A stretch of 64,000 bases of DNA from the NCBI GenBank assembly GCA_903928895.1, contig CAIYSR010000043.1:62001-126000 (forward strand), written 5' to 3'. This DNA is from an uncultured Rhodospirillales bacterium. GTDB lineage: Bacteria; Pseudomonadota; Alphaproteobacteria; Acetobacterales; Acetobacteraceae. Both the position numbers and the translations under genes were made by a program. This document shows, in pieces, positions 1-64,000 of the stretch; the first letter of the stretch is position 1; the number at the start of each line of letters is the position of its first letter. A model generated the notes under the pieces. The model was not told the DNA's origin. It searched no databases and saw only the letters and a program-made list of their open reading frames with translations.

Positions 1-787
1 CATCGCCACGTTGTTCGTGCGCAACCAGGTGCGCTCGATCCGCCGCCTCGCCAGCGCCGCCGAGGCCTTCGGGCTCGGCCGCGAGGTCGGCCCGATCAAG
101 CCGGAGGGCGCGACCGAGGTGCGCCAGGCCGCCGCCGCCTTCAACCGCATGCAGGAGCGGGTGAGCCGCTTCCTCGCCCAGCGCACGGAGATGCTGGCCG
201 GGGTGTCGCACGACCTGCGCACTCCGCTGACCCGGCTGCGCCTGGCACTGGCGATGATGCCGCAGGACGCGGCGATCGCCCAGGATGTCGCCGACATGAC
301 CGGCGATGTCGCCGAGATGGAGCGCCTGATCGAGGCCTATCTCGCCTTCGCCCGCGGCGAGGGCAGCGAAAAGGCCGAACCGGTCGACCTCGGCAGGCTG
401 CTCGCCGAACTGGTCGGTGCTGCCCACCGCGCCGGACGTGAAGTGGCGATGCAGGCGGAGACCGACCTGACCGTGCGGCTTCGCCCCGGCGCGTTTCGCC
501 GTGCCCTGACCAATCTGCTCGACAATGCCGGCCGCCACGCCAGCCACGTCGCGGTGCGCGCCGCCCGTCAGGGCGACCGCTTCGTCGAGCTTACGGTGGA
601 CGATGACGGGCCGGGCGTTCCGCGCGAGCGGCGCGAGACTGTGTTCAAGCCGTTCGAGTCCGGCACCGGCAGCACTGGCCTCGGCCTGACGATCGCGCGT
701 GACATCGTGCGCGCCCATGGCGGCGAGATCACCCTGGAGGACAGCCCGATGGGCGGGCTGCGCGCGCGCATCCGGGTGCCGTTCTAG
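1..787 (+). CDS. EnvZ-like sensor histidine kinase (3' part)
   Basis: This is the cytoplasmic part of an inner-membrane two-component sensor kinase. The frame is open to the left edge, so the sensor domain and first membrane segments are missing. What remains starts in the HAMP linker. It continues with the HisKA box AGVSHDLRTPLTRLRLAL carrying the phospho-accepting His, the N box NLLDNAGRHA, the G1 box DDGPGVP, the F box FKPFE and the G2 box GLGLTIARD. All ATP-binding boxes are intact, so the enzyme should be active. The HisKA and HAMP regions resemble EnvZ closely; the partner regulator (OmpR-like) is presumably just upstream. Its stop codon overlaps that of the convergent glycosyltransferase. 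Confidence 0.9.
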   Translation, partial: IATLFVRNQVRSIRRLASAAEAFGLGREVGPIKPEGATEVRQAAAAFNRMQERVSRFLAQRTEMLAGVSHDLRTPLTRLRLALAMMPQDAAIAQDVADMTGDVAEMERLIEAYLAFARGEGSEKAEPVDLGRLLAELVGAAHRAGREVAMQAETDLTVRLRPGAFRRALTNLLDNAGRHASHVAVRAARQGDRFVELTVDDDGPGVPRERRETVFKPFESGTGSTGLGLTIARDIVRAHGGEITLEDSPMGGLRARIRVPF

Positions 788-1920
788 ACCCAAAGGCGGG
801 CGAGGGCTGAGTCCACGGCCGCAGTCAGGTGCAGCAGGGGCACGGACCAGAACCGGGTGCCCGGACCGCTCTCGGCGCGGCCGACCACCGCGTCGTAGCG
901 CAGCGCGAGGACGGCGGCGAGGTGGCGGAAGCACCAGTTCACCCAGGAATCCATGTGCAGTTCGACCACCACGGTGCCAGGCCGCGCGAAGACGAGGTTG
1001 GCGAGCCCCGCCCCGTGCGGGGCCACGATGGCTTCCGCCCCGGCGAACAGCGCGATCTGCGCGGCGAGCGGCATGCCCTCCAGCCGGATCGCGACGAAGC
1101 CGAATTGGGCCAGGGCTGCGACGACGGCATCCTCGTTGCGCAGGCAGCGATGAGCGCCGGGCCGGCGGTCCGCCGCGCGCCGGTCGATATAGATGCGCCG
1201 CGGCAGATTGCCCGACTCCGGATCGCCGCGCATCCGGGCGAAGAACGGGACGAGGCAGGGGTGGGGCAGGTGGAACCCGGTGACCGACCACGGCACCGTC
1301 AGCCGCTCCACCCGGTAGGTTGCGGCGGGCGCGACCGGCTCAATTCGGCGGCCCTGGACGAGCCCAATGCGGGCCAGCCCGTCCTGGCCGACGGAATCCA
1401 GTTGCTGCGGCACGAGCACTGCGTCATGCGCGGCCAGCACCTCGGCCGGCACCGGGGCCAGGCGGCCGATTCCCTCCAGAGTCCAGTGATAGTAGTTACC
1501 GAAATTGCCGCCGAGCAGGCTCAGCCAGGTGCCGGGCAGGTCGATGATCGTTGCGGCGTCCGGCAGGGCGACGGCGTTGCCGAGATCGCGGTAGGCGTTC
1601 AGTTCGGGCGCCGTCTGCTGGAGCGTGTCGGCCACCACGGCGCCGCCGGCGATGACGATCCCGGCGTCGGAGTGCACCAGCACATCGCTGAATGTCACGA
1701 GCCAGGGCGTCACCGATCGGTAGGAGGCGGAGTCCCAGCCGTACCCGGGCGGCAGCACCTCCGCGCTGTGCGCGTGCGGGAACATGTGCTGCCCGGCGGC
1801 GAGCGGCGGCAGCACCACGGTCTCCGCCGTGCCGAGCGGACGGGCCGCGATATGGCGCGCGGAGGCCGGATCATGCAACAGGTCGGTCGTTGTTCGCTTG
1901 GGGAACCCGACCGATGGCAC
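784..1920 (-). CDS. GT61-family (DUF563) glycosyltransferase
   Basis: A putative glycosyltransferase of about 378 residues, probably acting on cell-surface polysaccharide or glycan. The C-terminal half carries the motif APHGAGLANLVFA followed by a V-V-E-L strand, which is diagnostic of the DUF563/GT61 family. Upstream, the segment GNFGNYYHWTLEG is also typical. The open frame extends further 5', but that part is antisense-like sequence inside ppdK. I therefore chose the GTG at 1920, four bases after the ppdK stop, which makes the two genes co-directional and probably co-transcribed. The ribosome site is weak, so a later start is possible. Donor and acceptor cannot be told from sequence. Confidence 0.8.
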   Translation of the reverse strand: MPSVGFPKRTTTDLLHDPASARHIAARPLGTAETVVLPPLAAGQHMFPHAHSAEVLPPGYGWDSASYRSVTPWLVTFSDVLVHSDAGIVIAGGAVVADTLQQTAPELNAYRDLGNAVALPDAATIIDLPGTWLSLLGGNFGNYYHWTLEGIGRLAPVPAEVLAAHDAVLVPQQLDSVGQDGLARIGLVQGRRIEPVAPAATYRVERLTVPWSVTGFHLPHPCLVPFFARMRGDPESGNLPRRIYIDRRAADRRPGAHRCLRNEDAVVAALAQFGFVAIRLEGMPLAAQIALFAGAEAIVAPHGAGLANLVFARPGTVVVELHMDSWVNWCFRHLAAVLALRYDAVVGRAESGPGTRFWSVPLLHLTAAVDSALARLWV

Positions 1921-1924
1921 GAAG

Positions 1925-4597
<2,673 letters not shown>

Positions 4598-4621
4598 CGA
4601 CTCAAATCTCCCTGGCTTGAA

Positions 4622-4675
4622 GGCAAGGCCAGGGCGCTGCCCTGGACCCGCTGGGGCCTTAAGGCCCCAGACCCC
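4622..4675 (+). repeat. dispersed double-palindrome repeat, copy 1
   Basis: A 54-base intergenic element made of two palindromes: GGCCAGGGCGCTGCCCTGG followed by ACCCGCTGGGGCC and its mirror GGCCCCAGACCCC. It is almost identical, in opposite orientation, to the copy at 50931-50994, and shares architecture with the one at 30176-30239. It sits between the convergent/tandem ends of glyS and ppdK and could form stable hairpins that stop transcription or protect mRNA ends. Confidence 0.8.
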
Positions 4676-4722
4676 ATCCGTTTTACGTCAGCCTCAGCAC
4701 TGCAACCATTATGCCACTGTTT

Positions 4723-6774
4723 TCAGCCCTCGATGCGCGCGAAATCCGCAACGCTATGCATCGTCTCCCGAACCCTGGAAAGGAGAAGCAGACGATTGTG
4801 GCGCAATTGAGCTTCCGGATTGTTGACGGTCACCGCAGAGAAGAACGTATCTAGAGGCTGTCGGAGGCGAGCTAGGTGGCCTGCCGCGAGCCTGTACTCT
4901 CGCTCATTGAGAAACATATTCACATAGGAACGGACATCAACAAGCTGATGGTTAAGGTCACTCTCCGAAGGGTCAACAAACAACCGCTCGTTCACCTCGC
5001 CTTCAAACGGAGCTCCGTTCTTTTTTTCTTCGGCATCAAGAATTTTCGTGGCGCGTCGGTATCCTGCAATCAAATTCTCGCCTGCCTCGGTACCCAGCAT
5101 CTCGGAGATGGCATCAAATCGGCTCAAGACCTGAAGTAGATCGTCACTATGACCCGGCGTAAGCACGGCATTCAACGCATCATAGCGTCCCCCCTCGCTT
5201 CGAATTTGAACCCGTAAACGTTCGATCAGGAAACTGAAAACATCGTCAACGTCAGACGTCCCAGGTATGCTCTCAGTAGCTCTATCGATCACGGAGCGAA
5301 GGGGAAGACGAAGCTTACGCTCGCGAACGATGCGGATTACCCCGAGCGCCGCGCGTCGCAAAGCAAACGGATCCCCAGAGCCTGTCGGCTTTTCCCCAAT
5401 CGCGAAAAAACCCACGAGCATGTCGATCTTGTCTGCGAGTGCCACAGTGAGACCGACTTGGTTTCTTGGAACCTCGTCCGAAGGTCCCTTCGGGGAATAG
5501 TGATCCTGGATAGCAAGGGCAACCGCACGATCCTCTCCGTCAGCCAATGCATAATAGCCGCCCATCACCCCCTGCAACTCTGGAAACTCGCCAACCATAC
5601 CAGTTGATAGATCAGCCTTAGCCAGGCGAGCAGCACGCCTCACGTGGATATAATGAGCGCGGGTATGATCGGCCAAATACAGAGAAAGCTTCTCGATGCG
5701 GCGGACGCGGTCGCCCTGGGTCCCTAGCTTGGCGTGGAACGTCACCTTGTCGAGCGCCGCGACACGGCTTTCGAGGGTGGCATTGCGGTCAAGGTCCCAG
5801 AAGTGCCTTGCATCGGCGAAGCGGGCACGCAGGACGCGTTCGTTGCCGGCCACCATGGCAGCGCCGCCATCGGTCGGCGGAATGTTGGCGATGAAGGCAA
5901 AACGCGCCGCCGCTTTGCTGTTTGCGTCGCAAAGCGCGAAATAGCGCTGGTTCACCCGCATCGAGACCTGCATCACTTCGGCCGGCAGGTCCATGTAAGC
6001 GGCGTCGATGCGGCCGAGATAGGGGACGGGCCATTCGACCAGGCCGGTCACCTCGTCGAGCAGGCCCTCGTCCCGCACAATCCTGAGCCCCTCGGCGGCG
6101 GCGAGGGATGCGAGGCCGGCGTCGATCAAAGCGCGGCGCTCGGCGGCCTGCACGATGACATGGCGGGCGCGCAGCTTCTCGGCCCAATCCGTGCACCCGG
6201 TGACGGCGAAGGCGCCGGGCGAGAGGAAGCGGTGGCCCTCGGTTAGATTGTCGGAGACGAGGCCGTGGCCGTCATCCACACCGTCGCGCAGGTCGAACGG
6301 CACCACCGCGCCATCGAGCAGGCAGACGATGCGGCGCAGCGGGCGCACCCAGGTGAAGCCGCTCGATCCGCCCCAGCGCATGGATTTCGGCCAGGGAAAC
6401 TTGCGCAGCACGGCGGGGACGGCGGCGGCGACCAGGGCCGCGGCATCGACGCCGGGCACCACCTTGTCGAGCACCCAGAAATCGCCTTCCTCGCGCAGCT
6501 GCCCCTTCGCCGCGCCATGCTTGCGCAGGAAGCCGGTGAGGGCCTGTTCCGGCGCGTTGCGGCGCGGGCCGCGCTCGCTGCTGCGGCTTTCGGGGACGGA
6601 GCCGGCGACTTCGGCGGCCAAAGCGATGCGGCGCGGGCCGTAGAATGTCTCCACGGATCGCGGCGCCAGCGCCGCCAGCGCCTCCCCCAGCAGCCGCGCC
6701 AGATCGTCGGCCCCGCGCGCCTGCATGCGCGCGGGGATTTCCTCGCTGAAAAGCTCAATGAAAAACTCAGACAT
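4723..6774 (-). CDS. glyS: glycine--tRNA ligase beta subunit
   Basis: Beta subunit of the bacterial alpha2-beta2 glycyl-tRNA synthetase, which charges tRNA-Gly together with GlyQ. The 683-residue length and the N-terminus SEFFIELFSEEIPARMQARG are typical. The gene starts one base after the vapC stop. It is unusual in base composition: codons from residue 1 to about 358 are strongly GC-rich like the neighbours, whereas from about position 5700 down to the stop the sequence is markedly more AT-rich with relaxed third positions. The reading frame and protein similarity continue across the junction, so the gene looks functional but mosaic, as if its 3' half was replaced by homologous recombination from a lower-GC relative. 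Confidence 0.96.
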   Translation of the reverse strand: MSEFFIELFSEEIPARMQARGADDLARLLGEALAALAPRSVETFYGPRRIALAAEVAGSVPESRSSERGPRRNAPEQALTGFLRKHGAAKGQLREEGDFWVLDKVVPGVDAAALVAAAVPAVLRKFPWPKSMRWGGSSGFTWVRPLRRIVCLLDGAVVPFDLRDGVDDGHGLVSDNLTEGHRFLSPGAFAVTGCTDWAEKLRARHVIVQAAERRALIDAGLASLAAAEGLRIVRDEGLLDEVTGLVEWPVPYLGRIDAAYMDLPAEVMQVSMRVNQRYFALCDANSKAAARFAFIANIPPTDGGAAMVAGNERVLRARFADARHFWDLDRNATLESRVAALDKVTFHAKLGTQGDRVRRIEKLSLYLADHTRAHYIHVRRAARLAKADLSTGMVGEFPELQGVMGGYYALADGEDRAVALAIQDHYSPKGPSDEVPRNQVGLTVALADKIDMLVGFFAIGEKPTGSGDPFALRRAALGVIRIVRERKLRLPLRSVIDRATESIPGTSDVDDVFSFLIERLRVQIRSEGGRYDALNAVLTPGHSDDLLQVLSRFDAISEMLGTEAGENLIAGYRRATKILDAEEKKNGAPFEGEVNERLFVDPSESDLNHQLVDVRSYVNMFLNEREYRLAAGHLARLRQPLDTFFSAVTVNNPEAQLRHNRLLLLSRVRETMHSVADFARIEG

Positions 6775-6775
6775 G

Positions 6776-7171
6776 TCAGACCTTCAGCGCCAGCGCGATA
6801 TCGGTGTGAATGAAGTCATCGCCCTTGCACAGCAAGGGTTCGCGCGTCTGGCGCGCCAGCGCATAGGAGAAGCAATCGCCATAGTTCAACCGCGCGCGAT
6901 GCACCCCGCGGCCGAACCGCGCGTGGGCGTCACGCGCGATGCGCGCAAGGTCCGCCGAAACCGGGACGATTTCGATCGCGAGTTCCGCGATCAGCGCGCC
7001 GAAACGCCCGGCCAGGTCCGGATTGCGATGGCGATCGACGATGATCCCGCTCTCCAGCCAGGTCGCCGAGGACATCAGCAGTCGTTGGGCGTCGACCATC
7101 GCCTCCACAATCGCGGGCTCGTCCGGCTCGTTGAGGATGATGGCCATGATGGCCGAACTGTCCACGATCAC
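6776..7171 (-). CDS. vapC: VapC-type PIN-domain ribonuclease toxin
   Basis: Toxin of a type II toxin-antitoxin pair. VapC enzymes are Mg-dependent RNases that cut tRNA or rRNA. The 131-residue protein is a complete PIN domain: MIVDSSAIMAI with the first acidic residue, WLESGI with the second, and NYGDCFSYALA plus LCKGDDF supplying the last acidic residues. All active-site acids are present, so it should be active when freed from VapB. It begins at a GTG that overlaps the vapB stop (GTGA), indicating translational coupling. It ends one base before the glyS start, so the module sits inside the glyQ-glyS locus. Confidence 0.92.
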   Translation of the reverse strand: MIVDSSAIMAIILNEPDEPAIVEAMVDAQRLLMSSATWLESGIIVDRHRNPDLAGRFGALIAELAIEIVPVSADLARIARDAHARFGRGVHRARLNYGDCFSYALARQTREPLLCKGDDFIHTDIALALKV

Positions 7172-7428
7172 TTCGGCAAGCCGTCCTCGTCATAGATCCA
7201 GCCATGATCGGACGTCGGCAGCGGCGTGCCCATCCCGGCCCGGATTTCGGCGGCAATCGCTCGGATGCGCGCCAGCCGGGCCTCGCGCCCACGCGTTGCG
7301 CGCTCCCGCGCCAGCCGCTCGCGCACCGCTTCCGTCACCGCCGCGGTCAGGCTCTCGCCGGTCAATTCAGACAATTCGGAGGCGAGGCGATAGGCGTCCT
7401 CGCTTTTGATGTTGAGCTGCGTGCCCAT
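7168..7428 (-). CDS. vapB: VapB-type antitoxin (Rv0623/PSK-like)
   Basis: Small antitoxin (86 residues) of the family paired with PIN toxins. The N-terminal half MGTQLNIKSEDAYRLASELS is the DNA-binding arm of the PF07704-like family. The C-terminal tail with TSDHGWIYDEDGLPK is the toxin-neutralising segment. It is expected to bind VapC and to repress its own promoter. The short AT-richer stretch between this gene and glyQ (7429-7484) contains a loose inverted repeat, GTTATC and GATATAC, that could be its operator. The gene overlaps vapC by four bases. Confidence 0.9.
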   Translation of the reverse strand: MGTQLNIKSEDAYRLASELSELTGESLTAAVTEAVRERLARERATRGREARLARIRAIAAEIRAGMGTPLPTSDHGWIYDEDGLPK

Positions 7429-7484
7429 GGGTTTGGTAGAACCGTTCCGTTATCAGGTAGATATACGCCTAGCAACACCCTGTG

Positions 7485-8357
7485 TCACGCGCTTTCCTCC
7501 CCGACCCACGCCTCGCAGCACCCCTTCGCCAGCGTCCGCACCCGGGCGATGTAGCTGGCCCGCTCCGTCACGCTGATAACCCCGCGGGCATCGAGCAGAT
7601 TGAACAAATGGCTCGCCTTGATGCACTGGTCGTAGGCCGGCAGCGCCAGTTTGCGCTCTCCGCCCAACAGAGCCGTGCATTCGGCCTCGGCGTCGGCAAA
7701 GTGTCGCGCCAGCATCGCCGTGTCCGCGCGCTCGAAATTATAGGCGCTGTATTCCCGCTCTGCGCGGAGGAACACATCGCCGTATTTCACCCCGCGGCCG
7801 TTGAAATCGAGGTCGTAAACCCGCTCGACATTCTGCACATACATCGCCAGGCGCTCGAGCCCGTAGGTCATCTCGAAGCTCGGATGCACCACGGCGATGC
7901 CGCCGACCTGCTGGAAATAGGTGAACTGACCGACTTCCATGCCGTCGCACCAGACCTCCCAGCCCAGCCCCCAGGCGCCGAGGGTGGGACTTTCCCAGTC
8001 ATCCTCGACGAAGCGGAAATCATGGACCAGGGGGTCAAGCCCGAGCGCCTTGTAGCTCGCCAGCAGCAGCGCCTGGGCGTCCGCGGGCGAGGGTTTCATG
8101 ATGACCTGGTATTGGTAGTAGTGCTGCAACCGGTTGGGGTTTTCGCCGTAGCGCCCATCGGTCGGCCGGCGCGAGGGTTGCACGTAGGCCGCCCGCCATT
8201 CGCCGCTGCCGAGCGCGCGCAGCGTGGTGGCGGGGTGGAAGGTGCCCGCGCCCATTTCCATGTCGAACGGCTGCAGGATCACGCAGCCCTGGGCGGACCA
8301 GAAATTGTGCAGCCGCAGGATCAACTCCTGGAAGCTGGGCGGAGAAGCGGAGGTCAT
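7485..8357 (-). CDS. glyQ: glycine--tRNA ligase alpha subunit
   Basis: Catalytic alpha subunit of glycyl-tRNA synthetase, class II. The protein (290 residues from the ATG at 8357) contains the family hallmarks [20 protein letters not shown] and [19 protein letters not shown], where the motif-2 arginine contacts ATP. A TTG further upstream is in frame, but the ATG start agrees with family length. It lies upstream of vapBC and glyS on the same strand, and the three units are probably partly co-transcribed. Its own promoter would be in the gap shared with the divergent DUF2076 gene. The base composition is uniform and GC-rich, unlike the 3' half of glyS. Confidence 0.96.
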
Positions 8358-8538
8358 GTGCGGCGGCGTCTCGTTGTTCTTTGATGCGGCGCACAATACG
8401 GGCAGGGCCGGAAGGTCACAAGCCGATGATGAAGCAGGCCTCTCCGAGGTTTAACTTGCGGCTCGCCCGCCATCTCCCCACATCATGCGGCGTGACCTTG
8501 CCGCGGGGCTTCCCCCCGGCGCAACAGGGATGGGAATG

Positions 8539-9450
8539 ATGACCAACGAGGAACGCGACCTCATCCAGAACTTCATCGCCCGTGTCGGCGGCGCGCCGGC
8601 CGGCAACTTCTCCTCGCTGCCAGCGGTGCAGTCCAATCTGCCGCCGATCGACCGCGAGGCCGATGGCCATATCGCCGAGTTGTTCAACCGCTACCCCGAG
8701 GCACGCTATCGCATTACCCAACTCGCCTTCGTGCAGGAGCATGCACTGGCCGAGATGCAAAACCAGCTTGCCCGCGCCCAGGCCGACTTGCAGGCCGCGC
8801 GCCAGCAGGTCCAGCAGCTTCAGCAGCAGAGCGCACCCGCCGCTTCACCATGGGGCGCCGCCGCTTCTCCCCAGCCGCAAATGCCGCCCCAGCCCCAGTC
8901 GTCGCGCGGCTTCCTCGGCGGCCTGTTCGGCGGCAGCCAGCAGGCCGCGCCGCCGCCGCCGCAGTATCAGCAGCCCGCCTATGCGCCGCCGCCGCAATAC
9001 GCCCCACAATACGCCCCGCCGCCGCAATACGCGCCTGGCTACCAGCCCGGCATGTTCCAGCGCAGCGGCTCGGGTTTCCTCGGCTCGGCGCTGACCACCG
9101 CGGCCGGCGTCGCCGGCGGCATGGTGGCGGGCAACGCGCTGATGAACCTGTTCTCGGGCAGCCACTCGGCCGGCTACGGGGGCGGCTCCGGCGGCGGCTT
9201 CGGATCGGGCACCGGCTTTACCCCTCAGCCCACCACCTACGTGCCGGTGTCGCAGCCCGACACGTCTTCCGCGTCGCCCTGGGCGAGCGCGCCCGACGGC
9301 TACGAAGTCGGCGGCCTCAGCAAGGACAGCACGGCCACGTCGGGCGGCGGCTGGCAGCAGGCGGCGTCCGATGGCGGCTGGCAGGATGCGCCCGCGTCGG
9401 ATGGGGGCGGCTGGGAAGACGCCGGCGGCGGTGGCAGCGACGATCCATAA
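8539..9450 (+). CDS. DUF2076 family protein
   Basis: Conserved proteobacterial protein of unknown function, 303 residues from the ATG at 8539, which is preceded by AGGGA eight bases upstream. The start MTNEERDLIQNFIARVGGAP and the predicted helix with LAFVQEHALAEMQNQLARAQ are typical of DUF2076. A Q-rich coiled coil follows at residues 75-100. A Pro/Tyr/Gln-rich low-complexity region comes next, with repeated PPPQYAP units, then a glycine-rich stretch containing a short hydrophobic segment (AAGVAGGMVAGNALMNLF). The C-terminus is rich in GGW repeats and aspartate. No enzymatic motif is visible. The Tyr/Gln/Gly-rich tail suggests a disordered, possibly assembly-forming region. Confidence 0.85.
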   Translation: MTNEERDLIQNFIARVGGAPAGNFSSLPAVQSNLPPIDREADGHIAELFNRYPEARYRITQLAFVQEHALAEMQNQLARAQADLQAARQQVQQLQQQSAPAASPWGAAASPQPQMPPQPQSSRGFLGGLFGGSQQAAPPPPQYQQPAYAPPPQYAPQYAPPPQYAPGYQPGMFQRSGSGFLGSALTTAAGVAGGMVAGNALMNLFSGSHSAGYGGGSGGGFGSGTGFTPQPTTYVPVSQPDTSSASPWASAPDGYEVGGLSKDSTATSGGGWQQAASDGGWQDAPASDGGGWEDAGGGGSDDP

Positions 9451-9498
9451 GCCGCACGCCTGATTCGCGTCCGCATGGCGGAGTGCTACGCTGCCACC

Positions 9499-10173
9499 AT
9501 GCGGATTCTCGCCCTCGACGGAGCCCTCGCCTGCTGCGCTGCCGCCGTCGTGATCGACGATCGGCTGGTTGCTGCGCACCAGGTGCGCGGCGCGCGCGGC
9601 CACGCCGCGGTCCTGCCCGGGTTGGTCGAAGCCGCCCTCGCCGGAGCCGGACTTACTGCGATGGAGCTCGACGCCATCGCCGTCACCATCGGCCCCGGCA
9701 GCTTCACCGGCCTGCGCGCGGCCCTGGCCCTGGCGCATGGGCTCGGCACTGCCGCCGGCTGCCCCGTGGTCGGGGTCAGCGTGGCGGAAGCGATGGCAGC
9801 GGCCCTGCCCAACCTGGGCGGGCGCGAACTGTGGGTTGCCATCGATAACCGCCGCGGCCGCATCTTTCTCCATCGCGCCGGCCAGGCGGGTGGCCTTTTC
9901 GCTCCCGAACCGACCGCCCTGGACGCCCTGCCCCGCGCCGAACGCCGCATCGCGGTGGCTGGCGACGCGGCCCCTGAGGTCGCCAGCCGCCTGGCCGCGC
10001 GCGAGACGGATGTGATGCTGACAGACCTTCGGCTGCCGCCGATCCGCCAGATCGCGCTGGTTGGGGCCGAGCGTCTGCGCGGCGAACGCCCGGCATTGCC
10101 GGCCCAGCCGCTTTATGTCGATCCGCCGGAAGCGAGACTGCCGCAAGGCGGCCTGCGTCCTGCGCCACGATGA
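9499..10173 (+). CDS. tsaB: tRNA t6A biosynthesis protein TsaB
   Basis: Non-catalytic ASKHA-fold partner of TsaD in making N6-threonylcarbamoyladenosine at position 37 of ANN-decoding tRNAs. The start MRILALDGALACCAAAVV is the phosphate-1 loop, and the segment ITIGPGSFTGLRAALALAHG (first residue Val in this protein) is the signature of TsaB. I chose the ATG at 9499; an in-frame ATG at 9475 adds eight residues unlike the family. The 224-residue length is normal. It overlaps rimI by four bases (ATGA), the common alphaproteobacterial tsaB-rimI pairing. Confidence 0.94.
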   Translation: MRILALDGALACCAAAVVIDDRLVAAHQVRGARGHAAVLPGLVEAALAGAGLTAMELDAIAVTIGPGSFTGLRAALALAHGLGTAAGCPVVGVSVAEAMAAALPNLGGRELWVAIDNRRGRIFLHRAGQAGGLFAPEPTALDALPRAERRIAVAGDAAPEVASRLAARETDVMLTDLRLPPIRQIALVGAERLRGERPALPAQPLYVDPPEARLPQGGLRPAPR

Positions 10174-10628
10174 TCCTCGCGGCACCAGCCCATGCCCCGG
10201 CCTTGGCCGCCATCCACGCTGCCGCCTACCCGCCGCACGAGGAACACCCCGGCGAGGCCTGGCCGGCAGCGGCCTTCGCCGCCCAGCTCGCTTCGCCCGG
10301 CAGCTTCGGCCTGATCGAGCTTGCCGGCGGCCTCATCCTCGCGCGCGTCGCCGCCGACGAGGCCGAGATCCTGACCCTTGCCGTCGCCCCCGCCGCGCGG
10401 CGCCGCGGCCTCGCCCGGGGACTGCTGGAAGGCGCGGTCGCCCTGGCCGGCATGCGCGGCGCCGCCGCCATGTATCTCGAGGTCTCCGAGGTCAACACGG
10501 CGGCCCGGTCACTGTACGAAACGTCGGCATTCCTGGCCATCGGCCGCCGCCGTCGTTACTATCCGGACGGCTCCGATGCACTTTTGATGCGGCGCAACAT
10601 TACTTGCGCCGCAACAGCAGCCGGGTGA
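10170..10628 (+). CDS. rimI: RimI-like GNAT N-acetyltransferase
   Basis: Acetyltransferase of the GNAT fold, placed as ribosomal-protein alanine N-acetyltransferase RimI because it is translationally coupled to tsaB. It has 152 residues. The acetyl-CoA binding loop is seen as VAPAARRRGLARGLLEGAV (motif A, R/Q-x-x-G-x-G/A). Motif B is YLEVSEVNTAARSLYETSAF, ending in the usual C-terminal GRRRRYYPDGSDALLM. The last 29 bases overlap the convergent TusA-like gene. Substrate assignment rests on context and similarity; RimI-like proteins can have broader targets. Confidence 0.88.
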   Translation: MILAAPAHAPALAAIHAAAYPPHEEHPGEAWPAAAFAAQLASPGSFGLIELAGGLILARVAADEAEILTLAVAPAARRRGLARGLLEGAVALAGMRGAAAMYLEVSEVNTAARSLYETSAFLAIGRRRRYYPDGSDALLMRRNITCAATAAG

Positions 10629-10878
10629 TCCCGCTCTCCGACTCGAGTGCCAGCACCGCATGGCCCTGCTCGGCCGCCGTGCGCGGCACATTGCGCAGCG
10701 GTTCCTCGCCTTGCAGCAAGACAAGCAGTGTCTGGCCAGACGACATTCGGTCAAGCGCCAGACGCACCCGCACGAAGGTCATCGGACAGGTCTCGCTCGT
10801 GATGTCGATTGTCCGATCGGGAATATTCGTAGCATCCGGACCGTCATTCCGGCCTTTGGCATCTGCCGGATTGGTCAT
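10600..10878 (-). CDS. TusA/SirA-like sulfur carrier protein
   Basis: Small cytoplasmic protein (92 residues from the ATG at 10878, which has GAGGAAG upstream) of the TusA/SirA/YedF superfamily. The central motif TSETCPMTFVRVRLALDRM contains the Cys-Pro pair that carries persulfide in characterised members. The remaining fold markers, MSSGQTLLVLLQGEEPLRNVP and a C-terminal strand, are present. It could deliver sulfur for tRNA thiolation or for a molybdoenzyme; the exact partner is not evident. The gene is convergent with rimI and overlaps its 3' end. It diverges from mucR across an AT-rich promoter region. Confidence 0.85.
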   Translation of the reverse strand: MTNPADAKGRNDGPDATNIPDRTIDITSETCPMTFVRVRLALDRMSSGQTLLVLLQGEEPLRNVPRTAAEQGHAVLALESESGITRLLLRRK

Positions 10879-10906
10879 CCGCCGGTCTTCCTCACTCGAA
10901 TAATGG

Positions 10907-10936
10907 TTGCACGACAACGCGAACGTCTCATATATG
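10907..10936 (+). promoter_or_regulatory. sigma70-type promoter for mucR
   Basis: TTGCAC at 10907-10912 and TATATG at 10931-10936 are separated by 18 bases in a locally AT-rich stretch. They lie 31 bases before the mucR start codon, which has AAAGGA as ribosome site. MucR/Ros proteins usually repress their own promoters at AT-rich sites, so autoregulation here is likely but inferred. Confidence 0.55.
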
Positions 10937-10967
10937 GGAGCAAATCTCAGACGGCAAAGGAAAACCA

Positions 10968-11378
10968 ATGAACGACGATTCGCACGACAGCGACATTCTT
11001 GCCCTCACGGCCCAGATTGTTTCGGCGCATGTTTCGAACAATTCAGTGACCGCCGAGTCGCTGCCCAACCTGATCCAGGAAATCCATCGCACCCTGGCGG
11101 CGATTTCCCACGGCGAGCCCGTGGTCGAGAAGCAGCAGCCGGCGGTTCCGGTCAAGAAATCGGTCTATGCCGACCATATTGTCTGCCTCGAGGACGGCAA
11201 GAAGCTGAAAATGCTGAAGCGTCATCTCAAGACGGCCTACAACATGACGCCTGAGCAGTATCGGGAGAAGTGGGGCCTCACGCCCGACTATCCGATGGTC
11301 GCACCCAACTACGCGAAACATCGTTCCACGCTGGCCAAGAAGATCGGTCTCGGCACCAAGGCCCGCACCAAGCGCTAA
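10968..11378 (+). CDS. mucR: MucR/Ros family transcriptional regulator
   Basis: Global DNA-binding regulator typical of Alphaproteobacteria, controlling exopolysaccharide, motility and surface functions. The 136-residue protein has the N-terminal oligomerisation region and the C-terminal Ros domain VCLEDGKKLKMLKRHLKTAY followed by NMTPEQYREKWGL. The Ros zinc finger is atypical: the second Cys is Asp and the distal His position is not His (RHLKTAYN). Zinc binding may therefore be lost, as reported for some rhizobial MucR homologues. The basic tail TKARTKR is usual. It is followed by a strong GC hairpin. Confidence 0.93.
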   Translation: MNDDSHDSDILALTAQIVSAHVSNNSVTAESLPNLIQEIHRTLAAISHGEPVVEKQQPAVPVKKSVYADHIVCLEDGKKLKMLKRHLKTAYNMTPEQYREKWGLTPDYPMVAPNYAKHRSTLAKKIGLGTKARTKR

Positions 11379-11381
11379 CGG

Positions 11382-11422
11382 CGGCACCGCGGGGGGGCAG
11401 CTTCCGGCGCCCCCCTGTGCCG
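11382..11422 (+). terminator. strong GC-rich hairpin after mucR
   Basis: Four bases past the mucR stop, the arms CGGCAC and GTGCCG enclose a second stem of six G against six C around a short loop. There is no U-tract, so it may act as a pause/RNA-end barrier rather than a classical intrinsic terminator. Confidence 0.55.
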
Positions 11423-11453
11423 CGAGGCGGAGCGTGGTATAGGGCTGGTCTTA

Positions 11454-11885
11454 ATGGTCAGCCGCATCGAACGCCTGTGCATTGAACGTGGACTGAAGAT
11501 GACGGGGCAACGCCGTGTCATTGCGCGGGTGCTGTCCGAGTCCGGCGACCATCCCGATGTCGAGGAACTCTACCGTCGCGCCGCCGATCTCGACCGCAAC
11601 ATCTCCATCGCCACGGTCTACCGCACCGTCCGCCTGCTCGAGGAGAAGGGGATTCTCGAACGGCGGGACTTCGGCGGCGGCCGCGCACGCTACGAGCCGA
11701 CCGAGCACGGGCATCATCATCATATCATCGATGTCGAGTCCGGTAAGGTGATAGAGTTCGAAGACGCGGAGCACGAACGCGTTCTCCACGCCATCGCAGG
11801 CCGCCTCGGCTTCGACCTCGTGTCCCACCGCCTCGAACTTTTCGGCCGCCGCCGCCCGCGCGGCCAGGACAAGGTTGACGAATGA
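11454..11885 (+). CDS. fur: Fur family metalloregulator
   Basis: Metal-responsive repressor (143 residues). The winged-helix domain contains GLKMTGQRRVIARVLSESGD and the recognition segment ISIATVYRTVRLLEEKG. The dimerisation/metal domain has HGHHHHIIDVESGKVIEFED. The CxxC structural zinc motifs of many Fur proteins are absent, as is normal for the alphaproteobacterial Fur/Mur branch. It may therefore sense iron or manganese. It overlaps the downstream OlsB-like gene by four bases (ATGA), a linkage seen in other Alphaproteobacteria. Confidence 0.93.
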   Translation: MVSRIERLCIERGLKMTGQRRVIARVLSESGDHPDVEELYRRAADLDRNISIATVYRTVRLLEEKGILERRDFGGGRARYEPTEHGHHHHIIDVESGKVIEFEDAEHERVLHAIAGRLGFDLVSHRLELFGRRRPRGQDKVDE

Positions 11886-12697
11886 GCACGACCCTCCAGG
11901 CTGACGGTCATTTCGACGAGCTTCGCGCGGGGTCCCTGGGCGTTCGCCTGGCCCGCGACGCGGCCGAGATCGATGCCGCCCAGTCGCTGCGCTATGACGT
12001 CTTCTACGAAGAGATGGGGGCCGTCCCGGACGCCGCCGCCCGCACCAGCCGCCGCGATGTCGACCGGTTCGACGCGGTGGCCGACCACCTGATCGTGCTC
12101 GACCATGGCGATGGCAGCGGGAGGCCGCGTGTGGTGGCGACCTACCGGATGATCGACAAGCCCGCCGCAGCGCGGATCGGCCACTTCTACTCTGCCGACG
12201 AATACGACATCGGCCCGCTGCTCGCCTTCCCCGGCAATGTGCTGGAGGTCGGCCGCTCCTGCGTGCATCCGGAATATCGCGGCCGCCAGGCGATGCAATT
12301 GCTGTGGCGTGGCATCGCCGCCTATGTCGCGCGCCGCCAGATCGATGTGCTGTTCGGCTGCGCCAGCCTCCATGGCATCGATCCTGACCGGATCGCAGCG
12401 GAGTTGACCTATCTGCACACCCACCATCTCGCGCCTGCTGAGCTGCGCCCCCGCGCGATTGCATCCCGCTTCGTCGAGATGCGGCGAATCGATCCGGCCA
12501 CGCTCGATCCGCGCCGCGTGCTGGTCCGACTGCCGCCGCTGATCAAGGGCTATCTCCGCCTCGGCGGCTGGGTTGGCGACGGCGCGGTGATCGACGCCCA
12601 GTTCAACACCACCGACGTCGCCATCGTCGTGCGCACGGACCAGGTGACCGAGCGCTATTTGCGCCACTACGAACGCGGCAACGCGGCGGAAGACTAG
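11882..12697 (+). CDS. OlsB-like GNAT N-acyltransferase (ornithine lipid synthesis)
   Basis: Protein of 271 residues resembling L-ornithine N-alpha-acyltransferase OlsB, which moves a 3-hydroxyacyl group from ACP to ornithine to make lyso-ornithine lipid. Visible family features are AQSLRYDVFYEEMGA near the N-terminus, the acyltransferase core LEVGRSCVHPEYRGRQAMQL and the segment LFGCASLHGIDP. It is translationally coupled to fur, suggesting that lipid remodelling responds to metal or phosphate status. The second enzyme, OlsA, is not nearby. Confidence 0.82.
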   Translation: MSTTLQADGHFDELRAGSLGVRLARDAAEIDAAQSLRYDVFYEEMGAVPDAAARTSRRDVDRFDAVADHLIVLDHGDGSGRPRVVATYRMIDKPAAARIGHFYSADEYDIGPLLAFPGNVLEVGRSCVHPEYRGRQAMQLLWRGIAAYVARRQIDVLFGCASLHGIDPDRIAAELTYLHTHHLAPAELRPRAIASRFVEMRRIDPATLDPRRVLVRLPPLIKGYLRLGGWVGDGAVIDAQFNTTDVAIVVRTDQVTERYLRHYERGNAAED

Positions 12698-12703
12698 CCG
12701 GCG

Positions 12704-13681
12704 ATGTCACGCCCTCCGGCGTCCCGCTTCAACGTCATCATGACCTCGCCGCGGCTGGCCGCCCCCGCCGTGGCGGTGCTGGAGGCCGCGGGCTGCGCGA
12801 TCCACTACATGGACCCCTACCCTTCCGCCGACGCCGTGACCGCCCTGTGCGGCAAGATCCAGGCCGATGCCATCCTTAGCCGGCAAGGCCCGGTCAACGC
12901 CGCCTGCATGGATGCATCGAAAAACCTCCGCATCGTCGCCCGCCACGGCGTCGGCGTCGACGATGTCGACATCCAAGCCGCCATCGCACGCGGCATCTTG
13001 GTCACGCGGGCGCCCGGCTCAAACACCCAGGCGGTGGCTGAGCACACCATGGCGCTGCTGCTGGCTCTGGCGAAGGAGCTGCGTCCGCTCGCCACCGCCA
13101 TCGGCGGGGGCGCCTGGCGCGGGGCGGCGACCAAGGTGCGCGACATCGCCGGCATGCGGCTCGGACTGCTCGGCTATGGTCCGATCGCCCGCGCGGTGGT
13201 GCCGCTGGCCACCGCCTTCGGCATGACCGTCAGCGCCTTCGACCCGCGCAAGCCCGATCTCGCGTTCGGCAAGGTTCACCGCTACGCCACGCTGCGCGAG
13301 CTTTGCACCAATGTCGACGTCCTCTCGGTCCATTGCCCCTTGACCCCGGAGACCCGCCATCTGGTGGACGCCGCCGCGCTCGCGGCGCTGCCCACCGGTG
13401 CCTATGTCCTCAATACCGCGCGCGGCGGCATCATCGACGAGGACGCGCTGGCAGCAGCGCTTGACCGCGGCCACATCGCCGGCGCCGGGCTCGACGTATT
13501 CGAGGACGAACCGCCGCCGGCCTCGCATCCGCTGCGCAACCATCCGCGCGTGCTGCCCACCCCCCATGTCGCCGGTGTCACCGATGGCTCGCTGGTCAAC
13601 ATGGGCGTCATGGCCGCAGAATGCATCGCAGCCCGACTCACCGGCGCCGTAGTCCCGGCTCACCGAATTGTGTCCGCCTGA
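12704..13681 (+). CDS. D-isomer-specific 2-hydroxyacid dehydrogenase
   Basis: NAD-dependent oxidoreductase (325 residues) of the phosphoglycerate-dehydrogenase superfamily. The nucleotide fold has GMRLGLLGYGPIARAVVPLA. The catalytic Arg is in NTARGGIIDE, the Glu in FEDEPPP, and the His in TPHVAGVTDGS. It lacks the C-terminal ACT domain of long SerA proteins, so it may act on glyoxylate, hydroxypyruvate or another 2-keto acid. It follows the OlsB-like gene by six bases and probably shares its transcript. Confidence 0.88.
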   Translation: MSRPPASRFNVIMTSPRLAAPAVAVLEAAGCAIHYMDPYPSADAVTALCGKIQADAILSRQGPVNAACMDASKNLRIVARHGVGVDDVDIQAAIARGILVTRAPGSNTQAVAEHTMALLLALAKELRPLATAIGGGAWRGAATKVRDIAGMRLGLLGYGPIARAVVPLATAFGMTVSAFDPRKPDLAFGKVHRYATLRELCTNVDVLSVHCPLTPETRHLVDAAALAALPTGAYVLNTARGGIIDEDALAAALDRGHIAGAGLDVFEDEPPPASHPLRNHPRVLPTPHVAGVTDGSLVNMGVMAAECIAARLTGAVVPAHRIVSA

Positions 13682-13814
13682 GCGTTCCGGACGTCGGCAG
13701 AGCCCCTTAAATTAGGCCTGGATTTCGTTAACATCAATGCGATTGCAGCAGCACCCAGACTTCGGGGAAGTCTGCGGCGGCCATACTATTTTTTATTTCC
13801 AATTGGAGACAATT

Positions 13815-14510
13815 ATGACAATCCTGAGGACAGCCGTCTTCGTCATGGTATTCGCCATGACGCTGGTCACCGTCGGCGGCAGCGCCAGCGCCGCACCTGC
13901 CGATTGCAGCAACGTCGGCACGCCGCTCACCACCTGCCAGCCCCCCGCCATCGGGATCGGCGGCCTGCGCAGCCGCGGCGATACCCAGGTCTTCGGCGGG
14001 CTGCGTTGGAATTTCGGCGACAGCGTGCCCGAACTCCAAATCGGCGTGCGCTACACCCAGACCCAGACCAACAGCGTCGTATATGGCGCCAAGCTCGACC
14101 TCACCACCCAGTTGGCGATGCAGCCCGACCAGTTCAAACCGATCCTGCGGCTGATGGCCCTCGGCGGCGATCGCGACGTCCAGGGCGAGGCCGGCGTCGG
14201 CATCAAGGCCTTCGCATGGCAGCCGGTGTTTGCTGCCGGCGTGCAGGCGCCCTACACCAATATCGGCGTCAACTACATGCTCGGCGGCATCTGGCAGCCT
14301 TACGCCGGCTTCAACACGCTGGGCAGGGTGGTTGGCCCGCGCCGCGGCGCCGGCCCGCTGAGCTGCGGCTCGCCGTTGACCCTGACATCGGTCGCGGGCA
14401 GCACCATCCAGTATAACGGCGGGCCCGTGACCGTCGATCCCGCGACGATTGTGCGCGGCAGCACCTGCGCCAACCTGACCCCGCCCGCGCCTCCGCCCGG
14501 ACCAGTCTGA
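13815..14510 (+). CDS. putative exported outer-membrane-type protein
   Basis: Predicted exported protein of 231 residues with unknown function. The ATG at 13815 is preceded by TTGGAG seven bases upstream. An upstream in-frame ATG at 13737 would bury the signal peptide. Residues 1-26 form a signal peptide (basic start, hydrophobic core AVFVMVFAMTLVTV, cleavage near SASA-AP). The mature part is rich in alternating polar/hydrophobic stretches with Gly and aromatic ends, suggesting beta structure: VFGGLRWNFGDSVPELQIGV and VNYMLGGIWQPYAGF. Two Cys pairs may form disulfides. The C-terminus is a Pro-rich tail. I cannot assign a family. Confidence 0.7.
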   Translation: MTILRTAVFVMVFAMTLVTVGGSASAAPADCSNVGTPLTTCQPPAIGIGGLRSRGDTQVFGGLRWNFGDSVPELQIGVRYTQTQTNSVVYGAKLDLTTQLAMQPDQFKPILRLMALGGDRDVQGEAGVGIKAFAWQPVFAAGVQAPYTNIGVNYMLGGIWQPYAGFNTLGRVVGPRRGAGPLSCGSPLTLTSVAGSTIQYNGGPVTVDPATIVRGSTCANLTPPAPPPGPV

Positions 14511-14623
14511 TCGCGCTCGACTAGCCCCTCCGGGAGCCGGATGGCGCGACCGCAAGGTCCCGCCGTCCGGCCGCCGCCGCCCGCCGGCTTGCGCATCCCC
14601 CGCCGGCCCTGTAGCGCACCGCC

Positions 14624-16147
14624 ATGCGCAGTCGCCTCGCCCTTTTTGCCGCCCGCCGCCCCGGCCTTGCCGCCTTCGCTCTCGGCCTGCTTTCGGCCGC
14701 CGCTTTGCCGCCGCTCCATCTCATCCCGGTCCTCTTCGTCAGCCTCCCCGGCCTGCTCGCCCTGATTGGCGCCCGCGCGACCTGGCGTGGCGCGGCGATG
14801 ATGGGGATCTGGTTTGGCACTGGCCACCACATCGGCGGGCTCTACTGGATCACCGAGGCGATCCTGATCGAATCGACCGCCTTCTGGTGGCTGGTGCCCA
14901 CGGGGGTGCCGATGCTGGCGGCCTTCCTGGCCTTGTTCATCGCTGTGCCTTGCGCGCTCGCCCGCCTCGCCCCCGCGCCGGCCCGTCCGCTGGTGCTGGC
15001 CGGCAGCTGGGTTCTGGTTGATATTGGCCGGCAATTCGTGCTCTCCGGCTTCCCCTGGAACCCGCTCGGCAGCGTCTGGACCCTGCCGGGCGCCGCCGGC
15101 GACACGATGATCCAGCCCGCCGCCTGGATCAGCGTGCACGGCCTCACCTTGCTGACGCTGCTGCTCGCGCTGCTGCACCGGCGCGCCGCCGCCGCTGTGC
15201 TGGTGGCCTGGATCGCCTTCGGCCTGGTCCGCCTCGGCCCGTGTCCGGTGCCGCCGAGCCCCGTCACCATCGCGCTGATCCAGGGCAATATCGCGCAGGA
15301 GGGCAAATGGGAGCGGGCGCGGGCGATGCGCATCTTCGAGCACTACCTCGCCCTCACCCGCACCGCCCGCATGGCACAGCCCGGCGCCACGCTCGTGGCG
15401 CCCGGCGGCACACTGGTGGCGCCCGGCGGCACGCTGGTGCCGGTCTGGCCCGAGACCGCGGTGCCGTTCCTGGTGGATGCCGACGCCGACGCCCGCGCCG
15501 CCATCGCCGCGGCCGCCGGCGGGACGGCGATCGTCGGCGCCCTGCGTTTCGACGCTGCCCGGCGGCCTTATAACAGTCTCATGGCGGTGGACGGCCCTGG
15601 CCCGGTGGCCGCGACCTATGACAAGTGGCATCTCGTGCCGTTCGGCGAGTACCAGCCGGGCTGGTTCCCGCTGCCCATCGCCTTCGTCAGCGGCGATGGT
15701 TTCGGCCGCGGCACCGGCCCGCGAACCTGGCATCTGCCCGGCCTGCCCGCGGTCGGGCCGCTGATCTGCTACGAGTCGATCTTTCCCGGCCAGGTTGTGG
15801 CGGCCGACCGGCCGGACTGGCTCGTGACCGTGACCAACGATGCCTGGTTCGGCGACTCGGCGGGGCCGCGCCAGCATCTCGCCGCCGCCCGGCTGCGCGC
15901 GGTGGAGGAGGGCTTGCCGCTGATGCGCGCCGCCAACACCGGTATTTCCGCCGGCTTCGATCCCTATGGCCGCGAGATCGGCCGCATCGGCATGAACCGC
16001 GAAGGCATCCTGACGCTCGCCCTGCCAGGCAAACTGCCACCGACGCCGTTCGCCCGCCTGGGCCTGGCGCTTCCATTGCTGCTGACGGTCGCGACAATCG
16101 CGGCTGGCTTATTTATCGCTCGTCAACCCGGCCGTGCCTATAAATAG
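14624..16147 (+). CDS. lnt: apolipoprotein N-acyltransferase
   Basis: Inner-membrane enzyme that adds the third acyl chain to lipoproteins. The N-terminal half has about six hydrophobic segments with family motifs GLYWITEA and LSGFPWNPLGS. The periplasmic nitrilase-like domain carries the catalytic triad: Glu in VWPETAVPF, Lys in YDKWHLVPFGEYQPG and Cys in GPLICYESIFPG. VTNDAWFGDSAGP and ANTGISAGFDP follow, then a final membrane helix. The length (507) is normal. Directly before the catalytic Glu, a heptapeptide PGGTLVA-type unit is repeated three times (15380-15442), an insertion not expected in the family. The ATG at 14624 is chosen because the signal-like first helix begins there. Confidence 0.95.
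   Translation: MRSRLALFAARRPGLAAFALGLLSAAALPPLHLIPVLFVSLPGLLALIGARATWRGAAMMGIWFGTGHHIGGLYWITEAILIESTAFWWLVPTGVPMLAAFLALFIAVPCALARLAPAPARPLVLAGSWVLVDIGRQFVLSGFPWNPLGSVWTLPGAAGDTMIQPAAWISVHGLTLLTLLLALLHRRAAAAVLVAWIAFGLVRLGPCPVPPSPVTIALIQGNIAQEGKWERARAMRIFEHYLALTRTARMAQPGATLVAPGGTLVAPGGTLVPVWPETAVPFLVDADADARAAIAAAAGGTAIVGALRFDAARRPYNSLMAVDGPGPVAATYDKWHLVPFGEYQPGWFPLPIAFVSGDGFGRGTGPRTWHLPGLPAVGPLICYESIFPGQVVAADRPDWLVTVTNDAWFGDSAGPRQHLAAARLRAVEEGLPLMRAANTGISAGFDPYGREIGRIGMNREGILTLALPGKLPPTPFARLGLALPLLLTVATIAAGLFIARQPGRAYK
15380..15442 (+). repeat. three 21-base tandem repeats inside lnt
   Basis: Units at 15380-15400, 15401-15421 and 15422-15442 each encode P-G-(A/G)-T-L-V-(A/P). They are in frame and differ at only a few positions. 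They end one residue before the W-P-E catalytic segment of Lnt. Replication slippage would change the protein in steps of seven residues without breaking the frame. Confidence 0.9.
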
Positions 16148-16176
16148 AGACATTGCGACATTTTCCGTCAAATTCC

Positions 16177-16204
16177 TTGACGATCACAGGTTGTATCGTT
16201 TACT
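16177..16204 (+). promoter_or_regulatory. putative promoter for the XRE regulator gene
   Basis: The 136-base gap after lnt is AT-rich compared with its surroundings. TTGACG at 16177-16182 is followed after 16 bases by TTTACT at 16199-16204, a plausible -35/-10 pair. The start codon lies about 80 bases downstream. Confidence 0.4.
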
Positions 16205-16283
16205 TTTTCTTCAACTTTAACCGCCTTCGGGCCGATGTGACGCACCTGCGGACACGCCGGCCCGCCCCGCCGGAGCAGCGCAG

Positions 16284-16793
16284 ATGTCAGGCCAGACCGA
16301 AACCGGGCTCCCCCGCTTCGCCCCCGCCGGGCAGGAGCCGTTCGGCGAAAAGCACGAGCGCGAGCCCCGCGCCAGCCCGATCGATACCCATGTCGGCGCC
16401 CGCATCCGCCTGCGCCGCACCCTGCTCGGCATGTCGCAGGAGCGACTCGGCGAGGCGCTCGGGCTGACCTTCCAACAGGTGCAGAAATACGAGCGCGGCG
16501 TGAACCGGGTCGGCGCCTCGCGCCTGTTCGATCTTTCGCGCGTGCTCGACGTGCCGATCAGCTTCTTTTTCGACGACATGTCGGAGGCTTCGGCCCAGTC
16601 CGCCGCCCCCGGCCCACTCGCAGGCCGGCGCAGCCTCGGCTTCGCGGACCAGCAGGACGGGCTCGGCGACGAGATGCTGCACCGGCGCGAGACGCTGGAA
16701 CTGGTGCGCGCCTATTACCGCATCCTCGATCCCAACCAGCGCAAGACCGTCTTCGCGCTGATCAAGAGCATGGCCCCGGAGGGCAGCGAGTAG
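16284..16793 (+). CDS. XRE-family helix-turn-helix regulator
   Basis: DNA-binding protein of 169 residues. After a disordered 30-residue start comes the Cro/C1-type HTH: VGARIRLRRTLLGMSQERLG and TFQQVQKYERGVNRVGASRL, the most conserved part in its alphaproteobacterial relatives. The C-terminal half carries a short conserved helix, LVRAYYRILDPNQRKTVFAL. Proteins of this kind in other Alphaproteobacteria regulate stalk, cell-cycle or developmental genes. No target can be inferred here. It stands alone with its own upstream AT-rich region. Confidence 0.85.
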   Translation: MSGQTETGLPRFAPAGQEPFGEKHEREPRASPIDTHVGARIRLRRTLLGMSQERLGEALGLTFQQVQKYERGVNRVGASRLFDLSRVLDVPISFFFDDMSEASAQSAAPGPLAGRRSLGFADQQDGLGDEMLHRRETLELVRAYYRILDPNQRKTVFALIKSMAPEGSE

Positions 16794-16806
16794 CCCCCGG
16801 CAAGGC

Positions 16807-17451
16807 TCACGGATCGCCGCCAAGGCGCGACAGCCGCACCACCCGCTCCGGCCGGTCCTCCAACTCGTGGCTGGTCGGAACGGTGAATTCAGCGAACACG
16901 GCGAGTCCCTCGCGCGGCAGATAGGCGCGACCCGGATCGGCGATCCAGACCTCGGCCGAAACAGCCATGCGCCGAAGCCACGGCAGGATATGGCCCGTCA
17001 TCGGCGCCTCGTAGCAGACATCGCCGCACAGGATCAGGTCCCACCGGCAGTCCGCTCCCACCACATCGGCGCAGTGCGCTTCGATCGTCACGCTGTTCAG
17101 TGCGGCATTGAGATGGATCGCGGCGATCGCGAGCGGGTCGATCTCCGCCGCCTCCACCCGTGCCGCCCCCAGCCTGGCCGCCGCGATCGCCGCCAACCCG
17201 CATCCCGAGGCAAAGTCCAGCACCCGCCGGCCGCGCGCGATCGAGGGATGATCCAGCAGATGCCGCGCCATGGCGATGCTGCCGGGCCAGGCAAAGGCCC
17301 AGAACGGCGGCTCGGTCCCGGTCTCGTGCAGCCAGGCCTCGGTCGCCTGCCAGATCGGCGTGATCTCGCTCGCCAGCCACAGCGGAATCTCCGGCACCAG
17401 GGCCGCGTGCGACAGCACGGTGTTGGCACGCACGAAGGCCTCCGGTGCCAT
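16807..17451 (-). CDS. class I SAM-dependent methyltransferase (ETFB-lysine/PrmA-like)
   Basis: Methyltransferase of 214 residues. The SAM-binding motif I is VLDFASGCGLAAIAAARLGA, followed by the acidic residue in VEAAEIDPLAIAAI and the post-I motif WDLILCGDVCYE. The N-terminal PPFWAFAWPGSIAMARHLLD is typical of the protein-lysine methyltransferase group that includes ETFB-lysine and ribosomal L11 enzymes. I place the start at the ATG at 17451, which overlaps the ubiA stop (ATGA). A longer frame upstream lies inside ubiA. The substrate is inferred only by similarity. Confidence 0.85.
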   Translation of the reverse strand: MAPEAFVRANTVLSHAALVPEIPLWLASEITPIWQATEAWLHETGTEPPFWAFAWPGSIAMARHLLDHPSIARGRRVLDFASGCGLAAIAAARLGAARVEAAEIDPLAIAAIHLNAALNSVTIEAHCADVVGADCRWDLILCGDVCYEAPMTGHILPWLRRMAVSAEVWIADPGRAYLPREGLAVFAEFTVPTSHELEDRPERVVRLSRLGGDP

Positions 17452-18350
17452 CACAGGCGCCCCAGCACCAGGGCGAGCGCGATGGCGAAACCGACCTCGC
17501 GGTTGGAGCGGAACAACGCGAGACAAAGTGCGGGATCATGGATATCGAGCCGCCGGACCTGCCGCGCCAGCAACCATGCCGGCAGCAGCATCGCGACGAA
17601 GAACCACACGGACAATCCGACCCACCACCCCGCCAGTGCCAGCAACGCCAGCGTCGCACCATAGCACGCCAGCAGGAACGGACCGGTCCGCTCCGCGAAC
17701 AGCCGCGCCGTCGAGCGCACGCCCACCAGCGCGTCGTCCTCGCGATCCTGATGGGCGTAGATCGTATCGTAGCCGAGAATCCAGAAGATCGCCGCCGCGT
17801 AGAGCAGCAGCGCGGCGGGATCGATCCGCCCCGCAGCTGCGGCGTAGCCCATTGGCGCGCCCCAGCCGAAGGTGAAGCCGAGCATGAGCTGCGGCCACCA
17901 GGTCACCCGCTTGGCCAAGGGATATGTCACCACCAGCGCCAGCGAGCCGACCCCGAGTGCGATCGCCAGCGGATCGAGCTGGACAAGGATCCCGAAACTG
18001 AGCGCCAGCAGCCCGGCCAGGAACAACCCCGCCTGGCGCATCCTGAGCGCGCCCGAGGCCAGCGGCCGCGCCGCAGTGCGGCTGACCCGGCGGTCCATCT
18101 CGCGGTCCCACATGTCGTTCACCACGCAGCCGGCCGCGCGCATCAAGAACGAGCCGGCGAGAAACAGCGCCACCAGCCAGGCCCCGCGCGCTATTCCCCC
18201 CGCACCCAGCGCGATCGCCCACAGCCCGGGCAGGAACAGCAGCCACCCCCCGATCGGACGATCCAGCCGCGCCAGATGCACGTAGGGCACCCAGCCGGCA
18301 GGCAGACGCGCGACCCAGCCGGAGCTGAGGATATCGGTATGTGGCGGCAT
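17451..18350 (-). CDS. ubiA: 4-hydroxybenzoate polyprenyltransferase
   Basis: Inner-membrane enzyme that attaches the isoprenoid tail to 4-hydroxybenzoate in ubiquinone synthesis. The first Asp-rich motif is NDMWDREMDRRVSRTAARPL and the second is YAHQDREDDALVGVRSTARL; both bind the Mg-diphosphate. About eight hydrophobic segments surround them. The start RLDRPIGGWLLFLPGLWAIA is also characteristic. The ATG at 18350 gives 299 residues. Only 22 bases separate it from the divergent rsmE, so the promoters must overlap the coding ends. The downstream methyltransferase is translationally coupled. Confidence 0.94.
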   Translation of the reverse strand: MPPHTDILSSGWVARLPAGWVPYVHLARLDRPIGGWLLFLPGLWAIALGAGGIARGAWLVALFLAGSFLMRAAGCVVNDMWDREMDRRVSRTAARPLASGALRMRQAGLFLAGLLALSFGILVQLDPLAIALGVGSLALVVTYPLAKRVTWWPQLMLGFTFGWGAPMGYAAAAGRIDPAALLLYAAAIFWILGYDTIYAHQDREDDALVGVRSTARLFAERTGPFLLACYGATLALLALAGWWVGLSVWFFVAMLLPAWLLARQVRRLDIHDPALCLALFRSNREVGFAIALALVLGRL

Positions 18351-18372
18351 GGGTGCTACTCTGCCCTTCAGC

Positions 18373-19080
18373 ATGACCCCGTCAATCCGCCTTCACGTCA
18401 CCGCCGCCCTGTCGGAAGGCGCCGAAGTCCCGGCCACGCCGGGCCAGGCCCATTATCTCGGTGCCGTCATGCGCCGCGACGCCGGCGATACCGTGCTCCT
18501 GTTCAACGGCCGCGACGGCGAATGGCGTGCCCACATCGGCGCCTTGCGCAAGGACAGGGGCCACTTCGTCGTCGAGGCGCAGACCCGCACGCAGGCGCCG
18601 GAGCCCGACCTCTGGCTGGTTTTCGCTTTGCTCAAGCGCGACGCCACCGACCTCGTGGTGGAAAAGGCGACCGAACTTGGCGCCAGCCGCATCGTCCCGG
18701 TTTTCACCGAACGCACCAACGCCGGCCGGGTCAACGGCGAGCGCCTCACCGCCATCGCTGCCGAAGCGGCCGAGCAATGCGAACGGCTCGGCGTCCCCAC
18801 CATCGCCGAGCCCCAGCGCCTTGCCACTTTGCTGCAATCCTGGCCCGCCGAACGCCGTCTGGTGGTGGCGGCGGAACGGGCCGATGCGCCGCCGATCTGT
18901 CCGGGCAGCGGCCCCGACGCCCTCCTGATCGGCCCCGAGGGCGGTTTCACACCTCTGGAGCTTGACCTTCTGTGCCGGCATCCCTTTGTAAGGCAAGCTT
19001 CCCTCGGCCCGCGAATCCTGCGCGCCGAAACGGCTGCCATCGTCGGGCTGGCCCTTCTGCAAGCGGGCCGGGACGGCTAA
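18373..19080 (+). CDS. rsmE: 16S rRNA m3U1498 methyltransferase
   Basis: SPOUT-class enzyme that methylates N3 of U1498 in 16S rRNA. The protein has 235 residues. The N-terminal PUA-like part contains HYLGAVMRRDAGDTVLLFNG. The knot region has LIGPEGGFTPLELDLL and LGPRILRAETAAIVGLALLQ, both diagnostic of RsmE. LLKRDATDLVVEKATELGA is another conserved segment. I use the ATG at 18373 (MTPSIRLHV); an upstream in-frame ATG would run into the ubiA leader. It is followed by gshA after 45 bases. Confidence 0.95.
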   Translation: MTPSIRLHVTAALSEGAEVPATPGQAHYLGAVMRRDAGDTVLLFNGRDGEWRAHIGALRKDRGHFVVEAQTRTQAPEPDLWLVFALLKRDATDLVVEKATELGASRIVPVFTERTNAGRVNGERLTAIAAEAAEQCERLGVPTIAEPQRLATLLQSWPAERRLVVAAERADAPPICPGSGPDALLIGPEGGFTPLELDLLCRHPFVRQASLGPRILRAETAAIVGLALLQAGRDG

Positions 19081-19125
19081 GACTGCTCAAAACCGCGCCG
19101 CCCGCGCCTGAAGGAACGTTCCACG

Positions 19126-20487
19126 ATGTCCAATCCCGGAGAAGTCGATACGACGCCGATCACGTCGATGCGGCAGCTCGCCGACACCATCGCCGTCGGC
19201 TGCAAGCCGGTCGAGCAGTTCACCATCGGCACCGAGCACGAGAAATTCGGCTTCTACCGCGATGATTTCCGCTCCCCCCCGTACGAGCCGAACGGCATCC
19301 GCGCCATCCTCGAAGGCATCGCCAGCACCGGCTGGGAACCGATCCTCGACAACGGCAACCCGATCGGCCTCAAGCAGGGCTTCACCTCGGTCTCCCTCGA
19401 ACCAGCCGGCCAGCTCGAACTGTCCGGCGGGTTGATGCCCACCCTGCACGCCACCCGCGCCGAGATCGAGGCCCATTACGCCGATGTCCGTCGCGTGGCC
19501 GAGCCGCTGAACCTCGGCTTTGCCGTGCTCGGCTTCCACCCCACCCAGTCCCGCACCGAGATGCCCTGGATGCCAAAGGGCCGCTACGCCGTGATGAAGC
19601 GCTACATGCCGACGGTCGGCTCCATGGGCCTCGACATGATGACCCGCACCTGTACCGTGCAGGTCAATCTCGACTACAGCAGCGAAGCCGACATGGTGAA
19701 GAAGCTGCGCGTCTCCCTCGCGCTCCAACCCCTCGCCACCGCGCTGTTCGCCAACTCCCCCTTCACCGAGGGCAAGCCCAACGGCATGCAGTCCTGGCGC
19801 GCCCATGTCTGGACCGATACCGACAATGCCCGCTCCGGCATCCCCGCGGTGTTCTTCGAGGACGGTTTCGGCTTCGAGCGCTACGCCAACTGGCTGGTCG
19901 ACGACGTGCCGATGTATTTCGTCTACCGCGACCGCTACATCGACGTCGCCGGCCGCTCCTTCCGCGACTTCATCAACGGCAATCTCGGCAACACCGAAGC
20001 CGGCACCGCCACGATGGGCGACTTCGCGGACCACATGACCACCGTCTTCACCGATGTGCGGCTCAAGCGCTTCCTCGAAATGCGCGGTGCCGACGCCGGC
20101 AGCCTCGACATGATGGTGGCGCAATCCGCCCTCTGGGTCGGCCTGCTGTATGACGAGGCCGCGCTGGAAGCCGCCGCTGCCCTGGTGCGGGCGCATGACT
20201 GGCGCGATTTCGCTGCCCTGCGCGGTCAGGTGCCGCGCCATGGCATGGACACGCCGTGGCGGGGCGGCACGCTGCGCGACCTCGGCCGCGAGGTGGTGGC
20301 CATCGCGCAGGATGGCCTCAAGGCGCGCGGGCGGCGCGACTCGGCGGGGAGGGACGAATCGGTCCACCTCGCCCCGCTTCAAGAAATCGTGAGCGGCGGC
20401 CCGACTCAGGCGCAGCACTGGCTTTCACGTTTTCACGGGGCGTGGAACGGAGATGTGACGCGGATATTCGAAGAGTCCGCCATTTGA
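19126..20487 (+). CDS. gshA: glutamate--cysteine ligase, plant/alphaproteobacterial type
   Basis: First and rate-limiting enzyme of glutathione synthesis, forming gamma-glutamylcysteine with ATP. The protein of 453 residues belongs to the plant-type GCL class found in Alphaproteobacteria. Evidence: FTIGTEHEKFGFY near the N-terminus, LEPAGQLELSGG, TCTVQVNLDYSSEADM, LFANSPFTEGKPNG and SWRAHVWTDTDNARSGIP. The mature fold ends with the usual C-terminal helix. It probably forms one transcript with rsmE. gshB is not in the window. Confidence 0.95.
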   Translation: MSNPGEVDTTPITSMRQLADTIAVGCKPVEQFTIGTEHEKFGFYRDDFRSPPYEPNGIRAILEGIASTGWEPILDNGNPIGLKQGFTSVSLEPAGQLELSGGLMPTLHATRAEIEAHYADVRRVAEPLNLGFAVLGFHPTQSRTEMPWMPKGRYAVMKRYMPTVGSMGLDMMTRTCTVQVNLDYSSEADMVKKLRVSLALQPLATALFANSPFTEGKPNGMQSWRAHVWTDTDNARSGIPAVFFEDGFGFERYANWLVDDVPMYFVYRDRYIDVAGRSFRDFINGNLGNTEAGTATMGDFADHMTTVFTDVRLKRFLEMRGADAGSLDMMVAQSALWVGLLYDEAALEAAAALVRAHDWRDFAALRGQVPRHGMDTPWRGGTLRDLGREVVAIAQDGLKARGRRDSAGRDESVHLAPLQEIVSGGPTQAQHWLSRFHGAWNGDVTRIFEESAI

Positions 20488-20577
20488 CGAATTGTTAACC
20501 GACGCGCACCCGCGATTTCCCACAAAAATGGCGTCCCGACGCCTGCGCACGGTTTACAATACACGGACAGGTGGCCG

Positions 20578-22704
20578 ATGGCCTTGCGCCCACAACCGCT
20601 TCCGGCGTTGAATCACGGCATGGCACTCCTTCCACCGACGCGTTCTCCCGGCAGCGCCGGCACCCCCCCGGGGCCGGAACCGGTGATGGTCCGCCTTCGT
20701 CTGATCGGCCAGATGGAAGCCTGGACGCTCACGTCCGAAAGCGTGCTGCCGACGGGGCGCAAGACGCGCGCGCTGCTGGCGATCCTTGCCCTCTCCCTGC
20801 CGCGCTCGGTCCTGCGCGGCCGCCTTGCCGAAATGCTGTGGAGCCGCCGTCCGGAGGAACAGGCCCGCGCCTCGTTGCGCCAGGAAATCCACCGCCTGCT
20901 CGAAGCGCTCGAACCCGTCGGCGGCCAGATCCTCGCCATCAGCCGCGACCATCTCAGTCTGCGACCCGGCGTCGTCTGGGTGGATGTCGAGGAGGTGCTC
21001 AAGGCCTCGACCGCCAAGCCCGCCGCCCTCTCACTCCTCGATGGCGACCTGCTCGAGGACCTCGACGGCGTCGACCCCAGCTTCGATGCCTGGCTCGCCG
21101 GCGAGCGCGAGCGGCTGCGCGATCGCGCGCGCGCGCTGGCCGAAAGCCTGCTGATCGAGAAATCCGACCCGGTCGACGTCATTCCCGCCGCCCAGCAGCT
21201 CCTCGGCATCGATCGCACCCACGAGGGCGCCTGGCGCGCGCTGATGAAAGCCTATGCCGCCCGCGGCGAGCGCGGCATGGCGATCCAGGCCTTCGAGCGG
21301 TGCCGCGCGGTGCTCGCGGATCTGCTCGACGCCCAGCCGTCGGAGGAGACGCAGCGGCTGCTCGCCGAAATCCGCGCCGCCGGCCCCGTCATCCCGCCGC
21401 CCCGCCCCCAGGAGCCGCGCCAGGAGCCGCGCCCCGAACCGCGCTCCACGCGCAACGCCGAGGCCCGCGAGACCCGCGCCGAACGCACCAACAACCTGCC
21501 GCGCGGCGGTGCGCGCATCGGCGTGCTGCCCCTGCAAATGAACGGCACCTCCGAGGAGGAGGCCCATCTTTCCACCGGCCTCGCCGACGAAATCACCTCG
21601 GCGTTGGCCCGCTTTCGCTGGATGTTCGTGGTCTCGTCGGGCTCGCTCGCCCGCTTCGCCGCCGGCTCGCGCGACGAAACCGCGATCCGCCGCAACTTCA
21701 ATATCGATTTCCTGCTCGACGGCACTGTACTGCGCACCGGCGGCCGCCTGCGCATCTCGCTGCGCCTGCTCGACCTGCGCGCCGGCAACCAGATCGTGTG
21801 GGACCGCCGTTTCGATCGCGACAGCGACGACCTGCTGACCTTGCAGGACGACATCGCCGCCGAGGTCGTCGCCCAGATCGACCCCGAGATCCTGCTGATC
21901 GAGGCCCAGCGCGTCACCAGCCGCCCGCCCCAGGACCCCACCGCCTACGATCTCGTGCTGCGCGCAATCCCGCTGATCGCGCGGCTCGAAAAACCTCTCT
22001 TCATGCAGGCCGGGGACCTGCTGCGCCAGGCCACCGCGCAGGAGCCCGACTATGCCGCGAGCCACGCCTGGCTCGCCTTCTGGCAGATGTTCCTGGTCGG
22101 CCAGGGCTGGGCCGACGAGCCCGCCGAGGTGATGAGCGACGCCGGCCGTCTCGCCGAGCGCGCCATCCTGCTGGACCCGCAGGATGCCAAGGCGCTGACC
22201 ATCGCCGGCCATGTCCGCGCCTTCCTGCATCACCAGATGCGTCAGGCCCTGACCCTGCACCAGCGGGCGCTGACCCTGAACCCCAATCTCGCCATGGCCT
22301 GGGCACTTTCCGCCGGCACCTACACCTATCTCGGCGATTTCGTCGAAGCCGAGAAGCGGATGGCCCGCTACAAGAAGCTCTCGCCGCTCGACCCGCATGC
22401 CTTCTTCTATGACGGCATCTCGATCTACACCGCCTTGCTCCAGCACGACTACGAGCGCGCCGCGCAGATCGGGCTCGATGTCACCGAGATGAACACCTCC
22501 TTTTCCTCGACCCTGAAGCCCTATCTTGCCGCCCTCGGCCATCTCGGCCGGCAGCAGGAGTGCGAGCCCGCACTGGCCCGGCTGATGGCGATCCAACCCG
22601 ATTTCAGCATCGCCGCCTTCATCGCCGGCAGCCCGTTCGAGCGCGAGCAGGATCTCGCCTGCGTGGTCGATGGGCTGCGACTTGCCGGCGTCCAGGAGAG
22701 CTGA
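20578..22704 (+). CDS. BTAD/TPR transcriptional regulator (SARP-like)
   Basis: Large regulator of 708 residues. Residues 40-115 form an OmpR-type winged helix (LIGQMEAWTLTSESVLPTGR and RKTRALLAILAL). Residues 125-265 form the bacterial transcriptional activator domain (BTAD), with FDAWLAGERERLRDRARALA and the helical repeats that end in AIQAFERCRAVLADLLDAQP. A Pro/Arg-rich linker with EPR repeats (about 280-305) leads to a TolB-like segment (IGVLPLQMNGTSEEEAHLST and SGLADEI-type continuation; about 310-440). The TPR-rich C-terminus follows. Similar proteins occur as orphan regulators or adenylate-cyclase-associated sensors. The ATG at 20578 has AGGTGG upstream; TACAAT at 20555-20560 may be its -10. 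Confidence 0.82.
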   Translation: MALRPQPLPALNHGMALLPPTRSPGSAGTPPGPEPVMVRLRLIGQMEAWTLTSESVLPTGRKTRALLAILALSLPRSVLRGRLAEMLWSRRPEEQARASLRQEIHRLLEALEPVGGQILAISRDHLSLRPGVVWVDVEEVLKASTAKPAALSLLDGDLLEDLDGVDPSFDAWLAGERERLRDRARALAESLLIEKSDPVDVIPAAQQLLGIDRTHEGAWRALMKAYAARGERGMAIQAFERCRAVLADLLDAQPSEETQRLLAEIRAAGPVIPPPRPQEPRQEPRPEPRSTRNAEARETRAERTNNLPRGGARIGVLPLQMNGTSEEEAHLSTGLADEITSALARFRWMFVVSSGSLARFAAGSRDETAIRRNFNIDFLLDGTVLRTGGRLRISLRLLDLRAGNQIVWDRRFDRDSDDLLTLQDDIAAEVVAQIDPEILLIEAQRVTSRPPQDPTAYDLVLRAIPLIARLEKPLFMQAGDLLRQATAQEPDYAASHAWLAFWQMFLVGQGWADEPAEVMSDAGRLAERAILLDPQDAKALTIAGHVRAFLHHQMRQALTLHQRALTLNPNLAMAWALSAGTYTYLGDFVEAEKRMARYKKLSPLDPHAFFYDGISIYTALLQHDYERAAQIGLDVTEMNTSFSSTLKPYLAALGHLGRQQECEPALARLMAIQPDFSIAAFIAGSPFEREQDLACVVDGLRLAGVQES

Positions 22705-22762
22705 GCGTCGGAGCGAGGCCGGGCTTCCCCGGTGACAACAAGCAAGCGCCGCGCGTCCGCGT

Positions 22763-23680
22763 TCAGCCCGCGCGCACCCGCCGCAGCACCGCACGCAACG
22801 GCCGCCCGTCGAGCACGGCGATGCCCACCCCGATCAGCGCCATGCCCGCCACCTGCTGCCCAGCCAACCGCTCGCCGAGCAGCACAATGCCCAGCAGGAT
22901 CGCCGTGATCGGACTCATGAACGTCACCAGCACCACATTGGTCGCCCCCGCCGTGGCCAGGATGCGGAAGAAAATCGCGTAGGCGAGCGCCCCGGTCAGC
23001 AGCCCGAGCCACAGCAGCGCGGCGGCGGCATGCCAGGACGGCGACGGCAGTGTCCAGGGATGCTCGACCAGCAACGCCAGCGGCACCAACACGAGCGCCG
23101 ACGTGCCGAGCTGCCCCGCCGCCGTCGTCATCGGGTGCAGCCGCAACGCGGTGAAGCGGCGGCCATAGACGGACGCATAGGCGTAGCCGAGCGACGCCGC
23201 CAGGCACGCGAGCTGCCCCATGATCGCCGCCGGCGAGAAGTCGATGCTGCCGCCGCCCAGCATCACCGCCAGCCCGGCAAACCCGGTCAGCGCCCCCGCG
23301 ACATGCCGTCCGGTCATGCGTTCGTCATCGGTCAGCAGATGCGCCAGCACCACCGTGAACAGCGGCGAGGTCGCCACCAGCACCGAGGTCAACCCGGTCG
23401 GCACATAGGGATTGGCCAGCACCAGCAGCAGAAAGGGCCCAGCATCGTTGAACAGCGCCATCACCGCGAAGGCCCACCAGGTCGATCCGCTCCGCGGCAG
23501 ACGCACGCCCTGCCGCCACAGCAGCACCAGCAGCGCGCCCGCTGCGAGCGTCACGCGCACCGCCGAGACGGTCAGCGGCGGCACCTCGCGCGCCATGGTG
23601 ATGAACAGGAATGACGTCCCCCACAGCACGGACAGCCCGATGAGCAGCGCCCATTCGAGCGCCGTCATCGTGCGGTTCAT
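22763..23680 (-). CDS. EamA/DMT-family transporter
   Basis: Ten-helix inner-membrane permease of the drug/metabolite transporter superfamily, 305 residues, with two EamA repeats. The first repeat has LSVLWGTSFLFITMAREVPP and the second ends SPITAILLGIVLLGERLAGQ. Family members export amino acids, purines or other metabolites. It starts 14 bases after the BMP gene and is probably the last gene of that operon. An export role linked to the purine/nucleoside uptake system is a reasonable guess only. Confidence 0.88.
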   Translation of the reverse strand: MNRTMTALEWALLIGLSVLWGTSFLFITMAREVPPLTVSAVRVTLAAGALLVLLWRQGVRLPRSGSTWWAFAVMALFNDAGPFLLLVLANPYVPTGLTSVLVATSPLFTVVLAHLLTDDERMTGRHVAGALTGFAGLAVMLGGGSIDFSPAAIMGQLACLAASLGYAYASVYGRRFTALRLHPMTTAAGQLGTSALVLVPLALLVEHPWTLPSPSWHAAAALLWLGLLTGALAYAIFFRILATAGATNVVLVTFMSPITAILLGIVLLGERLAGQQVAGMALIGVGIAVLDGRPLRAVLRRVRAG

Positions 23681-23693
23681 GCGGCCGGTCCGG

Positions 23694-24761
23694 TCAGATC
23701 TTGCCCTGCACCCCGTCGACGAACCACTTCATCTCGGCGATATCCTTGTCCGCCATCGCCTGCCCCGCCGGCACCTTGATCTTGCCGTCCTGGTCCGCGA
23801 GCGGCCCGGCGAAGGGCTTGCGGGTGCCGGCGCCGATCGCCGCCATCACCCCAGCGACCTCCTTGCGCACCGCCTCCGGCACCGCGGCATTGAACGGCGC
23901 CAGTTTGGTCATCCCCTCCTTCACCCCGCCCCAGGTGTCGATCGACTTCCAGGACCCATCCAGCACCGCCTTGACCCGGCGAATATAATAGGCCGACCAG
24001 TCATGGGTGATCGCGCTCAGGCAGGTCTTGGGGCCGTATTTCGACTGGTCCGAGTTGTAGGCGATCGAGAATACCCCCTTCTCCTCCGCCGCCTGCGCCA
24101 CCGCGGTGCTGTCGGTGTGATGCGTCACCACATCCGCCCCGCCGGCGATCAGCGTATCCGCCGCCGCGCGCTCCTTGCCCGGATCGAACCAGGACGAGGT
24201 CCACACCACCTTGGTCGTCGCCTTCGGGTTGACCGAGCGGGCGCCGAGGGTGAAGGCGTTGATCCCCTGCAATACCTCGGGGATCGGAAACGCCGCGACA
24301 TAGCCGAAGATGCCGCTCTTGCTCATCCGGCCCGCCAGCACGCCGGCGGCATAGCGCCCCTCGTAGAAGCGGGCCGAATAGGTCGCCAGATTGACCGAGC
24401 GCTTGTAGCCGGTCGCGTGCTCGAACTTCTTGCCCGGGAACGAACCCGCCACCTTCAGTGTCGGGTTCATGTAGCCGAACGAGGTGGTGAAGATCAGGTC
24501 GTTGCCGTCGGCCGCGAGTTTGCGGATCACCCGCTCGGCATCGGCCCCCTCCTCGACGTTCTCCACGAACGACGTCCGCACCGCCGCCCCCATCGCGGCA
24601 TCGAGCGCCCGACGGCCCAATTCGTGCTGGAACGTCCAGCCCGCATCGCCGACCGGTGAGACATAGACGAACGCCACCCTGAGCGCGGCCGTGACGGCCT
24701 TGGCGGGCACGGCGATCAGGCCGGCAGCGGGAGCGAGCATGAGCGTGCGGCGGGAAAGCAT
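23694..24761 (-). CDS. BMP-family ABC transporter substrate-binding protein
   Basis: Periplasmic binding protein of the Bmp/PnrA/Med family (355 residues from the ATG at 24761, with AGAGGA upstream). BMP proteins bind purine nucleosides or related compounds. The first 25 residues form a signal peptide with twin arginines (SRRTLM), so Tat export is possible. The mature start VAFVYVSPVGDAGWTFQHEL and the later segments DLIFTTSFGYMNPTLKVA and GADVVTHHTDSTAVAQAAEE match the family. It is encoded with two permeases and a dual ATPase, the standard nucleoside ABC arrangement. Confidence 0.93.
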   Translation of the reverse strand: MLSRRTLMLAPAAGLIAVPAKAVTAALRVAFVYVSPVGDAGWTFQHELGRRALDAAMGAAVRTSFVENVEEGADAERVIRKLAADGNDLIFTTSFGYMNPTLKVAGSFPGKKFEHATGYKRSVNLATYSARFYEGRYAAGVLAGRMSKSGIFGYVAAFPIPEVLQGINAFTLGARSVNPKATTKVVWTSSWFDPGKERAAADTLIAGGADVVTHHTDSTAVAQAAEEKGVFSIAYNSDQSKYGPKTCLSAITHDWSAYYIRRVKAVLDGSWKSIDTWGGVKEGMTKLAPFNAAVPEAVRKEVAGVMAAIGAGTRKPFAGPLADQDGKIKVPAGQAMADKDIAEMKWFVDGVQGKI

Positions 24762-24790
24762 CGTGGGAAATCCTCTGCTGCGGCCAGGCA

Positions 24791-25717
24791 TCACCCGGCG
24801 GGATGGAACGGTTTGCCGAGCGCGGCCGGCGCGTTGAGCTTGAGCCGCAGGGTATCGCGCGAGATCAGTACCAGGACAAGGATTGTCGCGAGATACGGCA
24901 GCGTCGCGAGCAGATTGGGCGCCAGTGGGATGCCCCAGGCCTCGGCCTGGAACCCGGCGATGGTGACAAACCCGAACAAGACCGCGCCCAGCGCCAGCAG
25001 CAGCGGCTTCCAGGTGGAAAACACCACCAGCGCCAGCGCAATCCAGCCGCGGCCGGACACCATGTTCTCCGTCCACATCGGCGTGTAGGCCAGGCTCAGA
25101 TAGGCGCCGCCGAGCCCGGCCATGGCGCCGCCGAACACGGTGGCCAGCGCCCGGATGCGCATCACCTTGTAGCCCAGCGCATGCGCCACTTCGGCCGACT
25201 CCCCCACCGCGCGCAGGATCAGCCCGGCCCGCGTGCGGTCGAGAAACCGCCCCGCCAGGAACGGCGCCGCGAGCGCCAGCCACACCAGCGGGTCGATCAG
25301 CAGGAGCTGCTGCACCAGCGGCGCGGCAGCGCTGAGGTGCGGGAACACCACCGTCGCCAGCCCCGGGATCGGGTGGCTCTGATACGGCGCCCCGAATAGG
25401 GCCGAGAACCCCACCCCGAAAATCGTCAGCGCCAGCCCGCTCGCCACCTGGTTGGCCGCCAGCCCGATGGTCAGCACCGCGAACACGCCGGCCATCGCCG
25501 CCCCCGCCAGCATCGCCGCAAGCAGCCCGAGCCAGACGCTCCCGCTGGTCAGCGTCGCGGCGAACCCCACCATCGCGCCCACCAGCATCATCCCCTCCAC
25601 CCCCAGGTTCAGCACCCCGGCCCGCTCGCACACGAGCTCCCCCAGCCCCGCCAGGATCAACGGCGCCGCGGCCCGCAGCGTCGCCACCAGCAGGGCCACG
25701 ATCATCACCTCATCCAT
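24791..25717 (-). CDS. BMP-type ABC transporter permease (YufQ/NupC-like)
   Basis: Integral membrane permease of 308 residues with about eight helices, BPD_transp_2 fold. Typical motifs are GELVCERAGVLNLGVEGMML near the N-terminus and RAVGESAEVAHALGYKVMRI in the coupling loop that contacts the ATPase. The ATG at 25717 is preceded by AAGGAG at the right distance. The frame extends upstream but that part overlaps the other permease. It overlaps that gene by eight bases and is 29 bases before the BMP start. Confidence 0.92.
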   Translation of the reverse strand: MDEVMIVALLVATLRAAAPLILAGLGELVCERAGVLNLGVEGMMLVGAMVGFAATLTSGSVWLGLLAAMLAGAAMAGVFAVLTIGLAANQVASGLALTIFGVGFSALFGAPYQSHPIPGLATVVFPHLSAAAPLVQQLLLIDPLVWLALAAPFLAGRFLDRTRAGLILRAVGESAEVAHALGYKVMRIRALATVFGGAMAGLGGAYLSLAYTPMWTENMVSGRGWIALALVVFSTWKPLLLALGAVLFGFVTIAGFQAEAWGIPLAPNLLATLPYLATILVLVLISRDTLRLKLNAPAALGKPFHPAG

Positions 25718-26774
25718 CGCCGTGGCTCCTTGAAAACCGCGGCCGAAACAGGGTGAAGACATCGGCCGCGAGCAGGAACAGCAGCAGCATGCCCTGGATC
25801 ACCCCGGTCGCGGCGAGCGGCAATTGCTGGGTGATCTGCAAGCTCTCGCCACCGAGATAGAGCAGCGCCATCAGAACCGCCGCGAACAGGATCCCGACCG
25901 GCCGCAACCGCCCGAGAAACGCCACGATGATCCCGGCGAAGCCATAGCCCGGCGAAATCGACGGCATCAACTGCCCGATCGGCCCCGCCACCTCGCAGAC
26001 CCCGGCCAACCCCGCCAGCCCGCCGGACAGCAGCAGGCAGAACCACACCGCCCGCCGCTCCGAAAATCCGGCATAGCGCGCCGCCCCCGGCGCCAGCCCG
26101 ACCACGCGCAGGCGATACCCCGCCACCGTCCGGTCGAGCAGCACCGCGCCGGCCGGCACCGTCAACAGCGCCAGCACCAGCGCCCCGGTCACCCGCCCGC
26201 CCTCGAACAGCGGCGCCAGCATCGCGGACGCCGCGAACATCGGCGACTGCGGGAAATTGAACCCCTCCGGGTCCTGCATCGGCCCGCGCACCAGCCATCC
26301 CAAAATCTGAATCGCCACATAGGACAGCATCAGCGTCACCAGGATCTCATGGGCATTGCACCGCGTGCGCAGCCAGGCCGCCACGCCCCCCCACGCCGCC
26401 CCGCCCGCGACCCCGGCGACCAGCACCAGCGGCAGCACGAACCAACCGGCATCGCCCAACCCCAACGCCACCGCCGCCCCCGCGATCGCGCCCATGGTGA
26501 ACTGCCCCTCGGCGCCGATATTCCAGACATTGGCCCGCACCCCCACCGCGATCCCCATCGCGCACAGCAGCAGCGGCGTCGCCTTCAGCCCGAGCTCCGA
26601 CCACCCATTTCCATCCGCCAGCGGTGCGATGAACAACGTATACAGACACGCCAGCGGATCCCGCCCCAGCGCCGCGAACAACGCCGCCGCCCCCAGCCCC
26701 GCCAGCATCACCGCGATCACCGGCGCCAGCACTGCCATCGCCGCCGACGCCGCCGCCCGCCGCTCAAGCCGCAT
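25710..26774 (-). CDS. BMP-type ABC transporter permease (YufP/NupB-like)
   Basis: Second permease of the nucleoside-type ABC system, 354 residues. Motifs include ANVWNIGAEGQFTMGAIAGA in the N-terminal half and LRVVGLAPGAARYAGFSERR in the ATPase-contacting loop, followed by ISPGYGFAGIIVAFLGRLRP. It overlaps the 3' end of the ATPase gene by 11 bases and the next permease by eight, so the whole set is translationally coupled. Confidence 0.92.
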   Translation of the reverse strand: MRLERRAAASAAMAVLAPVIAVMLAGLGAAALFAALGRDPLACLYTLFIAPLADGNGWSELGLKATPLLLCAMGIAVGVRANVWNIGAEGQFTMGAIAGAAVALGLGDAGWFVLPLVLVAGVAGGAAWGGVAAWLRTRCNAHEILVTLMLSYVAIQILGWLVRGPMQDPEGFNFPQSPMFAASAMLAPLFEGGRVTGALVLALLTVPAGAVLLDRTVAGYRLRVVGLAPGAARYAGFSERRAVWFCLLLSGGLAGLAGVCEVAGPIGQLMPSISPGYGFAGIIVAFLGRLRPVGILFAAVLMALLYLGGESLQITQQLPLAATGVIQGMLLLFLLAADVFTLFRPRFSRSHGDG

Positions 26775-28275
26775 CGGCCACCCCCCCCATCAGCAGCCCG
26801 ATCCCGTCCACCGTGACTGCCGCGACCGGCTCAGGCACCGACAGCCGCCCCCCATGCAACACCGCCACCCGGTCGCACAGCGCCAGGATCTCGTCGAGGT
26901 CCTCCGAAATAATCAGCACCCCCACCCCGCCGGCCGCCAAATCCCGCAGCGCCTCATGGATCGCCTGCGCCGCCCCGACATCCACCCCCCAGGTCGGGTG
27001 CGCCGCAATCAACACCTTCGGCGCATGCCCGATTTCCCGCCCGATGATGAACTTCTGCATGTTCCCACCGGACAAGCTCCCCGCCGGTGCCTCCGCCCCC
27101 GCCGCCACCACCCGGAACCCCTCGATCACACCGCGCGCGAACCGCCGCAACGGCGCAAACCGCACGAACCCGCGCGCGACAAACCCCACCTCCGTCCCCG
27201 TCAACAGCGCATTCTCGGTCAACGACAGCTCCGCCACCGCGCTGCGCCCCAAGCGCTCCTCCGGCACCGCCGCCATCCCCCCGCGCCGCCGCGCCGCCGC
27301 ACCCAGCAAGCCGCAGGCCACCCCCGCCAGCACCACGGCCTCCGCCGTCCCCGCCAGCCGCTCCCCGGTCAAACCGGCCAGCAGCTCCTTCTGCCCATTC
27401 CCCGCCACCCCAGCGATTCCCAGAATTTCGCCCGCCCGCAGCGCGAACGACACCCCGCGCAGCGTCGTCCCGAACGGGTCCTCCGCCGGCAAATCGAGCC
27501 CCTCGACCGCCAGCACCACCGCCCCCGCCGCCGGTCGCGCCCGCGCCACCGGACGGACCAGCGCCTGCCCGATCATCATCTCCGCCATCGCCGCCGCCGA
27601 GGTCGCCCGCGGATCGCACGCCCCGACCACGCGCCCGCCCCGCAACACCGTCGCGCGGTCGCACAGCGCCTGGATTTCCGCCAATTTATGGGAGATATAC
27701 AGCACGCTGCACCCCTCCGCGGCGAGCCGCCGCAGCATCGCGAACAACCCCTCGACCTCCTGCGGCGTCAGCACCGAGGTCGGCTCGTCCATGATCAGCA
27801 GCTTCGGCGCCTGCAACAGACAGCGCAGGATCTCCACCCGCTGCCGCTCGCCGACCGACAAATGATGCACATGCCGGTCCGGGTCCACCGCCAGCCCATA
27901 GCGCGAAGCCGTCGCCACGATGCGCCGGCTGAGCGCCGCGATGCTCTCCGATGCCGCCAGCCCGAGCGCGATGTTCTCCGCCACCGTCAAAGTCTCGAAC
28001 AACGAGAAATGCTGGAACACCATGCCGATCCCCAGCGCCCGCGCCGCATTGGGGTCCGCAATGCGCACCGCCGCACCCTCCCACCGGATCTCCCCCGCAT
28101 CGGGCTGCACCACGCCATAGATGATCTTCACCAGCGTCGACTTGCCCGCCCCGTTCTCCCCGAGCAAGGCATGGATCTCCCCCGGCATCACCGCAAGGTC
28201 GATGCCGTCATTGGCCACGGTCGCGCCGAAGCGCCGGGTGATGCCGCCAAGGCCGAGTCGGGGAAGCTGCGCCAT
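26764..28275 (-). CDS. dual-domain ABC transporter ATPase (nucleoside/sugar type)
   Basis: Cytoplasmic ATPase of 503 residues with two fused nucleotide-binding domains. In domain 1 the Walker A is GENGAGKSTLVK, the signature is HLSVGERQRVEIL and the Walker B is LLIMDEPTSVLTP. In domain 2 the Walker A is degenerate (GVAGNGQKELLAG), the signature is LSGGNMQKFIIGREI and Walker B is replaced by a hydrophobic LIAAHPTWGVD. This asymmetry is normal for the nucleoside and ribose ATPase families (YufO/RbsA type). It is the first gene of the operon (ATPase, two permeases, BMP, EamA). Confidence 0.93.
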   Translation of the reverse strand: MAQLPRLGLGGITRRFGATVANDGIDLAVMPGEIHALLGENGAGKSTLVKIIYGVVQPDAGEIRWEGAAVRIADPNAARALGIGMVFQHFSLFETLTVAENIALGLAASESIAALSRRIVATASRYGLAVDPDRHVHHLSVGERQRVEILRCLLQAPKLLIMDEPTSVLTPQEVEGLFAMLRRLAAEGCSVLYISHKLAEIQALCDRATVLRGGRVVGACDPRATSAAAMAEMMIGQALVRPVARARPAAGAVVLAVEGLDLPAEDPFGTTLRGVSFALRAGEILGIAGVAGNGQKELLAGLTGERLAGTAEAVVLAGVACGLLGAAARRRGGMAAVPEERLGRSAVAELSLTENALLTGTEVGFVARGFVRFAPLRRFARGVIEGFRVVAAGAEAPAGSLSGGNMQKFIIGREIGHAPKVLIAAHPTWGVDVGAAQAIHEALRDLAAGGVGVLIISEDLDEILALCDRVAVLHGGRLSVPEPVAAVTVDGIGLLMGGVADAA

Positions 28276-28354
28276 TGACCGTCACTATCAGCCCCCTCGC
28301 CCCAGGTGAACCGCCGCGATGCCCCGGCGACCGTGAAATGTCACACGCGCCGGA

Positions 28355-28383
28355 TTGACGTGGGAAATATTCCCACATATCTT
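28355..28383 (+). promoter_or_regulatory. promoter with palindromic operator in the spacer
   Basis: TTGACG (28355-28360) and TATCTT (28378-28383) are 17 bases apart, ideal for a sigma70 promoter. The palindrome GTGGGAA-ATA-TTCCCAC (28360-28376) fills almost the whole spacer. A repressor bound there would block RNA polymerase, or a MerR-like activator could remodel the spacer. It lies 55 bases before the RTX-like gene start. The regulator is unknown. Confidence 0.7.
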
Positions 28384-28438
28384 CGCGCCATCAACACGCC
28401 CGGGACACCGCCCGGGGCTTCGAAAAGGAACTCGCCCA

Positions 28439-29443
28439 ATGTCACAAGATCACGGCCGCCCCGCCACCCGCCCCACCCCGACCCCCGAGCCCCCCCGGCC
28501 CATCCATGTCGACACCAAGCCGACCACCGGCACCCCCGAAGCACACCATGACGGCGGCGGCCACGCCCCGGCCAAACCCGCCGCCGGCACCGGCACCCTC
28601 ACCCTCGCCGGCGTCAGCACCACCGTCACCACCCCGATCACCTTCGGCGACGGCAACTACAAGCTGGTCGACAACGAAGCCAACGCCGTCATCACCGGCG
28701 GCAACGGCAACATCTCCGTCACCGAACTGGCCGCCGGCGCCCAGATCACCCTCGGCAACGGCAACATGAAGATCGAAGCCCGCACCGCCACCGTCACCCT
28801 CGGCACCGGCGACCACCGCGTCGAACTCGGCGGCACCGGCAACCACGTCACCGTCGGCGCCACCAACGGTGCGGCCACCGACCTCACCATGATCCGCGCC
28901 GGCAACGGCAACGCCACTGTGCTCGCCGGCGACGGCAACATGGCCATCAGCGCCGGCGGCGCCGGCAACACCATCACCGTCGGCACCGGCAATGACCGCA
29001 TCGAGCTCGGCGGCGGCACCACCGCCGCCATCACCGCCAACACGCTGAACCTCGGCAACGGCACCAACCACGTCTTCCTGCGCGGCTCCGGCGACACCAT
29101 CAACGACGGCAGCGGCACCGACACCATCTCCGCCATCGGCGCCACCAACGAGACCTTCGTGCTCAACGCCGCCGGCGGCAACGACACCATCGCGGGCTTC
29201 TCCACCACCAACGGCGACGTGCTCAACCTCGGCAAACTCCTCGCCGGCACCGGCGCCCTCGCCGACCTGACCAACCTCTCGAGCTTCGTCACCCTCGCCA
29301 CCCACGCCGACGCCACCCACGCCGCCTGGACCGACACCGTCCTGACCATCGCCGGCAGCGGCGGCACCGCCACCGTCACCCTGCTCAACACCGGCACCCT
29401 CGCGCTCGGTGACCTCACCGCCGCCCACAGCGTCAGCCTCTAA
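28439..29443 (+). CDS. RTX-like calcium-binding repeat protein, probably type I secreted
   Basis: Acidic, Gly/Asn/Thr-rich protein of 334 residues with no N-terminal signal peptide. Residues 1-55 are Pro/His/Thr-rich and disordered. From about 60 the chain is made of short beta-roll-like units such as GGNGNISV, GDGNMAIS, GTGNDRIELGG and GSGDTINDGSGTDTIS. The C-terminal block GGNDTIAGFSTTNGDVLNL matches the end of RTX proteins secreted by type I systems. Codons are extremely GC-biased. The ATG at 28439 has AAGGAA upstream; a longer frame from 28355 would start inside the promoter. The secretion genes are not nearby. The role (adhesin, matrix or surface protein) is inferred only from composition. 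Confidence 0.82.
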   Translation: MSQDHGRPATRPTPTPEPPRPIHVDTKPTTGTPEAHHDGGGHAPAKPAAGTGTLTLAGVSTTVTTPITFGDGNYKLVDNEANAVITGGNGNISVTELAAGAQITLGNGNMKIEARTATVTLGTGDHRVELGGTGNHVTVGATNGAATDLTMIRAGNGNATVLAGDGNMAISAGGAGNTITVGTGNDRIELGGGTTAAITANTLNLGNGTNHVFLRGSGDTINDGSGTDTISAIGATNETFVLNAAGGNDTIAGFSTTNGDVLNLGKLLAGTGALADLTNLSSFVTLATHADATHAAWTDTVLTIAGSGGTATVTLLNTGTLALGDLTAAHSVSL

Positions 29444-29467
29444 CCCCGCAGCCTCCGCGGCGGGGCG

Positions 29468-30094
29468 CTACCCCCCGCCGCGGACCGCCTGCCAGAACGC
29501 ATCGACACTGTTGGTCCGCGGAAACGCCCCCGCCGGCTCCGCCACGCCCAGAAACCGGCACAGCGGTCCCCACCCCTGCGCCACGTCGAACACCAGCAGC
29601 CGCCCCGCCGGAATCGCCGCCCGCACCTCCTCCGTGCGCCGGTGATAAGCCGACAGCGCGCTCACCTTGTCCATCGACCCGCCAAACGTCTGGCCCTCCA
29701 CCACCTCGGCCCCCATCTCCATGCAGGCCCGCACATGCGGCGCCGGAATCGTCGCCCGCTGATCGATCACTACCTTGATCGTCTGCGAAAAACTGTTCCA
29801 CCACGCCTCCTCCGGCCGCCGCGTCAGAATCACCTTGGCCGCGGGATAAAACGCCGCCAGCTCGCGCCAGTAATGCGCACTCGGCCAATCCACCGCACTG
29901 CTATACCCGGCAAACGCCGCCTCCCAATCCACCGCCCGCCGCGCCGCCGCATCCTGCCAATACGGCAGTTGCGCCGGATGCTTCAGCACCTCCTCCATGT
30001 GATGGCACGGCCCGAAGCCCAACTGCTCCAAAGCAATCTTCAACGAAGCCGTCCCGGTCCGGCCGAAGCCGGCGCCGATCACAGACAATGCCAT
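29468..30094 (-). CDS. sulfotransferase-family P-loop protein
   Basis: Protein of 208 residues of the Sulfotransfer_4-like group. The PAPS-binding P loop is seen as VIGAGFGRTGTASLKIALEQ at the N-terminus. The motif KVILTRRPEEAWWNSFSQTI matches the 3'-phosphate-binding strand with a conserved Arg (normally RDP). These proteins are found in many bacteria and fungi, and their acceptors are mostly unknown. The ATG at 30094 is preceded by a G-run. The gene borders the AT-rich island and a dispersed repeat. Confidence 0.85.
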   Translation of the reverse strand: MALSVIGAGFGRTGTASLKIALEQLGFGPCHHMEEVLKHPAQLPYWQDAAARRAVDWEAAFAGYSSAVDWPSAHYWRELAAFYPAAKVILTRRPEEAWWNSFSQTIKVVIDQRATIPAPHVRACMEMGAEVVEGQTFGGSMDKVSALSAYHRRTEEVRAAIPAGRLLVFDVAQGWGPLCRFLGVAEPAGAFPRTNSVDAFWQAVRGGG

Positions 30095-30175
30095 GGTTCC
30101 CCCTTTTTTGCTCTCAGAACCGGCCACGATTGTCCGGATTCCACCCCATCTTGCAACTCACGCGACATCACTGCG

Positions 30176-30239
30176 AAGCAAGGCAAGGCGAGGGCTTCGC
30201 CCCTCGACCCCACCAGGGGCCAAGCCCCTGGACCTTTTT
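30176..30239 (+). repeat. dispersed double-palindrome repeat, copy 2
   Basis: Two palindromes in tandem: GCGAGGGCTTCGCCCCTCG and CCAGGGGCCAAGCCCCTGG, linked by ACCCCA and ending in a T-run (GACCTTTTT). The layout and the conserved GGCAAGGC start match the copies at 4622 and 50931. The T-run would let it end transcription in the + direction. The remainder of the gap up to 30418 is AT-rich and shows no gene. Confidence 0.75.
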
Positions 30240-30418
30240 CCATGAGCGAATTTTAGCCTAACGTCTGGAACAATTGTTCTAAAATGCCACCTTTCAACAA
30301 CCACTCAACCTAGAAGCTGAAAACTGCAGCCGCCCCCCCTTGCCACAACTCATTGCAAATTTAGTAGGAAAAGGGCATATTATTCGACTCGACGATGCGC
30401 AACCGCAGGGAAGTAGAG

Positions 30419-30592
30419 ATGGTTAACATCGCTGGAGGTATAATCCTTGCCGTTATTTTTATGATGGTCGGATTGTTGTTGTTCAAAATGATGTTTATCG
30501 GATTTAACGTTGGATGGAAAACTGGTTGCGTTACCATGACATTATTTGGGGTCATGTTGTTTGGATTGGGGTCTTGTATTTTTGGCGGATAG
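30419..30592 (+). CDS. small two-helix membrane protein
   Basis: Predicted 57-residue membrane protein in an AT-rich island. It contains two hydrophobic helices, IAGGIILAVIFMMVGLLLF and TMTLFGVMLFGLGSCIF, joined by a short basic/aromatic turn. I prefer the ATG at 30419 with GGAAG upstream; one at 30395 would add eight residues. No family is recognised. Codon use is AT-rich and unlike the surrounding core genes, suggesting recent acquisition. Coding status is likely but not certain. Confidence 0.5.
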   Translation: MVNIAGGIILAVIFMMVGLLLFKMMFIGFNVGWKTGCVTMTLFGVMLFGLGSCIFGG

Positions 30593-30933
30593 CAAAGGCC
30601 ATAGCGCTTCCTTCTAAATACATCGTGGGCAGCTGGGCTTACCCGTTACCTTCCTGCCAGTAGCATTCGCCTCCCGTTCAGAGACCCATGAGGGACATCA
30701 ACGCGTTCATCGATATCCAGGACACCACCCACATCCTCCGGACCGCCCTATCGTCGTCGACCCACTTCCGGCACTGAAACGCCCCCAACGACTCTGTCAT
30801 CGACCACCAAGATGCGATAGTCGACACGCCGGCCAGACGCCATTCTGGCTTTCAAATAAAAACCATGAAATACATTTTTCATTGCAATAACTATATCTAG
30901 TATAATAATATTTAATTTATATATTATCATTTT
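30593..30933. other. AT-rich intergenic stretch, no clear gene
   Basis: 341 bases with a very AT-rich segment (about 30890-30933) at the end of the next gene. A 60-codon frame on the minus strand (30748-30930) has no recognisable relatives and no good ribosome site. The plus strand holds only a 29-codon frame from 30688. I see no promoter or repeat that I can defend. Confidence 0.6.
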
Positions 30934-31947
30934 TTATTTAATAAATCTATTATCTAACGAAATTAGTGCCCGTTCACTAAATCCAAACAGAATCGGAATA
31001 CCCAACAAAACTATGCTCCTGAGCGCGGAACAAGGAGCTCCCATCGTACAAGCGCACAATAAATCAGCAAACGTTTGTCCATGCACAGAAAAAGATAGGA
31101 CTCCCCATCCGAGCAAACCGCACCCAATCGTACTCGCGCCAACACCCGTGGCAACCCGACTCAAAATGCGACGAGTATAGGCTTGGTGGACGCCTGTCGG
31201 CTCCACTTCCAAAACTGGCATTCGTGACAAAATACTGATACAACTACCAGCGCCTCCGGCACAAATTATCCCTAAGAACGAAAACATCGGCCAGAAAAAA
31301 CTAGCAGAAGACAAAATTATTAACCCACCTAACGCCCCCAAAAGCCACCATGCGGTCGATGACATACTTTCTTCATATTCATCGGTGTACCCGACCCAAG
31401 AATCATACTCCTCGAACACCGCTCTGAGAGCGCTTCGCGCGACTTCAGGACCCGAAGCCAACCTTTCAAGAGTAGAACGTTTAAGCTTCTCAATCGCCGT
31501 TTTGGGAGTGCCCCACTCCTCCATCCGATCAATGTGGAGCAACCCCTCCATTTGTATTTCAGCGCTCGGACATGCATACGCCCTCAGTTGTCCTTGTTGT
31601 TCGGCATCTCCCACAATTTTCTCAAGTTCATCAATGTCCGTCTCTGCAAGAGCGCGGCCTTCAATCTCCCTCAGGCGCGACAATACATCGTTGACAAATT
31701 GTTCGGGCGGCGCCTCAGCTGCCGCTATGGCCCGCTGGACCATTGTCTCGAACGCCATACGCTCACCTCGAACGTCAGACAGCGTTTGCCCTCGGCGGCG
31801 AGAAGTGGACCTGTCTTTGAACCAATCAAGCATGCTCCCAGCGCACCTTTCACAGGTCACTATTCTGTGAGCATAGCCCGAAGGCAGCGCTTGCGAAATC
31901 CAGCATCTCGGCGCACAGCCGGTCTCCTGAGGTGGAATGCGCACCAT
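30934..31947 (-). CDS. membrane protein of unknown function with N-terminal Cys pairs
   Basis: Protein of up to 337 residues that I do not recognise. From the ATG at 31947 the N-terminus holds C-x3-C and C-x2-C pairs (GCAPRCW and VTCERCAG), which could form a zinc ribbon. If translation starts at the alternative ATG at 31833, these are lost. Residues 55-190 are helical and charged, with a Glu-rich stretch. About 195-240 and 265-320 contain three or four hydrophobic segments, including WWLLGALGGLIILSSASFFW. The C-terminus is short and cytoplasmic-like. The base composition is clearly lower in GC than the core genome. It lies beside toxin-antitoxin remnants, so a defence or mobile-element role is possible but unproven. 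Confidence 0.65.
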   Translation of the reverse strand: MVRIPPQETGCAPRCWISQALPSGYAHRIVTCERCAGSMLDWFKDRSTSRRRGQTLSDVRGERMAFETMVQRAIAAAEAPPEQFVNDVLSRLREIEGRALAETDIDELEKIVGDAEQQGQLRAYACPSAEIQMEGLLHIDRMEEWGTPKTAIEKLKRSTLERLASGPEVARSALRAVFEEYDSWVGYTDEYEESMSSTAWWLLGALGGLIILSSASFFWPMFSFLGIICAGGAGSCISILSRMPVLEVEPTGVHQAYTRRILSRVATGVGASTIGCGLLGWGVLSFSVHGQTFADLLCACTMGAPCSALRSIVLLGIPILFGFSERALISLDNRFIK

Positions 31948-32028
31948 GGCCTCCCAGCGAAACCACGCTCCCCAAATGCTGCCCGCTCATCCTAGGTTAC
32001 ATGTAACCACCGACCGGACCCCTACCCC

Positions 32029-32247
32029 ATGGCCACCACATCCACCCGCAGCCGCTCCCGCATCAAGGTCCACCGCGACCGCCTTCGCGCCCTAGGCCTC
32101 CTCACGATCCAAATCTGTGTCGCCGACACCCGCGCGCTCTCCTTCCGCGCCGAAGCCCACTGCCAATCCGCCGCCGTCGCCGCCAGCCCCCACGCTGCCG
32201 ACGACCAGGCCTTCATCGCCTCACTCGCTGACCTCCCCGACAAATAG
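32029..32247 (+). CDS. MazE-like (DUF3018) antitoxin, apparently orphan
   Basis: Small protein of 72 residues. RSRSRIKVHRDRLRALGLLT and the following IQICVADTRALSFRAEAHCQ match the DUF3018 antitoxins normally paired with a MazF/PemK toxin. The C-terminal LADLPDK ends the usual toxin-binding tail. No mazF follows: the next 300 bases hold no such domain and contain the broken antitoxin on the other strand. It may therefore be a relic, or may neutralise a toxin encoded elsewhere. Confidence 0.7.
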   Translation: MATTSTRSRSRIKVHRDRLRALGLLTIQICVADTRALSFRAEAHCQSAAVAASPHAADDQAFIASLADLPDK

Positions 32248-32298
32248 CGCGCCGCAACTTCCGGACTGTCACCAGCGGACAACGAGCGCAGAGCCGCC

Positions 32299-32558
32299 CT
32301 ACCCCACCTTCTCCGCCAACCACATCCTGATCAACAACGGAGACGGCACACCCGCCACTTCACCGCGATCCAGACCCGCTCCAACAACCCCACCGGCACA
32401 AGCTGCGAAATCGCCGTCGTCGACGGCTTCAGCCTGCTGAACCGCCCCGCCTGCGCCCGCCCCCAATCCACCCGCCCCACCGAATCATGGCTCTCCCAAT
32501 ACGCCCGCTCCTCCGCCTCGCTGGCAAACACCGGCCTTGCCTTGCCTCTCCTGGCCAT
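32299..32558 (-). pseudogene. frameshifted CopG/BrnA-type antitoxin
   Basis: The minus-strand frame from 32558 encodes FASEAEERAYWESHDSVGRV, DWGRAQAGRF and LKPSTTAIS, the start of the CopG_antitoxin family (PF12441) whose partners are BrnT-like toxins. After the LLERVWIAV segment the frame is lost. The expected C-terminus L-I-R-M-W-L-A-E-K-V-G and stop appear one frame away, ending at 32299. By comparison with the expected codons, a net one-base deletion separates the two parts. No toxin gene is adjacent. Sequencing error is an alternative, but the neighbouring substitutions favour real decay. Confidence 0.7.
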
Positions 32559-32706
32559 AGCTACCCCTCTCCCTGCCGCTCAACTCCCGCGCAGCTCCCA
32601 CCCGGATCAAACTCCCGTCCCGCCCCGGAGTAAACGTCACCCCCCCATTCCCATCCCCCCACAGCCATCCTACCCTCCCCCCCAACAACCAAAGGGGAGC
32701 AGAACC

Positions 32707-33501
32707 ATGTCCGACCAAACCCCCGCCCTCCGCTCCCCCCTCCCCTTCGCCGACAACATCGTCGAAGTCGGAACCGACCAGCCCTTCCGCTGGCTCGCCG
32801 CCGGCTGGCGCGATTTCCGCGCCGCCCGCCTCGTCAGCCTCGCGTACGGCCTCATCTTCGTCGCCGCCGGCCTCCTCCTCACGCTCGGCCTGGTCACGCT
32901 CGACCTCATCTACCTCATCGCCCCCCTCACCGTCGGCTTCCTCCTCGTCGGCCCCGCCCTCACCGTCGGCTTCTACGCCATCAGCCGCGACCTCGAATCC
33001 GGCCTCCCCCCCACGCTGGCCGCCGCCCGCTCCGCCTGGCGCCGCAACCCCGCCCCCCTCATGAGCCTCGGCCTGATGCAGGTCCTCTTCCTCGTCGTCT
33101 GGATGCGCTTCGCCGCCATGATCTTCGCCGTCTCCTTCCCCTCCACCACGCTGAACGTCCAGGCCCTCCTCAACGCCGCCCTGTTCACCCAGGACGGCCT
33201 GATCTTCCTCGCGGTCGGAACCGCGGTCGGCGCCGTCATGGCCACCATCGCCTTCGCCTTCGGCGCCTTCTCCCTTCCCCTCCTCCTCGACCGCCGCATC
33301 GGCGTGCTCGAAGCCGTCGTCACCAGCGCGGTCGCCGTCATCATCAACGCCCGCGCCATGGCCGTCTGGGCCGGCCTCGTCGCCCTCTTCACCGGCGCCG
33401 GCCTCGCCGCCGGCTACATCGGCCTCGCCATCACGCTGCCCCTCATCGGCCACGCCACCTGGCACGCCTACCGCGCCGTCATCCGCCGCCCCACCGATTG
33501 A
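32707..33501 (+). CDS. DUF2189 integral membrane protein
   Basis: Membrane protein of 264 residues, family DUF2189, function unknown. The N-terminal cytoplasmic motif DQPFRWLAAGWRDFRAAR is characteristic. About six hydrophobic helices follow, including LIYLIAPLTVGFLLVGPALT and the segment AISRDLESGLPPTLAAARSA between helices. The ATG at 32707 is preceded by AAGGGGAG, a strong ribosome site. The open frame upstream is low-complexity Pro/Ser sequence and is not part of the gene. In relatives it often lies near respiratory or cytochrome genes, but here its neighbours give no hint. Confidence 0.88.
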   Translation: MSDQTPALRSPLPFADNIVEVGTDQPFRWLAAGWRDFRAARLVSLAYGLIFVAAGLLLTLGLVTLDLIYLIAPLTVGFLLVGPALTVGFYAISRDLESGLPPTLAAARSAWRRNPAPLMSLGLMQVLFLVVWMRFAAMIFAVSFPSTTLNVQALLNAALFTQDGLIFLAVGTAVGAVMATIAFAFGAFSLPLLLDRRIGVLEAVVTSAVAVIINARAMAVWAGLVALFTGAGLAAGYIGLAITLPLIGHATWHAYRAVIRRPTD

Positions 33502-33566
33502 CGCCCCCACCTCGCGCCCCCTAGCCTCCCCGACACTACCAAAAACCCAAAGGGGGACCCCAGAAA

Positions 33567-33950
33567 ATGTTCAGCCACATGATGGTCGGCAGCAACGACC
33601 TCGCCCGCTCCAAAATCTTCTACGACGCCATCTTCACCGCCATCGGCGGCAGCGAAGCCATCGTCGACTCCCGCGGCCGCCTGATCTACGCCCACAACGG
33701 CGGCCGCTTCCTCGTCACCAAGCCGATCGACGGCCAGCCCGCCACCCACGCCAACGGCAGCACCATCGGCTTCGCCATGGCCAGCCCCGAACAGGCCGAT
33801 GCCTGGCACGCCGCCGGCGTCGCCCATGGCGGCACCGCCATCGAGGACCCCCCGGGCATCCGCCAGTCCCCCACCGCCAAGCTCTACCTCGCCTACCTGC
33901 GCGATCCCGACGGCAACAAGCTCTGCGCGCTCCACCGCATGGCCGCCTGA
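33567..33950 (+). CDS. VOC/glyoxalase-like protein
   Basis: Protein of 127 residues with the paired beta-alpha-beta-beta-beta fold of the vicinal oxygen chelate superfamily. FSHMMVGSNDLARSKIFYDA is the first module, with the metal-ligand His at its start. YLAYLRDPDGNKLCALHRMA closes the second module. Members range from lactoylglutathione lyases to resistance proteins and dioxygenases; the substrate is not predictable. A run AAAGGGGGA precedes the start. Confidence 0.85.
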   Translation: MFSHMMVGSNDLARSKIFYDAIFTAIGGSEAIVDSRGRLIYAHNGGRFLVTKPIDGQPATHANGSTIGFAMASPEQADAWHAAGVAHGGTAIEDPPGIRQSPTAKLYLAYLRDPDGNKLCALHRMAA

Positions 33951-33996
33951 TCCAGTCAGGGCCGCCCCACGGCGGCCCTGACGACGGCCTGGCACC

Positions 33997-35220
33997 ATGC
34001 ACCCCTACCGCGCGCTGCTGACCAACCCAGGCTTCCGCCGCTTCTGGCTGGGCCTGATGCTCGTCATGCTGGCCGACGAATTCGTCCGCACCACCCTGAT
34101 CTGGCGGCTTTACGTCATCACCGGCTCATCGGAAGCCGTCGGTCTGCTGATGGTCTGCTTCACCGCCCCCCTCATCGCCGGCGGCCTGATCGCGGGCCCG
34201 CTGCTCGACCGCTTCCCCCGCGCCCGCGTCATGGCCGCCGACGCCACGCTCCGCACCACCGCCCTGCTCCTCGGCGCCGCCATCCTCGCCGCCGACCCCA
34301 CCGCGTTCCTGGCACAGGCCACCCTCTACGTCATCGCCTTCATCCAGGGCGCCCTCACCATGATCCTCCTCGGCGGCGCCCCGTCGGCCATTGCCGAGCT
34401 CGTCCCCCCCGAACACCGCTCCGCCGCCAACGCGCTCGAAATGCTCGCCTTCACCGCCGGCGGCGCCCTCGGCCCGCTCATCGCCGGCCTCCTCGCCGAC
34501 CACATCCCGATCTCCGGCGCCCTCCTCCTCGCCGCCCTCGCCTACGCCACGTTCGCCGTCACCATCCGCGCCATGCCGCTCGGGGGCGGTCGCCCGTCGA
34601 ACCTGGCCGCCAAGGTGAACTGGCGCCAAAGCGGCGTGTTCCAGCCCAGCGTCGCCATCATCACGATCATGTTCTTCGTCATCAACATCGCCGGTGGCGC
34701 CATCGGCGTCTTCCTGCCGGTGATCGTCGATCGCGGACTCGGCCTCGGCGCCGACACCTACGGCACCCTGCTCGCCGCCATCGGCATCGGCGGCAGCGTC
34801 GGCGCCCTCGTCGCCGGCACCTTCTCCGACACCGCCCGCCTGCCCGCCGCCGTCGCCGCCACCCAGATCGCCATCGGCCTCGCCCTCCTCCCCGTCATCT
34901 GGACCATCGCCACCCCCGTCCCCTCCCTCACAGTGACGATCATCTGCTTCTTCTTCTTCGGCCTGTTCTCCGGCCCACTCACGGTCTGGGCGCAGACCAT
35001 CCGCATGCGCTTCATCGCCCCGCAGTGGCGCGGTCGCGCCTTCGCCTCGATGCGCATGATCATGCAATCCGGCCGCCCCGTCGGCGGCGCCATCGGGGGG
35101 CTCGCCATCGCGGCCATGCCAATCGCCCCCTGCCTCATCGCCGCCACCGCCACCATCATCCTGCCCGCCGCCCTCGCGCTGCTCCACCCCGCCATGAACC
35201 GCCCCCTCCCGCCCGCCTGA
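33997..35220 (+). CDS. MFS transporter (EntS-like group)
   Basis: Twelve-helix major facilitator of 407 residues in the MFS_3/EntS-like group that exports siderophores, drugs or other metabolites. It starts at the ATG 33997; the N-terminus RALLTNPGFRRFWLGLMLVM is typical. The loop after helix 2 has LLDRFPRARVMAADATLR, the reduced form of the DxxxR-type motif A. The second half begins near residue 215. An inverted repeat with a T-run (AACGCTTGAAGCGGTTTT, about 35226-35243) follows the stop and may end its transcript. The substrate is unknown. Confidence 0.88.
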   Translation: MHPYRALLTNPGFRRFWLGLMLVMLADEFVRTTLIWRLYVITGSSEAVGLLMVCFTAPLIAGGLIAGPLLDRFPRARVMAADATLRTTALLLGAAILAADPTAFLAQATLYVIAFIQGALTMILLGGAPSAIAELVPPEHRSAANALEMLAFTAGGALGPLIAGLLADHIPISGALLLAALAYATFAVTIRAMPLGGGRPSNLAAKVNWRQSGVFQPSVAIITIMFFVINIAGGAIGVFLPVIVDRGLGLGADTYGTLLAAIGIGGSVGALVAGTFSDTARLPAAVAATQIAIGLALLPVIWTIATPVPSLTVTIICFFFFGLFSGPLTVWAQTIRMRFIAPQWRGRAFASMRMIMQSGRPVGGAIGGLAIAAMPIAPCLIAATATIILPAALALLHPAMNRPLPPA

Positions 35221-35267
35221 TAAAAAAACGCTTGAAGCGGTTTTGCGCCGGCGATAGGAATAATTTC

Positions 35268-35882
35268 ATGGTCACCGCGCCGGTTCAGGCCCTGCCCGCC
35301 CTTCATTCGCTCCCCACGGCGCCGGAGTTCGCGCGCCGTCTCGCCACGATTCTTGCCGGCCTGGTCGCCGCCATCGCCCATGTCCTGCTGCGCCATCCGC
35401 GCCGCATCGCCCTCATCGTCCCGCTCTGCGCCCGCCTCAGCCTGGCCGCCGCCCGCTTCGTCCGTCTCGCCGACCGCCTCGCCGCGGGCCCCCCGGCCAA
35501 ACCCAGGCACCGCGCCCCCCGCCCCGGCGGCCCGTGCCCGGTACGGCTGCCCACGGCCTTCGGCTGGCTCCTCACCGATCTCCGCCACGAAGCCGCCCTC
35601 TACCACCTCCGCCTCGAGGCCCTGCTTACCGAACCCACGGCAGCCGAAATCATCGCCGCCAGCCCCGCCGCCGCCCGCATCCTGCGCCCGATCTGCCGCA
35701 TGCTGGGCCTCCGCCCCACCGTCCTGCCAGCGCTGGCGCCCAGGCGACGCCCTCCCGCACCGCGCCCGCCCCGGCCACGATCCCGCCCCCGCGCCACCTT
35801 CTCCCTGGCATTCCCCGCCCCACCTGCCCCGCCCGAGCCGGCGCCACGCCATCCATACCCGCTCTACCTGCGCCCGCCGTGA
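35268..35882 (+). CDS. hypothetical basic, Pro/Arg-rich protein
   Basis: Protein of 204 residues with no recognised family. The ATG at 35268 has AGGAA upstream. Residues 12-60 include an amphipathic or membrane-associated helix (FARRLATILAGLVAAIAHVL). A conserved-looking core FGWLLTDLRHEAALYHLRLE with LLTEPTAAEIIAASPAAARI follows. The C-terminal third is a Pro/Arg-rich disordered tail. The core suggests a real gene; the tail is strongly biased by GC-rich codons. It is placed between two transporter genes and appears monocistronic. Confidence 0.6.
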   Translation: MVTAPVQALPALHSLPTAPEFARRLATILAGLVAAIAHVLLRHPRRIALIVPLCARLSLAAARFVRLADRLAAGPPAKPRHRAPRPGGPCPVRLPTAFGWLLTDLRHEAALYHLRLEALLTEPTAAEIIAASPAAARILRPICRMLGLRPTVLPALAPRRRPPAPRPPRPRSRPRATFSLAFPAPPAPPEPAPRHPYPLYLRPP

Positions 35883-35952
35883 AATCCGCGCCGGCCCCGG
35901 CCCCGATCGCACATCCATTTCGTTACGAAAACAAAACTACCCAGTCTGCCGC

Positions 35953-36720
35953 TCAGAAATACGCCCGCCGAAAGAATATCGCCGTCATCACCACCGTCAC
36001 CGCGATGATCACCCTGCGCACCACCGAAGCCGGCAACATCTGCCCCACCCGCGCCCCGGCATACCCCCCCGCCAGCCCGCCCAGCAGCAATGCGATGGTT
36101 TGCGGCCACCACACCTGCCCCGCCACCACGAAACACACCACCGCGATCGAGTTCATCGCGCTCACCACCATCGTCCGGGTCGGGTTGAGCTGCTTGAGGT
36201 CGGCCCCATCCAGCAGGGACCACACCGCCAGCATCATGATCCCCACCGCCCCCCCGAAATACCCGCCATAGACCCCCAGCACGAACTGCACCGGCAACAG
36301 CGCCCCCGCGCCCAGATGCACCCGCGCCCGCAGCCAGGCCCCGGCATCACGCCCGAACGCAAACGTCACCGCCGCAAACAGCAGCAGCCACGGGATCACC
36401 GCGTCGAACGTCGCCACCGGCGTCACCAGCAGCAGGATCGCCCCCGCCAGCCCCCCCGCCACGCTGGTCCCCAGCACCACCGCGAACTTCACGCCCGCGA
36501 GGCCGCGGAACCCGACCTTCCCCGCCCCCGTGGTGTAGGCATAGGCGCTGGCCAACGTCCCCGGCACCAATGCCACGGTCGAGGACGCATTGGCCGCCAC
36601 CGATGGCAAGCCGACCAGCACCATGGCCGGAAAACTCACGAACGAGCCGCCCCCGGCCAGCGCATTCATCGTCCCCGCCAGCAGCCCGGCGGCGAACAGG
36701 ATCAGGATATCGAGCAGCAC
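35953..36720 (-). CDS. TauE/SafE family permease
   Basis: Inner-membrane protein of 255 residues with eight hydrophobic segments in two repeats. LLAGTMNALAGGGSFVSFPA marks the first repeat and YGGYFGGAVGIMMLAVWSLL the second; both are hallmarks of the TauE/SafE (DUF81) family. Members export sulfite, sulfoacetate or other sulfonate/organic anions. No sulfur gene is directly adjacent. Confidence 0.9.
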   Translation of the reverse strand: MLLDILILFAAGLLAGTMNALAGGGSFVSFPAMVLVGLPSVAANASSTVALVPGTLASAYAYTTGAGKVGFRGLAGVKFAVVLGTSVAGGLAGAILLLVTPVATFDAVIPWLLLFAAVTFAFGRDAGAWLRARVHLGAGALLPVQFVLGVYGGYFGGAVGIMMLAVWSLLDGADLKQLNPTRTMVVSAMNSIAVVCFVVAGQVWWPQTIALLLGGLAGGYAGARVGQMLPASVVRRVIIAVTVVMTAIFFRRAYF

Positions 36721-36781
36721 CGCATCTCTCCCGGCAGGACGGCGCCCACAGCCACCCTGCCGGACCCCTCCGCCGCCGAGT

Positions 36782-37228
36782 CTAGGCCTCCGCTCCCGCC
36801 TCCGGCAACGGCACGCGATCCACCCGCGGCCGCAAGGCGATCACCGCCCGCGGCTTCGGCCGGAACAACCGGGCGAACAGGTTGAGCACCTGTTTCCACG
36901 GCCGGTATTTCCGGTTCAGCAGCCGCATCCCGCGATCAAACGCCGCGCCCTCGACCAGCACTGCCTCCGCCTCCACCCACGGGCCGGTCACCCCGCCCCG
37001 CAGATCGCACGCCGCGATCCGTGCCGCCGAATTGCGGCGCACGCGCTTGACCTTCATCGAATCAGCGGTCGTATAAACATACAACGTCGCCGGCCCGTCG
37101 CCCGGCGTATCGTCGGCCACAAACCACACCGGCGTGCGCACCCCCGCCCCGTTGCGGCGAAACGTCTCCAGGCTCAAATACCGCTCGTCCGCCGCCACGC
37201 CCCAGTCCCGGGCCGATCCATTCCGCAT
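36782..37228 (-). CDS. PPOX-class probable F420-dependent oxidoreductase (Rv2061-like)
   Basis: Protein of 148 residues of the split-barrel flavin/deazaflavin superfamily. YLSLETFRRNGAGVRTPVWF, then LYVYTTADSMKVKRVRRNSA, RIAACDLRGG and VTGPWVEAEAVLV match the Rv2061c subgroup, annotated in mycobacteria as F420-dependent. The ATG at 37228 has GGAG eight bases upstream, giving a start consistent with the family. The F420 biosynthesis genes cofE and cofD lie 20 kb away in this window, so F420 as cofactor is plausible. FMN cannot be excluded without structure. Confidence 0.8.
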   Translation of the reverse strand: MRNGSARDWGVAADERYLSLETFRRNGAGVRTPVWFVADDTPGDGPATLYVYTTADSMKVKRVRRNSAARIAACDLRGGVTGPWVEAEAVLVEGAAFDRGMRLLNRKYRPWKQVLNLFARLFRPKPRAVIALRPRVDRVPLPEAGAEA

Positions 37229-37405
37229 CGCCGCCACTCCTGCCTGCACCGCTCGGACATGGCCCCGCCGCACCCGGGCCGCAACGCGGCACTGCCTTGC
37301 ACGGCCGTGAAATTTCGCCGTCCGTCAACCCTTTGGCAACAAATTCGTCGCAGCCTCGGCCCGTGGGGCGCTCCCGCCGCCACGAACCGATGGAACGAAA
37401 CCGGC

Positions 37406-39268
37406 ATGCGACAGGAACGGCAGGACGGCGCATGCAGCCGCCGAGGGCTTTCCGCCAGCTTCCCGCCCTCATCGGGCTGGCGCATCGCCGCCTGGATGGC
37501 CGTCACCCTGCGTCGCTTTCATCGCCACACGGCCACCCTGCTGTGCCGTCGCGTCCGCGCCTTCGATACGTCCAGCCCAAGCTTCGCCGCCGCCGTCGAT
37601 TCGCTGGTCCAGGGTCTCGTCATTCTCGATCGCCAGCACCGTCTGGTGATGAACAACCAGCGCCTCTACACTTTCTACCCCTCGTCCGGCGGAGCGTTCC
37701 CGCGCGGCACCGCGCTGCATGACATCATCGCCCGCAACGTGCGGGACGGGCATCATCCCGGCCACACCGCCACCGAACTCTGCGCCGCGATGGATGCGAG
37801 GCTCGCCGCCGGAGCGCCGTTCGAATTCCGCCACGACCTGCCCGGAGGGCGCATCGTGCGGGCGCAATGGCAACCTCTGCCCGACGGCGGCTGGTGCGGG
37901 ACCTACGAGGACATCACCGAACACCACCGTTCGGTCGCCCGCATCGCCCACATGACCCGCCATGACGACCTCACCGGCCTGGTCAACCGAGCCGGCTTCG
38001 GCGAGGCCCTGCTCCGTGCCGCCGCCCGGGCCCGACGGGGCGAGGACTTCGCGGTCCTGATGGTCAGCATCGATCGCTTCAAGAAAGTGGTGGACAGCTT
38101 CGGCCATGGCTGTGGCGACGCGCTGCTGCGCGAGGCCGCCGGCCGGCTGCGCCGCTCGGTCCGCGAGATCGACGAGGTCGGCCGTCTCGGAGGCGAGGAA
38201 TTCGCCATTCTGCAAACCGGATCCGAGCAGCCCGGCAGCGCGGAGGCGCTGGCCCGGCGGATCATCGAGATCGTCGCGCTGCCCTTCACCATTGAGGGCC
38301 AGGAGATCGCGGTCGCCGCCAGTGTCGGCATCGCCCGCAACACCGGGGACGGCGCTGCGCTCGACTCCCTGCTCCGCAACGCGGCCCTGGCCCTGGCCTG
38401 TGCCAAGGACGAAGCCACCCGCCCCCCGGGCCAGGGCGCCTGGTGCTTCTTCGCCGCCGAGATGGACGCCGCGGCCCGCGCCCGGCGGACCCTGGAGTCC
38501 GACCTGCGCCACGCGCTGGAACGCAACGAGTTCGAGCTGTTCTATCAGCCGCTGGTCAATATCGGGGAACGCCGGGTCAGTGCGTTCGAGGCGCTGCTGC
38601 GCTGGCGCCATCCGGTGCGAGGCATCATCGCGCCCGATGCCTTCATCCCGCTCGCCGAGGAGACCGGGCTGATCGTGCCGATCGGCGCATGGGTGCTGCG
38701 CACGGCCTGCGCCGAGGCCATGGGCTGGGACAATCCGGACCACGGGGCGCCGCTGCGGGTCGCGGTCAATTTGTCAGCCGTGCAGTTCAGCAGCCCCGGT
38801 CTCGCCGAGGCGGTGGAGGATGCCCTGGCCCGGAGCGGGTTGCCGGGCGAGCGTCTCGAACTCGAGGTCACCGAAAGCGTGCTGTTGCAGGACAACCAGG
38901 CCACGCTCGACATGCTGCATCGGTTGCGCGACCTCGGCGCACGGATCTCGATGGATGATTTCGGCACCGGCTATTCCTCGCTGAGCTATCTGCGCAGCTT
39001 CCCGTTCGACAAGATCAAGATCGACAAATCCTTCATCCGCGGCCTCAACGAATCCGGCGAGAACAATGCCATCGTCCGCGCCATCGCCGGTCTCGGCATC
39101 TCGCTCGGCATCGCCACCACCGCCGAGGGGGTGGAGCGGTTCGACCAGCTCGAAACCCTGATCGCCGATGGCTGCACCGAGGTACAAGGCTATTTTTTCA
39201 GCCCGCCGCGCCCCGCCGCCGAGGTGCCGGCGCTGATCCTGGCGGCACCGGCGAAACAGGCGGCATAG
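37406..39268 (+). CDS. PAS-GGDEF-EAL c-di-GMP enzyme
   Basis: Signalling protein of about 620 residues. Residues 55-180 form a PAS_7-type sensor (LDRQHRLVMNNQRLYTFYPS and WCGTYEDITEHHRS). The GGDEF domain has GGEEF at about residue 260, with an RxxD I-site (REID) five residues before it, so diguanylate cyclase activity and product inhibition are possible. The EAL domain has EALLRW at about 395 plus NLSAVQF, DDFGTGYSSLSYL, KIDKSFI and EGVERFDQ. All main phosphodiesterase ligands are present, so both activities look intact. The ATG at 37406 is followed by another at 37496; either could be the start. The frame extends far upstream but there is antisense to the PPOX gene. Confidence 0.92.
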   Translation: MRQERQDGACSRRGLSASFPPSSGWRIAAWMAVTLRRFHRHTATLLCRRVRAFDTSSPSFAAAVDSLVQGLVILDRQHRLVMNNQRLYTFYPSSGGAFPRGTALHDIIARNVRDGHHPGHTATELCAAMDARLAAGAPFEFRHDLPGGRIVRAQWQPLPDGGWCGTYEDITEHHRSVARIAHMTRHDDLTGLVNRAGFGEALLRAAARARRGEDFAVLMVSIDRFKKVVDSFGHGCGDALLREAAGRLRRSVREIDEVGRLGGEEFAILQTGSEQPGSAEALARRIIEIVALPFTIEGQEIAVAASVGIARNTGDGAALDSLLRNAALALACAKDEATRPPGQGAWCFFAAEMDAAARARRTLESDLRHALERNEFELFYQPLVNIGERRVSAFEALLRWRHPVRGIIAPDAFIPLAEETGLIVPIGAWVLRTACAEAMGWDNPDHGAPLRVAVNLSAVQFSSPGLAEAVEDALARSGLPGERLELEVTESVLLQDNQATLDMLHRLRDLGARISMDDFGTGYSSLSYLRSFPFDKIKIDKSFIRGLNESGENNAIVRAIAGLGISLGIATTAEGVERFDQLETLIADGCTEVQGYFFSPPRPAAEVPALILAAPAKQAA

Positions 39269-39346
39269 GAGGTCCGCGTCGTGCCCGGCGTTGCGGCCCG
39301 GGGCAAGCGATACTAGGTCTGCCGTCAGACCGCCGACGGAGCCCCC

Positions 39347-40342
39347 ATGCGCAACCTGCTGACCGACATCGCCGGCATCGCCGTCGGCCATGCGACCGAC
39401 CTCAAGCTGGGCTCGGGGGTGACGGCGGTGCTGTTCGACGAGGCGGCCACCGCCTCGGTCGTCATCCTGGGCGGCGCCCCGGGCAGCCGCGACACGGCGC
39501 TGCTGGAACCGGAGATGACGCAGCAGAGCGTCAACGGCTTCGTCCTCTCCGGCGGCTCGGCGCTCGGACTCGACGCCGCCGGCGGGGTGCAGGCGTTGCT
39601 GCGCGAGCAGGGGCGCGGGCTGCGGCTCGGCGCAGCGGTGATCCCGCTGGTGCCGCAGGCCATCATTTTCGACCTGCTCAATGGCGGCGACAAGGACTGG
39701 GGGGTGTTCTCGCCCTACCGCGACCTCGGCTACGCCGCCGCCCGGGCCGCCGCCGCCGGCGACTTCGCGCTCGGCACGGTCGGGGCCGGAACCGGGGCCA
39801 CCACGGCCACGGTCAAGGGCGGCTTGGGCTCGGCCAGCGCGGTCAGCCCGACCGGTCATGTCGTCGCCGCCGTGGCGGTGGTGAATGCCATCGGCGCTGC
39901 CACGATCGGGGATGGGCCGCATTTCTGGGCCGCGCCGTTCGAGGTGGGCACCGAGTTCGGCGGCCGCTTCTGGCCGGCCGCGATCACGCCGGGCGACCTC
40001 GCCTTGCGGGCCAAGGGCCAGCAGCGGCCGGGCGAGACCGCGACCACCATCGCCGTGATCGCGACCGACGCGGTGCTAACCAAGTCCCAGGTCAAGCGGC
40101 TGTGCATCATGGCCAATGACGGGCTGGCCCGGGCGCTGCTGCCGGCCCATGCACCTTCGGACGGAGACACCGTGTTCGGGGCTGCCACCGGCGCGCGGCC
40201 GCTCGCCGAGGATCGCGACCTCACCGTGCTTGGCCATATCGCCACCCAGGTGATGGCCCGCGCCATCGCGCGCGGGGTCTACGAGGCGACATCATTGCCG
40301 TACCCGGGTGCCATGCCGTCCTGGAAGGAGCGCTTCGCGTGA
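39347..40342 (+). CDS. P1-family (DmpA-like) aminopeptidase
   Basis: N-terminal-nucleophile peptidase of 331 residues, family S58/DmpA, which self-cleaves to form its active enzyme. The start [20 protein letters not shown] and [20 protein letters not shown] are typical. The nucleophile Ser would be in KGGLGSAS, where autocleavage occurs. The family includes D-/L-aminopeptidases and beta-peptidases. It overlaps selO by four bases (GTGA). Confidence 0.9.
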
Positions 40343-41793
40343 ACGCCATCCATTTCGACAACAGCTATGCCCGCCTGCCCCAGCGTTTCTTCGCCCATCG
40401 CCCGCCGGCCCCGGTGGCGGCGCCGCGGCTGATCCGGCTCAATATCGGGCTGGCCGAGGAACTCGGCCTCGATCCGGCCGCGCCATGGGGCGATATCGTG
40501 GCCGGCAACCTGGTGCCGGCGGGGGCTTCGCCGATCGCCATGGCCTATGCCGGGCACCAGTTCGGCCATTTCACACCGCAACTCGGCGACGGCCGGGCGG
40601 TGCTGCTCGGCGAGATCGTCGCCCCCGACGGCACACGGCGCGATCTGCAACTGAAGGGATCCGGACGCACCGAATTTTCGCGCGGCGGCGACGGGCGGGC
40701 GGCGCTTGGGCCGGTGCTGCGGGAATATATCGTGGCCGAGGCGATGGCCGCGCTCGGCATCCCGACCACGCGGGCGCTGGCCGCGGTGACCACCGGGGAG
40801 GCGGTGTATCGCGAGACCGCGCAACCCGGCGCAGTGCTGGCCCGCGTGGCGGCGAGCCATATCCGGGTTGGCACGTTCCAGTATTTCGCCGCCCGGCAGG
40901 ATGAGGAGGGGCTGCGCCTGCTCGCGGACCATGCCATCGCCCGGCATTATCCGCAGGCGGCGCAAGCGGCGAATCCCTATCGTGCCTTCTTCCAGGCGGT
41001 GCTCGCGCGGCAGGCCAGTCTGGTCGCGCGCTGGATGCATGTCGGCTTCATCCATGGCGTGATGAACACCGACAATTGCGCAATCTCCGGCGAGACCATC
41101 GACTACGGCCCCTGCGCCTTCCTCGACGAGTACGAGCCGGCCAAGGTGTTCAGCTCGATCGACCATGGCGGGCGCTACGCTTTTGCCAACCAGCCGCGCA
41201 TCGTGCAGTGGAACCTGGCCCGCCTCGCCGAATGCCTGCTGCTGCTGATCGATGCAGACATCGAGATCGCGATCGCCCAGGTCAAGGAGGACCTCGCCGG
41301 ATTCGGCGCGCTGTTCGAGGACGCCTATGCCGCGGGACTGCGGGCCAAGCTCGGCCTCGCCACCGCCGCCCCGGGGGACCTCGAACTGGCGGAGGACCTG
41401 CTGGAACGGATGGCGGAGAACCATGCGGATTTCACCCTGACGTTCCGCGCGTTGTGCGACGCCGCGGAGAGCTCCGCCAACGACGCCGGGGTGCGGGAGC
41501 GGTTCACCGATCCCGCCGCCTTCGACGCCTGGGCGATCATCTGGCGCGAGCGCCTGTCCCGCGAGCCGGCATGGCCCCGCGCGGCGACGATGCGCAACGC
41601 CAACCCGGCCATCATCCCGCGCAACCACCGCATCGAGGCCGTCATCCAGGCGGCAGTGGAGAACGACGACTTCGCCCCGTTCCACGACCTGGTCGAGGCC
41701 CTCGCCACCCCTTATGGCCCGCAGCCCGACGGCCCCAATGCCTGGCCGCCGCGCGAGGAGCAGCGGGTGAGCCAGACCTTCTGCGGCACCTGA
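40339..41793 (+). CDS. selO: SelO-type protein adenylyltransferase (YdiU)
   Basis: Pseudokinase-fold enzyme (484 residues) that transfers AMP to Ser/Thr/Tyr of redox-related proteins. [20 protein letters not shown] and [20 protein letters not shown] form the inverted nucleotide-binding region. [20 protein letters not shown] supplies the catalytic Asn and metal-binding Asp. The C-terminus ends SQTFCGT with a Cys. That position is selenocysteine in eukaryotic SelO, so here the Cys form is used. It is translationally coupled to the P1 peptidase. Confidence 0.95.
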
Positions 41794-41946
41794 CGCCGCC
41801 GGCGGCCGCGGGGTTGCAGTTTTCGCTGGCACCGCCCACGATGGCACTCGGATTTGTATCTATCGTCATCAATTTTCATCCCCTATAGCCTGCCAATCAG
41901 CGCGCGGCATGAACCGCGCCACCCAAAACCCAGAGGAGAGCTGTCC

Positions 41947-43080
41947 ATGCTGATCACACGCCGCTCGGCGTTGCTGTCCGCCGCCACCGTCACCAGCCTC
42001 GGCATCGCCGGGCGCGCCCGCGCCGCCGAAACGATGAAGATCGGCGTGGTCTCGCCGCTGACCGGCCCGGTCGCCGAAGCCGGCCGCATCCAGTTGAATT
42101 CGCTGCGTCTGGCGGTTGAAAAACAGAACGCCGCCGGCGGCGCGCTGGGCCAGCAGATCGAACTCATCGTCGAGGACGACCAGTCGACCAATCCGGGCGC
42201 GGTGCTGGCGTTCTCGCGCCTGGCCGAGCGCAAGGAGATCGCCGGCTTCATCGGCTCGATCCGCTCCACCCAGATGAACGCGATGGCGCCGGACATGCTC
42301 AAGGTGGCCAAGCCGGTCATGTTCGGCGGCACCGATCCGACGCTGACCAAGCTTGGCAATCCGTGGCTGTTCCGCTGCCGGCCGAACGACAGCTATTCGG
42401 GCCGGGTGATCGTCAGTTTCATCACCGGCTCGATGAAGCTCAAGAAGGTGGCGCTGATCCATTCGACCGATGCGTTCGGCACCGGGGGCAAGAACGCGAT
42501 CCTGGCCAATCTGGAGAAGCAGGGGCTGCAGCCGGTGCTGGTGCAGGGCTACACCAACAACCAGCCGGACTTCTCGCCGGTGGTGCTGGCGGTGAAGTCC
42601 TCGGGCGCGGATGTGATCGTGTCGTATTTCACCAACGAGCCGGATTGCGCGGTGTTCGCCCGCCAGCTCCGCCAGCTCGGCGTGCGCACCCCCTGGGTCG
42701 GCTCGCCGTCGATCCAGTCGCCGGTGACGCGCGGGCTGGCCAAGAATGCGCTGTACGGCACCTATGCGGTGGCTGATTTCGTGGAGGATTCGAACCCCAC
42801 CGCCAAGGCCTTCGCCGACACGTATCGCGCCAAGCACAAGGAAAGCCCGGACAGCGGCTGGACCTATGACGGACTGATGATCCTGGCCAAGGGGATCAAC
42901 GACTCGAAATCCACCGAGCCGGAGAAGATCCGGCAGGCGATCCTGTCGATCAAGAAGTATGCCGGCACCGAGGGCGAATACAACTTCGACCAGTTCGGCG
43001 ACGGGCTGCACGGGTACAACATTGTCATCAACAACAACGACAAGATCGACTACAAGGAACACATCGAGTTCACCGACTGA
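41947..43080 (+). CDS. livK: branched-chain amino-acid ABC transporter substrate-binding protein
   Basis: Periplasmic binding protein (377 residues) for leucine/isoleucine/valine-type or related ligands. The ATG at 41947 has GAGGAGA upstream. Residues 1-27 form a signal peptide with a twin-Arg (TRRSALL) and an Ala-rich end. The mature start KIGVVSPLTGPVAEAGRIQL and the segments IVEDDQSTNPGAVLAFSRLA and GSIRSTQMNAMAPDMLKVAK match the LivK family. It heads an operon livKHMGF. The exact ligand is not certain because the family also binds amides and aromatic acids. Confidence 0.93.
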   Translation: MLITRRSALLSAATVTSLGIAGRARAAETMKIGVVSPLTGPVAEAGRIQLNSLRLAVEKQNAAGGALGQQIELIVEDDQSTNPGAVLAFSRLAERKEIAGFIGSIRSTQMNAMAPDMLKVAKPVMFGGTDPTLTKLGNPWLFRCRPNDSYSGRVIVSFITGSMKLKKVALIHSTDAFGTGGKNAILANLEKQGLQPVLVQGYTNNQPDFSPVVLAVKSSGADVIVSYFTNEPDCAVFARQLRQLGVRTPWVGSPSIQSPVTRGLAKNALYGTYAVADFVEDSNPTAKAFADTYRAKHKESPDSGWTYDGLMILAKGINDSKSTEPEKIRQAILSIKKYAGTEGEYNFDQFGDGLHGYNIVINNNDKIDYKEHIEFTD

Positions 43081-43096
43081 TCGAAGGGCCGTCTCG

Positions 43097-43972
43097 GTGA
43101 GCGATTTCCTCCAGCTGGTATTCCAGGGCCTCGGCATCGGCGCGATCTACGCGCTGGTGTCCCTGGGCTTCGTGCTGCTGATCCGGGCCGCGAGCGTGGT
43201 GAATTTCGGGCAGGGGGAATTCTCCATGCTCGGGGCCTACCTGCTCGTGGTGTTCTTCAACATCCTCGGCATCAACTACTTCTTCGGCATCGGGTTGTCG
43301 GTGATCATCATGGCCGGGTTCGGCCTGATTTTTGCGTACGCAACCTACTGGCCGCTGCGGTTCCGCGGCGGCTTGCCGGTGATCATCAGCACGATTGGGG
43401 CCTCGATTTTCCTGCAGAACATGGTGCTGTGGATCTACGGCCCCAGCACCGTGCCGATCGACGGGCTGTTCGACAGCGACGGCTTCCAGATCGGCGAGGT
43501 GTTCATTTCGAGCCAGTATCTCGCCATCATCGTCATCGCTGCGGCTCTCGTGCTGCTGCAATACGTGATTTTCGAGAAGACCCTGCTCGGCAAGAAGCTC
43601 CAGGCGACCAGCCAGGACAAGGAAATGGCGTCGCTGCTCGGCATTCCGGTGGTGATCATGATCATGATCACCTTCGCCTATAGCGCCGCCCTCGGCGGCC
43701 TGGCCGGAATCCTGGTGGCGCCGATCCTGTTCGTCTCGGTCGGCATGGCGGGAATCATCACGCTGAAGGCCTTCGCCGCCAACATTATCGGCGGCTACGG
43801 CTCCATCCCCGGCGCCATCCTCGGCGGCCTCGCCTTGGGCATCGCCGAAACCCTCGGGGCCAACTACATCTCGGTGCCCTACAAGGACGCCTTTGCCTTC
43901 CTGATGCTGCTGGCGTTCCTCATGGTGCGGCCACAGGGGCTGTTCGGCGAGAAGATTTCGGAGAAGGCATGA
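43097..43972 (+). CDS. livH: branched-chain amino-acid ABC permease LivH
   Basis: Permease of 291 residues with about eight helices. It begins at a GTG (43097) with AAGGGC upstream; the open frame extends upstream into livK but is not coding there. Motifs: GLGIGAIYALVSLGFVLLIR at the N-terminus, NFGQGEFSMLGAYL, and the ATPase-contact loop LQATSQDKEMASLLGIPV. The end GLFGEKISEKA overlaps the livM part by four bases. Confidence 0.93.
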   Translation: MSDFLQLVFQGLGIGAIYALVSLGFVLLIRAASVVNFGQGEFSMLGAYLLVVFFNILGINYFFGIGLSVIIMAGFGLIFAYATYWPLRFRGGLPVIISTIGASIFLQNMVLWIYGPSTVPIDGLFDSDGFQIGEVFISSQYLAIIVIAAALVLLQYVIFEKTLLGKKLQATSQDKEMASLLGIPVVIMIMITFAYSAALGGLAGILVAPILFVSVGMAGIITLKAFAANIIGGYGSIPGAILGGLALGIAETLGANYISVPYKDAFAFLMLLAFLMVRPQGLFGEKISEKA

Positions 43973-45753
43973 CCGTTCTTTCAGGCCAGGGTCTTCACGG
44001 ACCCGGGGCGAACCCCTGGCGCGGCCTGCCGCAGGCCGTTCTCGCCATCGTCGTGGTCGTGATCGGCGCGCGCTTCGCGCCGGCGCAGGGCTACTACCTC
44101 AACATCCTCATGCAGGCCGCAACCTACGCCATCGGCGTGCTCGGTCTCGTGATCGTGCTCGGCTATTGCGGGCAGATCTCCATCGCGCAGGCCGCCTTCT
44201 TCGGCATCGGCGCCTATGCGGTGGCACTCGGGACGGTCGATTTCCATATCAATTTCTTCGTTGCGCTGTTTATCGGTGTGGCCCTCTCCGGCCTCTGCGG
44301 GCTGATCCTCGGCCTTGGCACCCTGCGCCTGGGTGGCCACTATCTCGGCATGATCACCATCAGTTTCCAGCAGATACTTACGCTGGTGCTGACCAACTGG
44401 ATCGAGTTTACCCACGGGCCGGATGGCGTGCGCAACGTGGCGCGCCCTATGCTCTTTGGCTTCAGCTTCGATGATGGCAACACCTATCTCGCCCTCATCC
44501 TCGCCGCTGCCGTGATGGTCACTTTATTCGTCTGGCGGCTGAAGGCGAGCCGGCTGGGCCGCGCGATGCAGGCGGTGCGCGACAACGAGCTGGCGGCCTC
44601 GACCTCGGGCATCAATGTCTATGGCACCAAGGTGGTGGCGTTCGGCATTTCGGCGGTGCTGGGAGCCATCGGCGGCGGGCTGTTCGCCGGCGGGTTCCGC
44701 TACATCAGCCCGGATCAGTTCAGCTTCGGCGAATCGATCGTGCTGCTGACCATGGCGCTGCTCGGCGGCGTGACCTCGCCGTTCGGGGCCCTGGTCGGCA
44801 CGGTGTCGCTGGTGCTGCTTCCGGAGTGGCTGCGTTTCCTCAAGCAGGTCTATCTCGCGGTCTACGGCGCCTCGGTCATCCTCATCATGGTTTTCCTGCC
44901 CGACGGGCTGTGGGGCTTCGTCGACAACCGGATGCGCAGGCGGGTCAAACCCGTCACCGGCGATGTGCCGCCGCTGCCGCTGCTGGCGCAGAGCGGCGAG
45001 GCGACGGAGGAGCCGGTGCTCGTGGTGGAGGAACTGGCCAAGCATTTCGGCGGGCTCAAGGCAGTCGATGGCGTGAGCCTGACGGTGCGCCGCGGCACGG
45101 TGCATGCGCTGATCGGGCCGAACGGCTCGGGCAAGACCACGTTCATCAACGTGGTGACCGGGCTGTACGAGGCGACCGGCGGCAAGATCACCTTCGTCGG
45201 GCGGGACATCACCACCCTGGCGCCACACAACCGCAACCGCGCCGGCCTCGCCCGCACCTATCAGAACATTCGGGTGTTCCGCGGCATGACCGTGTTGGAG
45301 AATGTGATGATCGGGGCGGAGCGGCAGGGCAACGACGTGGCGCATGATCCCCAGGCGGTGGTCGCGCGGGCGCTGGCGGCGCTCGATTTCGTCGAGATGC
45401 GGGGCGACGCGCACCGCCTGGTCGGGGATTTGTCGTATGGCCATCAGCGCTATGTCGAGATCGCCCGCGCGCTGGCGTCGAGCCCGCACACGCTGCTGCT
45501 GGACGAGCCGGCGGCGGGGCTGAACCTGACCGAGAAGGTCGAACTCGGCAATCTGCTCAAACGGCTGAAAGGCCATGGCCTGACCATCATGATCATCGAC
45601 CACGACATGAACCTCGTCGAACAGGTCGCCGACCACATCACCGTGCTCAACTTCGGCAAGCGCATCGCCGACGGCAAGCCGCAGGACGTGCTCAGCCATC
45701 CCGACGTCATCGCCGCCTATCTCGGGGAGCCGCGCAAACATGAAGCTGCTTGA
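43969..45753 (+). CDS. fused LivM permease - LivG ATPase
   Basis: Single protein of 594 residues joining the second permease and the first ATPase of the leucine-type ABC system. Residues 1-325 form LivM: LGYCGQISIAQAAFFGIGAY, GGHYLGMITISFQQILTLVL and AVRDNELAASTSGINVYGTK. A short linker leads to LivG at about 350. LivG has Walker A GPNGSGKTTFINV, Q loop AGLARTYQNIR, signature LSYGHQRYVEIARAL (with His in place of the usual Gln) and Walker B LLLDEPAAGLN. All catalytic features of the ATPase are present. The fusion removes the usual separate livG start. Confidence 0.94.
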   Translation: MTVLSGQGLHGPGANPWRGLPQAVLAIVVVVIGARFAPAQGYYLNILMQAATYAIGVLGLVIVLGYCGQISIAQAAFFGIGAYAVALGTVDFHINFFVALFIGVALSGLCGLILGLGTLRLGGHYLGMITISFQQILTLVLTNWIEFTHGPDGVRNVARPMLFGFSFDDGNTYLALILAAAVMVTLFVWRLKASRLGRAMQAVRDNELAASTSGINVYGTKVVAFGISAVLGAIGGGLFAGGFRYISPDQFSFGESIVLLTMALLGGVTSPFGALVGTVSLVLLPEWLRFLKQVYLAVYGASVILIMVFLPDGLWGFVDNRMRRRVKPVTGDVPPLPLLAQSGEATEEPVLVVEELAKHFGGLKAVDGVSLTVRRGTVHALIGPNGSGKTTFINVVTGLYEATGGKITFVGRDITTLAPHNRNRAGLARTYQNIRVFRGMTVLENVMIGAERQGNDVAHDPQAVVARALAALDFVEMRGDAHRLVGDLSYGHQRYVEIARALASSPHTLLLDEPAAGLNLTEKVELGNLLKRLKGHGLTIMIIDHDMNLVEQVADHITVLNFGKRIADGKPQDVLSHPDVIAAYLGEPRKHEAA

Positions 45754-46471
45754 GATCAAGGGCCTCACCGCCAGCTATGGCGCCGGGCCGGTGCTGAAGG
45801 GGCTCGACATCAGTGTCGACGAGGGCGAGATCGTCACCCTGCTCGGCTCCAACGGGGCGGGCAAATCGACCACGCTGCGCTCGCTGTCGGGGCTGGTGCC
45901 GAATGTGAGCGGGGAAATCCTGTATCGCGGCCAGAGCATCAAGGGGCTGAAGCCGGAGGCGATCGTGCGGTTGGGGATTTCCCATGTGCCGGAGGGGCGG
46001 CGGATTTTTCCAGGGCTGACGGTGCGCGAGAATATCATTCTCGGCGCCTCCAACCGCAAGGGCGTGGCGCGGCGGGTGCTGGAGGGGGAGGTCGATGAGA
46101 TGCTGGCCTTCTTCGCCGATCTCAAGCGGCTGGAGCATGCGCTGGGATGGACGCTGTCGGGTGGGCAGTTGCAGATGGTGGCCGTGGCGCGCGGGCTGAT
46201 GGCGCAGCCGAAGCTGCTGCTGCTGGACGAGCCGTCGCTTGGGCTGGCCCCGTTGATCGTGCAGCAGGTGTTCCGCATCGTGGAGAGCATCCGCAGCCGC
46301 GGCACCACGGTGCTGCTGGTGGAGCAGAACGCCCATATGGCACTTTCGGTGGCCGACCGCGGCTATGTGCTGGAAACCGGCACGCTGCTGGTCTCGGGCA
46401 AGCCCGAGGCGCTGTGGAACAATCCGCAGGTACGGGCCGCCTATCTCGGCGGCGGCGGCGCCCACAGGTGA
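45740..46471 (+). CDS. livF: branched-chain amino-acid ABC ATPase LivF
   Basis: Cytoplasmic ATPase of 243 residues. Walker A is GSNGAGKSTTLRSL, the signature is LSGGQLQMVAVARGLM, Walker B is LLLLDEPSLGL and the switch His is in VLLVEQNAHMALS. SHVPEGRRIFPGLTVRENI is specific for LivF. It overlaps the LivM-LivG reading frame by 14 bases and is the last gene of the operon. A long inverted repeat 32 bases after its stop may end or protect the transcript. Confidence 0.95.
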   Translation: MKLLEIKGLTASYGAGPVLKGLDISVDEGEIVTLLGSNGAGKSTTLRSLSGLVPNVSGEILYRGQSIKGLKPEAIVRLGISHVPEGRRIFPGLTVRENIILGASNRKGVARRVLEGEVDEMLAFFADLKRLEHALGWTLSGGQLQMVAVARGLMAQPKLLLLDEPSLGLAPLIVQQVFRIVESIRSRGTTVLLVEQNAHMALSVADRGYVLETGTLLVSGKPEALWNNPQVRAAYLGGGGAHR

Positions 46472-46502
46472 TCGCGGGGGTGAGGGGCGTAGCGTAATGC
46501 AA

Positions 46503-46573
46503 GCTAAGCAGGCTTTCGCAGGACAGCCCACGGATGCATTTTCAAACATCTTGCAGGCGAAAGCCAGCTTAGC
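46503..46573 (+). repeat. 17-bp inverted repeat after livF
   Basis: GCTAAGCAGGCTTTCGC at 46503-46519 pairs with GCGAAAGCCAGCTTAGC at 46557-46573 with one mismatch. The 37-base loop contains a smaller GATG/CATC stem. A second weak hairpin follows at 46587-46607. It may be a livF transcript terminator or a small RNA, but it has no T-run. Confidence 0.6.
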
Positions 46574-47331
46574 ATTCAGCAAGAGTGCAAACCTGAGAGG
46601 CTTTGCTTAGGCGGGGGCGGTGCCCCTCGACCCTCCTTTAGAGTGGCATCGGTTGGGGCAGGCGTCATGTTTCGCGGCGCGACAGCCGCAGGGCAGCATG
46701 CGAATCGGCGAGACGGCCGTGTCGATGCGCCGGCCACGGTCCGAGAAAGCTATTCGGTCAGCTGAATTCAAACAACAAACCAGTCCAATCACGACTCGAG
46801 ATCGGCATCAACGAACCGACTCGGCCGCGCCGTCACGACCAGACCAACACCTCCGGGTGATTCGACTCGCGATGAGTGTGCCATCGAAGCGAAGCGTCAT
46901 CGTGTGCGGAGAGCGGGAGGTGCGCGGCGCCGGCGCCACGCACCTGTGGCATGGCAAAGCCCGGCCAATTCGGAGCAGGCAACAGGGACACGATTGAAGA
47001 TGGTGACGCGGCCGGTCGTGGTGCTGCCGCGGCCGGTTGCAGATGCCGCGCCTGACGAGGTGGTGCACGATCAGGTGGTATCGAGCGAGAGGCTGCGTTG
47101 CAGCCCACCGTATTCCGTGACGGCGTTTTCCGGTCGGTGATCGCCTTGGCCCGGCACCGACCGGCCGGAGGTCGTCTGACGCTGAACTCATGGCATTCGC
47201 GGCAGACACAAATTCCTCCGCAAGCCTCGACGCGGCGGGTTCCCGTGAGGGCGCGGCGGGACGTTGTTCCCGAGCGCCATGGACGCCGTCTTCGAGCTTC
47301 CGGCTGATGAAATCCGATCATGCTTGATCAC
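46574..47331. other. non-coding stretch, no gene recognised
   Basis: About 760 bases without a supportable gene. A partial dispersed repeat (GGGGGCGGTGCCCCTCGACC) lies at about 46611-46630. A minus-strand frame at 46833-47321 contains C-R-E-C-H, but its composition is biased and it has no relatives that I know. The region looks like decayed intergenic DNA. Confidence 0.6.
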
Positions 47332-47671
47332 GCTCCAGGGCAATCGTGTGAAGGCAGGCAACGCAATCAAGGCTCCGCCGGCAAAGGGCCGCGGGCCCTT
47401 TGAACCCGTTCCATTCCGCGGCTGGATCAGCGACCTTCAGTTGAAAACACCGATCTTGCTTGCGCCGCAGGCCATCGATCCTGCGATATCGGCACGATCT
47501 TGCCCGTGAGGAAAGAATTGATGGGCTCCGCCCGCCTCCGCACGCGAGATCGCGGGCTTCCAACTGAAGGTCAGTGATCCGGCCGCTCAAATGAATGGGT
47601 CCAGGGGCCTACGGCCCTTGGCCGGCGGAGCCTGTCTTGTTCGCTTCGCCTTCACCCGATTGCCCTGGATC
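47332..47671. repeat. large imperfect inverted repeat (two ~126-base arms)
   Basis: The left arm is about 47332-47457 and the right arm about 47546-47671, in opposite orientation, with an 88-base centre. Shared blocks include CCAGGGCAATCG, GTGAAGGC, GGCTCCGCCGGC, AAGGGCC, and GACCTTCAGTTG; the arms differ by scattered substitutions and small gaps. Both arms contain an inner palindrome resembling the dispersed repeat of this genome. It ends about 65 bases before the selenoprotein start. It could form a cruciform or be two copies of a small mobile repeat in head-to-head array. Confidence 0.75.
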
Positions 47672-47735
47672 ACGCTCGGTACGATTGCATTGGGCGCTGC
47701 CGCATGGTCCAGTGTCGGGATATGGAGGGATTCGA

Positions 47736-48941
47736 ATGGCTCGGATTGATGATATCCCGCAGGGCACGCGGCAGGCCGTGCTTGGGCTGCAGATCGCGTC
47801 GTTCGACACCGAGCCCTTCGTTTCCGGGCCACCATTGGCGCGGCGGCGGGTGGCGGTGATCAGTTCGGCGGCGCTGCACCCGCGTGGGTCCGCGCCTTTC
47901 CTGCCGGGGACGGCGGAAATGCGCATGCTGCCAGCAACTTTGCCGGCTGGTGACATCGTCATGAGCCATGTCTCCATCAACTACGACCGTGCCGGCTGGC
48001 AACGAGACATCAACACGATCTACCCGCTGGACCGGTTGCGCGAGCTCGCGGCGTCCGGGGTGATCGGGTCGGTGGCAGAGACACATTATTCGGTGATGGG
48101 TTCGACCGATCCGGCAACGATGCAGGCGACGGCGGAACAGATCGTGGGGCAACTGCAGCAGGAGCGCAGCGATGCGGTTCTGCTCAGCCCTGTCTGACCC
48201 TTCTGCACGCGCGCCGTGAGCGCGCTTGGCCACATGATCGAGAGCCTGGGCGTACCCACTGTGGTGCTTGGCCTTGTGCGCCCGCATATGGAGACGACGC
48301 GGCCGCCGCGCGGGTTGTTCGTGCCGTTCCCGCTGGGCCGGCCGTTGGGCGAACCGGAAGATGCAGCCTTCCAAACGCGGGTACTGCGGCATGCTCTGGG
48401 ACTGTTGGAGCGGAACGATGGGCCCGTGATCCTGGAGGACTTCGGCGAGGATGCGCCGAGCCAGACGGCCTTGGCCGGATGGGCGCCGCCCTTCGTGTTG
48501 CCGATGCCCGGTGAGGTTTCCGCGGCTTCTTTGCGGACCGAGATGGAACTCGTAATACCCTGGTGGATGCGCGCACAGGCACGTTTCGGGCGGACCACGG
48601 TTGGGGCATCCGGGATTGCGCCGCAGGCGTGGCCGGCGTTTTTCGCGGCGTTCTTGGCGGGTGAGGTGCCAGCAAGCCCGGTGGCCGGATTGACGCCGGC
48701 GCTGGCGCTGCGTTTTGCATGCGATGATGTGAAGGCGCTCTACAGCGAGGCCGCGCAGGCGGAGGGGCCGATGCCGGGGATCCGCCAGGTTGACGGCTGG
48801 TTCTGGACAGCGACACTCGCCGGACGGCTACTGATCGCGCTGCGAACGGCGGGGATGGCGAGTTCCGACAACGCCGTGCGCACAGTGGCCGGGCGGTTCT
48901 TTGTCCCCGCGCCATTCCTCCCCCCTGCCGCAGGACATTGA
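47736..48941 (+). CDS. GrdB-like selenoprotein with in-frame UGA (Sec154)
   Basis: One 401-residue protein read through UGA at 48195-48197. The ATG at 47736 has GGAGG seven bases upstream. Residues 1-153 contain GTRQAVLGLQIASFDTEPFV, SHVSINYDRAGWQRDINTIY and PLDRLRELAASGVIGSVAET. The UGA falls in SPV-U-PFCTRAVSAL, a U-x-x-C redox motif (Sec154, Cys157). Translation continues in the same frame with PTVVLGLVRPHMETTRPPRG, VPFPLGRPLGEPEDAAFQTR and the usual C-terminus. The whole matches the glycine/sarcosine/betaine-reductase selenoprotein B-like family (GrdB/PrdB-like) common in proteobacteria, some with Cys instead of Sec. No initiation site supports a separate second gene. A SECIS-like hairpin follows the UGA. 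In clostridia GrdB reduces amino-acid derivatives; here no other reductase subunits are near, so the substrate is unknown. Confidence 0.88.
48195..48225 (+). promoter_or_regulatory. UGA-Sec codon and SECIS-like hairpin
   Basis: After the UGA (48195-48197) come 11 bases. A perfect 6-bp stem follows, GCGCGC (48209-48214) with GCGCGC (48220-48225), closed by the five-base loop CGTGA. One mismatch below, A-U and C-G pairs extend it. The loop starts 17 bases after the UGA and its second base is G. These values fit the published general model of bacterial SECIS elements (short apical loop with a G in its first two bases, 16-37 bases from the UGA). The hairpin is coding as well, within residues 158-164. 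Confidence 0.75.
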
Positions 48942-49167
48942 GCGTGCAAGAGGCCGACGCTTCGAGATTTCGAGGCGGTTGCGGGCGAGACCGGGCAGTC
49001 CACGATGGCACGATGGGAGCAAGCGGGTTCCCGTGGTGAGGAATGATGGAGGACGGGTGCCGACGACTTCCTGTGGTGAACGTTGGGGTCTGCGTCAGAG
49101 GGTGGAACTTAATGTTCCTGGATGAAGGGCAGATGCTTTGAGCATGCTCACATCTCGGCACAACCGT

Positions 49168-49826
49168 TCAGGGCGCCGTGTTAGGATAACTGTTGCCCCC
49201 ATGTCCGTCCCGGCAGGCGCGCGGGTGTTGGCCCAGGCGTGCGATCGCCCCAGGTGGACCGCGGCGCAACCGGATGTCGACCTCTCGGTCAGCGTAGCGC
49301 CACTCCGGCGTATCATGCAGCCTCGTAACCATGTCCTCGAAGGCCTGGGCGTCGTCGGGTGCATATTCGAACCAGGTGAGAAAGTCGAACATTTCCCCCA
49401 CGTCCTGGCAATGATGCAGGCGCCGGGCGACGGCCGGAAGATAGTCCGGCCCGATGCGGATATGGCGCGAATGCTCCTCGAAAATCGCGTGTCGCTCGTC
49501 TTGCGCCAAATCCCACCATGCGCTGGTCGTGCAAATGGGATCCGGGCGGCACAGTCGGCCGACGGGCGATGCAACCCTGCCTGAAGAGCGCCCGGCGCAT
49601 TCAATTCCATTCGGTTCGTATAGCGCGTATTGCTGGTCACCCCACGCAGGAGCCAATCGGCGCTGCGCGGAGATTGCGTCTCCTGGCCCTCCAGAACCGC
49701 TATCCGTTCCCTCAGGGGTAGGCTGTCACCGCAAACCGCGCTGATCCGCTCAACACGCCGCCGACCGGCTTGGCCGGCGGCGAAGGTAACACGAAGAGGC
49801 GGGGCCATCGGAGTGCCCTCATTCAA
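49168..49826 (-). pseudogene. frameshifted chlorite-dismutase-family gene
   Basis: Two minus-strand frames together encode a short (Nitrobacter-type) chlorite dismutase-like haem protein. From 49826 or 49808 the first frame gives the N-terminal half: VTFAAGQAGRRRVERISAVC, ADWLLRGVTSNTRYTNR and ALQAGLHRP. Near 49515-49525 the match jumps by one base to the other frame, which continues AWWDLAQDERHAIFEEHSRH, GPDYLPAVARRLHH, FDFLTWFEYAPDDAQAFEDM and EWRYADREVDIRL. The alignment across the junction needs one missing base before the A-W-W codons. The haem-ligand region (RRLHHCQ) is preserved. It could be a true decayed gene or a sequencing error; the sequence is otherwise well conserved, so the loss may be recent. 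Confidence 0.8.
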
Positions 49827-49878
49827 TGGACGAACACGAACACCCCGTTCGCAGGCATTGGGGAGAGGATCGCTGCTA

Positions 49879-50400
49879 TCAAGATCCCTGCACCGGCGCG
49901 TTCAACGCAAGCAACTGCGTTGGCGCGCCGTCGAGTTCCACGTCCTGCTCGAAAGAAAAGCCGTTGCGCTCCAGCACACGGCGGGAAGCAGGGTTTGCGA
50001 CTCTGACCAGTCCAATCACACGATGCGCCTGGAGCGGACCGAACCCAACTTTAACGGTCTCGCCAACTAGTTCTGTCGCATAGCCGTTCCCCCAGCGGTC
50101 AGGATGCAGATGATAGGAGATATTGAGGCCTTCGAATCCATGCTTGTGCGTAAGGCCGCCGAAACCGACGATCTGCCCTTCATGCTCAATGGCCCAGCGC
50201 CCAAAGCCATGTGATTGCCAATGCTGCATGTCGCGCAGCAAGCGTTGCTCACTCACCTCCGGAGAATCTGGAACCGGATGCGGGCGATGGGCAACAAGCT
50301 CAAATCGGGAAAACAGGGCCGCCACGAAATCAAGGTCGGCAGCGTTTGGTCGTCGCAATACGAGACGGGCTGTCTGGCGGCGATAAACTTCGTTCTCCAT
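49879..50400 (-). CDS. RimJ/RimL-type GNAT acetyltransferase
   Basis: Acetyltransferase of 173 residues. The N-terminal TARLVLRRPNAADLDFVAAL and the acetyl-CoA loop HPDRWGNGYATELVGETVKV identify the GNAT_3 (RimJ/RimL) group, followed by NPASRRVLERNGFSFEQDVE. Proteins of this kind acetylate ribosomal proteins, antibiotics or small amines. It begins at an ATG and ends 52 bases before the start of the chlorite-dismutase remnant. No operon partner is visible. Composition is slightly less GC-rich than the core genes. Confidence 0.85.
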   Translation of the reverse strand: MENEVYRRQTARLVLRRPNAADLDFVAALFSRFELVAHRPHPVPDSPEVSEQRLLRDMQHWQSHGFGRWAIEHEGQIVGFGGLTHKHGFEGLNISYHLHPDRWGNGYATELVGETVKVGFGPLQAHRVIGLVRVANPASRRVLERNGFSFEQDVELDGAPTQLLALNAPVQGS

Positions 50401-50533
50401 GTAGCTGTGACCTTTCTGCTCTCCGCAACCTCTCTGGCGTGTCGATCGTCATCGCACGCCGTTGGTTGGACGGGCACGGTCTGACCGCACGCGTGCACAC
50501 GTCAAGCCCTTCGGAACTTCCTGCCCCATCGTG

Positions 50534-50690
50534 CATGGTGGTGATCGACCGGACCGAATTCGGCGATATCCAGGGGCTTGCGCTGCCCGCGCCGGAGATC
50601 GTCGCGGCCATTGCGGAGGGGCGGCGGCCGGCCGAGATGACGCCGGGCGTGTTGCTGCGGCCGTTTGCGGTTGAGTGCGTGAGGCAATCA
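50534..50690 (+). pseudogene. possible C-terminal fragment of a serine recombinase
   Basis: The frame encodes IQGLALPAPEIVAAIAEGRR followed by PAEMTPGVLLRPF. It resembles the C-terminal end of large serine recombinases (L-A-P-x-I-V-x-A-I-x-x-G-R-Q-P). No catalytic domain exists upstream, and the match is short, so this is a weak call. The rest of the gap 50401-51014 contains the dispersed repeat and no other gene. Confidence 0.35.
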
Positions 50691-50930
50691 GCGGAGCCTT
50701 GTGGCAAATACGAAGATTCGCACCCGGCCCTCAATGCCAACCCGAACAAGATGCCAACTCTCGTGCCGCCTACGCAATGTAGAATTCGATAATTTCTTCT
50801 TATTGCATGCTTGGGCTTAACCTTCGGTGACGACAATCAGACTACCCGGGGCGAGTTCGGTCAAGGAGGGCCCACGCCCCGCGACCCCACCAGGTCCGTT
50901 TCGCGCGCCGCTTCAATCATGGAACCGCTC

Positions 50931-50994
50931 AAACGGATGCGGGTCTGGGGGCTCTGAGCCCCCAGCGGGTCCAGGGCAGCGCCCTGGCCTTGCT
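50931..50994 (-). repeat. dispersed double-palindrome repeat, copy 3
   Basis: Read on the minus strand this gives CAAGGCCAGGGCGCTGCCC, then TGGACCCGCTGGGGGC with its mirror and CAGACCC. It is nearly identical to the copy at 4622-4675, including an A-T-C-C-G-T-T-T flank. A further partial unit (GGGCCCACGCCCCGCGACCCC) lies at about 50868-50888. It is located downstream of the CoA-transferase gene, as expected for a repeat at transcript ends. Confidence 0.8.
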
Positions 50995-51014
50995 TCCCCT
51001 GCCTTATGCCCCCT

Positions 51015-52145
51015 TCACCCCGCGAATTCCTCCCGGATGGCGATGGAGTGTGCCCCGATGGCGGGGACCGGGCCGAGGGTGCGCGGGCCGTCGCTGAAGA
51101 TGGCTGGCGGCGAGGCGATGGCGACGGGGCCGTTCGGGGTTTCCACGACGTGGCGGCGCAGGGCGGGGTGGCGGGAGAATTCGGCGACGGTGTTGACGAA
51201 GCCGTAGGCGGTGTTGGCCGCGCGCAGGCGGGCGGCGGCTTCGTCGCGGGTCAGGGCGGCGAAGACGGTGGCGATGTGGGCGTCGACTTCGGCGCGGTTG
51301 GCGACGCGGACGACGTTGGTTTCGAAGCCGGGACGGGCGGGGAGGGCGGGGTCGAGCATGAAGCGGGCGCAGAAATCCTTCCACTCGCGCTCGTTCTGGA
51401 TCGAGATCAGCACCAGGGCGCCGTCGCGGGTGGGGAAGGCGCCGTAGGGGCAGATCGAGGGGTGGGCGAGGCCCATGCGTTCGGGGGCTTTGCCGGTGCC
51501 TTCGAAGAACAGCAGAGGAACGTTCATCCAGTCGGCCATGCCGTCGAACAGGCTGACCTTGATGCCCTTGCCTTGGCCGGTGATGCCGCGGGCGATGAGG
51601 GCTTCGAGCACGCCGGCATGGGCGGCCATGCCGCAGGCGATATCGCAGGCGGAGACGCCGATGCGGCCGGGGCCGGCGGGATGGCCGGTGATGGAGGCGA
51701 TGCCGGATTCGGCCTGGACCAGAAGGTCGTAGGCCTTCATGTCGGCGTATTCGCCCTGGTCGCCGTAGCCGGAGATGTCTACGGTGATGAGGCGGGGGTG
51801 ACGGGCGCGCAGGTCGTCCGAGCCGAAGCCGGAGCGGGTGGCGGCGCCGGGGGCGAGGTTCTGGATGAAGACGTCGGCCTTGGCGAGAAGGCGGTGCAGC
51901 AGGGCAGCGTCGGCCTCGTGCTTGATGTCGACGACGAGCGATTCCTTGCCGCGGTTGAGCCAGACGAAATAGCTCGACATGCCGCGGGCGGCCTGGTCGT
52001 AGCCTCGGGCGAAATCGCCTTCGGGGCGTTCGAGCTTGATGACGCGGGCGCCGGCGTCGGCCAGGCGGGACGAGCAATAGGGGGCGGCGACGGCCTGCTC
52101 CAGGGTGACGACGAGGAGGCCTTCGAGCGGGCGGGCGGCGGACAT
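51015..52145 (-). CDS. family III CoA-transferase (CaiB/BaiF type)
   Basis: Enzyme of 376 residues that moves CoA between acyl-CoA and a carboxylic acid. N-terminal LEGLLVVTLEQAVAAPYCSS and RLADAGARVIKLERPEGDFA are hallmarks. The region GRIGVSACDIACGMAAHAGV contains the expected catalytic Asp. YFVWLNRGKESLVVDIKHEA is also typical. It follows the acyl-CoA dehydrogenase by three bases and is surely co-transcribed. The pair suggests activation of an organic acid followed by alpha,beta-oxidation; the acid is unknown. Confidence 0.92.
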   Translation of the reverse strand: MSAARPLEGLLVVTLEQAVAAPYCSSRLADAGARVIKLERPEGDFARGYDQAARGMSSYFVWLNRGKESLVVDIKHEADAALLHRLLAKADVFIQNLAPGAATRSGFGSDDLRARHPRLITVDISGYGDQGEYADMKAYDLLVQAESGIASITGHPAGPGRIGVSACDIACGMAAHAGVLEALIARGITGQGKGIKVSLFDGMADWMNVPLLFFEGTGKAPERMGLAHPSICPYGAFPTRDGALVLISIQNEREWKDFCARFMLDPALPARPGFETNVVRVANRAEVDAHIATVFAALTRDEAAARLRAANTAYGFVNTVAEFSRHPALRRHVVETPNGPVAIASPPAIFSDGPRTLGPVPAIGAHSIAIREEFAG

Positions 52146-52148
52146 CGC

Positions 52149-53315
52149 TCAGTAGCTCCGGGGCAGGCCGAGCACGTGCTCGGCGACGTAGGAGAGGATC
52201 AGGTTCGTGCTGATGGGCGCGACCTGGTAGAGGCGGGTTTCGCGGAATTTGCGCTCAATGTCGTATTCCTCGGCAAAGCCGAAACCGCCATGGGTCTGGA
52301 TGCAGGCCTCGCCCGCGGCCCATGAGGCCTCGGCGGCCAGCATCTTGGCCATGTTGGCCTCTTCGCCGCAGTTTTCGCCGGCTTCGAACTTGCGGCAGCC
52401 TTCGCGGACCATGAGTTCGGCCGCACGCATCTGGGCATAGGCCTTGGCGATGGGGAACTGGACGCCCTGGTTCTGGCCGATCGGACGGCCAAACACGCGG
52501 CGCTCGCGGGCATAGGCAGTGGCCTTCTCGATGAACCACTTGGCGTCGCCGATGCACTCCGCGGCGATCAGCAGGCGCTCGGCGTTCATGCCGTCGAGGA
52601 TGTAGCGGAAGCCGCGGCCCTCGACGCCGACCAGGTTCTCGGCAGGGACGATCATGTTGTCGAAGAACACCTCGCACGAGTTGTGGTTCATCATCGTGCG
52701 GATCGGGCGCAGGGTAAGGCCGTGGCCGAGGGCGGCGCGCATGTCGACGATGAAGGTGGAGAGCCCCTCGGTGCGCTTGGCGGTCTCCTCCTTCGGCGTG
52801 GTGCGGGCGAGCAGGAGCATGAGGTCGGAATGCTCGGCGCGGCTGGTCCATACCTTCTGGCCATTGACGACGTAATGGTCGCCCTCCTTGCGGGCGAAGG
52901 TGCGCAGGCTGGTGGTGTCGGTGCCGGAGGTCGGCTCGGTGACGCCGAAGGCTTGCAGGCGGAGCTCGCCGGTGGCGATCTTGGGAAGATAGGCCTCCTT
53001 CTGCGCGGTGGTGCCGTGGCGCAGGATGGTGCCCATAATGTACATCTGGGCGTGGCAGGCGGCCCCGTTGCAGCCGGAGGACTGGACGGTCTCCAGGATG
53101 GCGGCCGCGGCCGAGAGCGGCAGGCCGGCGCCGCCGTATTCCTCCGGGATGAGGGCGCCGAGATAGCCGGCCTCGGTCAGAGCGGTGACGAATTCGGTGG
53201 GGTAGGTGCGGTCCTGGTCGAGCTTGCGCCAGTAGTCGCCGGCGAAATCGGCGCAGAGCTTGCGCACGGCGTCGCGGATTTCGGCGTGCGGATCGGTGGC
53301 TTCGGTGTGGTCCAT
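52149..53315 (-). CDS. acyl-CoA dehydrogenase
   Basis: FAD enzyme of 388 residues. The FAD/substrate regions are QAFGVTEPTSGTDTTSLRTF and NGQKVWTSRAEHSDLMLLLA, and the C-terminal part has HGGFGFAEEYDIERKFRETR. The short-chain catalytic Glu position (YEG in relatives) is replaced here by QVAPIS. Glu246 in DGMNAERLLIAAECIG instead fits the position used by isovaleryl-CoA dehydrogenase. The enzyme is thus more likely for a branched or unusual acyl-CoA. It forms an operon with the CoA-transferase and diverges from the oligopeptidase gene. Confidence 0.92.
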   Translation of the reverse strand: MDHTEATDPHAEIRDAVRKLCADFAGDYWRKLDQDRTYPTEFVTALTEAGYLGALIPEEYGGAGLPLSAAAAILETVQSSGCNGAACHAQMYIMGTILRHGTTAQKEAYLPKIATGELRLQAFGVTEPTSGTDTTSLRTFARKEGDHYVVNGQKVWTSRAEHSDLMLLLARTTPKEETAKRTEGLSTFIVDMRAALGHGLTLRPIRTMMNHNSCEVFFDNMIVPAENLVGVEGRGFRYILDGMNAERLLIAAECIGDAKWFIEKATAYARERRVFGRPIGQNQGVQFPIAKAYAQMRAAELMVREGCRKFEAGENCGEEANMAKMLAAEASWAAGEACIQTHGGFGFAEEYDIERKFRETRLYQVAPISTNLILSYVAEHVLGLPRSY

Positions 53316-53413
53316 GGTGACGTCCCCGGCTGGTCGGGCTGGATTAGGCGGGGGCGGTCACGGTGGCAAGGCGGGAGCTTGACCGGGAGGCCTTCCTTCG
53401 GCACGGATCGGCT

Positions 53414-55444
53414 ATGAGCACAAACCCCTTCTTTACGCCCTGGACCACCCCTTTCGGCGTGCCGCCGTTCGATCTGATCCGGCCCGAGCATTTTGCCGAG
53501 GCCTTGGAGCGCGGGATGGCGGAGCATCTGGCCGAGATCACCGCCATCACCGGCAATCCCGCGGCACCGAGTTTTGAGAACACCATTGTCGCCATCGAGC
53601 GCAGCGGGGGCTTGTTCGAGCGGGTGGCGGGGGTGTTCGGCAATCTGGTGTCGAGCCTGGGCGATGAGGCGTTGCAGGTGATCGAGCGGGACTTCGCGCC
53701 GAAATTCGCCCAGCACGGCAGCCGGATTTCGCTCGATCCGGCATTGTTTTCACGGATCGACGCGTTGTTCCGGCGGCGGGAGGAGCTGGGATTGGCGCCG
53801 GATGCGCTGCGGCTGCTGGAGCGGCGGCATCTCGGCTTCGTGCGTGCCGGCGCGGCGCTGGAAGGGGCGGCGAAGGCGCGGATGGCCGAAATTTCCGAGC
53901 GGCTCGCGGTCCTGCACACCGCGTTCGGACAGAATGTGGTGCATGACGAGCGGGCGTGGCATTTGGCACTGGGCGCGGACGATCTGGCCGGATTGCCGGG
54001 CTTTGTCGTCGAAGGGGCGCAGCAGGCCGCGGCGGAACGCGGGATCGAAGGGTTTGCCATTACCCTGGCACGGTCATCGATCGAGCCGTTCCTGACCTTC
54101 TCGACGCGGCGGGATTTGCGCAAGATCGCCCACTCGGCCTGGATCGCACGGGGCGAGCATGACGGGCCACACGACAATCGCAAGCTGATCCCCGAAATTC
54201 TGGCACTGCGGGCTGAGCGGTCGCGCCTGCTGGGCTATGCGACGTATGCGGAATTCCGCCTGGCCGACACCATGGCGGCCTCGGAGGCCAATGTGGCACG
54301 GCTGACCGACGATGTCTGGCAGGCCGCGCGGCACCGCGCGGAGGGCGAGGCGGCGAAGCTGCTGGAGGTCGCGCGCGGAGATGGCGTGAACGAGCGGATC
54401 GAAAAGTGGGACTGGCTGCATTATGCCGAGCGCGTGCGCATGGCGGAGTTCGCAATCGACGAGGCGGAACTGAAGCCCTACTTCGTGCTGGAAAATATCC
54501 AGCAGGCGGCGTTCGACACCGCGAACCGCCTGTTCGGCCTGACCTTCGAGCCGCGGCCGGATATCGCGGGGTATCATTCGGATATGCGGGCGTGGGAGGT
54601 GCGCGATGCAGGCGGGCATGTCGGCGTGTTCCTGGCCGACAACTATGCCCGGCCGGGCAAGCGTTCCGGTGCCTGGATGAGCAGTTTCCGCGACCAGCGC
54701 GGGCTCGACGGGGCGGTATCGCCGATCATCATCAACAACAACAATTTCGCCCGGGGCACGCCGACGCTGCTCAGCTACGACGACGCCGAGACGTTGTTCC
54801 ATGAATTCGGCCATGCGCTGCATGGGTTGTTGAGCAAGGTGCATTACCCGTCGCAATCCGGCACCTCGGTGCGGCGCGATTTCGTCGAGTTTCCGTCGCA
54901 GATCTATGAGCACTGGCTGGCGGTGCCGGCGACGTTGCAGCGCTATGCGCGGCATCATGAGACCGGCGAGGCGTTGCCGAAGGCGCTGATGGAGCGGCTG
55001 CTCGCGGCACAGACGTTCAACCAGGGGTTCGCGACGGTGGAATATACCGCCTCGGCCATTCTCGACATGGCGCTGCATGCGCACCCGGACCCGGCCGGCA
55101 TGGATGTGGCGGCGTTCGAGGCCGAGGTGCTGACACGGATCGGGATGCCCGACGCGATCGGCGCGCGGCATCGGCCGCCGCATTTCCAACATTTGTTCGC
55201 CGGCTCCGGCTATGCCGCGGGCTACTACTCCTACCTTTGGGCCGAAGTGCTCGATGCCGACGGCTTCGGCGCGTTCGAGGCGGCTGGGGATCCATTCGAT
55301 CCGGCGGTGGCGGCGCGGCTGCGGGCGATCCTGGAGGCGGGGGACACCAAGGACCCGATGGAACTCTACGTGGCGTTCCGCGGCGAAGCCCCGAGCACCG
55401 AGGCGCTGCTGCGCCATCGCGGGCTGGTGGCGCTGGGGACGTAG
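53414..55444 (+). CDS. M3-family oligopeptidase (OpdA/Dcp type)
   Basis: Zinc metallopeptidase of 676 residues that degrades short peptides in the cytoplasm. The zinc site is FHEFGHALHGLLS, HEFGH at residues 463-467, with the third ligand Glu in the following helix (VEFPSQIYEHW). The N-terminal HFAEALERGMAEHLAEITAI is the usual OpdA/Dcp start. FLADNYARPGKRSGAWMSSF is conserved too. The ATG at 53414 matches the family; the open frame begins 51 bases earlier. It is transcribed away from the CoA-transferase operon. Confidence 0.94.
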   Translation: MSTNPFFTPWTTPFGVPPFDLIRPEHFAEALERGMAEHLAEITAITGNPAAPSFENTIVAIERSGGLFERVAGVFGNLVSSLGDEALQVIERDFAPKFAQHGSRISLDPALFSRIDALFRRREELGLAPDALRLLERRHLGFVRAGAALEGAAKARMAEISERLAVLHTAFGQNVVHDERAWHLALGADDLAGLPGFVVEGAQQAAAERGIEGFAITLARSSIEPFLTFSTRRDLRKIAHSAWIARGEHDGPHDNRKLIPEILALRAERSRLLGYATYAEFRLADTMAASEANVARLTDDVWQAARHRAEGEAAKLLEVARGDGVNERIEKWDWLHYAERVRMAEFAIDEAELKPYFVLENIQQAAFDTANRLFGLTFEPRPDIAGYHSDMRAWEVRDAGGHVGVFLADNYARPGKRSGAWMSSFRDQRGLDGAVSPIIINNNNFARGTPTLLSYDDAETLFHEFGHALHGLLSKVHYPSQSGTSVRRDFVEFPSQIYEHWLAVPATLQRYARHHETGEALPKALMERLLAAQTFNQGFATVEYTASAILDMALHAHPDPAGMDVAAFEAEVLTRIGMPDAIGARHRPPHFQHLFAGSGYAAGYYSYLWAEVLDADGFGAFEAAGDPFDPAVAARLRAILEAGDTKDPMELYVAFRGEAPSTEALLRHRGLVALGT

Positions 55445-55514
55445 CACCAACGGGTGTGGGTGACACCCCGGGCGGGTGCGGGTAACGTCGGGCAAACGCC
55501 ATGAGGGATCGCAC

Positions 55515-56516
55515 GTGCTCAAGCTCGGATACAAGGCTTCCGCCGAACAATTCGCGCCGCGCCCGTTGTTGGAGTTTGGGGTGCTGGCGGAGCAGTCGGG
55601 GTTCGACAGCGTGTTCATCTCGGACCATTTCCAGCCGTGGAAGCATACCGACGGGCATGCGCCGTTCTCGCTGGCGTGGCTGGGCGCGCTGGGGGCGCGG
55701 ACGGAGCGGGTGGTGATGGGGACCTCGGTGCTGACGCCGACGTTCCGTTATCACCCCTCGATTGTGGCGCAGGCGTTCGGCACGCTGGGCTCGATGTTTC
55801 CGGGCCGTGTGGTGCTGGGGATCGGCACCGGCGAGGGGCTCAACGAGGTGCCCTCCACCGGGCAGGCGTGGCCCGAGTTCAAGGAGCGGTTCGCCCGGAT
55901 GCGCGAAAGCGTGACCCTGATGCGGCGGTTGTGGAGCGAGGATCGGCTGACCTTCGAGGGCCAGTACTACCGGACTGAGAACGCGACCATCTACGACAAG
56001 CCGGAGCAGATGGTGCCGATCTACGTCGCCGGCGCCGGGGCGATGGTGGCGAAGTATGCGGGGCGGATGGGCAACGGGTTCATCTGCACCTCGGGCAAGG
56101 CGCCGACGCTTTACACCGAGACGCTGCTGCCGAATGTCGAACTTGGGCGAGCCGAGAGCAAAATCGCCGGCGACTATGACCGCATGATCGAGGTGAAGGT
56201 CTCCTTCGACACCGACAAGGACCGGGCCTTTGCGGATACGCGGCATTGGGCGGCGCTGGCGCTGACGGCGGAGGAGAAAATGTCCGTCGAGGACCCGGCC
56301 GAGATGGAGCGGCTGGCCGATGCGCTGCCGGTCGAACGGGCGGCGAGCCGGTGGATCGTGTCGAATGACGCGGACGAGCATGTCGAGCGGATCGGGTATT
56401 ACGTGGGGCTCGGGTTCAACCATTTGGTGTTCCATGCGCCGGGGCCGGACCAGGCACGCTTCATGCGGCTGTATGCGGAGCATGTGATGCCGAAGCTGCG
56501 CGCGAAGTTCGGCTGA
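55515..56516 (+). CDS. fgd: F420-dependent glucose-6-phosphate dehydrogenase (FGD-like)
   Basis: Luciferase-like TIM-barrel oxidoreductase of 333 residues that oxidises glucose-6-phosphate and reduces F420. Similarity to mycobacterial FGD1 runs over the full length: [58 protein letters not shown] and [20 protein letters not shown]. Catalytic His38, Trp42 and Glu107 correspond to His40, Trp44 and Glu109 of FGD1. The Arg of SRWIV is kept. One phosphate-binding Lys is replaced by Arg ([12 protein letters not shown]). The GTG at 55515 has AGGGA upstream. It heads the cluster fgd-cofE-cofD, which would supply reduced F420. Confidence 0.9.
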
Positions 56517-56519
56517 GCG

Positions 56520-57275
56520 ATGGCCGCGACCGCGCTGAGCCTGCGGGCGATCCCGGGGCTGCCGATGTTCGCGCCGGGGGATGATCTGGCGGTGATCCTC
56601 GGCGACGCGCTGGCGGGGCAGCCGCCGCGGGACGGCGATGTGCTGGTGCTGGCGCAGAAGATCGTCAGCAAGGCCGAGGGGCGGATCGTGGATATCGAGA
56701 CGGTGACGGCCTCGGCGCGGGCGATCGAACTGGCCGGGCAGATCGGCAAGGACCCGCGGGTGGTGGAGGTGATCCTGGGCGAGGCCGTGCGGGTGGTGCG
56801 GGCCCGGCCGAACCTGTTGATTGTCGAGCACAAGCGCGGTTGGGTGATGGCCAATGCCGGGGTCGATCAGTCGAATGTCGGCGGGACCGGGCGGCTGTTG
56901 CTGTTGCCGGAAGAACCGGATGCCTCGGCAGAGGCGTTGCGGGCAGCGCTGTCGGCACGGTTCGGAGTGCGGCTCGGCGTCGTGATCAACGACAGTTTCG
57001 GACGCGCCTGGCGGCGCGGAACGGCGGGGATTGCCATTGGGGCTGCGGGGCTGCCGGCGCTGGTCGATCTGCGCGGGCAGCCGGATTTGTTCGGGCGTAT
57101 CCTGGAGGTCTCGATCATCGGTTATGCCGATGAGATCGCGGCCGCGGCGTCGCTGCTGATGGGGCAGGCGGGCGAGGGGCAGCCGGCGGTGCTGGTAAGC
57201 GGGCTGGCGTGGACGGCACCCGAAGGGTCGGCGTCCGACCTCGTCAGGCCCGCGAGCGAGGATTTGTTCCGGTGA
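56520..57275 (+). CDS. cofE: coenzyme F420-0:L-glutamate ligase
   Basis: GTP-dependent enzyme that adds glutamates to F420-0. Length 251 residues. [20 protein letters not shown] near the N-terminus is the substrate/GTP-binding segment. [15 protein letters not shown] follows. [20 protein letters not shown] and [20 protein letters not shown] are conserved metal/GTP-site motifs of CofE. The bacterial FbiB C-terminal domain is missing, so a separate nitroreductase-like reductase would be needed for dehydro-F420. It follows fgd by three bases and overlaps cofD by four (GTGA). Confidence 0.94.
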
Positions 57276-58198
57276 GCCGGGACCTTGTGGTCGCTCTGTC
57301 CGGGGGGATCGGGGGCGCGAAACTGGCGTTGGGGCTGAGCCATGTCGTGGCGCCGGAGGACCTGCTGATCGTGGCGAACACGGGGGATGATTTCGAGCAT
57401 CTGGGGCTGTCGGTCTCGCCGGATATCGACACGCTGACCTACACGCTGGCGGGGCTGGACAACCAGGTGCTGGGCTGGGGGCGGCGGGACGAGACGTGGA
57501 GCTTCATGGAGACGTTGGAGAGTCTCGGCGGGCCGACCTGGTTCCGGCTCGGCGACCGCGATCTGGCGTTGCATGTGGAGCGGACGCGGCGATTGCGGGG
57601 CGGGGAGACGCTGTCGGCGATCACGGCGGATGTGGCGCGGCGCTGGGGGGTCGGACCGCGGATCGTGCCGATGAGCGATGATGCGGTGCGCACGCGCGTG
57701 TTGAGCGATGGCGGCTGGATCGATTTCCAGGACTATTTCGTCGGCCAGCAGTGCCGGCCGGTGGTACGGGAGCTGGCGTTCGCGGGGGCCGAGGCGGCGG
57801 TGGCACATCCCGACGTGCTGGCTGCCTTGGCCAGTCCGGGGTTGAAGGCGGTGGTGATCTGCCCATCCAACCCGTTCATCTCGGTGGAACCGATCCTGGC
57901 GGTGCCGGGGATCAGGGCGGCGATTGCGGGATGCGGGGTGCCGGTGATCGCGATTTCGCCGATCATCGGGGGCAAGGCGGTGAAGGGGCCGACGGCGAAG
58001 ATGATGGGGGAGCTGGGTCTCGAGGTGAGCGCGGCGGGGGTGGCAGCGCGGTACGGGTCGCTGATTTCGCATTATATGTTGGATCATGAGGACGCTGGCG
58101 CCGTGGTGGCGCAGCGGGCATGCCAGGCACCAACGCTGATGCGGACGCTCCAAGACAAGATCGCGCTGGCCCGGGCCGTTTTGGCCGCGGTCGCCTGA
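57272..58198 (+). CDS. cofD: F420 phosphate-transferase CofD (2-phospho-L-lactate/PEP transferase)
   Basis: Enzyme of 308 residues that joins the activated three-carbon phosphate to the deazaflavin Fo. The GTG start at 57272 overlaps the cofE stop. Motifs: VALSGGIGGAKLALGLSHVV, IVANTGDDFEHLGLSVSPDI, FQDYFVGQQCRPVVRELAF, and CPSNPFISVEPILAVPGIR. All are family hallmarks. In actinobacteria the donor is made from PEP; in archaea from 2-phospholactate; in some proteobacteria from 3-phosphoglycerate. The choice here cannot be read from sequence. CofC and FbiC are not in the window. Confidence 0.95.
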   Translation: MSRDLVVALSGGIGGAKLALGLSHVVAPEDLLIVANTGDDFEHLGLSVSPDIDTLTYTLAGLDNQVLGWGRRDETWSFMETLESLGGPTWFRLGDRDLALHVERTRRLRGGETLSAITADVARRWGVGPRIVPMSDDAVRTRVLSDGGWIDFQDYFVGQQCRPVVRELAFAGAEAAVAHPDVLAALASPGLKAVVICPSNPFISVEPILAVPGIRAAIAGCGVPVIAISPIIGGKAVKGPTAKMMGELGLEVSAAGVAARYGSLISHYMLDHEDAGAVVAQRACQAPTLMRTLQDKIALARAVLAAVA

Positions 58199-58213
58199 AT
58201 CAGGGAGAGACGC

Positions 58214-59014
58214 ATGCGCTTCGACGGCAAGATTCTGCTGGTGACCGGCGCCGGCTCAGGCATCGGGCGGGCGATGGCGACGGGGTTTGCGGCCCGCGGC
58301 GGGCGGGTCGCGGCGGCGGATGTGAACGCGGCCAACCTGGCGACGCTGGCCGAGGAGATCGCCGCGTCCGGAGGAGTGGTCCAGACCATCGTCTCCGATC
58401 TCAGCCTGCCGGCGGCGGCGGACGGCATGATCGCCCAGGCGATGGATCGGTTCGGCCGGATCGACGTGCTGCACAACAACGCCTTCGGCTTGCCGCCTGA
58501 CCTGCAGCGCGGGCGGCTGGCAAAGGTTGGGGATATCGTTGACGAGGTGTGGGACTACACGATGCAGGTCGGGCTGACCGCGCTCATGCAGGCCACGCGG
58601 CGGGTGATCCCGATCATGCTGGCGCAGGGCGGCGGGTCGATCGTGAATACCGCATCGATTTCCGGGCAGTTCGGGGATTTCGGGATCGGCGCCTACAACG
58701 CGATGAAGGCGGCAGTGATCAATTTCACCAAGACGACGGCGATCGAATATGCGTCCGACAACATCAGGTGCAACTGTATCTGCCCTGGCATGATCGAGAC
58801 CGCGTTGTTTCGCAATTCGATGAAGATTCCGGGGTTCACCGATGCGGCGCTGGCGGCCGTGCCGGCGGGGCGGCTGGGGCAGCCGGAGGAGATGGCCAAT
58901 GTGGCGATGTTCCTGGCGTCGGACCTTGCGTCCTACGTGACCGGGGCCGCCTTTGTCGCCGATGGGGGGTTGACCGCGCAGACCGGGGTGCCGACGCGGT
59001 TCCGGAACGGCTAG
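58214..59014 (+). CDS. SDR-family NAD(P)-dependent oxidoreductase
   Basis: Short-chain dehydrogenase of 266 residues with an excellent ribosome site (GGGAGAG). The cofactor loop is TGAGSGIGRA, and the Asp after strand 2 (AADVN) suggests NAD. NTASISGQFGDFGIGAYNAM carries Ser and Tyr, with K in the YNAMK motif. The C-terminal end has PAGRLGQPEEMANVAMFLAS. It follows cofD by 15 bases, so it may be transcribed with the F420 genes. Whether it works on an F420-linked pathway is unknown. Confidence 0.92.
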   Translation: MRFDGKILLVTGAGSGIGRAMATGFAARGGRVAAADVNAANLATLAEEIAASGGVVQTIVSDLSLPAAADGMIAQAMDRFGRIDVLHNNAFGLPPDLQRGRLAKVGDIVDEVWDYTMQVGLTALMQATRRVIPIMLAQGGGSIVNTASISGQFGDFGIGAYNAMKAAVINFTKTTAIEYASDNIRCNCICPGMIETALFRNSMKIPGFTDAALAAVPAGRLGQPEEMANVAMFLASDLASYVTGAAFVADGGLTAQTGVPTRFRNG

Positions 59015-59015
59015 G

Positions 59016-60038
59016 TCAGACCAGCTTCATCCGCCGCAGCACGAACAGACCGGTCAGCACCGAACCGATCAGCAGGACGACGGTGAAGACGAAGGCCCAG
59101 GGCTGGTCCTTGAACGGCAGGCCTTCAACGTTCATGCCGTAGATGCCGGAGACCAAAGTGGGCGGCATCAGCAGGGTGGCGACCACGGAGAGCATCGTCA
59201 GGCGGTTGTTGGTCTGGTCGGCCTGGCGGGCGGAGAGTTCGTCCTGCAAGGCGTGGGCGCGTTCCTGGAGGGATTGCAGGTCGGCGCACAAGCTTTCGAC
59301 GCGCCGGGCCATGGCTTCGCAGTCCTGCGCGGCGTCATCGTTGAACCAGGCGGGGCGGTCTTCGAGGAGGTGACGCAGCATGGCGCGCAGCGGTACTGCC
59401 TGCCGGTGCAGGCGTACGGCGCTGCGGCGGACCAGGCCGAGGGCTTCGTAGTCACCGGCCTCCTTGGCATCGAGCAGACCGTCTTCGACGTCATCGAGCG
59501 CGTCGGCGTATTGCCGCATCAGGGCGGTCATCGCGGCGGCGAAGGCGTGGATGATGGCGTGGAACAGATCGGCGACGCCGTGGAGGCGCTTGCCGCCCTG
59601 GATCGCGTTCTGCATCGAGTTCAGGGTGAGCAGCGGGCGGCGGCGGGCGGAGATGAACAAATGCGGCGCCATGCAGAAGTGCCAGCGCACCATCTGACGC
59701 ACCTCGATGGTGTCGGCGCGCTCGAAATCGGCCACGACGCCGGCCACCGCGTGATCGTAGGTGCCGATGCGCTGGTGGTCGTCGGTGCTGAGCAGGACTT
59801 CCACCGCGTCGGGCGGGAGCATCGGCAGGCTGCTGATGGCGGCGTGGGCGCGGGTATCGGTGAGATCGAAATGCAGCCAGATCCAGCTGTCCTGGCGCTC
59901 GATGGCGGTGCGCAGGGCGGCGCCCTTGAGTTCCTCGGCATCGCCGCTTTCGGAGAAGCGGTAGCCCCAGACAACTGATTCGAGCGGATCCATGGATGGG
60001 GCTTTCTGGCTGTGGCGGGACAAGTCGATTTCGGTCAT
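59016..60038 (-). CDS. zntB: CorA/ZntB-family metal transporter
   Basis: Funnel-shaped inner-membrane channel of 340 residues. The N-terminal two-thirds form the cytoplasmic domain with WIWLHFDLTDTRAHAAISSL and the long helix. The C-terminal two helices contain the pore motif GIYGMNVEGLP (GMN). ZntB proteins import zinc or other cations with protons. I selected the ATG at 60038, which has GGAGAG upstream; the frame extends far 5' but overlaps the divergent gene. Its 3' end is one base from the SDR stop. Confidence 0.9.
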   Translation of the reverse strand: MTEIDLSRHSQKAPSMDPLESVVWGYRFSESGDAEELKGAALRTAIERQDSWIWLHFDLTDTRAHAAISSLPMLPPDAVEVLLSTDDHQRIGTYDHAVAGVVADFERADTIEVRQMVRWHFCMAPHLFISARRRPLLTLNSMQNAIQGGKRLHGVADLFHAIIHAFAAAMTALMRQYADALDDVEDGLLDAKEAGDYEALGLVRRSAVRLHRQAVPLRAMLRHLLEDRPAWFNDDAAQDCEAMARRVESLCADLQSLQERAHALQDELSARQADQTNNRLTMLSVVATLLMPPTLVSGIYGMNVEGLPFKDQPWAFVFTVVLLIGSVLTGLFVLRRMKLV

Positions 60039-60185
60039 CGAGGCTCTCCGATATCCGGGGCGGTCGGCTTGGGCAATGTTGTGTAACGCGCCGGGCCATG
60101 CTGTGCCAACACTCCCCGCAACGGGTTGCCCCTGGCGGCGCGGGGCGCGGCTTGGCACATTCCGGTGATTGCACAGGAGAAGCAG

Positions 60186-61382
60186 ATGGGACTCGCGGCC
60201 GGACCTGAGACGCAGCGGGGCAAGCTGGTTATTTTCAACATCGGCCTGATGCTGTCGGGCGATCTCAATGCGCCGCTCCTCGATGCCGACACGGTGGTTG
60301 CCGAGCATGGGCGGATTGTGGCGGTGGGGCAGGCGAAGATGTGCGACACGGGCGAGGCGGCGGTGCGGATTGATGCCAAGGGCTGCGCGCTGGCGCCGGG
60401 TTTGATCGACAGCCATGTGCATCCGGTGTTTGGCGACTGGACGCCGCGGCAGGGGCAGGTCGGGTGGATCGACAGTTGCCTCAATGGCGGCGTGACGACG
60501 ATGATTTCGGCAGGCGAGGTGCATCTGCCCGGGCGGCCGCGGGACATCATCGGGCTCAAGGCGCTCGCGATCACGGCGCAGCGGGCCTACACCAATTTCC
60601 GACCCGGGGGGGTGAAGGTGCTGGCCGGTGCGCCGGTGATCGAGAAGGGGATGGTCGAGAGCGATTTCGTCGAGCTGGCGGCGGCGGGGGTGAAGCTACT
60701 TGGCGAGGTCGGGCTGGGGACGGTGAAGGCGGGGTACGAGGCGAAGGAAATGGTAGCCTGGGCGCGCAAGGCGGGGATCCAGTCGACCATCCATACCGGC
60801 GGCCCGTCGGTGCCGGGATCGGGCTATATCGACGCGGACACGGTGCTGGAGGCAGACGCCGATATCATCGGGCACATCAATGGCGGACATACGGCGCTGC
60901 CGCTGTCGCAGATCAGGTGTTTGTGCGAGGGCTGCGGGCGGGGCATCGAGATCGTGCACAACGGCAACGAGCTGGCGGGGCTGACCGCGCTGCGGTTTGC
61001 CCGCGAGCTGGGGCAGCTCGACCGGGTGATCCTGGGGACGGATAGTCCGGCGGGCTCAGGGGTGCAGCCGCTTGGCATTTTGCGAATGATCGCGCTCCTG
61101 GCGTCGCTCGGGGATACGCCGGCCGAGATCGCGTTTTGTCTGGCGACGGGGAATACGGCACGGCAGCGCAAGCTCGATTGCGGGTTGATCGAGGTCGGGC
61201 GGGCGGCGGATTTCGTTTTGATGGACCGGGCGCAGCATTCCGCGGGGGCGGACCTCCTGGACAGCGTGCGCAAAGGCGATCTGCCCGGCATCGGCATGGT
61301 GGTGATCGACGGGATCGTGCGCTGTGGTCGCTCCCGCAACACTCCCCCGGCCGATCGCATTCCCGAGATCCTTAACGGGTGA
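60186..61382 (+). CDS. enamidase-like amidohydrolase
   Basis: Metal-dependent hydrolase of 398 residues. The metal motif is APGLIDSHVHPVFGDW (HxH), with Glu/Lys ligands in KLLGEVGLGTVKAGYEAKEM. Further His ligands lie in IQSTIHTGGPSVPG, and the Asp is in VILGTDSPAGSGVQPLGI. This pattern follows enamidase, which opens 6-oxotetrahydronicotinate in anaerobic nicotinate breakdown; cyclic-amide hydrolases also share it. The ATG at 60186 has AGGAGA upstream. No other nicotinate genes are here, so the true substrate is open. Confidence 0.85.
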   Translation: MGLAAGPETQRGKLVIFNIGLMLSGDLNAPLLDADTVVAEHGRIVAVGQAKMCDTGEAAVRIDAKGCALAPGLIDSHVHPVFGDWTPRQGQVGWIDSCLNGGVTTMISAGEVHLPGRPRDIIGLKALAITAQRAYTNFRPGGVKVLAGAPVIEKGMVESDFVELAAAGVKLLGEVGLGTVKAGYEAKEMVAWARKAGIQSTIHTGGPSVPGSGYIDADTVLEADADIIGHINGGHTALPLSQIRCLCEGCGRGIEIVHNGNELAGLTALRFARELGQLDRVILGTDSPAGSGVQPLGILRMIALLASLGDTPAEIAFCLATGNTARQRKLDCGLIEVGRAADFVLMDRAQHSAGADLLDSVRKGDLPGIGMVVIDGIVRCGRSRNTPPADRIPEILNG

Positions 61383-61392
61383 AAGTTTTTGG

Positions 61393-61414
61393 CTCCCTTT
61401 TTCCAAAAAGGGAG
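61393..61414 (+). terminator. hairpin after the amidohydrolase gene
   Basis: CTCCCTTTTT (61393-61402) pairs perfectly with AAAAAGGGAG (61405-61414). The run of T before the small loop and the TGCTGCCTTTTC that follows fit a weak terminator. Similar short T/A stems are frequent between genes of this group of bacteria. Confidence 0.5.
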
Positions 61415-61514
61415 TGCTGCCTTTTCTTGAAAACCAGAAGACCCTCCATTTGGCTCTGCTGTTCCCCGCTGAATTGGACTTGGCGCCAGACCAACGGGGG
61501 CAGAGGATAGCGGC

Positions 61515-62210
61515 ATGAGCGAGAACCCCATCGGCCCCATCGTCGACACGACCCCCCGCCCCCTCCCCGCCCGCGTCAAGCTGCGCGGCCGATATGTGGA
61601 GCTCGAACCGCTGCATGTCCGCCACGCCGCGGAGTTGTGGCGGGCGGCACGCACCGGAGATCCCAAGGCCGATGCAAGCTGGACCTACATGGGTTATGGC
61701 CCGTTCCCGACCGAGGAGGCGATGGGCAAGTTCGTCGCCGATTTCGCTTCCACCCATGACCCGATGGCCTGGGCGATCCGGCCGGTGGCGACGGGGGTGG
61801 TGACGGGATGGCTGACGCTGATGGAGATACAGCCGAAGAACGCGGCGATCGAGCTCGGCAATATCTGGTTCGGCCCTGAGATGCAGCGCACGCGGGCGGC
61901 AACGGAGGCGATGTTTTTGCTGCTGAAGCTGGCGGCGGACGATCTGGGGTATCGGCGCCTGGTGTGGAAATGCAATGCGCTGAACGCGCCGAGCAAGCGG
62001 GCGGCCGATCGCCTGGGGTTCACCTATGAGGGTCGGCACCGCGCGCATCTGATCGTGAAGGGGCGGTTGCGGGAGACCGATTGGTATTCGATCGTGGACC
62101 ACGAGTGGCCGGTCTGCCGCGATGCGATGCTGGCGTGGCTCGATCCGTCCAATTTCGGGCCGGACGGGACGGCGCTGAAGGGGATGGCGGAGTTGCGGGC
62201 GGCGCTTTAA
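61515..62210 (+). CDS. RimJ/RimL-type GNAT acetyltransferase
   Basis: Protein of 231 residues. KLRGRYVELEPLHVRHAAEL starts the GNAT_3 domain, with a later ELGNIWFGPEMQRTRAATEA and KCNALNAPSKRAADRLGFTY at the acetyl-CoA site. Family members include ribosomal-protein and small-molecule acetyltransferases; many act on unknown targets. The ATG at 61515 is preceded by GGGGGCAGAGGATAG. No strict operon partner is visible. Confidence 0.87.
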   Translation: MSENPIGPIVDTTPRPLPARVKLRGRYVELEPLHVRHAAELWRAARTGDPKADASWTYMGYGPFPTEEAMGKFVADFASTHDPMAWAIRPVATGVVTGWLTLMEIQPKNAAIELGNIWFGPEMQRTRAATEAMFLLLKLAADDLGYRRLVWKCNALNAPSKRAADRLGFTYEGRHRAHLIVKGRLRETDWYSIVDHEWPVCRDAMLAWLDPSNFGPDGTALKGMAELRAAL

Positions 62211-62304
62211 GGGCCGACCGTCGCATTCTGCGAGGCTTCTTGCAGGCACGTGATTTGCGAGAGCCCTCGCGCACAGTTCACGCGGCCCGCAAACGGAGAA
62301 CCCC

Positions 62305-63234
62305 ATGTCCCGCATTCTCGTCACCGGCGGCGCCGGCTTCATCGGTTCGCACCTCGTCGACGCCCTGCTTGTTTCCGGCAATGCCGTGACCGTGGTCGAC
62401 GATCTCTCCACCGGACACCGCCGCAATGTCGATCCCCGTGCCCGCCTCATCGTCGGCGACGTGGCCGATTCGGTGCTGATGCGCGCGGCCATGGCCGAGG
62501 CCGACGCCTGCTTCCACCTCGCCGCCATCGCCTCCGTCGCGCGCGGCAATACCGACTGGGTCGGTACCAACCGCACCAACCTGGTCGGCACCATCACCGT
62601 CTTCGATGCCGCTCGCGCCGCCGGGTGCATCCCCGTGGTCTACGCCTCGTCCGCCGCCGTCTATGGCAAGCAGGAGGATGCGCCGCTGCATGAGAACCTG
62701 ATGCCCGCGCCGATGTCGGCCTATGGTGCCGACAAGCTCGGCTGCGAACTGCACGGTGCGGTCGCCTGGGGCGTGCACGCGGTGCCGACCTGCGGTTTCC
62801 GCTTCTTCAACGTCTATGGGCCCCGGCAGGACCCAAAATCGCCCTACTCCGGCGTGATCTCGATTTTCGCGGACCGGATCACCCACGGCGCCGCCATCAC
62901 GATCGATGGCGATGGCAGCCAGACACGCGATTTCATCTACGTTGCCGATATTGTCCGCCATCTCGTCGCCGGCATGGACCTGCTCCGGCGCGCGCCTGGT
63001 GCGGTCGTGTTCAACGCCTGCACCGGCAAGGCCACGTCCATCCGAGAACTGGCGGAAACCATCGCCGAAGCCGCTCATCAGACGCCCAACCTCGCTTTCG
63101 GCCCGCCGCGTCCGGGCGATATCCGCAACTCCCTCGGCAACCCCAATCGGGCCATCGCCGGGCTCGGCATCAAAGCGGAAGCCCCGCTCTTGGCCGGGCT
63201 GACCACGACGCTCGAAAGCCTGCAAATGGCATGA
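62305..63234 (+). CDS. NAD-dependent sugar-nucleotide epimerase/dehydratase
   Basis: Extended SDR of 309 residues, like UDP-glucose 4-epimerase. The NAD loop is ILVTGGAGFIGSHLVDALLV. The catalytic Ser is in VVYASSAAVYG and the Y-x-x-x-K in MSAYGADKLG. FRFFNVYGPRQDPKSPYSGV is the sugar-binding loop. It probably makes UDP-galactose or another hexose for surface polysaccharide, as suggested by the O-antigen-ligase-like gene that converges with it. The exact sugar is not determined. Confidence 0.92.
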   Translation: MSRILVTGGAGFIGSHLVDALLVSGNAVTVVDDLSTGHRRNVDPRARLIVGDVADSVLMRAAMAEADACFHLAAIASVARGNTDWVGTNRTNLVGTITVFDAARAAGCIPVVYASSAAVYGKQEDAPLHENLMPAPMSAYGADKLGCELHGAVAWGVHAVPTCGFRFFNVYGPRQDPKSPYSGVISIFADRITHGAAITIDGDGSQTRDFIYVADIVRHLVAGMDLLRRAPGAVVFNACTGKATSIRELAETIAEAAHQTPNLAFGPPRPGDIRNSLGNPNRAIAGLGIKAEAPLLAGLTTTLESLQMA

Positions 63235-63252
63235 GCGGCGAGAACGCCTCGT

Positions 63253-64000
63253 TTACGCCGGACGCAAGCCCTCCCCGTAGCGCTTCGTTGCCACGGTGAG
63301 GGCGAGCAGGACATAGACCGGCCAGGTGAAGCCCTGGGTCAGAAACGTGCCAGAGGCAATGAAACCGGCGATGCCGGCAATGACGGACTGGGCCATGCCA
63401 TAGGCGTACGGATCATAGGCATCGCCGGTGGCGGCGGGGGAGAGGTCGCGCACACTCTTCATGGCTGACTGGATCATGCGCACGATCATGGTGATGAAGA
63501 TGCCGAAGCCGAGGAAACCGCTCTCCGACAGTACCGAAAACCAGGTGGAGTGCACCGCTTTGGCAAAGCCCTCCCACCAGTCGGAATAGTAGTAGTAGTT
63601 GGCGACGTAGTTGTTCAGGCCGACGCCTGTGAGCGGGCGGGCGATGGCCATGCTGATGGCGGCGCCCCAGGCGTGGAAGCGGCCTTCGGCTGATTCATCG
63701 ACAAGCCCGGACTCGGCCGCGCCACCGGACTGGCGCCCGCCGATGCCGGCGGCGGCGGACAGGCCGATCAGCCCGACCACGGCGATCGCAGCGAGCAACG
63801 CCTTGGACTTGATCTGCTGCGCCCCGAAGACGCCGAACACGGCGACGATGGCGAGCAGGCCGCCACGGCTCTGGGTGGCGAGCACGGCGAAGATGATCAC
63901 CGGCGTGCCGATGAGGCCGAGCGTGCGGCCGATGAAGCCCGATTTCGGCGTCAGCAACTGGGCAACCGCGAAACTGAGCGGGAAGGCGAGCACAAGGGAC
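63253..64000 (-). CDS. O-antigen ligase-like polysaccharide polymerase/ligase (3' part)
   Basis: C-terminal part (about 249 residues) of a multispan membrane protein; the frame stays open to the right edge. ATQSRGGLLAIVAVFGVFGA and IARPLTGVGLNNYVANYYYY plus VHSTWFSVLSESGFLGFGIF correspond to the Wzy/WaaL-type (PF04932) region, with a periplasmic loop holding the H of KAVHSTW. It ends beside the epimerase gene in convergent direction. It most likely joins or polymerises glycan units on the periplasmic face. Confidence 0.85.
   Translation of the reverse strand, partial: SLVLAFPLSFAVAQLLTPKSGFIGRTLGLIGTPVIIFAVLATQSRGGLLAIVAVFGVFGAQQIKSKALLAAIAVVGLIGLSAAAGIGGRQSGGAAESGLVDESAEGRFHAWGAAISMAIARPLTGVGLNNYVANYYYYSDWWEGFAKAVHSTWFSVLSESGFLGFGIFITMIVRMIQSAMKSVRDLSPAATGDAYDPYAYGMAQSVIAGIAGFIASGTFLTQGFTWPVYVLLALTVATKRYGEGLRPA

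Follow-up and report, generated by a model that had tools for sequence, protein, structure and literature searches.

A gene at 47736..48941 on the plus strand of the window, the 64,000-nucleotide stretch of Acetobacteraceae DNA analysed here, very probably encodes a stand-alone PrdB-like protein into which selenocysteine (Sec) is inserted. The reading frame comprises 401 codons plus stop, with the predicted Sec at codon 154, and insertion of Sec at this position is well supported by sequence. The earlier note had proposed that a hidden selenoprotein lies here, split by an in-frame UGA. The conserved UGA, the Sec system of the organism and the Cys/Sec homologues at residue 154 all bear this out. 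The same note had called the protein GrdB-like in identity and chemistry, and on these points our analysis leads elsewhere.

A conserved in-frame UGA at codon 154

When TGA is translated as a residue, 47736-48941 (plus strand) encodes 401 residues; one UGA lies inside the frame (U154) and a TGA ends it. A Shine-Dalgarno-like GGAGGG (47724..47729, plus strand), identified by sequence, lies 6 nt 5' of the ATG at 47736. The UGA read as selenocysteine occupies 48195..48197 (plus strand; TGA in relatives, TGC in Cys orthologues), and the ORF list and the translation place the true stop codon, also TGA, at 48939..48941 (plus strand). Since the PrdB-like gene's own terminator is TGA, UGA has not been reassigned wholesale. 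The motif around codon 154 reads SPV-U-PFC-TR, and Cys157 (48204..48206, plus strand), the second residue of the U-x-x-C pair, is invariant across 66 aligned sequences. Under translation table 11 the gene appears as the ORFs 47595-48197 and 48216-48941 in a common frame; the initial description of two same-phase ORFs split by TGA was correct in its coordinates, its residue number (154) and its motif. Both halves had also been described as conserved-looking, and both are indeed under purifying selection in comparison with the three relatives tested, upstream of the UGA (dN 0.15-0.24, dS 0.83-1.66) as well as downstream of it (dN 0.28-0.31, dS 0.97-1.09).

Just 5' of the gene, at 47336-47668, lies an imperfect palindrome of ~333 bp that is a high-copy element. 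It has 40 full or partial places, its own included, at 94-100% identity (40 of 153 candidates scored), and seems to break the assembly, because 15 of these 40 places start at contig base 1.

We aligned the joined protein with Cys/Sec homologues at residue 154, as the earlier note had suggested. In a family sample of 200 genomes, matches at E <= 1e-10 came from 42, and the codon-154 column holds TGA in 18 of the 19 close sequences (own included) and TGC in one (L043, from genome G195). A scan of named genomes gave at least 576 confirmed relatives, the best-scoring 80 of which were retained, and TGA stands at the codon-154 column in 80 of these 80 (best 80 of 576). Because TGA is present in all 80 fetched relatives and both halves of the gene are under purifying selection, the UGA at codon 154 is not a chance occurrence. 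Labels among the best 80 of 576 include Alpha-, Beta- and Gammaproteobacteria, Desulfobacterota, Geobacter, Chloroflexota, SAR202, Dehalococcoidia and one Gemmatimonadaceae; most of these sequences are MAGs, so individual labels may be in error, and some contigs also occur in the 200-genome family sample. One relative that does not bear a MAG label is Acidisphaera sp. S103 (L091). With the loci chosen as the top-scoring 80 of 576, most of them from MAGs, distant Cys forms would be under-represented. Four of the 80 loci (L107, L116, L120 and L132) have another copy of the gene close by.

In a class sample of 385 genomes, 33 genomes gave 36 matching places at E <= 1e-60, 33 of which have a TGA inside and three of which are without a stop (G544 and G341 among the stop-free places). 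Among the 30 class loci read, window included, 29 carry TGA and one carries TGC (L200). Sec is thus not strictly required at this position, because L043 and L200 both carry TGC.

Selenocysteine machinery and a hairpin 3' of the UGA

A Sec system had been predicted for this organism, and a search of its genome (5.57 Mb, 191 contigs) for selA, selB, selC and selD found all four. SelA (549.6 bits, curated cut-off 267.9), SelB (415.2 bits, cut-off 242.25) and SelD (295.1 bits, cut-off 125) each score above their curated cut-offs, with SelD on a separate contig from SelA and SelB, and a tRNA-Sec gene scores 83.2 bits and is called tRNA-SeC with anticodon TCA by ARAGORN. On the same strand, 5' of the tRNA-Sec gene, lie the genes for formate dehydrogenase alpha and beta, FdhE, SelA and SelB in one cluster (C40:5000-20000). 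The formate dehydrogenase alpha gene (fdnG) is itself interrupted by an in-frame UGA (codon 197 of the frame read); with readthrough its score is 1412.7 bits.

We also probed for a link between the gene and the Sec trait by scoring selB at E <= 1e-75 in the 200 family genomes, 55 of which were positive. A selB match was found in 17 of the 18 genomes with the Sec gene versus 38 of the 182 others (Fisher 5e-10, with related genomes treated as independent); G051, which holds a C-terminal gene fragment only, was counted among the 182. The sole Sec-gene genome without a selB match, G111, has a tRNA-Sec gene (84.6 bits), and therefore its selB may have been lost to assembly. In G195, which carries the Cys orthologue L043, selB was not found at 1e-75, and the two top-scoring tRNA-Sec matches proved to be tRNA-Ser genes.

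A bacterial SECIS-like hairpin is predicted at 48209..48225 (plus strand), with a stem formed by 48209-48214 and 48220-48225 and the loop CGUGA at 48215-48219. The hairpin, GCGCGC-CGUGA-GCGCGC, spans 14-30 nt from the U of the UGA. We compared it with a null in which codons were redrawn synonymously according to each gene's own usage, over 75 distinct windows drawn from the own gene and the 80 relatives. The complete six-pair stem occurs in 54 of the 75 windows, against 3.3 expected, and the six pairs are formed in 94.9% of cells versus 58.1% under the synonymous null. The loop is CGUGA or CGUGG in 54 of 75 windows, and in 72 of 75 windows the 42 nt past the UGA have a folding energy below the null mean (average z -1.3). 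Among the 29 class loci with TGA, 14 have the full stem and 15 have five pairs; the class Cys locus L200 also has five pairs, so the stem there does not separate Sec from Cys. The Cys orthologue L043 keeps 4 of the 6 pairs.

In this exact geometry the own formate dehydrogenase gene forms 2 of 6 pairs, though a different hairpin folds there, and together with three true prdB genes it falls in a range of 2-3 of 6. Because these genes do not fit the geometry, the hairpin is a lineage-type element rather than a universal one. In 40000-56000 of the window, Rfam gave no match at gathering thresholds.

The genome contains a second Sec gene, from a sister family (C68:2400-3023, minus strand; L019, motif CPI-U-PVCHQT), that has the same hairpin geometry as the window gene with other stem letters (CCAGAC-CGUGA-GUCUGG), and eight more Sec copies exist in related genomes. 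In this sister family all six pairs are present in 9 of 9 Sec genes (two with identical 48 bases) and in 0 of 11 Cys genes. The genome also holds a Cys paralogue of the sister family (C111:53329-53952, plus strand; L018, motif VPN-C-PVCHQT), which directly precedes an ORF resembling, by eye, a CoA-transferase. This brings the candidate Sec genes of the genome to at least three: fdnG, the PrdB-like gene in the window and the C68 copy.

These data bear on whether the UGA is a genuine stop. A chance nonsense codon, from a pseudogene or a sequencing error, could be suspected in a draft genome of 191 contigs and in a gene just past a high-copy repeat. The likelihood of this is practically nil, and the reading is ruled out by the TGA in 80 of 80 relatives (best 80 of 576), the purifying selection 3' of the UGA and the conserved hairpin. 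It is also extremely unlikely that one mRNA yields two proteins through a stop at the UGA and re-initiation at GTG 48216, an in-frame codon 19 nt past the UGA. No Shine-Dalgarno-like stretch is seen in the sequence 5' of this GTG, as had been claimed for the second ORF, and the start would fall within helix 155-170 of the predicted structure and within the predicted hairpin loop. Moreover, the Cys orthologue L043 has no stop and reads through. We rejected re-initiation on the conserved TGA, the hairpin and the purifying selection. In the preferred reading, selenocysteine insertion, SelB with Sec-tRNA would bind the hairpin 14-30 nt past the UGA, selenocysteine would go in at residue 154, and translation would continue to the TGA at 48939.

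Family assignment, partner subunit and predicted fold

To which family does the protein belong? Pfam PF07355 (GRDB) matches residues 82-151 only, at 32.5 bits against a gathering score of 22, which places the protein in the superfamily, and the Sec-x-x-Cys motif sits, as had been anticipated, at the Sec column of the PrdB/GrdB superfamily. The best NCBIfam model is PrdB (TIGR04483), which covers residues ~33-225 at 97.9 bits, below its cut-off of 300. Four true PrdBs reach 422.6 (Terrisporobacter), 406.7 (Ligilactobacillus), 310.2 (Peptoclostridium) and 421.4 bits (Acetoanaerobium). TIGR01917, NF040794 and NF040795 give 43.4, 56.4 and 56.8 bits versus cut-offs of 602.2, 800 and 775, and TIGR01918 gives 54 bits versus 65.45. 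The GrdB models are matched over their last third only (about 270-425 of 431-435). All 66 aligned relatives match the same models (PrdB, GrdB-type and Pfam GRDB) at E <= 0.01, and no model in NCBIfam release 20 came closer to the 401-residue protein. In an unrooted 52-row tree the window's family lies on one side of a branch (95/96), and the four PrdBs form a separate group (100/99).

The GrdB identity does not hold, since only the last third of the GrdB models is covered, all NCBIfam cut-offs are missed and PrdB is nearer. Full membership in either family was rejected on the unreached cut-offs (97.9 vs 300 for PrdB; 43-57 bits for the GrdB-type models) and on the lack of a PF09338 partner in the genomes searched. 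Judged by its sequence, the protein is nearer PrdB than GrdB, yet belongs to neither family by NCBIfam cut-off. Because it falls below every NCBIfam cut-off and its gene has an internal UGA, it is likely to be annotated as two fragments.

Known clostridial enzymes of the GrdB/PrdB type rely on a pyruvoyl partner or group. We searched for the pyruvoyl-subunit family PF09338 and found it in 0 of 19 genomes (the own genome, 17 Sec-gene relatives and G195), whereas each of the two control plasmids gave a match, as did three PrdA proteins compared with the same model. PrdA lies just 5' of PrdB in 3 of 4 PrdB regions (annotated in L157 and L158, and recognized in L160 by TIGR04480 at 1024 bits). For L159, the prdB of a Peptoclostridium acidaminophilum plasmid, no prdA is listed within 5 kb in a gene table that is incomplete; this prdB scores just over the PrdB cut-off (310.2 bits), and its listed neighbours include an EamA transporter and a group II intron gene. 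Thus, whereas PrdA adjoins PrdB upstream in 3 of 4 regions, no PF09338 homologue was found in the genome of the window protein. GrdA (PF04723) has no match in the genome and none in 14 control genomes either. GrdB-like chemistry, the other part of the original assignment, is accordingly disfavoured, as the known enzymes use a pyruvoyl partner and neither the own genome nor the 18 family relatives gave a PF09338 match.

We consider it very unlikely that the gene encodes a true D-proline or glycine reductase subunit, acquired from anaerobes and carrying out the clostridial reaction. Such an origin would suit PrdB as the best NCBIfam match (97.9 bits), the Pfam GRDB score above gathering (32.5 vs 22) and a Sec column that is the same as in PrdB. 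However, 97.9 bits is far below the PrdB cut-off of 300 whereas the four true PrdBs score 310-423, no PF09338 partner was found in the 19 genomes searched, with 2 of 2 controls positive, and GrdA gave no match, though in a search without a working control. Furthermore, the protein has 401 aa and an extra domain versus 237-241 aa in three PrdBs, and the four PrdBs group apart in the tree (100/99).

The gene neighbourhood was inspected next to these searches. In the window, a branched-chain amino-acid type ABC transporter lies on one side of the PrdB-like gene and further on, on the opposite strand, are an ORF without a family match, a GNAT acetyltransferase, a CoA-transferase and an acyl-CoA dehydrogenase. 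Neighbours were clustered over the window plus 80 loci (best 80 of 576). Among the 30 largest clusters listed, the largest real-looking ones are TetR-type (14 loci), SDR-like (10, assigned by eye), ABC ATPases (8) and an EamA transporter (7; a single member was scanned). Because four of its loci are labelled Reyranella and three Rhodospirillales, the loci of the TetR cluster are not independent; several other clusters of 5-6 loci are mostly Reyranella-type, and still others consist of antisense or shifted-frame ORFs. Five of 81 loci (L100, L101, L109, L119 and L131) have a TetR-type ORF on the same strand no more than 250 bp upstream, and the two TetR proteins scanned (L119 and L131) match PF16925. 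Among the 19 family loci, no neighbour cluster is shared by more than 3. Since the neighbours lack conservation, gene context does not reveal a pathway, and an operon-based function was rejected for want of a widely shared cluster (<=3 of 19 family loci; TetR close upstream in 5 of 81).

An AlphaFold model of the protein has a mean pLDDT of 94.7. It predicts an alpha/beta region (residues 1-243; 47736..48464, plus strand), within which residues ~33-225 match the PrdB model, and a C-terminal helical domain (residues 263-389; 48522..48902, plus strand) that is absent from the PrdBs of 237-241 aa. Sec154 sits after the central strand 147-151, just before helix 155-170. Charged residues invariant in 66 aligned sequences occur in both domains (R63, H78, D84, D91, R100, E269 and E338), and the C-terminal domain accounts for E269 and E338 along with the invariant W355. 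Pfam has no match to the C-terminal domain in the 66 members at E <= 0.01. A fold search with the whole model and with the C-terminal domain returned nothing at E <= 0.001, which is no proof of a new fold, and the one Asp/Glu racemase-like hit was a glutamate racemase chain at rank 26 (E 0.083). In a second fold comparison the matches were of a generic alpha/beta kind, reaching Z 8.1; the helical domain reached Z 4.2 at most. Neither result points to a function. By sequence, the single protein found no solved relative, and its profile gave one chance match (E 0.84). Because no clear solved relative was found, our reading of the active site draws on PrdB homology and the predicted model.

The U-x-x-C pair could in principle serve general redox defence, as in an antioxidant of the thiol-disulfide or peroxide type with no specific metabolite. 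U-x-x-C is a common redox motif (PMC1088965, in excerpt), and induced expression would be in keeping with the TetR-type ORF that 5 of 81 loci have within 250 bp upstream. Against this, thioredoxin-type matches are weak and below cut-off (E 0.027; one of 66 members at E 0.0034), and the numerous charged residues that are invariant in the two domains point to a pocket for a specific substrate. We regard an antioxidant role as unlikely.

The reading we prefer is that the product is most likely a stand-alone member of the PrdB/GrdB superfamily and a self-contained selenol reductase, in which Sec154 and Cys157, located where a helix behind the central sheet begins, would form a selenol/thiol pair. 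Its most likely chemistry would be a two-electron reduction or reductive bond cleavage of a small electrophilic substrate, presumably without a pyruvoyl group. Sec would attack, Cys157 would resolve the intermediate to a selenenylsulfide, and the cellular thiol system would restore the pair. The C-terminal helical domain would probably close the active site, the part that PrdA/GrdE plays in clostridia. For reductase chemistry taken by itself, which we infer from homology, we see about an even chance.

Comparison with known PrdB-type selenoproteins

PrdB is read as D-proline reductase, an enzyme of anaerobic fermentation, and the Acetobacteraceae are mostly aerobic. The earlier note took GrdB-like chemistry outside the anaerobic clostridia as a novelty. 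Occurrence outside that group stands, while its newness does not, since excerpts of the Sargasso Sea (2005; PMC1088965) and GOS (2008; PMC2398784) accounts already report PrdB selenoproteins there. In these excerpts, PrdB is the third most abundant known selenoprotein family of the Sargasso Sea set, with 42 genes (PMC1088965), and GOS holds 235 Sec and 110 Cys sequences of PrdB, placed under PF07355 (PMC2398784). An excerpt of PMC9312934 counts PrdB among the five most widespread bacterial selenoproteins, and the roles of GrdB and PrdB are treated in an excerpt of PMC13188914. PrdB-type selenoproteins outside clostridia are, on these excerpts, already known. In the excerpted 2006 survey FdhA was the only selenoprotein of Sec-using Alphaproteobacteria (PMC1794560), whereas this genome has FdhA plus two PrdB-like Sec genes.

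The marine PrdB of the Sargasso and GOS accounts resembles the window family by description: it has a U-x-x-C motif and is abundant in the surface ocean. Marine-labelled relatives of the window gene exist, for example SAR202 L108. The accounts, as excerpted, name the protein PrdB and describe no C-terminal domain. A word search of PMC1088965 found no mention of PrdA, and the parts of the literature searched held no description of a stand-alone form of 400 residues.

Tentatively, and as a proposal to which we give somewhat less than an even chance, the window gene would represent an unnamed, mostly Sec-using family of ~400 residues in Proteobacteria, Desulfobacterota and Chloroflexota. It would combine the PrdB selenol domain with its own substrate-closing helical domain, lack a pyruvoyl partner and catalyse an undescribed reductive reaction, and the marine 'proline reductase' would largely be this enzyme. 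If marine 'PrdB' does belong to the window family, its assigned function would be wrong, and an abundant ocean selenoenzyme would be without a known substrate. The PrdB-like family is in any case widespread, with relatives in Proteobacteria, Desulfobacterota, Chloroflexota and others (best 80 of 576).

Several known systems can be set beside the protein. GrdB, GrdF and GrdH (PF07355, TIGR01917, TIGR01918, NF040794 and NF040795) share with it a match before and around the Sec. The proteobacterial 'glycine/sarcosine/betaine reductase selenoprotein B family protein' (C/U-P-V-C-H-Q-T), the sister family described above, belongs to the same superfamily with the same Sec/Cys column, but is ~300 aa long in two plasmid copies (302 and 308) and forms a separate clade (100/99); its 22 tree rows comprise 13 Cys and 9 Sec forms, a proportion that reflects the sequences chosen. 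PrdB itself (TIGR04483; the Terrisporobacter pTP2 and Ligilactobacillus plasmid copies) is homologous over window residues ~33-225 at 27-34% identity and likewise has U-x-x-C, with Sec at 151 in PrdB and at 154 in the window protein. By contrast, three translated PrdBs are 237-241 aa long and read U-G-T-C-H-R, where the window protein has 401 aa and reads U-P-F-C-T-R. The window gene and its relatives represent a branch that lacks a partner homologue in the searched genomes, keeps the selenol site and has an added domain.
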